From the IMG/VR virus record IMGVR_UViG_3300029319_000146, positions 1 to 39,319 of that record: a stretch of 39,319 nt of DNA. One strand, 5' to 3'. Positions 1-39,319 of this stretch are shown piece by piece. How positions within the stretch are numbered: position 1 is the stretch's first letter; every line of letters begins with the position of its first letter. Both the position numbers and the translations under genes were made by a program. The notes under the pieces are model-generated. The model was given only the letters and a program-made list of their open reading frames with translations. It did no database searches and was not told where the DNA came from. Origin of the DNA: a virus.

Positions 1-1667
1 CTTTCCGCATCTGCCGGTTCTATATCATCAGAAGAAAGCATACCGAACTCTCCCGGAAGAGAGTCTAAGAAACTCTTCTTCAGGGTCTTCATGTATTCTG
101 TGCCTACTAAGATATCTTTTGACACAACAATCTTTTTTGTTGTGTCACTAAAATCCATACCAATATCATTGCCGTATTGACTTATTGTTCTTGTGCCTGA
201 ATACCCTACCATAGCGGCTACGACTGCTTTGGCAGCAGTGTCTATTCGACGAAATGCTCCTTTTCTACTTCTATATCCACCGGCAGTATCTGCTGGCAAA
301 CGACCATTCAGAGCTTGTATGTCATTTTTATCTTTTAATCCTTGATCGGCTAGTTGACTTTCAAAAAGCCTACGAAGATCGTAGAGTGTAAAGCCTTCGC
401 GAACTTTAGTCTTATCAGGAAGTTCATAGAGAGCTAGTCCGACTCGATCACTCAACACTCTCGAAGCTGCGTCGTGAACATCAACTTCATTTTCGAGCAT
501 CGGTCCTGCTACACGATCCCCTACGATCTTTTTCAAAAAATCTAGAGCCATAGTGTTCAAGAAGATCGTTCTATTCGGAATCATGTTGGCTTTTTCTATA
601 GGCGAAGCCGCCTTAGCGTCGTAGAATGTTACCTCTCCAGTTCCAAAGTTTATGTTTTCAACTTTTATGTTTCTCACATTTTCAGGACGCATTCCGCTAA
701 AAGAGTGGAGTCCTATTACATCTCGTATTTTAGGATCAATCTCTTCATCGGCCAGTATAAACTTTAGTTTTTGGTACGTATCATCCGGAACTTCGAGCAG
801 AGTTTTTCGTGATCTTCTAAAAGCTACTCCAGAGTTGATCGCAAAACTTTCTTGACCGAGATAGTTTTGAGTCGGCCTTAAAACGTACTGATTGCCAGTT
901 TCCATGTGTTGATTAAACATGGTATCCAACCGAGCTATCAAGGCGTTAGAACGACCCCGACGAGGAACGCCGTCTTTGTAACGTGCAGATGCTAAGTCCG
1001 CTTCTTTGAACGGCCCGTCTGCAATCAAGTCGCCAATCACCTGTCCGATAACTCGACGCCCTTCCTCATTCTCTGACATCAAGTAATCGACTGTCATTTC
1101 GAGGATAGGAACACCAGAACGCTGATCAACGATACCTCTGAGGTTGCGAGTCATTCGTGCAACTTCTGCCGGAACACCCTTTGTCGGATCGGTTCCGGGT
1201 TTCATCCGCGCTTCGTAAGCAAAAAATTCTTCGAGCGTTAGCTCACGAATCTGTTTTGGTGATAATGTAGGAGATGTGGTTGTCATCGTTTTCTTTCCGG
1301 GATCATTTGCTGGTAAGTCCACCAAATTACCGGCATCTTGTGTATCGAGTACACTCCCAAATCTCTCTTCGAAAGCTGCAAAATCTTTTTTATCAATCGT
1401 ACCCGGAAACTTCTCTTCGATGATCTGAGAGAGAGTAAAGATTGTATTTTCGTCTCCTGCAATAGGACTCATGTCCTTGAGGAGTTCTTGCATGTGGGCA
1501 AAGGTAAATTTGCGCGGAATTTTTCGTCCGCCAAAAATTTCGATGAGACGCTCGTTCTCTGGGCCTACCGTCTTAAAGCCCTGCATCTTCTTTAGTTCTT
1601 TACCGATCTCATCAGCAGCGATGCTGATCTGATCTCGACGCTCTGGAAAATCTGTAATTTCTGCCAT
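1..1667 (-). CDS. tyrosine recombinase/integrase-like protein, C-terminus cut by window edge
   Basis: An open frame of at least 555 codons runs off the left edge. The C-terminal half reads as a tyrosine recombinase catalytic domain: box I Arg327 in SGMRPENVRNIKVENI, beta-hairpin Lys352 in YDAKAAS, box II Arg432 in LYDLRRLFESQL, and a probable nucleophile Tyr498 in ISQYGND. The usual box II His is Tyr429 and the usual GH/W is GY (Tyr489). About 35 extra residues lie between box II and the GYSG segment. The first 300 or so residues are unassigned. The family cuts and rejoins DNA through a 3'-phosphotyrosine. The ATG lies 3 bases after the large terminase stop, so the gene belongs to the late packaging operon rather than to a lysogeny module. 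No attachment site is visible. The fold assignment is firm; a role in integration, as opposed to genome resolution or a virion function, is open. Confidence 0.8.
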   Translation of the reverse strand, partial: MAEITDFPERRDQISIAADEIGKELKKMQGFKTVGPENERLIEIFGGRKIPRKFTFAHMQELLKDMSPIAGDENTIFTLSQIIEEKFPGTIDKKDFAAFEERFGSVLDTQDAGNLVDLPANDPGKKTMTTTSPTLSPKQIRELTLEEFFAYEARMKPGTDPTKGVPAEVARMTRNLRGIVDQRSGVPILEMTVDYLMSENEEGRRVIGQVIGDLIADGPFKEADLASARYKDGVPRRGRSNALIARLDTMFNQHMETGNQYVLRPTQNYLGQESFAINSGVAFRRSRKTLLEVPDDTYQKLKFILADEEIDPKIRDVIGLHSFSGMRPENVRNIKVENINFGTGEVTFYDAKAASPIEKANMIPNRTIFLNTMALDFLKKIVGDRVAGPMLENEVDVHDAASRVLSDRVGLALYELPDKTKVREGFTLYDLRRLFESQLADQGLKDKNDIQALNGRLPADTAGGYRSRKGAFRRIDTAAKAVVAAMVGYSGTRTISQYGNDIGMDFSDTTKKIVVSKDILVGTEYMKTLKKSFLDSLPGEFGMLSSDDIEPADAE

Positions 1668-1670
1668 CGA

Positions 1671-3371
1671 TTAGTATCCGAATGTTGCGTCTTGCACTTG
1701 GTACACTTGATTCTTGATTGCACCGAGTTGTTTGTGTATAGAGGTGTAGCCGCTCATTCGAGTCATCACCATGTAACGGAGCGCGTCGTATGCGTGATCT
1801 TCAGCCTTCGTGTCTACGTCTTCGCTGTTTGATTTCGATAGCGGGATACCAGCCATTTGCTTGATAATATTTTGACACGAGGAAAAGATACGTAAGCGAG
1901 GCTCTTCCGTGTACGGATCGTTTGCCAAGCGACGGTGGAGTTCCATCTTTCCTTGTATGCGATTACGGTCGGATGGCGTCCAGCGCACACCGACTCGCAT
2001 CATCGTTTCTGCTATCGAGGGTCCGAAACCCGTCTTGTTCCAGCACGAGGAGTCTAAGACGGTGTAGTGCGGTTGTGGGTCTAGCTCCTCTGCTTCTAGT
2101 ATTTTATCAGCGAGTTCCTCTGCTGTCAAGTGTTTAGCATATAGCTCGCGATAAACCCAGATATTATTATCCCAGTCAATAGCCCCCCACAGAACGCACG
2201 AAGGACTCGCGTACCCATAGTCCGCCGCACGAATGCGGGGCCAGTTGGTTGGAAGTTCAAAATGTTCGACCACATGTCTCGATCTCGAAAACTCGGGGAA
2301 GGCCGCTCCCTCCGCCACGTCCCAATCACCTTCGAGAAGTCGCTTTCGCTCGACTTCTGGGAGCGACCTGAGCATCGCCTCGTATTGGCCGTCTGCCATC
2401 AGGTAGGGATTGTCGGTCAGCCGCGCCGGTACAAACTTGCGAAGGAACAGAGGCTGACCTGCTTTTTCGTGACCGGGGGGCCACAAGAATTCTTTTTTCG
2501 TTTCTATATCGAAGGCAGGAAAAGACTTGTTTGGTTCGACGCCATCGATATAAGTCTTCTTGACCCACCAACCACCCACTCCTCCGGGGTTGGCTGTGCA
2601 GCGCATGTACAGGTGTTGCTGGAGTTCAGGATCAGTAGCACGAAGGCGAGAACGCAGGTAATCCCAGACATACGGCGTAGGATACTGAGTAATCTCATCG
2701 ATGCCGATCCAGTTGAATGCCTGACCTTGAAAGCGAGTTACGTCTTTGTCTTTGTCGAGGTACGTGAACCAGATCGTCGCCCCGGATGGGAACACCCACG
2801 TGGACTTCGACTCGCGAAACTTTGCACCCGGAAAGGCTTTGGGGTACAGTTGGCGGGACTTGTCGATTAGTTCGGTTAGCTCGTCGAGAGTACGCCTAAG
2901 AAGAAGCCCACGATGATTAGGGTTGTGACAGAAGCGCAAAGGATCGGCCAAGAGAGCGAAAGATTTACCGCCCCCGGCTGCACCGCCGTAGAGTACGTCT
3001 CGCTCACCCGCCGAAAGAAAGTCTGTCTGAGGTCCGTCATTCGGCTGAAAAACGACTTCGCTTTCTCCGACCAAGTCAGATACTGCGCTTGGCAGATCAG
3101 CCACATCCCCAAGATCGATTGTGGCAGAAGCATTCCCGACAAGAGCGTTTTCAACTTTTGTAGCTTGTTGTTCGAGCTTTCGAGCATAGCGTCGTTTGTC
3201 CTCTGCTGCTTTGGTTGACTTCGCGGCACGACGCTTTGCAGCGTTGACACGTTTCGTCGCCGCGCGTCGCGCACGTTCCTTTGTAGATAGGTTATATGTG
3301 GCTTTTGGCGCATTCGGATCGCGCTTCGGCCTACCGCGCTTTTTCGGCGCTTCCGGCTGCTTTTCGTCCAC
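1671..3371 (-). CDS. terL: terminase large subunit (packaging ATPase and nuclease)
   Basis: 566 residues. The motor cleaves concatemeric DNA and pumps it into the prohead through the portal. The ATPase part has Walker A GGAAGGGKSFALL and Walker B WIGIDEITQ. The C-terminal RNase H-like nuclease shows the three acidic clusters, AADYGYASP, YTVLDSSCW and DTKAEDHAYDALRY. Start is GTG at 3371 behind a GGAAAGG ribosome site; the gene overlaps the preceding small gene by 41 bases. The first 80 or so residues form a lysine/arginine-rich extension carrying KKRGRPKRDPN, an AT-hook-like sequence, which is not part of the usual terminase core. Gene order small terminase, small basic genes, large terminase places it in the late operon. 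Confidence 0.95.
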   Translation of the reverse strand: MDEKQPEAPKKRGRPKRDPNAPKATYNLSTKERARRAATKRVNAAKRRAAKSTKAAEDKRRYARKLEQQATKVENALVGNASATIDLGDVADLPSAVSDLVGESEVVFQPNDGPQTDFLSAGERDVLYGGAAGGGKSFALLADPLRFCHNPNHRGLLLRRTLDELTELIDKSRQLYPKAFPGAKFRESKSTWVFPSGATIWFTYLDKDKDVTRFQGQAFNWIGIDEITQYPTPYVWDYLRSRLRATDPELQQHLYMRCTANPGGVGGWWVKKTYIDGVEPNKSFPAFDIETKKEFLWPPGHEKAGQPLFLRKFVPARLTDNPYLMADGQYEAMLRSLPEVERKRLLEGDWDVAEGAAFPEFSRSRHVVEHFELPTNWPRIRAADYGYASPSCVLWGAIDWDNNIWVYRELYAKHLTAEELADKILEAEELDPQPHYTVLDSSCWNKTGFGPSIAETMMRVGVRWTPSDRNRIQGKMELHRRLANDPYTEEPRLRIFSSCQNIIKQMAGIPLSKSNSEDVDTKAEDHAYDALRYMVMTRMSGYTSIHKQLGAIKNQVYQVQDATFGY

Positions 3372-3573
3372 GACAAGCCTTTCCGCCTTTAGCCATAGGC
3401 TTTTCTCTGCCTTCTATCTTACGTATCATCTGTTCTGTACTGAACAAGTTCTCAATCATCTCACTACGGTCTTTACCCTTGAGAGTGCCAGACCTTATCA
3501 AGTCGGTGATTTCTTGACGATCTCTATACAAGGAATCGAGAAACGCACCCCCTAGTATTCCTTTATCCTCCAT
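3331..3573 (-). CDS. small protein with C-terminal basic GGK/RGRKA tail
   Basis: 80 residues of unknown function. The N-terminal two thirds are mostly charged and helical (MEDKGILGGAFLDSLYRDRQ), without a motif I recognise. The end, MAKGGKACRGRKAAGSAEKA, is basic and matches the ends of the two genes upstream in the same operon. The ATG overlaps the stop of the upstream gene, so translation is probably coupled, and its end overlaps the large terminase start by 41 bases. Its place between the terminase subunits suggests a packaging or capsid-associated role, which is inference only. Confidence 0.75.
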   Translation of the reverse strand: MEDKGILGGAFLDSLYRDRQEITDLIRSGTLKGKDRSEMIENLFSTEQMIRKIEGREKPMAKGGKACRGRKAAGSAEKAR

Positions 3574-3799
3574 TGTAAGCTGCCTTTCTTCCGCGATGGA
3601 CTTTACCGACGGACTTTTTCTTTTTTACTTTTCCGCCCTTCGCTTTCTTCTTTCGTACGGGTCCGTAGTTTTCTACGTCTCTGTTAGACTGATTACTACG
3701 AAGGTACGTTTCGAGAGTCGAATAATTGTCGTAGCCCAAGTCGAAGTAGAGTTCACGGGCGAGAGCCTCTTCAGATGGTGAGAGGTTGTATTTAGACAT
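3563..3799 (-). CDS. small protein with C-terminal basic GGK/RGRKA tail
   Basis: 78 residues, function unknown. Residues 1-45 (MSKYNLSPSEEALARELYFD onward) look like a small acidic helical domain. The rest is strongly basic and ends GKVHRGRKAAYNGG, nearly the same tail as the neighbours at 3331-3573 and 3792-4130. The DNA coding for this tail resembles that of the upstream gene, suggesting duplication of the tail-coding segment. The start overlaps the upstream stop by 8 bases. It is an in-operon, translationally coupled late gene; a DNA-binding or capsid-internal role would suit the charge but is not shown. Confidence 0.75.
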   Translation of the reverse strand: MSKYNLSPSEEALARELYFDLGYDNYSTLETYLRSNQSNRDVENYGPVRKKKAKGGKVKKKKSVGKVHRGRKAAYNGG

Positions 3800-4130
3800 T
3801 GTAAGTCGCCTTCCTGCCGCGATGAACTTTTCCGCCGCTTGATAGTTTTGGCATCTTGCCTTGCGCGTCTCTGCCGCGTCCTGTCAAAAAGCGACTCGGA
3901 GCAAACAAGCCCCCTCCACCTCCGCCGCCACTTGGGCGAAAGGCTTTTGCTGCCTTGTCTTTTTGTTTGTCAGCTTTATCTTTTGCTTTTTTCGCTTCTT
4001 GATAGCCTTCTTTACTTTTTTTGCGGCCCTCTTTGCGAAAACTGTCAAACTCTTTCTTTACTTCAGCACGGAAGTCAGAGAACCTTTTACGTTGTTCTTT
4101 TTTCCACGCTTCAAAGGCTTTTTCATCCAT
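3792..4130 (-). CDS. lysine-rich coiled-coil protein with GGK/RGRKA tail
   Basis: 112 residues, function unknown. Residues 1-65 are a highly charged, probably coiled-coil helix rich in Lys, Glu and Ala. A seven-glycine run follows (PSGGGGGGGLFAPS), then a basic C-terminus LSSGGKVHRGRKATYNV shared with the next two genes. The start ATG overlaps the small terminase stop by 8 bases (ATGGATGA). The long charged helix resembles small scaffold or DNA-condensing proteins in general character only; no family can be named. Confidence 0.75.
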   Translation of the reverse strand: MDEKAFEAWKKEQRKRFSDFRAEVKKEFDSFRKEGRKKSKEGYQEAKKAKDKADKQKDKAAKAFRPSGGGGGGGLFAPSRFLTGRGRDAQGKMPKLSSGGKVHRGRKATYNV

Positions 4131-4527
4131 CGATGACTACCTCATTCTTCGGTGGCAGAAGGACTACGCCATGCACTGCCGTTACGTTGTGGTTTACCTG
4201 CTCGGGGGCTTTCACTCCGACACGTGTCAAGAGTGATTCTGCTGCCTTGAGGCGCAGGTCGTCTCCGCGTTCTGGGGCGGGGTTGTCTATTGTGTTGACA
4301 AGGCGGTTAGCTGCCTTGATTGCGTTGACGGAAAGGATGTCTTTCGTACGTTCTACGATTTCATCGGCCAAAGTCTTCTTGAGCCACTGCGAAGAGCCGC
4401 GTGAATAGCCTGCATCTACGGCTGCTTGCGTTACGTTACCGCCGTTTTCGAACAAAATGTCCAAGAATGCGGTTTGTTGAGGCGTTAAGGCACGTTCTTT
4501 CGGCTTTTGCTGGGGTAAAAGGTTCAC
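4123..4527 (-). CDS. terS: terminase small subunit
   Basis: About 134 residues. Residues 10-60 (LTPQQTAFLDILFENGGN then VTQAAVDAGYSRGSSQWLKK) fit the N-terminal helix-turn-helix of phage small terminases, which recognise the packaging site and regulate the large subunit. The C-terminal part includes a further helical segment with KAAESLLTRVGV. Position two kilobases upstream of the large terminase in one operon supports the call. The chosen start is GTG at 4527, which overlaps the stop of the upstream gene as GTGA. An in-frame GTG at 4548 would add seven residues but has no ribosome site. Confidence 0.8.
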   Translation of the reverse strand: MNLLPQQKPKERALTPQQTAFLDILFENGGNVTQAAVDAGYSRGSSQWLKKTLADEIVERTKDILSVNAIKAANRLVNTIDNPAPERGDDLRLKAAESLLTRVGVKAPEQVNHNVTAVHGVVLLPPKNEVVIDG

Positions 4528-4718
4528 GTGAAGTCTCTTTCGATGCACTTGAAGCTATACGAGGCCGGAACGGGAAACATTTGAGCTACTCCTTCCGCCA
4601 TTTCGTACGAACGAGCTTTACATTGCTCGTACGTTTCGTACGGACCGCGTGTATCGTCAAAACGTACACACTTGTCCGGTGTGGCTAGGGCACAAACGAG
4701 GAGCATAGCTTCGAACAT
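4524..4718 (-). CDS. small exported or membrane-anchored Cys protein
   Basis: 64 residues, starting MFEAMLLVCALATPDKCVRF. The short hydrophobic N-terminus and three cysteines suggest export or membrane association. AAAGGA precedes the ATG by 11 bases; an in-frame upstream extension to 4781 lacks support. The pattern of hydrophobic start, then Asp-rich turn, GPYETYEQC, and a final Cys close to the C-terminus is repeated in the early gene at 10048-10251, so the two look like distant paralogues. It is the first gene after the late promoter at 4830-4858. Function unknown. Confidence 0.65.
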   Translation of the reverse strand: MFEAMLLVCALATPDKCVRFDDTRGPYETYEQCKARSYEMAEGVAQMFPVPASYSFKCIERDFT

Positions 4719-4829
4719 ACGGGATTTTTCCTTTGAAACGGGGTGAACCACACGTGCGTCGTACCTTTTGTTAGTAAACAACGGTGTTTATGGGAAGGTG
4801 TGACGGGTAAATGTGTGATCCACGCCATA

Positions 4830-4858
4830 AGTATAGCCACGAATAATCGGTATGTCAA
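4830..4858 (-). promoter_or_regulatory. strong sigma70-type promoter for the late/packaging operon
   Basis: On the minus strand, TTGACA (4853-4858), a 17-base spacer and TATACT (4830-4835). This is a near-consensus promoter with its start point about 105 bases upstream of the first late gene (ATG at 4718). It implies that host RNA polymerase transcribes the terminase operon. Confidence 0.8.
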
Positions 4859-4867
4859 CTTTTTTTC

Positions 4868-4896
4868 TTGACAAAATCAAAATTCGACTGTACTAT
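4868..4896 (+). promoter_or_regulatory. candidate divergent sigma70-type promoter with no gene downstream
   Basis: On the plus strand, TTGACA (4868-4873), a 17-base spacer and TACTAT (4891-4896). It is back to back with the late promoter, the two -35 boxes being 9 bases apart. The nearest plus-strand gene starts near 10.6 kb, so if active it would make a noncoding or antisense transcript running into the GTACGTTTTG repeats. The -10 box matches four of six consensus positions. Confidence 0.45.
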
Positions 4897-4946
4897 GGGC
4901 ATAGGCCCGCCGGGGTAAACTATACAAATACCCCCGTCCCACGTTA

Positions 4947-5005
4947 GGGGTACGTTTTGCCCTTCCTTTGGGGTACGTTTTGCTGCCCTAGCGGCGTACG
5001 TTTTG
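4947..5005. repeat. three GTACGTTTTG direct repeats with 23-bp period
   Basis: GTACGTTTTG occurs at 4950-4959, 4973-4982 and 4996-5005, exactly 23 bases apart. The first two copies share a longer unit, GGGGTACGTTTTGC. An inverted pair GGGGTA/TACCCC lies at 4912-4934 and a 12-base palindrome GGGGGTACCCCC at 5063-5074. The regular spacing puts the copies on about the same helix face. They could be operators for a phage regulator of the nearby promoters, or iterons of an origin. Confidence 0.7.
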
Positions 5006-5428
5006 TACCGACCCCGGTTACCTTCAAAAAATAAAATTGATCGCGGTATTGCTAGTGACTGTGGGGGTACCCCCCGTGGCGCTTGCCCGCCCGCGCGCGC
5101 GGAATATCTTTGTTTTTGTCTGTTCTTGTCGGTTTTGGGTCGGATCAAGGCAAGATGAATCTCAATATTATGGATCATCCCGAACACCGGCCCCTGAAGG
5201 TCGGCGACCAAGGCCACCCCCCTCACATGGCACTGAACGGAACCCCCCGCCCGGACGCATAAGCAATAAACATATGCACGCGCCCGCGCCCGCGTTTGCC
5301 ATTTGCCATCCCGATTATCGTTTGCACTCGGCAAGCGAGGTCAAAAAGCGCAGCAATACCCGAACAAGCAACCCGCCGAAATATCCCGCCGATACAACCC
5401 GCAAGCGATATATCCAGCAACCGCCCAC

Positions 5429-5457
5429 AAAAAAACCCCCGGCACTATGACCGGGGG
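5429..5457 (-). terminator. Rho-independent terminator at the end of the early leftward operon
   Basis: On the minus strand, a perfect 7-bp GC stem CCCCCGG/CCGGGGG with an 8-base loop (5436-5457), followed directly by seven T (5429-5435). It lies 47 bases after the stop of the last early gene. Confidence 0.9.
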
Positions 5458-5503
5458 AGTTGGGGAGGAATCCCGGCTATTAGCCCCGCCGGGGGGGTAA
5501 CGG

Positions 5504-5728
5504 TTAATCGTCGATCTTCACCTTGAATTCAGCATTGGCGATCGAACGGGGCGAGTTGTTACCGATCCAAGAGGTGAAGCCCATTGAATCCATAAACGCC
5601 TCAAGCCCCCTGATCTGGTTGTTGATTGCATCGAGGTGGCAGCGCAGCACGGCTATTTCCTTTTCAGTGATAGCGAAAACATCGCGGGCTTCGGGAGTGG
5701 TCAATTCAGTCTTGATTGAGCTTTGCAT
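5504..5728 (-). CDS. small helical protein, last gene of early operon
   Basis: 74 residues, unknown function. Start ATG at 5728 has AAAAGGAA about 9 bases upstream; the open frame continues further upstream but without a better site. The protein is mainly alpha-helical (FAITEKEIAVLRCHLDAINN) and could form a coiled coil. It is separated from the winged-helix gene by about 60 bases that hold a GTACGTTTTT motif (5781-5790), the same core as the intergenic repeats near 4950. The terminator at 5429-5457 follows. Confidence 0.65.
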   Translation of the reverse strand: MQSSIKTELTTPEARDVFAITEKEIAVLRCHLDAINNQIRGLEAFMDSMGFTSWIGNNSPRSIANAEFKVKIDD

Positions 5729-5789
5729 TGTTTCGATTCCTTTTCGAAAAGAGGCGGGCAAAAGCACCCGCCCCTCTTTAGTACGTTTT

Positions 5790-6209
5790 TCAGCCAGTCT
5801 TGGCAAGCCTGTAGATGTGGGTATAGCCACCTTTCCGGTTGCCGGTGTTCTTGATCTCTAGCTGATACCCCGCCTTCTTGAGGCCGGACAAATAGTGATA
5901 GACCGATTGCTTTTTCACACCCAGATGACCGGCAAGCGTGGGCACGGCCATAAACGTACCCCGTGACAGCCAAGAGATCAGGGCCGCATGGGTGGCGTTA
6001 AGGTCCACCGGCTGCGGGTCGGATTCGTGCAGCGGCTCACCGTGCAAGCCAGTGATAGGCTGCGGCTTCGCCACTGGCTTCGACGGGTATTCCTCGCGGA
6101 ATTTAGCGAGAAGCTGAGCGCGTTCGTCAGCACGAATTGCAAGTTCGATGCGGTCGTAACAAGCGCAAAGCTGATCGACTAGGTTCTTCGGAATATTATT
6201 GAAAGTCAT
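5790..6209 (-). CDS. winged helix-turn-helix DNA-binding protein
   Basis: 139 residues. The C-terminal 65 residues (LISWLSRGTFMAVPTLAGHL then GVKKQSVYHYLSGLKKAGY, then a GNRKGGYTHIYRL wing) fit a winged helix domain. The N-terminal 70 residues are helical with a Pro-rich linker. AAAGGAACCG lies just upstream of the ATG. Such proteins regulate phage or host transcription; here it is the only clear winged-helix candidate in the early operon and so a possible ligand for the GTACGTTTT-type sites, which is inference. Confidence 0.65.
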   Translation of the reverse strand: MTFNNIPKNLVDQLCACYDRIELAIRADERAQLLAKFREEYPSKPVAKPQPITGLHGEPLHESDPQPVDLNATHAALISWLSRGTFMAVPTLAGHLGVKKQSVYHYLSGLKKAGYQLEIKNTGNRKGGYTHIYRLAKTG

Positions 6210-6230
6210 TTCGGTTCCTTTCTTTCGAGA

Positions 6231-6311
6231 TTAGACGGCCATGAAGGCCCAGATAAGCATCATCAGAAAACAGACCACTGCGAGCCTGTAGATAAGCAAC
6301 AAGGCTTCCAT
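6231..6311 (-). CDS. 26-residue single-pass membrane peptide
   Basis: Starts directly after the stop of the DUF932-like gene and encodes MEALLLIYRLAVVCFLMMLI followed by WAFMAV. Almost the whole peptide is one hydrophobic helix. No separate ribosome site is obvious, so translation would depend on termination of the upstream gene. It is short enough to be chance, but its immediate abutment and uniform hydrophobicity make a real micro-protein plausible. Function unknown. Confidence 0.4.
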   Translation of the reverse strand: MEALLLIYRLAVVCFLMMLIWAFMAV

Positions 6312-7331
6312 CTAAGCGTAGTTCCTTTCCAAGCCTTGCCAGAACGATGATTCGATCACGTTCCGCACTTCGTCATTGCGCCGGGTCGCTACCAATTCCT
6401 TGTTAGCGTTCCGCTTCTGCGTTCCCGGCAAATGCGTGGCGTAATGCGTCAAGGCATTATAAGCAGCCCACAACGTCGCCCCCAGTTCTGGCGTTTCTTC
6501 CTTGAAGCGTTCGAGCAGCCAGTTGAGTTTAGTTTCGTTGATAGCGAGCGTTTCGTCGTGCTTCGCCGCCCGAGTGTTTTTCCGGCAGATCGTCTGTTTT
6601 AGCATCCGGTGGAAATCGAATTCGGAGCAATGCGAGTTCCGCCAGACTTCCATCTGGTCCCGGTTATTCGTCCACATATCCAAGCCCAGAGATGCCTTTG
6701 AGATCATCGCATCGACGGAAACGTGGCCCCGATGCACCTTCCTTTGGTGGTACGATTTCGCCCCGCCGAATACCAGAGAGTTCCGGCACAAGTCACGGTA
6801 GGCACCCGAGAACACCTGAAAGGCCCACGATAGATCGACGCTGTTGAAGATATCCATGCGGCACTCGACAAGATCAGGCTTGCCGGTCCGGGTCCGGGTC
6901 TCGGTGTTCAGGTCGTGGAAAACCACCGTCCGATGGACCCTCTTCCCATAGCCATATATTCGATCAGTAACCGTCACGTTATCATCCGGCAGGTCAGATT
7001 CCGCCAGCAGCGCCGCTTGTTTCTCGAACAGCGAGTCGTGAGGAATCAGAGCATAGTGCCGGGACACGGGCCGGACATCGAGCAGCGCATCGGTCGCCCG
7101 GTTATACAAGGCCGAGTATCCCTCGACGGGCCGGGCCGACATAACGTCGGATTCCTGCCTGCCGTCATAGATGCGGCTCGGTGTGTGTGCTTCGAGCGGC
7201 ACCCGCTCAACCTTTGCGTATTTCGAGAACAAGCCGACATCCGCCGGGTTGTTGTGGATCGAATAGATTTCGTCACCGCGTTTGATAGCGGCATCGACGG
7301 CGACAGTCTCTGTGTTTACTAAGTCAAGCAT
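6312..7331 (-). CDS. DUF932-like phage/plasmid protein
   Basis: 339 residues from ATG 7331, with GAAAGGAA upstream. The sequence matches the general pattern of the DUF932 (phage/plasmid-like TIGR03299) family: an N-terminal segment with Y.AL..R..D, a central PDLVECRMDIFNSVDLSWAF, FSGAYRDLCRNSLVFGG, and a C-terminal helical part with ATLWAAYNALTHYATHLPG. These proteins are common on phages and plasmids; their biochemical role is not established. It follows an 18-base inverted repeat and a terminator, so it may have its own control. Confidence 0.75.
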   Translation of the reverse strand: MLDLVNTETVAVDAAIKRGDEIYSIHNNPADVGLFSKYAKVERVPLEAHTPSRIYDGRQESDVMSARPVEGYSALYNRATDALLDVRPVSRHYALIPHDSLFEKQAALLAESDLPDDNVTVTDRIYGYGKRVHRTVVFHDLNTETRTRTGKPDLVECRMDIFNSVDLSWAFQVFSGAYRDLCRNSLVFGGAKSYHQRKVHRGHVSVDAMISKASLGLDMWTNNRDQMEVWRNSHCSEFDFHRMLKQTICRKNTRAAKHDETLAINETKLNWLLERFKEETPELGATLWAAYNALTHYATHLPGTQKRNANKELVATRRNDEVRNVIESSFWQGLERNYA

Positions 7332-7361
7332 TGGCGGTTCCTTTCTTCGCATTGCTTGTGG

Positions 7362-7379
7362 CCGGTCAAAATTAACCGG
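7362..7379. promoter_or_regulatory. inverted repeat upstream of the DUF932-like gene
   Basis: CCGGT and ACCGG arms flank an 8-base AT-rich centre, about 30 bases before the DUF932-like start codon. It is operator-like by size and position. No clear -35/-10 pair accompanies it. Confidence 0.35.
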
Positions 7380-7424
7380 TTCTGAATCATGGCATATGTT
7401 TTGCAAGAGTTGAAGCCTCGAAGC

Positions 7425-7468
7425 AAAAAAAGTTGCGGCGGGCTAGCCCCGTCGTCTCGCCGCCCGCC
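7425..7468 (-). terminator. Rho-independent terminator inside the early operon
   Basis: On the minus strand, a 7-bp GC stem (GGCGGGC/GCCCGCC, arms 7462-7468 and 7437-7443) with an 18-base loop, followed after 5 bases by seven T (7425-7431). It separates the DUF7178-like gene from the DUF932-like gene. Confidence 0.65.
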
Positions 7469-7537
7469 TGACCAGCCCGCAAGTCCGCCCCGCCCCAGAA
7501 CGCGCCGAGCAGAAACCATTAGCCAGTCCCCAAAATA

Positions 7538-7590
7538 TTTAGCGTCGCCAGTTTGTCACGCGTACGTTTTAGCGTCGCCGGTTTGTCACG
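7538..7590. repeat. two 23-bp direct repeats flanking a GTACGTTTT motif
   Basis: TTTAGCGTCGCCAGTTTGTC then ACG (7538-7560) recurs with one change (G for A) at 7568-7590, a 30-bp period. The start of the second copy overlaps GTACGTTTTA at 7562-7571, tying this site to the repeats at 4950-5005. The second copy overlaps the end of the DUF7178-like gene. Confidence 0.75.
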
Positions 7591-8203
7591 TTATGCCGTG
7601 CCGGTCGCGCCATACGCGCCAAGTGATCGCCTGTAGTTGGTAGGGCATGAGGCCGAGCCGTTCTGCGGCGGCTTCATATGCAGCCTGCAAAGCGCGGTAT
7701 TCTTTCTTTCCGATGTTTGTTCGGTCGTCAGTGAGACCGACGCGCTCACCATAGGCGATGTTTCGTGCGTGGCCGTCGATTGTCACGTTGAACTCGCCCA
7801 TGATATCCATAAAGAAGGACGTGATTTTCTGACCTTTCAGCATACGTTTTGCGCCGTCGTAGTCCGGACGCGCCGCCAAGATGTCCCAAGCCTTTTGTTT
7901 CATGGCGTTATAGGTCGAGACTTTCACCGACAAGAGACCGTCGCCGCTGATAAACGCGCCGATCAAAGCGTCGGCGTTCACGACATTGCGTGACCATTTG
8001 TTGTTAGGTGAAAGCGCGGCGATGACTGCCGCCACAATATAGACCGGCACGTCATATTTTAACGCGATAAGATATGCTGCCTTTTGTGCGTTGTCATACC
8101 ACAACAAGCCTTCTGCGTGTTGTGTTTCGTCGGCGTCACGGTAAACACAAGTGATATTATATATCATGCGTTCGTGGTCGAATTGCGTGGCTTTTACCGT
8201 CAT
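7586..8203 (-). CDS. DUF7178-like phage protein
   Basis: 205 residues from ATG 8203, which overlaps the upstream stop as ATGA. The open frame extends upstream but the overlap supports this start. The pattern GLLWYDNAQKAAYLIALKY, then VAAVIAALSPNNKWSRNVVN, FMDIMGEFNVTIDGHARNIA and LQAITWRVWRDRHG is that of a phage family labelled DUF7178. The function is unknown to me. The ordered ALSP, IDGHA and ITW blocks suggest an enzyme or a fold related to helix-hairpin-helix glycosylases, but that is only an impression. Confidence 0.7.
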   Translation of the reverse strand: MTVKATQFDHERMIYNITCVYRDADETQHAEGLLWYDNAQKAAYLIALKYDVPVYIVAAVIAALSPNNKWSRNVVNADALIGAFISGDGLLSVKVSTYNAMKQKAWDILAARPDYDGAKRMLKGQKITSFFMDIMGEFNVTIDGHARNIAYGERVGLTDDRTNIGKKEYRALQAAYEAAAERLGLMPYQLQAITWRVWRDRHGIT

Positions 8204-8442
8204 ACGAACACCGCCCCGCCATATATCATGGCCGTGACTGGCGCGTCGGTTTCGATCCATACACGCGCGCCACACGAAAGCGGCTTATCTGGTGAGTAAA
8301 CAACGGACGACGGGCCATCGATCTCTACGCGCTCGGCATAGATATTGCGGTCGTACGTTTTAACAGTGATTGCCGGGTCGTTCGTGCCATTCTTTTTGTT
8401 GGCGCGGATGACGTGCTGGTTGATATGTATTCTTTTCTTCAT
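8200..8442 (-). CDS. small conserved phage protein (beta-rich)
   Basis: 80 residues, starting MKKRIHINQHVIRANKKNG, with AAAGGAACTG upstream of the ATG. ITVKTYDRNIYAERVEIDG and YSPDKPLSCGARVWIETDA form a pattern I associate with a widespread but unnamed small phage protein. Probably beta-rich; no catalytic motif. The stop overlaps the start of the DUF7178-like gene. Confidence 0.75.
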   Translation of the reverse strand: MKKRIHINQHVIRANKKNGTNDPAITVKTYDRNIYAERVEIDGPSSVVYSPDKPLSCGARVWIETDAPVTAMIYGGAVFV

Positions 8443-8477
8443 AGCAGTTCCTTTCGTTAGAAAACGATGCCGAAAAC

Positions 8478-8714
8478 TTACGGGTAATATCCGCCCCGGT
8501 CAAGCGGTTTAATTTTCTCGCCCTGTTCCCGGAGCCAGCATGACGGACAACGAAGCTGTCCGCCATCTCTGATCATGGCCGGTTCGCCGCACACATCGCA
8601 CGGGTACTCACGTGATAGTGTCGTGCGTTTGTCATTTGTCAAGGTTCGGCGTTTGTCATTTGTCACCGATTTGTCAGCCAATGTCGTCAGGCTCCCCCGG
8701 TTCGGCGTGATCAT
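8478..8714 (-). CDS. zinc-ribbon protein with TNDKR repeat
   Basis: 78 residues. Residues 38-61 hold two CxxC knuckles, YPCDVCGEPAMIRDGG and LRCPSCWLREQG, a zinc ribbon. The N-terminus has a short internal repeat, TNDKRRTL then TNDKRTTL. The gene overlaps the end of the upstream gene by 41 bases. A shorter form starting from GTG at 8666 is possible and would remove the overlap; neither start has a strong ribosome site. Function unknown. Confidence 0.6.
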   Translation of the reverse strand: MITPNRGSLTTLADKSVTNDKRRTLTNDKRTTLSREYPCDVCGEPAMIRDGGQLRCPSCWLREQGEKIKPLDRGGYYP

Positions 8715-8844
8715 ACTGCCACTTCAATTGCAGTTCGTCGTAATATTCAGCCACTGTCTCACCGTGCTTGTCGATGAATTCTTGGCGCGTCATATACGAT
8801 GCGTCTTCTTCCATCTCAATTACCCAGTCTTTTACCTTACCCAT
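8674..8844 (-). CDS. 56-residue acidic small phage protein
   Basis: Encodes MGKVKDWVIEMEEDASYMTR then QEFIDKHGETVAEYYDELQL and a Gly/Pro/Asp tail. The start overlaps the upstream stop by 8 bases (ATGGGTAA). Similar short proteins with MGKVKDW..EMEEDA..M.R.EF...HG occur in many alphaproteobacterial phages as far as I recall; no function is known. Confidence 0.75.
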   Translation of the reverse strand: MGKVKDWVIEMEEDASYMTRQEFIDKHGETVAEYYDELQLKWQYDHAEPGEPDDIG

Positions 8845-9139
8845 CGCGTGTCCCTACCTTTCTTTCGTAGCGTTCGATGTCACCGATTGCGTCATCTATT
8901 TTGCCATAGATATGGTCGATGTCTGTGTCAAGCACTTCGATGTCTTCTAAGGCGTGCTTTGCCTGTGTGAGAAAGGCACGGATCACCGTCGTCTGCGTTA
9001 TCTTTGCGCGTAACAATTCACCGTCACCGTCACAGCCGTCGCACTGCATCCACTTCTCAATATCCCCGTACCATATGTACGAAATTTTGCCGTAGCCACC
9101 ACAGTGCCAGCAGTGACAAGATTCGACATGATTTTCCAT
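8837..9139 (-). CDS. DnaJ-type zinc-finger protein with coiled coil
   Basis: 100 residues from ATG 9139, with GGAAAGGA about 12 bases upstream. Residues 7-43 hold two knuckles, CHCWHCGGYGK and MQCDGCDGDGEL, like the CxxCxGxG repeats of DnaJ. Residues 55-95 are a charged helix, probably coiled coil. It lacks a J domain, so it is not a co-chaperone as such; binding to protein or nucleic acid is likely. The same zinc motif occurs as an insertion in this phage's DNA polymerase. Confidence 0.75.
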   Translation of the reverse strand: MENHVESCHCWHCGGYGKISYIWYGDIEKWMQCDGCDGDGELLRAKITQTTVIRAFLTQAKHALEDIEVLDTDIDHIYGKIDDAIGDIERYERKVGTRDG

Positions 9140-9285
9140 CAGCAGTAAATCCTTTCCATGATGCCATTGACCGCGTGGAACATCATCCAGCCCAAGAAGG
9201 CCCAGCAGCACACAAGCAGAAATATTTCAATGTCATCGTGCGTGAGGTAGTATTCCACAGCCTTGTCCCATAGCTTACTTATCAT
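9139..9285 (-). CDS. 48-residue membrane micro-protein
   Basis: Encodes MISKLWDKAVEYYLTHDDIE then IFLLVCCWAFLGWMMFHAVN and a short tail ending YC. One transmembrane helix from about residue 19 to 38. The start overlaps the upstream gene end (ATGATAAGTAA) and its stop overlaps the next ATG (TGATG), so it sits in a chain of coupled genes. Function unknown. Confidence 0.6.
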   Translation of the reverse strand: MISKLWDKAVEYYLTHDDIEIFLLVCCWAFLGWMMFHAVNGIMERIYC

Positions 9286-9379
9286 CACTGTCCTCGTAAC
9301 CTTCGTTGAAATATTCTTCCCATGTTTGTTCAGACAAGAACCAGTCCATTTCGTTGTCTATTTCTTCGTCTTCATTCAT
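9275..9379 (-). CDS. 34-residue very acidic micro-protein
   Basis: Encodes MNEDEEIDNEMDWFLSEQTW then EEYFNEGYEDSDDK. About half of the residues are Asp or Glu. The start overlaps the stop of the upstream membrane gene by 8 bases (ATGAATGA), and its stop overlaps the start of the next gene. A short, highly acidic early protein could act as a DNA mimic or inhibitor, but nothing here proves it. Confidence 0.55.
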   Translation of the reverse strand: MNEDEEIDNEMDWFLSEQTWEEYFNEGYEDSDDK

Positions 9380-9653
9380 GCTCACCCCCATTGCCTCGTC
9401 CCAAGCCACCAAAATACTGCGGCTTACGTTTTGCCGTTTCGAACACACCAAGCGTGATGAACACACCGGCTAACAAGATTGCGTGAACAAGCGCACTGAT
9501 GCCGAACACGACAATCGATCCCATCCAGAACGAAAACACGATGCACCACATCCACGCAAGAACTTGCATAATCATGTGACGGGTATTCACGTCGGGGATG
9601 TTGGACAGCGGGTTCTTTGCGCTGTCCATCACCAGTTGATAAAGTCTAGCCAT
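9372..9653 (-). CDS. two-helix membrane protein
   Basis: 93 residues with a clear AAGGAG 8 bases before the ATG. Two hydrophobic helices, about residues 29-50 (VLAWMWCIVFSFWMGSIVVF) and 52-70 (ALVHAILLAGVFITLGVF), then a polar Gly-rich tail. It follows directly after a terminator and a candidate promoter, so it may begin a separate sub-operon. Holin is conceivable from the topology, but the early position argues against a lysis role. Confidence 0.65.
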   Translation of the reverse strand: MARLYQLVMDSAKNPLSNIPDVNTRHMIMQVLAWMWCIVFSFWMGSIVVFGISALVHAILLAGVFITLGVFETAKRKPQYFGGLGRGNGGEHE

Positions 9654-9681
9654 GTGTCGATCTCCTTTTTAAGATACATAA

Positions 9682-9710
9682 CCCATACCGGTAACAAACA
9701 TACCTGTCAA
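9682..9710 (-). promoter_or_regulatory. candidate promoter after internal terminator
   Basis: On the minus strand, TTGACA (9705-9710), 17 bases, TATGGG (9682-9687), immediately after the terminator T-run and 29 bases before the start of the membrane gene at 9653. The -35 box is perfect; the -10 box is weak. Confidence 0.35.
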
Positions 9711-9747
9711 ACAAAAAAGAACAGGGCCAGCATTTCTGCCAGCCCTG
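9711..9747 (-). terminator. Rho-independent terminator in the early operon
   Basis: On the minus strand an 11-bp stem CAGGGCTGGCA/TGCTGGCCCTG containing two G-U pairs (9722-9747), followed by a T-rich run (9712-9718). It ends the first four genes of the leftward early operon. Confidence 0.75.
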
Positions 9748-9769
9748 CCTCAACTTTCACAACGGAGTT

Positions 9770-9810
9770 ACCGTACGAGGAAAAGGAACCGCTAGGAAAC
9801 CTCGTACGGT
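9770..9810. repeat. 11-bp perfect inverted repeat at gene end
   Basis: ACCGTACGAGG (9770-9780) and CCTCGTACGGT (9800-9810) are exact reverse complements around a 19-base centre. The right arm lies in the last codons of the gene ending at 9792. It could form a large hairpin just before the terminator or bind a dimeric protein. Confidence 0.65.
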
Positions 9811-10061
9811 ATACACAGCTTTAGCACTACCGTTTTGTGCTTGTCAAGCCATCTTTCGCACTCGGCTTCATTTCGTCCGACGAACAACGCAACCCAACGT
9901 GGGTAGTCGATGCACTGCTTTGACTTGACTGCGTTTCGGTTTGTCTCCCCGATCCTGACGGACGAAACCGGAGCGACAACTTCATGTCGGTTATCTTTCG
10001 ATACGACGTGCGGTACGAGGTCATTGCCTTTTCGATCTCTCGGTAGCTTAATCTTTCTCAC
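9792..10061 (-). CDS. early protein of unknown function
   Basis: 89 residues, start GTG at 10061 with GAGGAG 7 bases upstream inside the preceding gene. It begins MRKIKLPRDRKGNDLVPHVV and contains WVALFVGRNEAECERWLDKH. No known domain recognised. Mixed alpha/beta character, one Cys pair not in a motif. It overlaps the upstream gene by 14 bases. Confidence 0.65.
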   Translation of the reverse strand: MRKIKLPRDRKGNDLVPHVVSKDNRHEVVAPVSSVRIGETNRNAVKSKQCIDYPRWVALFVGRNEAECERWLDKHKTVVLKLCIPYEVS

Positions 10062-10251
10062 TTGTTAGCTCCTCTACCCTGATGCACAAGGCTTCCTTGT
10101 TTATAGGCATCTCGTCCCAGAACTCTTGTGTCGACGCAAAGTGACACTCTGCTATCGTGTCGTACGATCCGATAGGTTCAAAGTCAAAGTCGTCACTGTT
10201 ATACGCCGTCACCAGAAGAAGAACCCACACCACCTTCGTAGTCATCATCAT
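10048..10251 (-). CDS. small exported or membrane-anchored protein, paralogue of the 4.5-kb gene
   Basis: About 67 residues from ATG 10251, behind GGAGG with a 6-base spacer. It opens with a hydrophobic segment, TTKVVWVLLLVTAY, typical of a signal or anchor, then DFEPIGSYDTIAECHF and a second Cys near the end (ALCIRVEEL). The order hydrophobic start, G.Y.T...C, final CI matches the late gene at 4524-4718. It overlaps the ribbon-helix-helix gene by 53 bases in another frame. Function unknown. Confidence 0.6.
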   Translation of the reverse strand: MMMTTKVVWVLLLVTAYNSDDFDFEPIGSYDTIAECHFASTQEFWDEMPINKEALCIRVEELTSEKD

Positions 10252-10426
10252 CAAGTGCCTCCAAGTAAATCTCTATGCCTTCACGGATCAAGTCACCAAC
10301 AGATACCTGTGTGATACTCTTGGAGTGTAGCCGTTCAGCATGTTTAGCCAGTTTGTCGTACATAGCTACAGAGATGAGCAAATTGTACGTTTTGGTAGGC
10401 TCATCAATCTTCGGTGGTCTTGGCAT
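10199..10426 (-). CDS. ribbon-helix-helix-like DNA-binding protein
   Basis: 75 residues with GAGG 6 bases before the ATG. Residues 12-56, TKTYNLLISVAMYDKLAKHA then SVGDLIREGIEIYLEAL, fit one beta-strand and two helices of an Arc/CopG-type repressor; an acidic and Gly/Ser tail follows. Such proteins bind as dimers to short palindromes. It is the second gene after the leftward promoter at 10578-10606 and could autoregulate it, which is inference. Confidence 0.65.
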   Translation of the reverse strand: MPRPPKIDEPTKTYNLLISVAMYDKLAKHAERLHSKSITQVSVGDLIREGIEIYLEALDDDDYEGGVGSSSGDGV

Positions 10427-10547
10427 CGCGTACCTCTTTTGTCAATCGTTTGTCTTCTTTGATCTTACGTTTGTCAGGTACAACCCGCTTACCATACTTA
10501 GGTAACTCTTTAGCTATAGGATTTATCTTTTTGATTTTATTCATCAT
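10404..10547 (-). CDS. 47-residue basic NPIAK-type phage protein
   Basis: First gene of the leftward early operon. It encodes MMNKIKKINPIAKELPKYGK followed by RVVPDKRKIKEDKRLTKEV and a short tail; a start one codon later (10544) is equally possible. The NPIAK...(K)Y.(K)RVV.DK(R)K pattern recurs in small proteins of many tailed phages. Its stop overlaps the next gene by 23 bases. It is strongly basic; function unknown. Confidence 0.75.
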   Translation of the reverse strand: MMNKIKKINPIAKELPKYGKRVVPDKRKIKEDKRLTKEVRDAKTTED

Positions 10548-10577
10548 AGATATGCCCTAAAGGGTATGGTAATAAGA

Positions 10578-10606
10578 AAAGTAGATATCGTATCTGACCT
10601 TGTCAA
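10578..10606 (-). promoter_or_regulatory. leftward early promoter
   Basis: On the minus strand, TTGACA (10601-10606), 17 bases, TACTTT (10578-10583). The start point would lie about 25 bases upstream of the first early gene. The -35 box is perfect and the -10 box moderate. Confidence 0.55.
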
Positions 10607-10620
10607 GAGATTTTTTGTGG

Positions 10621-10649
10621 TTGACGAGGTTATCGGTGTCGGTTACTTT
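10621..10649 (+). promoter_or_regulatory. candidate rightward promoter, possibly leaderless
   Basis: On the plus strand, TTGACG (10621-10626), 17 bases, TACTTT (10644-10649). The expected start point, 7-8 bases downstream, falls at the primase ATG (10657), which has no ribosome site of its own. It is back to back with the leftward promoter, the -35 boxes 14 bases apart. Confidence 0.4.
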
Positions 10650-10656
10650 CGTCGCC

Positions 10657-11463
10657 ATGAAATCACCAGCGTGGCTAAAAACGCACGTCGAGGGACTCGA
10701 CATCGTACCGAACACCAAGTACCGCTCCGACTGTCCGGTATGTGCCAAGAAGAATACCTTCTCGGTTGTGGACAACGGGTTGCAGCGGATGTGGTTCTGC
10801 TTTCATGCGGACTGCAACGTGTCTGGTCGAACAGGTGTTACTCTCTCTCGTATGTCAGCGTCAACCGTGTTCGAGCGGTCGGCGGCTGTGGCACCGCCTT
10901 CCCGTACTAGTAACACTTACGAGATACCCGACACGTTCGTCAGCGTGTCTCGTCGTGTCGAAGCGGAGTCGTACTTGCGTAAATATAACGCATACGACGC
11001 ATATTTGTCAGGTTCTGCCGACATCCGGTACGACGTGCGGATGAATCGTGTGGTGTTTTTAGTCAAAGATGGTAAACGAGTAGTGGATGCAGCAGGGAGA
11101 GCTTTAGATGGACGTGGGCCTAAGTGGTATCGTTATGGAAACAGTAATTTACCTTTTGTTTGTGGTGGAGACGGTGGTGTGGCCGTTCTTGTTGAAGATT
11201 GCGTTTCTGCTTGCGCTGTTTGTGACAGCACAACGGGTGTGGCCCTCTTAGGAACTAATCTTCTTCCTCGACACGTTGAAGTATTGAAACAATATGACCG
11301 TGTGTTCGTGGCTCTCGACAAAGACGCTACCGACAAGGCGATCAGTATGGTACGAACGCTCTACTCGCACGTGCCGACACGCCTCATGGTGCTACACACA
11401 GACTTGAAGAACATGGAAAAGGACGAACGGAATGACTTCTTACGATCCCATATCAATCGATAA
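10657..11463 (+). CDS. DNA primase (zinc-binding plus TOPRIM)
   Basis: 268 residues from ATG 10657. Residues 23-55 form a zinc-binding domain: CPVCAKKNTFSVVDNG then WFCFHADCNVSG. The centre and C-terminal part hold a TOPRIM fold, with the Glu motif VLVEDCVSACAV and the Asp motif VFVALDKDATDKA. It makes RNA primers for lagging-strand synthesis and pairs with the helicase encoded next, whose start it overlaps by 32 bases; in T7 the two are one protein. An upstream GTG at 10636, with GAGG 6 bases before it, would add seven residues. The choice depends on whether the promoter at 10621-10649 is real. Confidence 0.85.
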   Translation: MKSPAWLKTHVEGLDIVPNTKYRSDCPVCAKKNTFSVVDNGLQRMWFCFHADCNVSGRTGVTLSRMSASTVFERSAAVAPPSRTSNTYEIPDTFVSVSRRVEAESYLRKYNAYDAYLSGSADIRYDVRMNRVVFLVKDGKRVVDAAGRALDGRGPKWYRYGNSNLPFVCGGDGGVAVLVEDCVSACAVCDSTTGVALLGTNLLPRHVEVLKQYDRVFVALDKDATDKAISMVRTLYSHVPTRLMVLHTDLKNMEKDERNDFLRSHINR

Positions 11464-12661
11464 ACAGGTACTCGGGTTCGTACTCGATAACGACTTCTTT
11501 TCGAAGGTGTCGAACATCGTGACACGAGACATGTTTACCGGGGAGATGCGTGATGTATTCGATGTAATTTCATACGCACACACGCAATATGGTACGTCTG
11601 TGAACGTACGTGAACTAGGTGCGTTGTTTAACGACCGCAATCCTGCGATGCCGGACTCCACGCGAGAGAAGGCACAGGAGTTAATCGCGGAACTCGAAGC
11701 GGGTACGTCTGACAAGCACGACCTCTACCTCGACTTGGTGAACAACTTTTGGTTGCGTGACCGTGCGCGTCAGATTGGGGAGAAGGCTATCGAAATCTTC
11801 ACAGGCGAAAGCGAAGACTTTGGTGGCTTGCGTCAATTAATTGACGTTGTAGAGGATGGTCGGATTTCTGACAAGACCACGTATCGGATTGTTGACACTG
11901 ACTTTGACACGCTTTTAGAAGACAATACTGGAGAGCCTGACTTTCCTTTTGAGTTCGACCTGATCCGGGAACACGTACCCGGCTTGGATCGGGGTAACTT
12001 GGGTATCTTGTTTGCGCGTCCGGAAGTGGGCAAGACCACGTTTTGTTCGTTCCTTGCCGCCTCGTACATACGACAGGGGTTCAAAGTTGTTTACTGGGCG
12101 AACGAGGAACCGGCGGAGAAGATCATGCTGCGTATCATTCAGTCCTTCTTTGGTAAGTCGAAAGACGAGATGGTGTCAGACAAGGCGCACCTGATGATGC
12201 GGTACGTCTCTGAGATCAAGCCATACTTGACGATCATCGACGCCATTGGTACGTCTGTCGAGGAAGCCAACGACTACGCCAAGCTCAACAGTCCGGACGT
12301 GATGTTCATGGATCAGCTAGACAAGTTCCGCATCGGCGGCGAATACAATCGGGGTGACGAGCGCCTCAAGGAGACGTATGTCCTTGCGCGTGAGATTGCC
12401 AAGCGTAACCGCTGCCTCGTGTGGGCCGTTAGTCAAGCTAGCTACGAGGCGCACGACCGACAGTTCATTGACTACTCTATGCTCGACAACTCTCGTACCG
12501 GCAAGGCTGGTGAGGCTGACATCATCATCGGCATCGGCAAAACCGGAGCGAGTGACGTGACGAACACGGTACGCCACATCTGCATCTCGAAGAACAAGAT
12601 CAACGGTTATCACGATATGATCCATGCAAACATCGACGTGCATCGGGGAGTATATTACTGA
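11432..12661 (+). CDS. DnaB-like replicative helicase
   Basis: 409 residues. An N-terminal DnaB-type helical domain (SIDKQVLGFVLDNDFFSKVS, residues 6-100) is followed by a RecA-like motor. Walker A is FARPEVGKTTF around Lys201, with Ala in place of the usual first Gly; Walker B is DVMFMDQLDKF. The last block contains DNSRTGKAGEADIIIGIGK, as in helicases of the SF4 family. It unwinds DNA ahead of the polymerase. The start overlaps the primase and the stop overlaps the next start as TGATG, so the replication genes are translated as a coupled set. Confidence 0.9.
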   Translation: MTSYDPISIDKQVLGFVLDNDFFSKVSNIVTRDMFTGEMRDVFDVISYAHTQYGTSVNVRELGALFNDRNPAMPDSTREKAQELIAELEAGTSDKHDLYLDLVNNFWLRDRARQIGEKAIEIFTGESEDFGGLRQLIDVVEDGRISDKTTYRIVDTDFDTLLEDNTGEPDFPFEFDLIREHVPGLDRGNLGILFARPEVGKTTFCSFLAASYIRQGFKVVYWANEEPAEKIMLRIIQSFFGKSKDEMVSDKAHLMMRYVSEIKPYLTIIDAIGTSVEEANDYAKLNSPDVMFMDQLDKFRIGGEYNRGDERLKETYVLAREIAKRNRCLVWAVSQASYEAHDRQFIDYSMLDNSRTGKAGEADIIIGIGKTGASDVTNTVRHICISKNKINGYHDMIHANIDVHRGVYY

Positions 12662-12963
12662 TGGCTAATACTAACAGAATAGGTGATATTACTGAACTCG
12701 ACATATGTCACTACTTCTTGGAACACGGTTTCGAAGTTTTCAGAAATGTGGCGTCGAGTGGACCTGTTGACTTCGTTACCTTAGACGTAAACACGGGTGA
12801 GATAACTTTGTATGACAGTAAGACTGTAAATCCGTACTTGAATAAGGATGGTAAATACGTGCTTCACTTGACAAAATTAAGTGACGTTCAAAAACGCTTA
12901 GGTGTTATGCTTGTGGGTAAGTATGGCGATAGACTAATAACTGAATTGAAGACAGAGCTATGA
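12661..12963 (+). CDS. PD-(D/E)XK-like small nuclease
   Basis: 100 residues. The pattern GDITELDICHYFLEHGFEVF, then GPVDFVTLDVNTGEITLYDSKTV, fits a small PD-(D/E)XK nuclease: a helical Glu (about 12), the Asp of VDF, and Asp-X-Lys in YDSK. The third acidic position is Asp rather than Glu, seen in other members. Similar small proteins include archaeal-type Holliday junction resolvases and intron-associated nucleases, and the exact type is uncertain. It lies between helicase and polymerase exonuclease, overlapping both. Confidence 0.6.
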   Translation: MANTNRIGDITELDICHYFLEHGFEVFRNVASSGPVDFVTLDVNTGEITLYDSKTVNPYLNKDGKYVLHLTKLSDVQKRLGVMLVGKYGDRLITELKTEL

Positions 12964-13541
12964 ACGTACTCACTTTCGACGTAGAAACGACGCACGTGGA
13001 GAAGCCGAGCGGGGGCTACACACCTCTGCCGTACTTCGGTAATCGCTTGGTCTCTATCGGATACAAGTGGCTAGTCAGTAGCGTGGACTATGACTGCTAC
13101 TATCACTCAACACAGCCGCCGACTTCAAATGCGTTCACAAAATTTCAAGCTGCCTTGAACCACGCTGACGTACTCGTAGGTCAGAACATCAAGTTCGACT
13201 TGCAGTGGATACGTGAGTGTGGCTTTACTTACGACGGAGATATCTATGATACGATGGTTGCTGAATACATTCTTTCGAAGGCACGGCGTTGGCCTCTCGG
13301 ACTTGCTGCTCTTGCAAGGAAGTATGGTGTCACCCAAAAAGAGACTGACCTTATTGCGCCGTATCTTGAGGCGGGTAAGACCTTCTACGACATCCCGTGG
13401 GAGATCGTACGAGAGTATGGAGTAGCTGACGTAAAGGCTACGGAAGAGATCACACTGAAACAGCTAGACGCCTTTGGCGTAACATTCGAGGAGTTGTTCG
13501 ATGGAAAAGGGACTCGTACCCACACTAAAACTTTCGCTTGA
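12960..13541 (+). CDS. 3'-5' proofreading exonuclease of the split DNA polymerase
   Basis: 193 residues, DEDD exonuclease as in the N-terminal part of family A polymerases. Exo I is LTFDVETTH (Asp7, Glu9), Exo II is LVGQNIKFDLQWI, and Exo III is YGVADVKATEEI. It removes misincorporated bases. The polymerase domain is a separate gene in the next frame, overlapping by 41 bases and with its own GAGGAG ribosome site inside this gene. The exonuclease is therefore a genuine stand-alone protein rather than part of a frameshifted fusion, though the two very likely associate. Confidence 0.85.
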   Translation: MNVLTFDVETTHVEKPSGGYTPLPYFGNRLVSIGYKWLVSSVDYDCYYHSTQPPTSNAFTKFQAALNHADVLVGQNIKFDLQWIRECGFTYDGDIYDTMVAEYILSKARRWPLGLAALARKYGVTQKETDLIAPYLEAGKTFYDIPWEIVREYGVADVKATEEITLKQLDAFGVTFEELFDGKGTRTHTKTFA

Positions 13542-15042
13542 GATGACAGACGTACTCGCTCGTACTGAGCAAGTAGGCTTGAAGATCAACATGGATACGC
13601 TCGACGAGATCGAGCAGATGTACACAGAAGAGCTAGAGACCCTAGAGGTACGGCTCAATGAGTTAGCGCGTGAAGCGATGGGAGACACGCCCATCAGCCT
13701 GACCAGCCCTGACGACCGGTCGATGCTCCTCTACTCTCGTAAGGTCAAGGACAAGAAGGACTGGTCGCGTACGTTCAACTTGGGCATGGAGCAGCGCGGC
13801 GCAACGATGAAGCCGAAGCAGCGTACCCGCTTTTCTCAGCGGGAGTTCAATCAGACCGTGCGCCGCATGACGGACATCGTGTACAAGACACGTGCCGAGA
13901 CGTGTCCTGCGTGTAAAGGTCACGGACGCACCCGTGTCGTAAAGAAAGATGGTACGCTTGGTAAAGCTGTACGTGTGTGTCGCAAGTGCGATGGCAAAGG
14001 CGTACTCTACATGCCAACAGGTGAGGTTGCCGGGTTCAAGATGTCACCGCGCGACTCGTACGACGTGGCCTCTGCTGGCTTTCGTACGGACAAGGACACA
14101 CTCGACATACGTTCGTCAGAATTGTCAGGTGACGCACACGAGTTCGTAAACGGATACGTCCGATTCAACGCCCTGCGTACGTACCTCAATACTTTTGTGG
14201 AAGGTATCAAAAACAATGTGGACGGACAGAGTTTTATCCATCCGGAATTCATGCAGTGTGTTACGGCGACGGGTAGGCTTTCGTCTCGCAATCCGAATTT
14301 CCAAAACATGCCACGCGGTTCGACATTCGCAATACGTAAGGTCGTCGAAAGTCGCTTCAGTGGCGGTTACATTCTTGAAGGGGACTACTCGCAGCTAGAA
14401 TTTCGTGTGGCCGGGTTCCTTGCAAAGGACGAACAAGCGTACACCGACGTGAAAAATTCTGTCGATGTTCACAACTACACAGCGTCCGTTATCGGCTGCA
14501 CACGACAAGAGGCGAAGGCACACACCTTCAAGCCCCTCTATGGGGGCACAACCGGCACAGAGGCCCAACAACGCTACTACAGAGCCTTCAAGCAGAAGTA
14601 TAGGGGGGTAACCCAGTGGCACGACGACCTTCAGCGTATGGCCGTTGAACGGCGAGTAATCACACTTCCGTCCGGACGCGAGTATGCTTTCCCTGATGCC
14701 CGCTGGACGAAGTATGGCACGGCGACACATCGCACATCGATCTGTAATTACCCTGTGCAAGGGTTTGCCACAGCCGACCTCTTGCCTATCGCTCTCGTCG
14801 CATTAGAGAAGGTGGTGCGAGACTCCGGAGTACGCAGCGTGATCTGCAATACCGTACACGACTCTATTGTCATGGACGTACATCCGGACGAAAAAGATAT
14901 TTGCATAGAGATGATGAAGCACGCTATGTTAAGTTTACCCTTTGAAACTGTTCGACGTTATGGTGTCACGTACGACATGCCTGTCGGAATAGAGATCAAA
15001 GCAGGTAAAAATTGGCTTGACTTACACGAAGTAGAACTGTAA
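13501..15042 (+). CDS. family A DNA polymerase with DnaJ-like zinc insertion
   Basis: 513 residues, polymerase domain only. Motif A is EGDYSQLEFRVAGF (Asp295); the O helix is RQEAKAHTFKPLYGG; motif C is NTVHDSIVMD (Asp454), with Ser where VHDE is usual. ATGRLSSRNPNFQNMPRG marks the pre-palm conserved block. Residues 80-180 hold an insertion with two zinc knuckles, CPACKGHG (Cys135, Cys138) and CRKCDGKG (Cys160, Cys163), of DnaJ type. It interrupts the thumb-proximal region between TSPDDRSMLLYSRKV and SYDVASAGF. Such a partial DnaJ central domain is reported for HMO-2011-type phages. ATG 13501 has GAGGAG 7 bases upstream. Confidence 0.95.
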   Translation: MEKGLVPTLKLSLEMTDVLARTEQVGLKINMDTLDEIEQMYTEELETLEVRLNELAREAMGDTPISLTSPDDRSMLLYSRKVKDKKDWSRTFNLGMEQRGATMKPKQRTRFSQREFNQTVRRMTDIVYKTRAETCPACKGHGRTRVVKKDGTLGKAVRVCRKCDGKGVLYMPTGEVAGFKMSPRDSYDVASAGFRTDKDTLDIRSSELSGDAHEFVNGYVRFNALRTYLNTFVEGIKNNVDGQSFIHPEFMQCVTATGRLSSRNPNFQNMPRGSTFAIRKVVESRFSGGYILEGDYSQLEFRVAGFLAKDEQAYTDVKNSVDVHNYTASVIGCTRQEAKAHTFKPLYGGTTGTEAQQRYYRAFKQKYRGVTQWHDDLQRMAVERRVITLPSGREYAFPDARWTKYGTATHRTSICNYPVQGFATADLLPIALVALEKVVRDSGVRSVICNTVHDSIVMDVHPDEKDICIEMMKHAMLSLPFETVRRYGVTYDMPVGIEIKAGKNWLDLHEVEL

Positions 15043-15084
15043 GATGGCCGTTACCGACTATCCAATCGTAAAGGAGTAAAGGAT

Positions 15085-15951
15085 ATGGATGGGACACAAA
15101 TCCAAGAAATGTACAGCGAGATGGACGCTCTCGTTGCTGCGTTGCAGAACGACAACACCGAAGAGCTTAAAAAGCTCACCGGTCAAGGAGAAGGCGGTGG
15201 TGACCGGCTCGGACTACCGCGTCTCGGTATCAACTACGATCAAGAGACTGAAGATGGCAATCCGCTCACGCGGGGCCACTGGAAGATCATGGTGGACGGT
15301 GAGTTCTTATACGCACCAGAAGTCAAGATTCAAAGCCTGATGCGTATGTTTGAGTATTCTATGTGGGATGCTGAAGCTAACGAAGGACGTGGTGGCTTCT
15401 CTTGTAAGTCCGTGCAAAAGCCGTCCTTTGGTGGTACGTTTCCTGACACAGAGGGGGGCAACAAGTGTGGTCGTCTCACTCGTGAAGAGGAAGAAAAGCT
15501 CAGTGATCAAGACCCAGCTTATCTCAAGAGTCGTGCTGTGATTTGCAATCAAGTTATCTATGGCACGATTAGCGGTACGTTCAAGACCGGTGCTGGCAAA
15601 GAGGTGAAGGTTGATAAGAAGCCTATGATCGCTTACTTCAAGAAGTCTGGCTTCAAGCCGATTTCTGATTTCATTAGCGGTCTCGGTCGTCAGGATAAGG
15701 TGATGGCGCACTGCGAAATCACTCTTCGTACCCACAAGAACAAGAAGGGTAGCGTGACGTACTGGACTCCGGTGCCTACCCTGTCCGGGACTGTGGGCTT
15801 GAGTCAAGATGACAAACATCTTGTCGTGAAGTTCGATCAAACAATTCGCGCACACAATGATTCTGTATTGCGTGAGTTCAAAGAGGCGCAGAAGCTCCTG
15901 CTGTCGGAAGATGATTCCGACTTGGCATCGGACTTCGCGAATGCTTCTTAG
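15085..15951 (+). CDS. putative single-stranded DNA-binding protein
   Basis: 288 residues with AAGGAG 8 bases before the ATG. It has a mixed beta-rich core (RLGLPRLGINYDQETEDGNP, then HWKIMVDGEFLYAPEVKIQS) and a strongly acidic C-terminus, LLLSEDDSDLASDFA, as in phage and bacterial SSBs such as T7 gp2.5. Placement between polymerase and recombination nucleases fits the gp2.5 slot. The strong ribosome site suggests high expression, also expected of an SSB. The assignment rests on acidic tail, size and position; no family motif is decisive. Confidence 0.55.
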   Translation: MDGTQIQEMYSEMDALVAALQNDNTEELKKLTGQGEGGGDRLGLPRLGINYDQETEDGNPLTRGHWKIMVDGEFLYAPEVKIQSLMRMFEYSMWDAEANEGRGGFSCKSVQKPSFGGTFPDTEGGNKCGRLTREEEEKLSDQDPAYLKSRAVICNQVIYGTISGTFKTGAGKEVKVDKKPMIAYFKKSGFKPISDFISGLGRQDKVMAHCEITLRTHKNKKGSVTYWTPVPTLSGTVGLSQDDKHLVVKFDQTIRAHNDSVLREFKEAQKLLLSEDDSDLASDFANAS

Positions 15952-16828
15952 CATACAAGACTATATGAGTCGGGCGATTCGGGGGGACACACAAGTCTCT
16001 CCGGAGAACCTCGAATTATTTGTTAAAGAATCTCGTGAGGCCATCGAAAAACAATTCGGTGGCCGCAAACGTGACTACCGTATTCGTATGTCCGGCTTGG
16101 GAAAGCCCCTATGTCAGCAGGTCTTAGACAAGCACGGCGTCGAGGAGTCGATGCAATACAATAGCATCGCACGTTTTGCGTTCGGTGACTTGACTGAGGC
16201 GTTGCTCATGCTCGTCATGCGCGAGGCCGGTATCGACATCGTGGACTTCCAAAAAGAAGTTGCTCTAGAAATTGAGGGCGTTGTCGTAAAAGGCACACTC
16301 GACGTTATCATACGTGGCGACGATGGCAAGGAGCGCGTCTGGGACATCAAGTCCGCAAGCGACTGGGCGTATAAGCACAAGTTTACCGGCTCCGGTGGTT
16401 ACGAACATATTAAGGATGATGACCCATTTGGGTACGTTATGCAGGGGCACTTGTACGGTGCCGCCACGGGCTTAGACTTCGGTGGCTGGATTGTCATCAA
16501 TAAGTCGAGCGGCGAGGTTGCTATTGTCGAGGCGTATGACTGGACAGGTGATGATCGTGTGGCGTACATGCTCGAAGCTGCTAATCGTGTTCACTTTCTT
16601 TCTGACCCTGACGTGAAACCGTTCAAACCATACTCGGATGAGTTCGAAACGTACAAGCGAAAGGGCGAGGTACTCCGCACCGGCAACAAAGTCTTGCCAA
16701 AAGAGTGTGGCCTCTGCGGCTTTCGTGGTCACTGTTGGCCTGACGCTATCTTGCACGAACGGGTAACGTCACAAGCCAAGTCTCCTCCGAAGGTATGGTA
16801 CACACGGCTCAAGACAAAGGAGCTATGA
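15941..16828 (+). CDS. Cas4/RecB-like PD-(D/E)XK exonuclease with Fe-S-type cysteines
   Basis: 295 residues from ATG 15941, which overlaps the stop of the preceding gene by 11 bases. The nuclease core is GTLDVIIRG (Asp121) and VWDIKSAS (Asp135, Lys137). An N-terminal Cys58 (GKPLCQQVL) plus CGLCGFRGHC (Cys256, 259, 265) gives the one-plus-three cysteine layout of 4Fe-4S nucleases of the Cas4/AddB type. Phage proteins of this kind degrade DNA ends, acting in recombination or host DNA breakdown. No CRISPR array is present, so it is not a Cas protein. Confidence 0.8.
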   Translation: MLLSIQDYMSRAIRGDTQVSPENLELFVKESREAIEKQFGGRKRDYRIRMSGLGKPLCQQVLDKHGVEESMQYNSIARFAFGDLTEALLMLVMREAGIDIVDFQKEVALEIEGVVVKGTLDVIIRGDDGKERVWDIKSASDWAYKHKFTGSGGYEHIKDDDPFGYVMQGHLYGAATGLDFGGWIVINKSSGEVAIVEAYDWTGDDRVAYMLEAANRVHFLSDPDVKPFKPYSDEFETYKRKGEVLRTGNKVLPKECGLCGFRGHCWPDAILHERVTSQAKSPPKVWYTRLKTKEL

Positions 16829-16829
16829 T

Positions 16830-17210
16830 GTGCCCTACGTTTTTATTCGAGATTACGACTTAGAACTCGTAGAACTCAACAAAGACATGCACCATGTTTA
16901 CGTCGAATCACACGGGGGTGTGGGCGGCGAACGCAAAACTGTTTTCTTGCGGCAACACGAACGTGGCTTGCCTCTTACATTGCGTAACAATTTCAGTGAC
17001 TTAGGTGCGCTATCCTCCGAGACGGAGAAGCGTGACATCACAACTGTCGAGGCAGAGATCGGGAAGATCAGTCGCCTCGCAAACTCCGGAGCTAATGTAT
17101 GCGTCCCACTGACTCGCTTGACAAACGAATTCTCGCTTTTGGAACGTCTGTCCCCAAGACTGGCAGGATATCTGCTAAAAAGGCTAGCGTCCGTCGGAAT
17201 GCGTCTATGA
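16830..17210 (+). CDS. unknown protein in replication operon
   Basis: 126 residues, GTG start with AAAGGAG 8 bases upstream. It begins MPYVFIRDYDLELVELNKDM; no domain recognised. Predicted mixed beta N-terminus and helical, basic C-terminus (SPRLAGYLLKRLASVGMRL). Its stop overlaps the endonuclease I start (ATGA). Its place between two nucleases suggests a DNA-metabolism role, not proved. Confidence 0.6.
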   Translation: MPYVFIRDYDLELVELNKDMHHVYVESHGGVGGERKTVFLRQHERGLPLTLRNNFSDLGALSSETEKRDITTVEAEIGKISRLANSGANVCVPLTRLTNEFSLLERLSPRLAGYLLKRLASVGMRL

Positions 17211-17596
17211 AGCAAAGCTCGGCCATGAAGGCCGGATTCCGTTCGACATTCGAGTTGAACTTGGCACGTGCCCTTTCTGAGAAGGGTGTACCTTACGAAT
17301 ACGAAACAACAAAGCTGACGTACGTACCCAAGCCGCGTACGTACACGCCAGACTTCTACATCCCAGAGACGAACATCTATGTCGAAGCGAAGGGGCACCT
17401 CGACAAGAGTGACCGAATAAAGATGCTGCTCATCAAAGAGCAGTATCCCGATCTCGACATACGCTTTGTATTCCTACGAGCGAACAACAAGATTTACAAA
17501 GGCTCGAAGACCACCTACGCTGGCTGGGCTACCAAGCACAAGTTCGAGTGGGCAGAGGGTTCGATCCCAGAGGAGTGGTGCAAGAATGGACGATAG
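17207..17596 (+). CDS. T7-type endonuclease I (Holliday junction resolvase)
   Basis: 129 residues from ATG 17207, overlapping the upstream stop as ATGA; an in-frame ATG at 17099 would add 36 basic residues. It matches T7 gp3 through its length: FRSTFELNLARALSEKG with the catalytic Glu, YTPDFYIPETNIYVEAKGHL with Asp, Glu and Lys of the PD-(D/E)XK site, then LLIKEQYPDLDIRFVF and SKTTYAGW. The enzyme cuts branched DNA, debranching concatemers before packaging and breaking down host DNA. The next gene starts inside its last codons. Confidence 0.9.
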   Translation: MKQSSAMKAGFRSTFELNLARALSEKGVPYEYETTKLTYVPKPRTYTPDFYIPETNIYVEAKGHLDKSDRIKMLLIKEQYPDLDIRFVFLRANNKIYKGSKTTYAGWATKHKFEWAEGSIPEEWCKNGR

Positions 17597-17933
17597 AGAG
17601 ATGGAAGGAATGCTAGAGAAGGCGAGCCTGCTGCCCGAGCGGTGGTACCTCGTCTTTCGGCAAGGCAACGACGACGATCACGTTATGATGACGGCGTACG
17701 ATACCTCTACAGAGGACGGGGATGACGAATATATTCCGGCGGGTGCGGTCATCCTTTCCGGACTCGTCGAACTCATGGAGACAGATTTTGAGCGTGTGAT
17801 GTCCGCAGGTCTCGCTCGTCTACGATTCGAAGCTACGCAAGAGGCTATGATTGTAGAGACTGACAACGGACCGGATGTGAAGCACGATCCGGAAACAAAC
17901 ATCGTCAAGGTTAGATTCGGGAAGACACAGTAG
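17586..17933 (+). CDS. unknown acidic protein
   Basis: 115 residues from ATG 17586, with GAGGAG 11 bases upstream inside the endonuclease gene; the open frame extends further upstream but shadows that gene. It holds an acidic middle (DTSTEDGDDEYIPAGAV) and METDFERVMSAGLARLRFE. The DFER.M..G phrase recurs in the gene ending at 20952. No family recognised. Confidence 0.65.
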   Translation: MDDREMEGMLEKASLLPERWYLVFRQGNDDDHVMMTAYDTSTEDGDDEYIPAGAVILSGLVELMETDFERVMSAGLARLRFEATQEAMIVETDNGPDVKHDPETNIVKVRFGKTQ

Positions 17934-18230
17934 ATGAGACATGAAGAGTATATGAAGAAGCGTATGGAACAAGAAAGCATGGCAAGTATGCAAGGCGCAG
18001 CGAATGCGAACTGGCTGGCGGACATGGTCAATAACCCGCCGCACTACAATCAGGCAGGGGTTGAGTGCATCGAAGCTATACGCGCTGCCACAGACGAAGG
18101 TTATCAATATTACCTGCAAGGAAACATCATCAAGTACCTATGGCGCTATCGTTACAAAAACGGCGTCCAAGACCTAGAAAAGGCGAAGTGGTACTTGGAA
18201 AAACTTATTGAGGAGATTACAGATGAATAA
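17934..18230 (+). CDS. DUF3310 family phage protein
   Basis: 98 residues, starting at the base after the upstream stop. NNPPHYNQAGVECIEAIRAA then YYLQGNIIKYLWRYRYKNG and DLEKAKWYLEKLIEEI is the DUF3310 signature, widespread in phages and sometimes labelled nucleotide kinase without proof. It is all-helical after a short N-terminal tail. It is coupled to the ribonucleotide reductase gene, whose start lies inside its last codons, which favours a link to nucleotide supply. Confidence 0.85.
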   Translation: MRHEEYMKKRMEQESMASMQGAANANWLADMVNNPPHYNQAGVECIEAIRAATDEGYQYYLQGNIIKYLWRYRYKNGVQDLEKAKWYLEKLIEEITDE

Positions 18231-20163
18231 TATGTTGCCCACACCCTATCAGCAGTTCATCCACAAGTCCCGCTATGCACGCTGGCTCGACGACGAACAA
18301 CGCCGAGAGAATTGGGATGAGACTGTAGAACGCTATTTGCAGTTCATGGTCGATCACGTCAAGGAGAAGCACAACTTTGACATAGAACATCTGTGTCCCG
18401 GTGATGTGGGCAAGCTACGTCAGGCGATACTCAGTCAGGATATCATGCCGTCTATGCGTGCCATGATGACCGCTGGTCCCGCTCTTGCACGGGATAACAT
18501 CTGCGGGTATAACTGTAGCTACATTCCCGTTGATAGCCCTCGTGCGTTTGACGAGTGCATGTACATATTGATGTGCGGCACAGGCGTGGGCTTTTCTGTT
18601 GAGCGCGAGAACGTAGACAAGCTGCCGATAATCAGTGATGGGATGCAGCCTACAGACACGGTGATCAGAGTTGGCGACTCCAAGCCCGGATGGGCTAAAG
18701 CGCTGCGTGAAATGATTGCACTGCTGTATGCGGGACACATTCCGAAGTGGGACTTGTCTGCCATACGCCCGTCTGGTGCGCGTCTAAAGACTATGGGCGG
18801 TCGTGCTTCTGGTCCGGGTCCGCTCGAAGATTTGTTTAACTTTGCTGTGCAACTATTTGTAAAGGCACAGGGTCGTCGTTTGTTTCCTATCGAGTGTCAC
18901 GATCTAATGTGCAAGGTGGGTGAGGTCGTCGTGGTAGGCGGCGTACGTCGCTCCGCCCTGATTAGTCTGTCGAACCTCAACGACGATCAGATGGCACACG
19001 CCAAGTCTGGTGCGTGGTGGGAGAACGAGGGACAGCGTGCGCTGGCTAACAACTCTGTTGCTTACAAGGGCAAACCCGAGATGGGCACGTTCATGCGTGA
19101 GTGGCTCTCTCTGTATGACTCCAAGTCTGGAGAGCGTGGCATCTTCAATCGTGACGCTGCCGACAAGCAAGTCGCTCGTAATGAACGTCGCGAGACAGGG
19201 CACATGTGGGGAACAAACCCGTGCAGCGAAATCATCCTGCGTCCCTATCAATTTTGCAACCTGTCAGAGGTGGTTGTCCGTGACTACGACACACTAGAAG
19301 ACCTGAAAGAAAAGGTCCATCTTGCGACTATCTTGGGCACGCTGCAGTCCACCCTCACTGACTTCAAGTATTTGAGGAAGATATGGAAGACCAACACAGA
19401 AGAAGAACGATTGTTGGGCGTATCCTTGACTGGTATCATGGATCATCACGTCTTATCAAAGACCGTCGATTCCGCTCGCTGGCTCGAAGAGATGAAGCGC
19501 GTGGCCGTAGACACAAACTGGGACTTGGCGACGAACGGGCTTGGTATTCCACAGTCGGCTGCCATCACCTGTGTAAAACCGTCGGGTACTGTATCGCAAC
19601 TGGTGGACGCTGCAAGCGGCATTCACGCTAGACACAGTAAGTATTACATACGCACAGTTCGCGGAGACAACAAAGACCCGCTAACACAGTTCTTGAAGGA
19701 ACAGGGTGTGTACAACGAGCCGGATGTGATGAAGCCAGACAACACAACTGTGTTCTCCTTTGCAATGGAGTCGCCTGACGGTGCGGTCACTCGCAATGAT
19801 ATGACAGCCATCGAACAGCTAGAGCTTTGGAAAACGTACGCTGTTCACTGGTGCGAACACAAGCCGTCTGTGACCATTACGGTCAAAGAGGACGAGTGGA
19901 TGGACGTGGGCGCGTGGGTGTACGAGAACTTCGACGTGGCGTCGGGCGTGTCGTTCCTGCCGCACAGCGATCACACCTATCAGCAGGCACCCTATCAGGA
20001 TATCGAACGCGAAGATTATCTGGAGTGGCAACGAGCGTATGGCTACCTCAATATCGACTGGAAGGCGTTGTCCGAATACGAACGGGAAGACAACACGTCT
20101 GGCTCACGTGAGTTAGCGTGTACGGCTGGCGTGTGTGAAGTGGTGGACTTGAATGCCGCCTAA
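18223..20163 (+). CDS. nrdJ: class II (adenosylcobalamin-dependent) ribonucleotide reductase
   Basis: 646 residues from ATG 18223, with GAGGAG 7 bases upstream. It resembles the monomeric ribonucleoside triphosphate reductase of Lactobacillus. The thiyl-radical Cys334 and catalytic Glu336 lie in NPCSEIIL; the redox pair is Cys94 (DNICGYNCSY) with Cys345 (FCNLSEVV), the 11-residue spacing seen in that enzyme. The C-terminal reducing pair is CTAGVC. It converts ribonucleotides to deoxyribonucleotides for phage DNA synthesis without oxygen or a second subunit, but needs vitamin B12, so the host must make or import B12. It is shorter than the Lactobacillus enzyme. Confidence 0.95.
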   Translation: MNNMLPTPYQQFIHKSRYARWLDDEQRRENWDETVERYLQFMVDHVKEKHNFDIEHLCPGDVGKLRQAILSQDIMPSMRAMMTAGPALARDNICGYNCSYIPVDSPRAFDECMYILMCGTGVGFSVERENVDKLPIISDGMQPTDTVIRVGDSKPGWAKALREMIALLYAGHIPKWDLSAIRPSGARLKTMGGRASGPGPLEDLFNFAVQLFVKAQGRRLFPIECHDLMCKVGEVVVVGGVRRSALISLSNLNDDQMAHAKSGAWWENEGQRALANNSVAYKGKPEMGTFMREWLSLYDSKSGERGIFNRDAADKQVARNERRETGHMWGTNPCSEIILRPYQFCNLSEVVVRDYDTLEDLKEKVHLATILGTLQSTLTDFKYLRKIWKTNTEEERLLGVSLTGIMDHHVLSKTVDSARWLEEMKRVAVDTNWDLATNGLGIPQSAAITCVKPSGTVSQLVDAASGIHARHSKYYIRTVRGDNKDPLTQFLKEQGVYNEPDVMKPDNTTVFSFAMESPDGAVTRNDMTAIEQLELWKTYAVHWCEHKPSVTITVKEDEWMDVGAWVYENFDVASGVSFLPHSDHTYQQAPYQDIEREDYLEWQRAYGYLNIDWKALSEYEREDNTSGSRELACTAGVCEVVDLNAA

Positions 20164-20284
20164 GAAGGAAACACGTCCAGTGTGGAAACAGGGGAAGGGG
20201 TGGATTCAGTACGATCCGCCCCGGAACCATCCGTGCTACGAAGAGTGGAGAAAGATCGTTGATCGAAGTAAAGATAACGCCTGA
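20153..20284 (+). CDS. 43-residue basic Trp-rich micro-protein
   Basis: Encodes MPPKKETRPVWKQGKGWIQY followed by DPPRNHPCYEEWRKIVDRSK and DNA. The ATG overlaps the reductase stop by 11 bases, and the next gene starts inside it, so it continues the chain of overlapping genes. Three Trp and many Lys/Arg suggest a folded nucleic-acid or protein-binding peptide. No family recognised. Confidence 0.6.
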   Translation: MPPKKETRPVWKQGKGWIQYDPPRNHPCYEEWRKIVDRSKDNA

Positions 20285-20774
20285 GTTAATCGAACGTGCA
20301 AAAAAGAAAACTGCCCATGTAGGCGTTCTACAGGGCAGCATCACGGGCAGTGCTAGTCATGTGGTGGGTGCTATAGGCGAACTCATCGTAGCCGACCTCA
20401 CGGGGGCTACAGAGGCGAATACACACGATTACGATTTAATCCTAGACGGCAAACGTATCGACGTGAAGACCAAGCGGTGCAACACTCGTCCGTTTCCCCA
20501 CTACGACTGCTCAGTAGCCGCACACGGATCAAAGCAAAACTGCGACTCGTATGTTTTCGTACGTATTTTAATCGGAGGCCAAGCGTACGGTAGTCATGCG
20601 TGGGTCTTGGGAGAAATAGATAAGCGTGACTTCTATAAAAATGCCACGCACCACCGCCGGGGGGATGTTGATCCGGGTAACGGATTTGTGTTCAAGGCGG
20701 ATTGCTACAACCTTGCAATCAGCGAGTTACAAGACATTGAAACCCAAAGCACAACTGTTCAAGCTCGAAGCTAA
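20259..20774 (+). CDS. PD-(D/E)XK-like nuclease or restriction-fold protein
   Basis: 171 residues, TTG start with GGAG 8 bases upstream. GAIGELIVADLTGATEA, then YDLILDGKRIDVKTKRC, gives the Glu, Asp and Asp-X-Lys of the restriction-enzyme-like fold. Later segments, DSYVFVRILIG and AWVLGEIDKRDF, continue its beta-sheet core as in similar phage proteins. It may be an endonuclease; substrate unknown. It is the fourth such fold in this operon. Confidence 0.6.
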   Translation: MIEVKITPELIERAKKKTAHVGVLQGSITGSASHVVGAIGELIVADLTGATEANTHDYDLILDGKRIDVKTKRCNTRPFPHYDCSVAAHGSKQNCDSYVFVRILIGGQAYGSHAWVLGEIDKRDFYKNATHHRRGDVDPGNGFVFKADCYNLAISELQDIETQSTTVQARS

Positions 20775-20952
20775 CTTACTCACTAATGGCAACGTCGAGT
20801 TACTCTACGACTCCGTACGTCCGGAAGATTTTGAGCGTACAATGAATGAAGGGATGCCGGAGTACGAGGGTTCGCACTCGGTAGCATCCCTTCTTCGTTA
20901 TCTTCGTACCGTAGCCGACGAGGCTATGCAGAGGTCTTCTTCTTACCTTTAG
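20737..20952 (+). CDS. small protein at the end of the rightward operon
   Basis: About 71 residues from a TTG at 20737, overlapping the upstream gene; a longer ATG form from 20626 would overlap that gene by 149 bases and is less likely. LLYDSVRPEDFERTMNEGMP then ASLLRYLRTVADEAMQ suggests a helical protein, and DFER.M..G repeats a phrase in the 17586-17933 product. Its 3' end overlaps the convergent late gene by 29 bases. Start uncertain. Confidence 0.5.
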   Translation: MKPKAQLFKLEANLLTNGNVELLYDSVRPEDFERTMNEGMPEYEGSHSVASLLRYLRTVADEAMQRSSSYL

Positions 20953-21259
20953 TAGCTCCCGCGATACGATCTGCGGCTGTCGGCTTCGGATTATTGTCGA
21001 TACCGGCTTTGACACTGAGCATACCAAATTCAGAGGCTTTACCGCCTTTCGCCATCATACCCATGCCCATAGGCTTGGGCTGTTGCATCATCTGATTTTG
21101 CATCTGATTCTGCTGGCTTTGCTTCGCTGACATCATGCCACCCCCGTAAGCCTTCTTGCGGGGTTTTTTCATGGCAGTGCCACCGTACATCATCGGCTTG
21201 CGCTTGGCTGCACCACCATACATCATGGCCTTGCGCGGGCCGTTGTTGTACATTTTCAT
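20924..21259 (-). CDS. low-complexity Met/Gly/Lys-rich small late protein
   Basis: 111 residues from ATG 21259, a few bases after the stop of the large internal protein gene. It carries repeats of MMYGG and (K)RKP (KAMMYGGAAKRKPMMYGGTA), a Gln/Met-rich centre and a conserved-looking end, MAKGGKASEFGMLSVKAGID then PTAADRIAGATKG. The KGGK element recalls the tails of the small genes at 3331-4130. It is the last gene of the late operon and converges on the replication operon. A minor virion or capsid-associated protein is likely from position alone. Confidence 0.7.
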   Translation of the reverse strand: MKMYNNGPRKAMMYGGAAKRKPMMYGGTAMKKPRKKAYGGGMMSAKQSQQNQMQNQMMQQPKPMGMGMMAKGGKASEFGMLSVKAGIDNNPKPTAADRIAGATKGKKKTSA

Positions 21260-21260
21260 C

Positions 21261-24200
21261 TTAGTTCCCCTGTTGTGGTTCTTGTTCGTCGCCACCAAAG
21301 TCGAATAGGTCTATGCCTTCGCTAACAGTTGTCGCAGCAACGACTCCTGCCTCTACGAAATTTTCACCCATATTAGTGACGAGTTCTTCAAAGTTCAATC
21401 CGAGATATGCAGCTTCCGAAATGAGAAACGTCGTAACCTGCGTAGAAAAAGTATCGAGTTCTTTTTTTGTCATGTCTTTCGGAAACTCGATAAATCTGTG
21501 CATCAATTCTGCGGCGTTCTCATCAACAGCAGCGAGTTTCATCATGTCGATGCCCGCTTGTGACGCCACAGCAACAGCGATTTCAGCGGCTACGTACTGA
21601 GGCGAAACCATACCACGACGTATGTTAAACGCTCGGGAGATGAGGCTGTTGACTCCGAACGGCTTGACAATCCCCTCTAAGCGAGGATCAAAATCGAGCG
21701 AAGTGTTCTTCATATTCATATACTGTGCAATATCTTTGATGTATTGCGCGTGATCATCGTCGAGTATTTCGGCTATATTATTGTAGGCTTTCTCGTTGTC
21801 TAAGAGCTTGAGAAGCTCACCGGGCTTCGTGTAGGTCAATCCTACTGACTCATTTCCAAAGAAACTATAGACAACATTTCCGGGTTGAGCCTGAAGTCCC
21901 CCCACTTCTTGTAGTGCATCTATGAGTAATTTCTTTATTCCGAGATCGATTACCTCGTCGATTTCAAACTCCACACCGTCGATGTCAACCGTGGTTTTAT
22001 CTGGATTGTTCCCGGAAAGAGCCACCCTAGCCTTTTCTTTTAAGGCAGCTATACCCTTCGTTGTTCCGTTTATCAAGTAGGTTGTTGCGAAGTCTGACCC
22101 ACTCTTAACTTTCGATCCACGAAGAAGCTGCCTCATACCTCTATCAGCAGCCTTGTCCCGCTTCTTGACGCTCTCTACTTGAGAGTCCACTTTCTTGGCG
22201 AAGTTCTGGAGATGTCCAACCGCTTCATCACGATACTTTTCGTTTGTTGTGATGAGTCGTTCGATAGACCTCTCCTCACTGACAATGCCTTCTAGGTCGA
22301 ATATTTTTACTTCGTAGTCCCGCCCCTTCGGGTTCTTGATCATTACAGTTGCTGCTTCTTCTACGAACGCCACGTTGTCCATATCCATAAATTCTAGGTA
22401 GTATCCGCCCGTTTCTTGCATCCGTTTAATTTCGTTTTGCACGGTTCGTGCCTCTTCAGACACGGCACCGACACGGAAGGGGGTAGTGTCGTCGAGTTTC
22501 TTAACAACGTCTGCTGCCCACACATCGTAGAAGAGTTCTTCCATCGAGCGTTTAAACGCAAAGAGACGCTTCATACTGTCTTCATCTCCGGCGTCAAAGA
22601 AGATGTTGCCGTCTACATCCCTATCACCGATTTCTGCGATGAGTTGGTGCATCATGCTCTGTAACTCACCCCGCTGAACGTCACTCGCACCGGGTTTTAG
22701 GGCTGCTTGAAATCTCTTGACTAAGGGATTGAGAAACGTAATCGGATCAGCATTTGCCTTGTAGCCGTAGCTAAATAGTTCACCGAAGAGACTAACCTCC
22801 TCATCAAACGCTTTTTCACGCTGCGCCTTAGTTCCGAACTGTCCGCTTATCTGTGCGCGACGTACCTTGTTGACAGGTCCGTCGTGACGATAGAATCTAT
22901 CAAACCACAGAGTCTTGTAAGTGTCAGCAGCCGCTTGCCACTTGTTAGCAAACTCCGGATGCTGTTTCGCTACAATTTCTGCTGCTCTATCGGCAAAACC
23001 GTGATAGAGCCGTGCGAGTTGTGGATTCTTGTTTGCAATGGCGTAGTCGTGGAAGGCGGACACAACGAGCATAACCTCTTGTGGTGTCGCTTTAAACGCC
23101 TTAAACTCGCCGCGTGACAACTTGAATCCGATCACGTCCATCAGGGTAGCATTTTCAGAAATGAAGTGTTCGCGTATGTTTCCGTTTTCGTCAGTCTTTG
23201 TACGGTGATGGGAAAGAAGATTCTTTAGGTCTTCCTCTGTGAAACGATCCATCGTGCGACGGGCCATATTCTCGAATACTTCACGAACACGTGATCCGAA
23301 TTTACCCCTGAATACTTCCGACTCTTCAGAAAAGAAGTCGCGAATCTGTGCCGATGAAACTGGCTTACCAAACTCGGCGTCACCCATGAAGGAGAACATT
23401 TCAGTAATCATGTCGGCTACATCGACAGTCTTACCTTCTTGTGCAAACTCCTCATCGAGTGAAATAAATCCTACACGAGCCTGATCTTGTGCGTTGTCGA
23501 GGTGATTTAACAGGGTAACTTCAGCCGTGCGCGCCCGCTCCAAGAGATCATCACGTGTGCCGCGAGATTGACGAAGAGCATCTGCTCGTGCGACGAGAGC
23601 TTCGTTTACGTTGGCACGGGCACGGTTGTAGTACGAACCTCTGTCTAAATTTTCTTTGATACCCTGTTGTACGTCAAACCCTACGTCGATTAGTCTATCG
23701 ATGACTTGTCCGTTGATGGGTATAGACGGATCACTAACTCCGAGTGTGACGATCTCTTCGATTCGATCACCGAGTATAGCAGCACTTCTATCCGCATCTG
23801 CCCCAGCGAGGTCTACAGCCTTTTGCATCGTATCGATGTAGTTTTCAATGTACTCTGCATCGTCCGGATCAAAGATGTTTTCTTTGAGCATACGCTTGAG
23901 ATTTTGAATGCCGAAGTTCGCCTGTGTGATGTTTTTATTCATCATCTCGGCGGCGGCTGCAGCTTCTTTTACCGACTTCTCACTCGACAGAGATACGACA
24001 CTAACCTTACTGAGGGCTAAGGCTTGTGCAGAACGCATCCATCCCAAGTTCGACATCGTAGCAAAGGATTCCTGAAATACTTTGAGTGCTTTGCCTTGCT
24101 TCTCTACGGGCATAGCACCGACAATTCTTTTCTGGAGTTTCTTGTACGTTTCGATACTATTGAGTACCATGCCCCTCGACTCATCGTCTAGGACACTAGC

Positions 24201-26306
24201 TAACTTTTTGACGTACTGAAGACTACGGTATTCTTTGTACGAAAGGCGACTACCTCGCTCTGATTCTAGACGTTTTATATACGTGCGGAGGTCTGCATCA
24301 GTCAACGTACCAGTGAAGAGGTTAGGATTGTCTAGTATAAAATCCGCACCTACGTTTAGGAAACTCTCCATTCTTGCAGCAGAAGCGCCTACGATATCTC
24401 CGGCAAACTTATAGTTTATATACGCTCCCAAGCGGCCTAATCCGCCTAAGCCTATGATAGAATTCGGACCCGCTACAAAGTATGCAAGTGCGCCCATCCC
24501 CTCTGCAGCGATGCGATCCCCACCACCTAAAAATCCTGTGAGGTATTCTCCCGACATGTACTGGACAGTCGAGAGAGGTAAGGCCGTTGTGATTGTCGAT
24601 CTTAAAACCGGACGACCGTGCATCTGCAGCTTTGACAAGAACAGTTGATTTTGAAGTAAAGCCTGTCTCCTGTCCAAGTCTTGAATGTCTGCCTTGAGAG
24701 CTGCTGGAAGGATCGATGATCCACCCTTGAGATTGTGTTTCTTTAAAAGGTCGGCTTTATCTTTTTCTACTTTTGCGATTTCATCTACGATTCGACGGCT
24801 ACCTGCATCTGCCGCATCGAAATCGAGAGCCTCTGAAACCAACTTGAAATTAAACTTTCCGAGCTTGTTGTCAGCTTGGAGATATGCAATCTTTTCCCCG
24901 GTAGACATACTCGCCAGAATTCCTGCGAGTTCTTCATCCCCCTTTGTCAACTCATCGATACGGGCGTTGACCTTTTCGAGTTCTTTTTTAGATTTTGTGA
25001 CACGCCCCTTCAACAGCGGAGCCATGATCGTTACCGTATCTATTGTAGCTGCGAACCACTGCTTAGAATCCGAAAGGGTATTGTACGATTCTGTAGCGAT
25101 GAGTGCGGCTTGATCTTGAGATACAAACTCTCGGGGGTTTTTAGAACGTAGGGGTGCGCCGGTTGAGTCAGTTAAAGGAGTCAGAGTATCCGGATTGAGT
25201 AGCTGGGGATAGAGTATTTCTCTCGCACGTTCTGGATCGTCAGCAAACCTGCGTTCGACACGCTCTACGATAATATCGTTCATGTTTTCGTGGAGCAGTT
25301 GAACGCCCATCGGATCGAGGATCAGTTGTCGATAGCTTTCACGTAACGTCTCCCCGATAGGACGCCACTCATTCCACACCTCATCTAAGTCTTTGTCTCG
25401 AACGGTGTCGGGCAAAAACGTGTTACCTATATTGTACAGACCTGTCTCGACTGCTGTTGCAATAGCCATCGGCACAATGTCGAGGACCATGTCCCCTGCA
25501 AAAAACGCCGCGCCTGTAAACATCTGCTCGTCGAATTTTGTTATGAGCAAGCTGCCAAGTTCATTCGTGGTGATCCCGCCGAGAAGCTCCTCCTCGATGA
25601 CGCCAATGTCTCGGGGGTCCATGCCTTCGACATTCAATCGACCGCGTATAGACCTCATCACCGCACTTTCGTACCCGTGTTGGGTACGTTGTGCATCAAT
25701 CTGTGCAGTGTCACCCTCTGCAGCTTGCTCCATAGCCGCTGCGGTGGGTACGAATTGGCCTGTACCAAAAGCTGTCAAGCTAGTCTTAGGCTTGGTGATG
25801 TTGTAGTTAGCGAGAAGACCTTCTAGCTGCTTTTGTGCGCGTTGTGACTGCATGTTGTTAGGGTCACGCGCTGTTTTCAACATTCGTGCGAGAGTTTCGT
25901 TACTTACCCCCGCAACAGAAGGAGCGTTGCCCGTCTCGATGAGTCGAGCAAACGTATTAAAGTCTATATCCCCCCGCTGTGTTTCGAGGCTTTCTGTCAT
26001 GCCCTCGCCGAGAGTTTCACCCGGTGCGTACTGGACATCTGCTCCTGTGCGAGAATCGACAGGCACGTCGAGGATACCGGCACGACCTAGAGCCTGTCCG
26101 GGGGCTTTGAGAAGCTCTCTTGCCGTGCCAGAACCGGGTACGCTAGGCGGTATAGTTGTCGCCTCTTCGATAGCGGCGGTTCCCTCACGAATAGCCTTCA
26201 CGGTTTCTTGCCCGGACGTATCTACAATCTCCACAGGTTTATCCGGCTTGGGTAGCACAGGCTGGAGAATCGTATCTTTTTCTGCGTTTTCGACCGCAAC
26301 TGCCAT
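21261..26306 (-). CDS. large internal virion (ejection) protein
   Basis: 1681 residues, the largest gene here and comparable in size and place to T7 gp16. It is mostly helical with coiled-coil stretches, and has hydrophobic segments around residues 270-300 (FFAGDMVLDIVPMAIATAV) and 610-650 (ALAYFVAGPNSIIGLGGLG). The C-terminal region, AFNIRRGMVSPQYVAAEIA, resembles the ends of internal proteins in other marine podoviruses. In T7 such proteins leave the head and form a channel across the cell envelope for DNA entry. No lytic transglycosylase motif was found. The start overlaps the upstream stop as TGATG. Confidence 0.75.
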   Translation of the reverse strand: MAVAVENAEKDTILQPVLPKPDKPVEIVDTSGQETVKAIREGTAAIEEATTIPPSVPGSGTARELLKAPGQALGRAGILDVPVDSRTGADVQYAPGETLGEGMTESLETQRGDIDFNTFARLIETGNAPSVAGVSNETLARMLKTARDPNNMQSQRAQKQLEGLLANYNITKPKTSLTAFGTGQFVPTAAAMEQAAEGDTAQIDAQRTQHGYESAVMRSIRGRLNVEGMDPRDIGVIEEELLGGITTNELGSLLITKFDEQMFTGAAFFAGDMVLDIVPMAIATAVETGLYNIGNTFLPDTVRDKDLDEVWNEWRPIGETLRESYRQLILDPMGVQLLHENMNDIIVERVERRFADDPERAREILYPQLLNPDTLTPLTDSTGAPLRSKNPREFVSQDQAALIATESYNTLSDSKQWFAATIDTVTIMAPLLKGRVTKSKKELEKVNARIDELTKGDEELAGILASMSTGEKIAYLQADNKLGKFNFKLVSEALDFDAADAGSRRIVDEIAKVEKDKADLLKKHNLKGGSSILPAALKADIQDLDRRQALLQNQLFLSKLQMHGRPVLRSTITTALPLSTVQYMSGEYLTGFLGGGDRIAAEGMGALAYFVAGPNSIIGLGGLGRLGAYINYKFAGDIVGASAARMESFLNVGADFILDNPNLFTGTLTDADLRTYIKRLESERGSRLSYKEYRSLQYVKKLASVLDDESRGMVLNSIETYKKLQKRIVGAMPVEKQGKALKVFQESFATMSNLGWMRSAQALALSKVSVVSLSSEKSVKEAAAAAEMMNKNITQANFGIQNLKRMLKENIFDPDDAEYIENYIDTMQKAVDLAGADADRSAAILGDRIEEIVTLGVSDPSIPINGQVIDRLIDVGFDVQQGIKENLDRGSYYNRARANVNEALVARADALRQSRGTRDDLLERARTAEVTLLNHLDNAQDQARVGFISLDEEFAQEGKTVDVADMITEMFSFMGDAEFGKPVSSAQIRDFFSEESEVFRGKFGSRVREVFENMARRTMDRFTEEDLKNLLSHHRTKTDENGNIREHFISENATLMDVIGFKLSRGEFKAFKATPQEVMLVVSAFHDYAIANKNPQLARLYHGFADRAAEIVAKQHPEFANKWQAAADTYKTLWFDRFYRHDGPVNKVRRAQISGQFGTKAQREKAFDEEVSLFGELFSYGYKANADPITFLNPLVKRFQAALKPGASDVQRGELQSMMHQLIAEIGDRDVDGNIFFDAGDEDSMKRLFAFKRSMEELFYDVWAADVVKKLDDTTPFRVGAVSEEARTVQNEIKRMQETGGYYLEFMDMDNVAFVEEAATVMIKNPKGRDYEVKIFDLEGIVSEERSIERLITTNEKYRDEAVGHLQNFAKKVDSQVESVKKRDKAADRGMRQLLRGSKVKSGSDFATTYLINGTTKGIAALKEKARVALSGNNPDKTTVDIDGVEFEIDEVIDLGIKKLLIDALQEVGGLQAQPGNVVYSFFGNESVGLTYTKPGELLKLLDNEKAYNNIAEILDDDHAQYIKDIAQYMNMKNTSLDFDPRLEGIVKPFGVNSLISRAFNIRRGMVSPQYVAAEIAVAVASQAGIDMMKLAAVDENAAELMHRFIEFPKDMTKKELDTFSTQVTTFLISEAAYLGLNFEELVTNMGENFVEAGVVAATTVSEGIDLFDFGGDEQEPQQGN

Positions 26307-28522
26307 CAGATGTTTTTCCCTGTATTTGGAAGATATATTGTAGGCATTTCAGGCATCAAGTCACCCCTGTTTAACATGTCGATAATTTCGTTATCTGTCA
26401 CGGGCATATGGTCATTATCTATCCATTCGCCGTTGCCCTGCGGGAGATATTTCTTTCCGCCGTACATTACGCTTCCACCAAATTCGTCGTCCATAAACAC
26501 AGGAGTTGATGCCTTTTCCATATCCCGCTGTAGCGAACCGGCACCCACATATCCTGCGGCCTTGCTCAACTCGTTGAGAGCGTGTGCGCCGTGAATACGG
26601 AGTTTGTCCACGTACGTGGCTTCAGAGGTAGACCCGGCAAACGGAGCTATAAGGCTATACCTATCTTTCTGGAATTCGAATTCTCTGATGGCAACTTGAA
26701 TTTTTACTTGCATAGCTGCGGGTGTGTCTAGGTTGCCCGAAAGTCTTTGGAGCATCTGATCAACGTCTTGGTTCGACAAGCGACCCGACGGATCAGCGGC
26801 ACGAGCCATAGCAAAGGCGAGAGAGATACGCAGAGATTCGAACTCTGCATACATGTTGCCCATTTCTTGCATCGTCATGCCGCCGTCTGTTCCGTTCCTC
26901 ACGCGACGTGCGTGAGCGGCTTCACCGTTCTCACGTGCCTGTTGAATTTTTGCGTCGAGACCCGACAAATACGAGGTAGTCATAAAGTCTTGTTCGAGTC
27001 TTGCTCGCTCTACGTAACCCTCTTCGTAAGCTGCGGCGAATGCAGCTTGATCAGTTTCGTTATCGATAACGACAGTATTTTTATAATTACTCACGACCAC
27101 ATCAGAGGTGAGGCTTGTATATACGTTCGCTGAAGCGTCTCGCTCGGAGCCGATAAAGAATCCGAAAATATCTCTTACCGTAGCCAAGCCTTTTGCAAAC
27201 TTGTACACAACAGGGGCCGTCTCAAAAGACTGTGATACATCGAGAAGTTTTCCGAGTCCGATTTGGTCGCTGAGAACCTTGTCCATCGCCTCCTGAATCT
27301 TGACAATTTCTTGCATGTCTTTGCCGGTTGCTTCGAGACCAAAGTTCACTTTGGCTGCGTAGAGTTCTGCGGTGAAGAACGGCTCGTCAGACGGTCGGGT
27401 TCCCGGTATCTCGCCCCTATCTCCTACACGCGTTTTCTTTCTGAAAAGCTGTGGCTTGTGGAACATGCCCAAGATGAGCGCCATCTCTTGTACGCTGTCA
27501 GTTTTTGACCGCAAACTTTTTAAAACGTCCTCCGAACGTACCTCATCCATTGCTAGGGTAGCCATCGTCGTAGCATCAAAAAAGTCTGTATTTATGTCGT
27601 TTTCAACAGCCCATTCCATAGCGGTGTTAAACAGATTTAGTCGTCTATTTTGGGGTATGATTTTAGCGTATCTATAGTATCTTTTATTGAAGGCGACGGT
27701 GTCTTCCCGTTTAATGCCGAATGCTTCGTAGAGGGCGTTCATCACAGCTTGTTCAGCAGGGTTTTCTGCTTTAGGAATGACATTCACGATCATACCTTCG
27801 CCCGTGTCGTCTTCATTCGGCACTGCCGATTCCGCGCCGTCAATTTTTTTTGTGAGTCTAGTTCCGATAATATTCTCAGCGAGACCGAACTTTTCCGATA
27901 GAGACTGTGATAGTTGCACCACGTATCCGAATTTACCGAGATCAGGAAGTCCTGCACCTTGAGGTCGATCTCCAAATAATTCCGTAGCAAACACGCTGCC
28001 GTTGAGTTGTGCTAGTTGTTTTAGTTCATCTTTTACTTCGTCCGGTAATGCGTTAAACTTGTCCATGTCTTGTTGAAGTGCGACATTTAAACTTGTTATG
28101 TTCGCAGCGGCAGTAGCCAAGCTCGTCGGAGCTTTGACTGCAGTCGGAAACTGGTAATACGTCTTACCCTTGTAAGATATGACAGAGTCAGGATCGTACT
28201 CGTATTCGTCATCAGGCTTCGCCGTAGTTTCAAGCTGTCCGAGTAAGCCCGTTACATCTTCCTCTGTGATAACATCCGCGCCTCGTGTGCCGAACAAGTC
28301 GATCCCACCCTGCGCGTCGAGGTTCTGATATCCCCGCTGCACATAGTCCTGTATGACGCCGATATTTTTATTGTTGAAGTCGTCGCCCACACCTGCCGTA
28401 ATCAGCGCGGTGCTGAGTGCGTCTAAGCGCTCTCGCTCACTCTGACGACGTTCCATCTCACGTCCTATGTTTTGCGTGAAGCCCTGTACGAGTCCTGATG
28501 CAAGTGCGAAGCCGATACCCAT
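26306..28522 (-). CDS. internal virion protein
   Basis: 738 residues. It begins with a short hydrophobic/Gly segment (MGIGFALASGLVQGFTQNIG), then long helical, charged regions with no recognised enzyme motif. Size and place just before the 1681-residue protein match the T7 gp15 slot. It is probably a second component of the ejected core or tail-channel complex. The gene follows the upstream stop by three bases and overlaps the next start. Confidence 0.65.
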   Translation of the reverse strand: MGIGFALASGLVQGFTQNIGREMERRQSERERLDALSTALITAGVGDDFNNKNIGVIQDYVQRGYQNLDAQGGIDLFGTRGADVITEEDVTGLLGQLETTAKPDDEYEYDPDSVISYKGKTYYQFPTAVKAPTSLATAAANITSLNVALQQDMDKFNALPDEVKDELKQLAQLNGSVFATELFGDRPQGAGLPDLGKFGYVVQLSQSLSEKFGLAENIIGTRLTKKIDGAESAVPNEDDTGEGMIVNVIPKAENPAEQAVMNALYEAFGIKREDTVAFNKRYYRYAKIIPQNRRLNLFNTAMEWAVENDINTDFFDATTMATLAMDEVRSEDVLKSLRSKTDSVQEMALILGMFHKPQLFRKKTRVGDRGEIPGTRPSDEPFFTAELYAAKVNFGLEATGKDMQEIVKIQEAMDKVLSDQIGLGKLLDVSQSFETAPVVYKFAKGLATVRDIFGFFIGSERDASANVYTSLTSDVVVSNYKNTVVIDNETDQAAFAAAYEEGYVERARLEQDFMTTSYLSGLDAKIQQARENGEAAHARRVRNGTDGGMTMQEMGNMYAEFESLRISLAFAMARAADPSGRLSNQDVDQMLQRLSGNLDTPAAMQVKIQVAIREFEFQKDRYSLIAPFAGSTSEATYVDKLRIHGAHALNELSKAAGYVGAGSLQRDMEKASTPVFMDDEFGGSVMYGGKKYLPQGNGEWIDNDHMPVTDNEIIDMLNRGDLMPEMPTIYLPNTGKNI

Positions 28523-28525
28523 CGT

Positions 28526-29101
28526 TTACGATTCCTTCTTCTTCTTCGTTTTCTTTTTGGTGTTTTTCATCGTCATAAAGTTTTCTTCGGCAGGAGGTTG
28601 TGGCGTTTGCCCCCTGCGGATACCTTCATTGATAGACTCGCTCACGTAAGCAAACATAGCCGGGTTGTTTTCTTTCATCATTGCAAAGAATGTGGCATCA
28701 TCCATCTCGTCTTCGGTGAGAGCGTCGTTGTTTTCGAAGAGCCGATAGGGTATGTTCGCCTCTTCTGCCATGTTTGCAATGAAGATACCGAGCGGTCCCT
28801 TGATGAGCAAGCCTACGTCCGGAGAGAACCCACCCTCTTGGAAGGCTTGAAAAACGTACCCCTCGACGAGTGCCTCTACAGACGCACCGATCAGGAGTAG
28901 CTTTAACATTTCTTCGCGGACGTGCGGTACTTTGAGAGAATCTACGGCTCGACGTAGCACCTCTTCAGGGTTGACTTGTTCTTGCGGTTTACCCCACGGC
29001 CAACGCTCGTTGTCAGACGTGAGGCCGTAGCCCGGAGGAGCCATAGCAAACGGGTCTTTAGCTTCAATAGAGCCACGAGGAGGAAGGATTTCTTCAGCCA
29101 T
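28526..29101 (-). CDS. putative virion protein, lysine-rich tail
   Basis: 191 residues. Pro-rich N-terminus (MAEEILPPRGSIEAKDPFAM), helical middle including a moderately hydrophobic segment (VGLLIKGPLGIFIANMAEEA), and a C-terminal run of Lys (MKNTKKKTKKKKES). It starts at the stop of the upstream gene (TAATG). No family recognised; its place among internal virion genes suggests a structural role. Confidence 0.65.
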   Translation of the reverse strand: MAEEILPPRGSIEAKDPFAMAPPGYGLTSDNERWPWGKPQEQVNPEEVLRRAVDSLKVPHVREEMLKLLLIGASVEALVEGYVFQAFQEGGFSPDVGLLIKGPLGIFIANMAEEANIPYRLFENNDALTEDEMDDATFFAMMKENNPAMFAYVSESINEGIRRGQTPQPPAEENFMTMKNTKKKTKKKKES

Positions 29102-29553
29102 TATGCACTCGCTGTTTTTACGTTTATGTCACCCGGAGCATCGAGGACTAGCTTCGGGTCACGTCTCGGTCGAACGAGAAGAGGAGAAGCGTACTTCTGA
29201 GCGTAGTCACGGAACTGAGGATTAGTCGCATTAGCCTTCATGTTAGCCACTGCTGTCTGAACATCTACATTAGATTCTAACAAACGCTGTGCGGCTGCGA
29301 TACGACCTGCCTGACCTGAACCCCGAGAACCTAAGTCTATCTGTCCGAGAGAACGCGCTCTTGCTTCGGGGGGCATAGTAAATGGTGTGATGGCACCTTC
29401 TTTCATCTTTTTAGCTCCGGTAGCCATTAGAAACGAGTCGGCAAGGGATTTGCCCTGCCCACCACTCGCCTGTGATGATGCGGCTGGGCCACCGCCCGTT
29501 GCCGTAGCCAAGAGAAAAGGAGCTATCGCTGCTGCAAAATTTGTGAGAGACAT
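29101..29553 (-). CDS. putative internal virion protein (T7 gp14-like slot)
   Basis: 150 residues, starting MSLTNFAAAIAPFLLATATG: an Ala/Gly-rich hydrophobic N-terminus, then helical segments (SGQAGRIAAAQRLLESNVDV). T7-like phages carry a small protein with a hydrophobic N-terminus before the two large core proteins, and this gene occupies that slot. No sequence motif confirms it. Confidence 0.55.
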   Translation of the reverse strand: MSLTNFAAAIAPFLLATATGGGPAASSQASGGQGKSLADSFLMATGAKKMKEGAITPFTMPPEARARSLGQIDLGSRGSGQAGRIAAAQRLLESNVDVQTAVANMKANATNPQFRDYAQKYASPLLVRPRRDPKLVLDAPGDINVKTASA

Positions 29554-29557
29554 ATTA

Positions 29558-30910
29558 TCAAGTTCCTCTGTTTGCGTACCACAAAGCTAGCCAGTTGCCG
29601 ATACCGGCAGCTAACTGATCTTTTTGTTGCTGGCTATACAGAGACTTGGTGTTCGCAAACTCCATAGCCATTATACCGACCTCGTGCTGTCTTTGCAAGT
29701 ACGATTCGTTTTTCTGGAAGTTCCACGCGGCGTTGTCGCGGTATTTTTGCCACAGGTTGTTGAGGGCATTTTGACTCGCGGTAAACTGATTCTGTACGTT
29801 TATGCGGTTCGTTTCGTTTTGTACGGCAGTATCCGCAGTGTTGACTTGTCTGCGCCACTGTACGTTTGACTGATCGATGGCGTACTGCATATTTGCGTTG
29901 AACTTTTCGCGATTGTCACGCATCGCAGAGTTGAATTGTGATTGGGCGTTGATCTCACCTGCGTTAAACTGATCGACAGCAGCCGTGCGGTTAGCGTTCG
30001 CCGTCTCAACCTGCGATCCGAGTTCAGCAAAAAACTCTTCAACCTGTAACTCATTCTTTGCGTTAAACTGTTGGCGTGCGTTTTCTTCAGCAGAGTCTTT
30101 AAAGATTGCTTGTGTAAGAGCGTTGTACGAAAGTGTGTTTGCCTGCTGTTTTGCATCGAGGTTTTTAGTTTCGGTGGCGAGGAGAAGTTGTGCATTTGTT
30201 ACGGCACTCTGTAGTCGAGCGGACAGGTTTGCCTTGTCCATAGCGGCAATCTGAGCAGCGTTAGCGAGAGCAGTTTGCTGTTGATTATTGAGATTTTGTA
30301 GTTGGATCGTGGCATATTTTTGCGCGTCTTGTGCAGCAATAACAACGCCTGACTCCATGACAGCCTGTGTTATAGCCGCTGCAGCCATAGACGATGCACC
30401 CAAGCCACGAGCTTGCATGATACCCGCTACTTTACGCACTGCAGGAGCGGCGAAGGCGGGCATAGGCTTACCCTCTTCGATGCTACTCAGAAGCTCACCG
30501 AGTTGATACTGAACAGTAGCACGTTGATCGAGTTCTTGAGTGGCAGCAGTCGCTACTGCGCCCGGAGAGAGTGTACCCTCAACGCCTGTCATATCAACTT
30601 GAGGTGCTGCTGCAATTTGTTCGGCCTGTAGTCCCGTGACTTGAGGCGTAATCTGTTGAATAGGACCGATTTGCCCTAAGTCAGCCGGAGCAGCAGGGGC
30701 CGCGACTTCAATACCAGTGGTAGGAGCAATGGCGGTCGGGGCTACGACTTGTCCGGAAAGCTGTGCCCCTGTCGTTGTCTGTATCTCTCCTGTTTGCACC
30801 GTCGGACGTACCACATCGACTCGGGGTAACCCCGCTTGTTGTCCGGCAGCAATAGTGCCGATCTCGGTCATCAGGTCTGCGTCGGTGGATATCTTGTCTT
30901 GTTGAGCCAT
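29558..30910 (-). CDS. Ala/Gln-rich helical virion protein
   Basis: 450 residues. Residues 1-150 are rich in Thr, Val, Pro and Gln with low complexity. Residues 150-430 form long helices rich in Ala, Gln and Asn (LQNLNNQQQTALANAAQIAA), likely coiled coil. The C-terminus ends in an amphipathic LAAGIGNWLALWYANRG. Its location beside internal virion genes suggests a core or tail-associated component. No known domain. Confidence 0.65.
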   Translation of the reverse strand: MAQQDKISTDADLMTEIGTIAAGQQAGLPRVDVVRPTVQTGEIQTTTGAQLSGQVVAPTAIAPTTGIEVAAPAAPADLGQIGPIQQITPQVTGLQAEQIAAAPQVDMTGVEGTLSPGAVATAATQELDQRATVQYQLGELLSSIEEGKPMPAFAAPAVRKVAGIMQARGLGASSMAAAAITQAVMESGVVIAAQDAQKYATIQLQNLNNQQQTALANAAQIAAMDKANLSARLQSAVTNAQLLLATETKNLDAKQQANTLSYNALTQAIFKDSAEENARQQFNAKNELQVEEFFAELGSQVETANANRTAAVDQFNAGEINAQSQFNSAMRDNREKFNANMQYAIDQSNVQWRRQVNTADTAVQNETNRINVQNQFTASQNALNNLWQKYRDNAAWNFQKNESYLQRQHEVGIMAMEFANTKSLYSQQQKDQLAAGIGNWLALWYANRGT

Positions 30911-30912
30911 CT

Positions 30913-31125
30913 TTACCTAATTCCCATAAATACGGAGACGACCATAGCTACAACTAAAATCGTACTCCCCATGATCATCGCCTCTAGTCGCCACATACGC
31001 TTGTCCAAGCTGTCGAGTTTGCCATGCACCAACTCTCGGAACATGGCACACTCTTTCTCGTGCGCTTCTAGCTGCAACTGTGTTTTAGTTTCCTGTTCCA
31101 AGCGAGGCTCCTGTACCAGCTTCAT
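30913..31125 (-). CDS. coiled coil plus transmembrane protein, holin-like
   Basis: 70 residues: a charged helix (residues 5-48, with HEKECAMFRELVHGKLDSLD) followed by one C-terminal transmembrane helix (AMIMGSTILVVAMVVSVFMG). This layout matches XhlA-type haemolysin/holin accessory proteins of phages. It could be the holin or spanin-like component of lysis. No endolysin was recognised in the window, so its partner may be in the missing part. Confidence 0.5.
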   Translation of the reverse strand: MKLVQEPRLEQETKTQLQLEAHEKECAMFRELVHGKLDSLDKRMWRLEAMIMGSTILVVAMVVSVFMGIR

Positions 31126-31688
31126 TAGTCGATTGCACTCGGCCAGTCGCTAATAGGCGGATTGCCTGTGGGGTTACCATTGCTATCGACTGGCGTGTCG
31201 AATAGTGCTACAAACGCAGCGATATCACTAGCGCCATCTATTGCCGCTTCAATCTGACCGCTCTTGGTACGCACCGCTGCACGATAGGTAGTTACACTGC
31301 TAGGGATCGTAGTCGTGCTATCCTCTGCCTTGCGTATGACATACCAGTCAGTAGCCGCCAACAAGCTGCCAGCCGTTTCCTTCACACTGTTTTTCCAGAC
31401 TGTACGCAGTCCTTCGATGACAACTTGATTGCCATCTTCATCTAAGACGTTGTTGCCGTCTGCATCCGTAGCATTGACATCTACAAGACTCTTGGCAATC
31501 AAGTTGCCGCTGCCGTCTCTTCCGTGATAGAAGCGATTGTCGTATGGCTGGGGATCAGCAACTTCTGTCATGCCAGCGGCTTTCTTCTCCGCATCCGACC
31601 AGTTCATCCAGTTCGATGGATGCTTTACACCGCTGCTGTCTGTCCACGATTTACCGGCCCTAATGGTGATGCCGTTGTACTGCCACAT
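31125..31688 (-). CDS. possible tail-fibre accessory/assembly protein
   Basis: 187 residues with AGGAGA before the ATG. The N-terminus, MWQYNGITIRAGKSWTDSSG, looks beta-rich; the C-terminal part, LLAATDWYVIRKAEDSTTTI then TTYRAAVRTKSGQI, resembles the end of tail-fibre assembly proteins. It directly follows the receptor-binding genes in the operon, where assembly factors are usual. Family membership is uncertain. Confidence 0.5.
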   Translation of the reverse strand: MWQYNGITIRAGKSWTDSSGVKHPSNWMNWSDAEKKAAGMTEVADPQPYDNRFYHGRDGSGNLIAKSLVDVNATDADGNNVLDEDGNQVVIEGLRTVWKNSVKETAGSLLAATDWYVIRKAEDSTTTIPSSVTTYRAAVRTKSGQIEAAIDGASDIAAFVALFDTPVDSNGNPTGNPPISDWPSAID

Positions 31689-31697
31689 TTAGGTCTC

Positions 31698-34148
31698 CTA
31701 TAATCTCGCGTTGGCGTATTTAAAAGGTTGGTCAGCAAACGCCAAATAAATATATGTGCTATTGTCGTTGTTAATCATGTTTTGTGTGGCTCGAACTTGA
31801 AACCCATTTGACACAAAGTCACCCGCGATGGATGAGTCGGTTGCCTCTGCATTTGATAGGTTAGGTAAAAGACGCGGTATGTTGCCATCATTGGTCGGCT
31901 GTCTCGCCCCATCAATCATGAACCAGTTTTCGGCAGCATCAGTTTTTTTAACGATCATCCAAGTTGGTCTGAAGCCCATGTACAAAAACGGTCCATTGCT
32001 AGAATTGCCAGTACCGGTGAAAGTGCCGATGGCACTGTACCCATCAACGCTGTGAAAGCAGTAAGCAATCATGCTGCCGTTCAATTCCCCATCAGTGCCT
32101 GTTGTAAAAACCGTTGATGTTGGGCTTGTGTCGTTAAATGAAGTCGAAGCAGTGATAAACGCATTATTACCATTAAGCCTTAATTTACCATTGTTGCCTG
32201 ATGGTTCTACAAAAACAGACCAATTGTCGGTTGCGTCTCTTTCTTTTAGGATAATAAACTCAGGTGCTTTGTTTAATCCGTGCCCAATAGTTGCAACACT
32301 GCCAGTGCCAGAGTAAGACACAATGCTGAATCCGCTCTCAGGGCTGGCCGACACGCTGCTGGTGATGCTACCGTTAGAGTTACTTGACGCTGAACCGCCA
32401 GCAAGCCAGTTCCAAGCAACGTAAGTATCAGAACTGTCATTGACTGCGTCATCACCAGACGAACCAGATGTGACGGTAAATCCATCACTTACAAAGGCAT
32501 TGATAAAACCGCCACCGTTAGAAGTAGATTCAGGATTGTCACCCTCTGTGAACAAAGTGGCAGGCGCTCCACGCACCCTGTCTGTCAAGAGATGACTTGT
32601 TGATAAATTTCTAGACTTGAGCCACACCCAGTCTGGGTCGAATCCTACGCCTGTAACACTACGTCCGTCACTACCGTCGCCGGTATAAAGCACCGTGTTG
32701 AAGTAGTCCGTAGGGTTTTCATTGTTGTTGGGATCGATACCGGGGTCTGGTAAGTCAACGGTTGCGAAGGCTGTATAACCGTCTGGTGGTGTCGTCCCCC
32801 AGTCACTAGGGTGATCTTTCAGTGTCAGGATGGCTGGTGTACCAGCATGAACACCACCCACACCTATCGTCAGTCGTTTATTTGCTGTAAAAGTGAAATG
32901 TGGATTTGTGCCGTTTGCAATGTCTGGCGTGCCGTTGACAGTCTGCACTGTACCATTCAGAGCGAAGAAGCCTTTGCCAGCATCAAAGTCTATATAAACA
33001 CCAACTCGATCATTGACGCTGCGAAACTTACTGGGTGATCCCCCCTGATCTACGCCGTTGCTACTGATCTCAGCCGGAGCATCACTAGAACCGCCGCCAT
33101 TGTAAGCCCCGACTAGGTTGCTATTTAGGGAACCACTGCCGAGAGCCGATATATCTACTTCAGGGGCGAGAACAAAAACAGCTTGACTGTCGGTGCTGTT
33201 GCCTGAATAAGTCCTGTCTAAATTTACTTCGCAGTAAGCCTGACCTGAGTCACGGAAGATCGTCAGTGGAACACCTGAGAATCCTTCACTCCCAGAGGTA
33301 AAGCTAATGGTTTTGTTGCCATCCGATAAGGTGGTAGTATGTTTAACATTCTTCAACAAACCGTTAAAAACTGCCCTATTGTTTGTCGGGCTGTCGGGCA
33401 TCTGGTCAGTGCTTGCAAAATTGTTTGGCGTGAAATCATTACCGTTCCCGCTAGTGTCGTCGCCTAGCGCTGAGCTATCTTGAAACGACAGCCTGAAACC
33501 ATTCGTGCCGTAGCTTCCTGTGTAGTCTTTCGGAACCCAGATATTTTCTTTTGTTTCGCCAAAGTTCGTTGGTGCGAGTGACGAACCATCGACATTGATA
33601 AACTCGCACATGTATCCGTCGTAATAACTTGTGGCCCAGCCTGCTCGTCCGATACGAACTTGAGCATTTACATTCCATAATAAATTAGTGTCTTGATCCG
33701 GAAAGGTATTACTATCAAATGTCATCAAATCGCCGTTGACATACAGCCGCACCCGATCAGACGCAGTGGATTGAGTAGTGTCAACGCGAAGGACGAAGTG
33801 ATACCAAGCAGAAAGATCGCGTAAACGAGGGCCGCCCTCCATCTTGATCACAGTGCTGCCGCTATTCTTAGCTTCGATCTGGAATGTACCGCTGGCATTG
33901 ATGTCCATATGAAAGCGATCATCTACGCTACTACCGCCTGCAAACAGATACTCGGCAGTGTCATCACGGCATCGTTTAAACCAAAAGCTGATGGTGAATG
34001 TTTTAGCGTTGCCGTTTGTAGAAAAATTTTTTTCTAGATACGCATTATCATCATCGTTAAACCGCAGAGACTGATCTAGCTCATAAGTGTAGAACGATTT
34101 AGCTCCGCTAAAATACTGTAGCGCACCTGCTCCGAATGGACCGGACAT
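31698..34148 (-). CDS. LamG/SPRY-like tail protein, probable receptor binding
   Basis: 816 residues with AAGGAG 6 bases before the ATG. Residues 20-230 look like a concanavalin/LamG fold (FTISFWFKRC, WYHFVLRVDTTQS, DRVRLYVNGD). Residues 290-440 look SPRY-like (VGVYIDFDAGKGFFALNG). The rest holds repeated beta modules with WVWLKSRN, DTYVAWNWLAGG and TWMIVKKTD phrases, found in marine phage tail proteins. Such domains bind surface carbohydrates or proteins. It follows the main fibre gene and probably works with it in host recognition. Confidence 0.75.
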   Translation of the reverse strand: MSGPFGAGALQYFSGAKSFYTYELDQSLRFNDDDNAYLEKNFSTNGNAKTFTISFWFKRCRDDTAEYLFAGGSSVDDRFHMDINASGTFQIEAKNSGSTVIKMEGGPRLRDLSAWYHFVLRVDTTQSTASDRVRLYVNGDLMTFDSNTFPDQDTNLLWNVNAQVRIGRAGWATSYYDGYMCEFINVDGSSLAPTNFGETKENIWVPKDYTGSYGTNGFRLSFQDSSALGDDTSGNGNDFTPNNFASTDQMPDSPTNNRAVFNGLLKNVKHTTTLSDGNKTISFTSGSEGFSGVPLTIFRDSGQAYCEVNLDRTYSGNSTDSQAVFVLAPEVDISALGSGSLNSNLVGAYNGGGSSDAPAEISSNGVDQGGSPSKFRSVNDRVGVYIDFDAGKGFFALNGTVQTVNGTPDIANGTNPHFTFTANKRLTIGVGGVHAGTPAILTLKDHPSDWGTTPPDGYTAFATVDLPDPGIDPNNNENPTDYFNTVLYTGDGSDGRSVTGVGFDPDWVWLKSRNLSTSHLLTDRVRGAPATLFTEGDNPESTSNGGGFINAFVSDGFTVTSGSSGDDAVNDSSDTYVAWNWLAGGSASSNSNGSITSSVSASPESGFSIVSYSGTGSVATIGHGLNKAPEFIILKERDATDNWSVFVEPSGNNGKLRLNGNNAFITASTSFNDTSPTSTVFTTGTDGELNGSMIAYCFHSVDGYSAIGTFTGTGNSSNGPFLYMGFRPTWMIVKKTDAAENWFMIDGARQPTNDGNIPRLLPNLSNAEATDSSIAGDFVSNGFQVRATQNMINNDNSTYIYLAFADQPFKYANARL

Positions 34149-34157
34149 CGTTACTCC

Positions 34158-36617
34158 TTAACTAAACGCAAGCTGTGGATTGCCAAGTAAGATACGCCCA
34201 CTAGCCGCTACCACATACGGCACGATATCTGTCGTGCTGGCTGCGCTAGACAACGTCAACCCTGCGCCACTTGCTGTTTCATAGTCAGTACCAAGTGATA
34301 CAGTGCGACCACCAGTGCCGTCCTGAATGAACACTATGAAGCCAGACTGTCCCACCTGTTCTGTACTTGGGTTCGCTAGTGTAACATTACCAGTGAGTGT
34401 CAGCACAAAATTTTGATTTGCACCGAAGTCCAGAGTTACGCTGCCAGTGTTGCTCGTGTCGGTGTCGGTTGTGGCAAGGGCTGTACCTGTGACGGTAACA
34501 CCGACTGACGTAGTTTCAATCTTCTTGCTGTTGTCGTGATACAGTTCAACTGCACCATCAACATTCATCACCGCCATTGTTTCGGATGTGTCTTTGAAGA
34601 AATTTATGCTTGCACCATTTGTCCGAACAAGCAATCTTCCTGTGCCACTATCTGCAACGTGACTGTCTGAACCATCATGGTAAATTTGTAAATCTGACCC
34701 CGCGCCCATCAAAATTTTAGCATCATCTGGGAACAGGATGTCATCTGAACCAGTCGGTACAGTGAAGACTGTAGCGTCTGCATCATTCTTTACGGTGATG
34801 TCGCTGGTGCTACCCTGACCCGTCAGGATAAGACCCTCTGCACTAGTAAAGCCAATCGCAGCATTGTCACCCGCAGAAGTGTCGGCAGTAGCTTCTAGCG
34901 TGCCGCCAGTGATTACACCTGTTGTGGTGATTGCGCTAGAGCCGTTGTCAATGCTACCAAACCCGCTTGTGATGCTGCCGCTGTTGAGTGCGCCTGTCGT
35001 GACGATGTTAGAGTCGCCTGCCGCTGGTGCTGCTGCTATGTCGGATAGCACCTCTGATGCGGATCGTCCCTCAATCGCAGTGCCGTCAACTCGCAAGAAA
35101 TCATTGTCAGCTACGCCACTGGTGAACTTCGGCACGTTGTTATTCGATATGCCTGTGTCCAGCGTTGCTGTAGCTGTGATGGCTGTTCCGTTCAGCGTTA
35201 TCGCATCAGCTTCTAGAGTGCCGTCAAAATCTCCATCTACTGCATCTATGTTGCCCTTGAATATGGTCGCTGTGACAGTGCCTGTGCTTGGATTGTAGGT
35301 GAGGTCACCGTCCATCTCTAGGCCAACATTACCCGTGCTAGAGGTAGCATTCTCTACAAAAGTAATGAGGTTTTCTTCATTAGTGCTTTCGTTGTCGGTT
35401 ACTAGAACATGAGCAGAGTTAGTAGCATCAGTGACTGTAACACCTGCAATAACTGTATTTAGTGCTGTGCCGTTGACTGTAATTGCATCAGCCTCTAGCG
35501 TGCCATCGATGTCAGCATCACCAGACACGTCGAGTGATCCTGCATCTAATTCACCCGTAAGTGTGATATTACGGAAGCTAGATACGTCCTTGTTTGCGTC
35601 AACAGTTACGACCTTGCTGGCTACGACTGTACCTACAGCCGCGCCCGTATCGCTGTAGTTGAGTTCGGCAGCAGTAGACGTAACATTCGTGCCCCCGATG
35701 TCGAGCGTAGTCATCGACACTTCACCGGCTACGGTCAAGACGCCGTTCGCCACCGTCATCAGGTCTGTGTCGTCTGTGTGACCGATGGTTGTGCCGTTGA
35801 TAACAACATCATCAATGTCGAGAGAGCCACCTGTGATGAGGCCCGTCGTTGTAATCGTTGACGATCCGGTGTCAATCGTGCCGAATCCGGACGTGATCGA
35901 ACCGGAGTCGAGTGCGCCGACAGTCGTGGCTGCAGTAGTGACGAGGTTTGGCATAGCCGTAATTTCGTCATCAAAATAGGCAGCTAAGTCAGTGACCGCC
36001 ACCTGTTTCATAGTTCCGGCGTCGTTGAACACGACACGGTCTGCATCAGCTACAGTAGTAGACGTAGCAGACGTGTCGCCATCAAGAACATTTATTTCTG
36101 TTGTGGTAACTGTTGCACCGTCAAGTATCTCTAGTTCAGCTTCAGAGATACCGGCACCGCCGATAGTGAGTGTGCCGGAGATGTCCACATTACCGTTTAT
36201 GTCGATGGTGGTCGCAGCGATCTGAATTTCCGTGTCCGCTACAAGATCAAGCTGTCCGTCTGTGCTTGAGTTGATGTAGATTGCCGTATCGCGGAACTGC
36301 AGCTTTTCTGTGCTGGCTACAAGTATGTCGTCCGAAAACTCAAAGTAGTCTTCGTCTTCCATCCACTTGAGTTCACCGTCATTCGACTCGCCATCAAACG
36401 TGACTGTAATGTCCGTTCCAGCCGTGCCGTCACCGAGTGTCAGAGATGTACCCAACATCTTTGTAATCGGACCACCCTCTGCGGTGGTTCCGTCATGTGT
36501 GTGTCCTGTGCTGGCAGCGAAAGCAGCTAGTAGCTGATTGAATTCATCGTTGGTGTGAGCAGCGGTGATGGTATCGCCGTCAGTATAGGATGATTGTCTG
36601 GTATAGGTGGCACCCAT
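34158..36617 (-). CDS. repeat-rich tail fibre protein
   Basis: 819 residues. The N-terminal 60 residues (MGATYTRQSSYTDGDTITAA) are of the type used for attachment to the tail. The body is Thr/Asp/Gly-rich beta structure with internal repeats: ALDSGSITSGFGTIDTGSST and ALNSGSITSGFGSIDNGSSA, both followed by TTG.ITGG, and several SLDVSGDADIDGTLEADAIT-like blocks. The C-terminus (LDFGANQNFVLTLTGNVTLA) resembles a trimerising end. It adsorbs the phage to its host; repeats of this kind allow change by recombination. Confidence 0.8.
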   Translation of the reverse strand: MGATYTRQSSYTDGDTITAAHTNDEFNQLLAAFAASTGHTHDGTTAEGGPITKMLGTSLTLGDGTAGTDITVTFDGESNDGELKWMEDEDYFEFSDDILVASTEKLQFRDTAIYINSSTDGQLDLVADTEIQIAATTIDINGNVDISGTLTIGGAGISEAELEILDGATVTTTEINVLDGDTSATSTTVADADRVVFNDAGTMKQVAVTDLAAYFDDEITAMPNLVTTAATTVGALDSGSITSGFGTIDTGSSTITTTGLITGGSLDIDDVVINGTTIGHTDDTDLMTVANGVLTVAGEVSMTTLDIGGTNVTSTAAELNYSDTGAAVGTVVASKVVTVDANKDVSSFRNITLTGELDAGSLDVSGDADIDGTLEADAITVNGTALNTVIAGVTVTDATNSAHVLVTDNESTNEENLITFVENATSSTGNVGLEMDGDLTYNPSTGTVTATIFKGNIDAVDGDFDGTLEADAITLNGTAITATATLDTGISNNNVPKFTSGVADNDFLRVDGTAIEGRSASEVLSDIAAAPAAGDSNIVTTGALNSGSITSGFGSIDNGSSAITTTGVITGGTLEATADTSAGDNAAIGFTSAEGLILTGQGSTSDITVKNDADATVFTVPTGSDDILFPDDAKILMGAGSDLQIYHDGSDSHVADSGTGRLLVRTNGASINFFKDTSETMAVMNVDGAVELYHDNSKKIETTSVGVTVTGTALATTDTDTSNTGSVTLDFGANQNFVLTLTGNVTLANPSTEQVGQSGFIVFIQDGTGGRTVSLGTDYETASGAGLTLSSAASTTDIVPYVVAASGRILLGNPQLAFS

Positions 36618-38132
36618 CTAACGTCTCGCTCCTGTCTGAAACTCTAATTGAAACCCCTTGAGGGAATAGGGGGCGGTGGTGCCCCCATCATTTACTCGCA
36701 AAGCTACGGCAAATCCTGAACCTTCGACAGATTGTCTGACCAGAGGTTCCGACACACCGCCGTACGTGCCCGTGCCGTACTTTGCTATATTGTATGTAGC
36801 AACAACATCAGTAGAATCTAGTGGATATGCCGCAGGTCTAGGTGCATCCGGTGATTCGTAGTCGTATCGTAAAAATAAATCTGCATCGATTGTGGAGTCT
36901 GGCTTGTAGTTGATGATGACCCTTTGCATGTGCTTGCGTATACCGGCGTCACCAAATGTCAAGTCGGGACCGCGATACTTACCCAAGACGGCTGTGCCAT
37001 CAAAGTCGCTGCCAGACTCCTGTCGGTATATGTAACCATTCTGATCAGCACCGTGCAAAACAATTACGTTACCGTCATCCACAAATGTATCTGCACAGGC
37101 TGGCTTAATGCCGCGAAGCTCTGCAAACTCAAACTTCTGGCCCTTCATCACGCAAATCACACCCTTTGTAAGTGATTCTGCGGTATCTGCTTTAGTAAAG
37201 AATATGCGATACTGTGTTTTGTCAGGTATGACCAAACTTTCAAAGCTGGCGGAGTCTGCAATGTTTTCGTTGAACAGGGACTGCACATTCGCACTGATAG
37301 TGCCCAGTTCCACGTCACCAATCCTTGCCGTACCTGCAACCGTACGCAATCCGTCAGGACCGAGAAAGATGAGGTCACCGGCAAATTCCTGAATCGTAAA
37401 GCCGTTCAAGCAACCGATGTTACGAGTGACAGGCACAACAGCAAAGTCACTAAGACTACTGCCACCAACCTTAAATATCCTGTTTTCGCAAAAGATAAAC
37501 AGATTGTCACGGAAGACTTTGAGACCTGTAACATTGTCATCAACCTTGATACTTCCTGCACCACTGCCACTAGAGAATGCGTCTTCATCGAAGGGCTGGC
37601 TAAATACCACCTCTTGTGGGGTAGACGACTTGCCTGCGTAAAACATGTGGTTCTTAAAAGCAGCAACAAACTTCGAACCCGCGACACTGCTTTCACTCAC
37701 GTCAGTTGCAGTGAACGAACTGTTAAACACTGTCGGTGCGTTCGTTTGATCTACAACGATTAGCTTCTCATTGCCGTCAAAGTTGAACCGTTCGAAGTTA
37801 TACTTAGCAGCACTCGTTCTGCCGCTGTCGATGCTTGTCCAGCTAGACCCTCCGGGTGTCGCTTGAAAAATACTTGTCCCACGTGCAGCAACAACCTTGT
37901 CTGCAAAAGATGCAACTAGCAAGATAGGCTCTGATGTGCTGCTTGTGTGAGGTACTACGGCAGTTACATACTTGGAAAATCCTTGAATACGTTTGTAACC
38001 ACCCTCAACGTCCGGCTCAAAGTTTTCGAGTTCGAGTGCCTCTCCCGGTTGCATCATAAACGTGGAGCGGTTCTTTATGAGTCCACCCTCACAGTTGAAT
38101 GCCACAGGTTGTGCTTGTGATAGATCAGGCAC
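36618..38132 (-). CDS. tail tubular protein B (nozzle)
   Basis: 504 residues, adjoining the next gene without a gap. The start, MPDLSQAQPVAFNCEGGLIK, then PGEALELENFEPDVEGGYKR, matches the beginning of phage nozzle proteins related to T7 gp12, as do VVPVTRNIGCLNGFTIQEFA and LIFLGPDGLRTVAGT. It is beta-propeller-like and forms the distal part of the short tail. At 504 residues it is shorter than T7 gp12. Confidence 0.85.
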   Translation of the reverse strand: MPDLSQAQPVAFNCEGGLIKNRSTFMMQPGEALELENFEPDVEGGYKRIQGFSKYVTAVVPHTSSTSEPILLVASFADKVVAARGTSIFQATPGGSSWTSIDSGRTSAAKYNFERFNFDGNEKLIVVDQTNAPTVFNSSFTATDVSESSVAGSKFVAAFKNHMFYAGKSSTPQEVVFSQPFDEDAFSSGSGAGSIKVDDNVTGLKVFRDNLFIFCENRIFKVGGSSLSDFAVVPVTRNIGCLNGFTIQEFAGDLIFLGPDGLRTVAGTARIGDVELGTISANVQSLFNENIADSASFESLVIPDKTQYRIFFTKADTAESLTKGVICVMKGQKFEFAELRGIKPACADTFVDDGNVIVLHGADQNGYIYRQESGSDFDGTAVLGKYRGPDLTFGDAGIRKHMQRVIINYKPDSTIDADLFLRYDYESPDAPRPAAYPLDSTDVVATYNIAKYGTGTYGGVSEPLVRQSVEGSGFAVALRVNDGGTTAPYSLKGFQLEFQTGARR

Positions 38133-39197
38133 TTAGACCGCCCTCATGTAATTCTTTCTGTTAAGTAATTCGATACGCATACGCTTGATACCATCCTCGT
38201 ACTCTTTGAGAGAGAATTGAGCAGACTGCACGTCCGAACGGAACAGATGTGTGTAATACTTAGCCCGTGCGTTTACAACAGGCTCAAATCGCGTGGGTAT
38301 AATCGATGTGTCAGTGCTGGCCGACAAGTCAGTGTGTGAAATGTAATAATCAAACTCTAGGGTTCTATTGCTTGTGTCAGGAATCGGTGTCAAACCGATT
38401 TCGTCGTTGTACGTAGTGTACACATATTCTGGATCATCAAACTTGTCCGTGTCCGGGCGATTATCTCTTTCACGAAACTCTTCGTTGTATTCCTCGTACG
38501 ACAGATATTTAAGCGGGATCGGTCGGACATTCTCACTAAGTTCGACTAACTTTACATACGCTGCGTTACCAGACGCTTCGGTAAAGCTCACGTAGTGCGT
38601 CGTGGCTGTGGCAGTAAACTTAGTTTCGGTAAGGGCCACCTCATTAGCACTATCAATAGTGAGCGCAACAGATGCAGTCTGTGATCCGCCCGAGCTTGTG
38701 CCGATTTCTAGAGTAAGGGTAGCACCGCTAGTTTGCGTCACCACAACGTATGAACGACCTACAATGAGGTCTGTTACTTCTTGAGATGCCTCTGCGTTAG
38801 TGAGCAGCAGAGTGTTACCAAATTTAGAACTGGCAGCAGGAGTGCCGGACACAGCAGTCCAATTAGTGATGCTTGCCGCTCCATCAATTTCAAAGTTTCC
38901 GTTTGTGATATAATCTTTTGGCTTCAAGAACATTGTATCGTAGTCAACATACTTGAGCGTCGAGGCTATACTTGCATGACTGTAAAGGGACTTGCCTGCG
39001 ATGACATCTACAGAACCTGCGGCACGAGTAAAAGGCCAGTTAAGTTCAGAGTTAAGCACGTCGGTAATAGAACGATTTACGTAATCTTTGACTGCCGTTT
39101 GCACTCCACGAGAACTTGCGAAGTTAGAACTTGTTAGTTCTACTTCATTGAAATCTCTGAGAACATTATTGACTAAGGTTAGATAGGTGCTTGCCAT
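38133..39197 (-). CDS. tail tubular protein A (adaptor) with inserted beta domain
   Basis: 354 residues; T7 gp11 has just under 200. The ends match tail tubular A/adaptor proteins: TYLTLVNNVLRDFNEVELTS and AVKDYVNRSITDVLNSELNW at the N-terminus, YLSYEEYNEEFRERDNRPDT and FEPVVNARAKYYTHLFRSDV at the C-terminus. Between about residues 96 and 215 an extra domain begins TNGNFEIDGAASITNWTA, continues VTDLIVGRSYVVVTQTSG and ends near AAYVKLVELS. This resembles a carbohydrate-binding jelly-roll of the CBM4/9 kind. The adaptor joins portal to nozzle, so the insertion would decorate the tail collar. Confidence 0.85.
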   Translation of the reverse strand: MASTYLTLVNNVLRDFNEVELTSSNFASSRGVQTAVKDYVNRSITDVLNSELNWPFTRAAGSVDVIAGKSLYSHASIASTLKYVDYDTMFLKPKDYITNGNFEIDGAASITNWTAVSGTPAASSKFGNTLLLTNAEASQEVTDLIVGRSYVVVTQTSGATLTLEIGTSSGGSQTASVALTIDSANEVALTETKFTATATTHYVSFTEASGNAAYVKLVELSENVRPIPLKYLSYEEYNEEFRERDNRPDTDKFDDPEYVYTTYNDEIGLTPIPDTSNRTLEFDYYISHTDLSASTDTSIIPTRFEPVVNARAKYYTHLFRSDVQSAQFSLKEYEDGIKRMRIELLNRKNYMRAV

Positions 39198-39216
39198 TTT
39201 AGTATCCGTGTGTCAT

Positions 39217-39319
39217 CTATCGTACCTTGCGATAGGCGCGAGTCTTCTTTGCTATCTTCTTCGGTTGCCTAGCAACCTGTTTACCCGCCTTCGTGGCCTT
39301 ACGCTTTGCGCGAGTCGTA
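39217..39319 (-). CDS. C-terminal end of a basic protein, cut by window edge
   Basis: Only the last 33 residues are present: TTRAKRKATKAGKQVARQPK then KIAKKTRAYRKVR and a stop. Nearly half are Lys or Arg. It lies 19 bases before tail tubular A in the late operon, where T7-like phages have the capsid gene or a small protein after it. The product cannot be named from this tail. Confidence 0.6.
   Translation of the reverse strand, partial: TTRAKRKATKAGKQVARQPKKIAKKTRAYRKVR

Follow-up and report, generated by a model that had tools for sequence, protein, structure and literature searches.

A putative early/late control locus with divergent promoters and a lineage-specific word in an uncultured HMO-2011-type marine podovirus

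The viral DNA analyzed here has a single large noncoding gap, which seems to be an early/late control locus, in which a late promoter, a promoter for a short RNA, and a word recognized at the DNA level would be combined. We have moderate confidence in this reading, which is based on comparison of related sequences. The DNA is the IMG/VR virus contig IMGVR_UViG_3300029319_000146, whose full length of 39,319 bases is referred to as the window.

Genome organization around the noncoding gap

Its protein sequences identify the window as part of the genome of an uncultured marine podovirus of the HMO-2011 type. Phages of this type are widespread in marine metagenomes. TerL relatedness, one criterion for this type, was observed: the TerL of the window shares 50-59% identity with those of HMO-2011-type podoviruses, and the best named matches are CRP-2, CRP-603, and HMO-2011 at 55-59%. 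The type is also recognized by a DNA polymerase with two CXXCXGXG (DnaJ-type) motifs (PMC8528129), and the polymerase at 13501-15042 contains CPACKGHG at residue 135 and CRKCDGKG at residue 160. The DNA polymerase region (12960-15042) is divided into two genes, one of the exonuclease type and the other for the polymerase. The main genes and operons, taken from gene calls, are as follows.

1671-3371, minus strand: terminase large subunit (TerL), packaging gene, leftward
4123-4548, minus strand: terminase small subunit (TerS), packaging gene, leftward
4782-5503: noncoding gap of 722 bp, between the packaging genes (left) and the early operon (right)
5504-10547, minus strand: early operon, leftward
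5790-6209, minus strand: winged helix-turn-helix (wHTH) protein, weak match to HTH_11
10199-10426, minus strand: possible ribbon-helix-helix (RHH) protein, weak match to a repressor
10600-20163 and on, plus strand: replication module with primase, helicase, split DNA polymerase, Cas4-type exonuclease, endonuclease I, and RNR

The structural genes, again leftward, lie beyond the replication module. The next largest gap computed from the gene calls is 179 bp, a quarter as long, and the region around the 722-bp gap is estimated to be about 96% coding. No plausible plus-strand gene was found before the primase at 10600, a distance of 5.7 kb, which agrees with the original prediction of more than 5 kb free of such genes. 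An open frame of 159 residues (4855-5334, minus strand) spans the noncoding locus; it was treated as spurious because it overlies the promoters and the array described below. Gene calls outside the window are rough.

When named phages were searched with the locus at the DNA level, no match, near or distant, was obtained. A nearby core pattern with up to two mismatches was absent from CRP-2 and HMO-2011 in a weak test that allowed one spacer length only; in both phages, the annotated genes upstream of TerS are closely packed. The bacterial genomes scanned for the promoter core contained none, and in the HMO-2011-type phage literature searched, promoters and noncoding RNA are unmentioned.

Divergent promoters PL and PR

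The elements of the gap and two word sites beyond it are listed below.

4830-4858, minus strand: PL, sigma-70-like promoter directed toward a small ORF, TerS, and TerL; TTGACA 4858-4853, TATACT 4835-4830, 11/12 matches, spacer 17
4850-4920: promoter core, 71 bp, from blastn and ungapped comparison
4868-4896, plus strand: PR, sigma-70-like promoter directed rightward; TTGACA 4868-4873, TACTAT 4891-4896, 10/12 matches, spacer 17
4897-4908, plus strand: dyad GGGCATAGGCCC over the predicted start site
4906-4914, plus strand: leader box CCCGCCGGG, which is CCNGCCGGG in nearly all relatives
4912-4917 and 4929-4934: inverted pair GGGGTA / TACCCC
4950-5005, plus strand: array of three GTACGTTTTG decamers, the lineage-A word, 23 bp apart
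5024-5040, plus strand: A-rich block TCAAAAAATAAAATTGA from the alignment listing; A-rich here in most lineages
5063-5074: palindrome GGGGGTACCCCC; similar G/C runs in relatives
5083-5125, plus strand: candidate weak rightward terminator of the PR RNA, hairpin 5083-5102 and T-rich tail
5337-5435: conserved noncoding block with GCAGCAATNCCCGAAC and CCCGCC repeats 13 bp apart; blastn matches in relatives
5436-5457, minus strand: intrinsic terminator of the leftward early operon, also in the relatives compared
5781-5789, plus strand: second site of the word, immediately following the wHTH stop codon
7562-7570, plus strand: dispersed copy of the word, in the intergenic gap that ranks second in size; also at this place in L090, L094, and L098

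The near-consensus leftward promoter and the good rightward promoter originally described are both found, and their -35 boxes are 9 bp apart in the window. The inverted GGGGTA pair and the GGGGGTACCCCC palindrome of the same description are also present. A plain consensus scan of the window is not significant alone (two promoters found against 1.7 expected). The promoter pair is regarded as significant because it is conserved in relatives. In a set of relatives fetched via TerL without use of the promoter, 40 had enough upstream DNA; 39 of the 40 carry the rightward TTGACA-17-TAnnnT followed by the CCNGCCGGG leader, and none of the 40 does so on the opposite strand. The promoter pattern itself was used to retrieve a second set. 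In the combined set, a leftward promoter with at least 9/12 matches is located upstream in 62 of 62 distinct loci, all selected by the rightward promoter, as compared with 7% of 195-base stretches drawn at random from the window; many of the loci are short, mutually related contigs, and locus counts here and below are not counts of independent events. Consensus hexamers, a spacer of 16-18, and retention in relatives, by which a sigma-70 pair is recognized, are thus all observed. Furthermore, the 71-bp core is 90-96% identical where the flanks have diverged, including relatives that lack the decamer array.

From its position, PL would be the promoter of the packaging operon. The -35 boxes are separated by 9 bp in lineages A, B, and S; in other lineages the distance is larger and reaches about 52 bp. 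It is therefore plausible that PL and PR mutually exclude RNA polymerase in the window, but this is not a general rule.

A lineage-specific word at the array

The decamer GTACGTTTTG occurs at 4950, 4973, and 4996, exactly 23 bp apart as was first noticed, between the back-to-back promoters and the end of the early operon. With further copies at 4658 (minus strand) and 10385 (plus strand), the window contains five copies against 0.11 expected. In lineage A, to which this word belongs, the array consists of two to four copies of GTACGTTTT. The original prediction had called for conservation of the repeat spacing in relatives. The 23-bp spacing is indeed the commonest among relatives with the same word; the spacing is not fixed and ranges from 23 to 35 bp.

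Other words occupy the array position in other lineages: GTTGCAAAA (L004 and L005), CACTGTTTT (L025 and L028), CTCCGCTGC (L026), GTTCG-type words (L144 and L155), and GTTGCCGGG (L164, L175, and L156). Lineage B, which is large, has no array and retains the promoters; the locus can therefore do without the word. Across these sequences, the decamer array is lineage-specific and is replaced by another word in most related lineages examined, where the lineage labels were set from the words themselves after inspection of the sequences, with rules adjusted as lineages appeared.

The same decamer was also seen in 23-bp tandem arrays in L082, L083, and L086, for example GTACGTTTTGTACAAAGTACTAT in L083. 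These three have no blastn match to the window locus, and their arrays are possibly iterons of other elements.

Dispersed copies and the second site

The array word is not confined to the array. In most array-bearing lineages it ranks with the 9-mers that are most over-represented in the DNA examined, although in short loci the array itself supplies part of the count. The lineage-A word is present in 9-19 copies in the longer lineage-A records, in 8 and 3 copies in the partial records G019 and G021, and in 0-4 copies in others, as compared with 0 and 0-3 copies of the reversed word in lineage-A records and others, respectively. In the long genes of six related genomes, 26 copies were counted, where amino acids and codon usage would predict 2.8; these lineage-A genomes share ancestry, and the pooled figure overstates independence. 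For the window alone, the corresponding value is not significant (1 against 0.32). Of the dispersed window copies, about two of eight are intergenic, and both strands are used. Dispersed lineage-specific words are clear for A, L4, and C2 and weak for K and S, the latter two words being not clearly enriched outside the element.

The second site, at 5781-5789, carries the own word of the lineage in A and L4. Its sequence is AAAACGTAC in lineage A and TTTTGCAAC in the GTTGCAAAA lineage; in many other lineages, a promoter-like CTTGTGCTTATAAT / TGTGCTTATAAT is located there, before a conserved hairpin (window 5729-5789). L143 appears to be a mosaic: its promoter element is of lineage B, its wHTH gene resembles that of lineage A, and its second site has the A word. 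In addition, a second family of dispersed motifs around TTTGTCA / TGACAAA (ATTTTGTCA, TATTGTCAG, and CGTTTGTCA) was seen at window 7520-7600 and in relatives, and is over-represented in several lineages.

Association of the word with the replication module

When identities were compared gene by gene in full records, the replication genes and TerS divided A from non-A, and TerL did not: the window and the GTTGCAAAA lineage share 93% identity in TerL. Helicase relatives, fetched as a separate set, give a broadly concordant picture: the word is frequent at 88% identity or higher, patchy at 77-80%, and absent or limited to at most two copies below. In these comparisons, the word and the lineage go with the replication module and not with TerL. 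This co-inheritance could reflect shared ancestry rather than function.

The wHTH and possible RHH proteins had been proposed originally as binders. As readers of the decamer they look wrong, since they do not follow the word. The recognition helix of the wHTH protein is unchanged in phages with a different word (L142 and L166). In the RHH protein, the strand predicted to contact DNA does not vary between words, save one residue in lineage B. Neither protein is therefore likely to be the reader. TerS is also disfavored, because contigs of the G019/L087 type have the word or the array together with a distant TerS (73%). None of the replication genes and proteins searched was recognized as an initiator.

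The predicted PR RNA

The dyad over the predicted start site of PR has arms that often change together between lineages (GGAC/GTCC and GGGTC/GACCC), and it is missing in about a tenth of sequences. Given the position of the -10 box, its left arm would be untranscribed. Within 260 nt after PR, hairpins with T-runs resembling intrinsic terminators are present in 41 of 74 loci, as compared with 11 of 216 shuffles (5%). In some lineages these hairpins are strong and lie just 60-100 nt from the start. PR thus probably makes a short noncoding RNA, and such an RNA is likelier than a 5-kb antisense transcript because of these terminators. In the window, the best terminator candidate (hairpin 5083-5102) is weak, and the predicted RNA folds no better than shuffles (z -1.3).

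When the window and ten related loci were compared with Rfam, no family reached the gathering score. A weak match to SorX at 5430-5500 was below the cut-off, and this segment is the early terminator. A possible stem between GGTATTGCT (5045) and AGCAATACC (5352) is exact in the window and is not kept in relatives by eye; base pairing was rejected.

Proposed mechanism

In the control-locus reading, PL would start the leftward packaging operon. PR, back to back with PL and itself conserved, would start a short noncoding RNA, which would end at intrinsic terminators after about 60-260 nt. The zone between PR and the A-rich block holds, in several lineages, two to four copies of a lineage-specific word of 9-10 bp, and the same word is dispersed on both strands through most of those genomes. 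Most likely, the word serves as a site recognized on the DNA by a factor that would be inherited together with the replication module. Binding of such a factor to the array would govern RNA polymerase leaving PR and access to PL, and possibly the start of replication.

The arrangement is reminiscent of the stoperators of cluster A mycobacteriophages (L5 gp71 and Bxb1 gp69), which are short, asymmetric, dispersed sites whose consensus differs between immunity groups (PMC3029335). The present words are likewise short, dispersed, and lineage-specific. In contrast to stoperators, the copies here are not mainly intergenic, nor one-way outside the array zone, and some of them form a local array next to paired promoters. 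A repressor of the stoperator type, with recognition residues that track the site, was not found when the wHTH and RHH proteins were compared. Chi-type and uptake-type words of bacteria are also lineage-specific 8-10-mers over-represented in coding and noncoding DNA; the word here differs from them in having tens, not hundreds, of copies, clustered at a promoter.

Alternative readings

Two rival readings, a replication origin and an antisense RNA, stand out among the alternatives. The locus might instead be a transcription-dependent replication origin, which we consider possible and rather less probable than a control locus. Host RNA polymerase at PR would open or prime the A-rich block, and the repeats would be iterons for a replication-linked protein, on a logic like that of T7, or like that of the RNA-based origins known from certain mycobacteriophages. 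The gap is the only large noncoding one, its repeats adjoin an A-rich block present in most lineages, and the word and TerS track the replication module; furthermore, the lack of an initiator among the replication genes examined is consistent with RNA-dependent initiation. The phased direct repeats beside an AT-rich element that characterize iteron origins are observed in lineage A; lineage B, however, has the A-rich block and the promoters without the array. Several lineages place a terminator before the A-rich block, and in the window, GC skew changes with the direction of the genes and does not point to an origin. In iteron origins such as lambda ori and those of RepA plasmids, direct repeats lie about two helical turns apart by an A-rich block and a promoter. 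Here, the spacing varies from 23 to 35 bp, and single copies are dispersed genome-wide, genes included, unlike plain iterons. A closer likeness is offered by the RNA-based origins of extrachromosomal mycobacteriophage prophages (Alma, LadyBird, and RedRock), gene-free regions of 400-500 bp that make a noncoding RNA and have no RepA-type initiator (PMC7157519). The present region is also gene-free, with a predicted noncoding RNA and no RepA-type initiator among the proteins searched. Those origins adjoin parABS in temperate phages, whereas no parABS was noticed here and the locus is at the terminase end.

It is unlikely that the PR RNA acts as an antisense regulator like the P4 CI and P1 c4 RNAs, in which words exposed on hairpins would pair with early mRNA and trigger termination, so that a changed word would make a new specificity group. 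The c4 RNA of P1/P7 is the same kind of short RNA as P4 CI RNA. The latter is short and untranslated, has words complementary to phage transcripts, and causes transcription termination (PMC4825925). The predicted PR RNA would resemble it in being short and untranslated and in having words complementary to phage transcripts, such as the second site in A and L4, which is complementary to the array word and lies between the stop codon and the terminator hairpin. In some lineages, the word is in or beside terminator hairpins. Copies in the early zone favor the complementary orientation by 31:11, but this bias comes from a few homologous sites, and elsewhere the orientation is unbiased (12:16 and 6:6). 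The 9-mers of the predicted PR RNA that are antisense to early mRNA are 2.0 times the reversed-sequence control, as compared with 1.4 times for the same sense, a modest excess; this control was used because a plain comparison of antisense and sense 9-mers is confounded by base composition. Many copies of the word, however, are in late genes, where pairing would be impossible, and unlike in P4 CI RNA, the word is also found on the noncomplementary strand.

The original prediction of a control switch holds in that a control locus with two divergent promoters, one probably for a noncoding RNA, is seen; its further proposal of a long noncoding or antisense RNA from PR that passes through and silences the early operon is very improbable, since terminator-like hairpins at 60-260 nt occur in over half of the relatives tested, even if PR faces that operon with no plus-strand gene for 5.7 kb.

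Equally improbable is the view that the repeats are TerS binding sites of a packaging (cos/pac) region, like lambda cosB beside terS. The array is upstream of terS, TerS splits A from non-A in full records, and two near-complete contigs open inside the gap: the L115 contig (G001; 54,901 bases, with ends overlapping by 91 bases) and G002. Nevertheless, G019/L087 combine the array with the distant TerS, the word is present throughout the genome, and contig ends, by eye, are not at one homologous point. Physical genome ends in the gap were rejected, as the contig ends scatter and one contig closes by the 91-bp overlap.

Implications

Paired promoters that nearly all of the tested relatives retain, together with a swappable word, give a handle on the timing of late genes or the start of replication in these phages. 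The word is also a marker by which uncultured phages may be sorted into specificity groups. If a replication-linked factor reads the word, the choice of origin would become open to testing in these phages, for which the genes found here include no RNA polymerase. A bolder proposal, which we put forward tentatively and think unlikely, is that the locus represents a new family of phage short-RNA genes, always paired with a packaging-operon promoter, in which the lineage word defines mutually distinct specificity groups and is read at matching sites genome-wide. If this were true, the short-RNA family and its word would constitute an RNA- or DNA-based system of incompatibility or immunity in lytic marine podoviruses.
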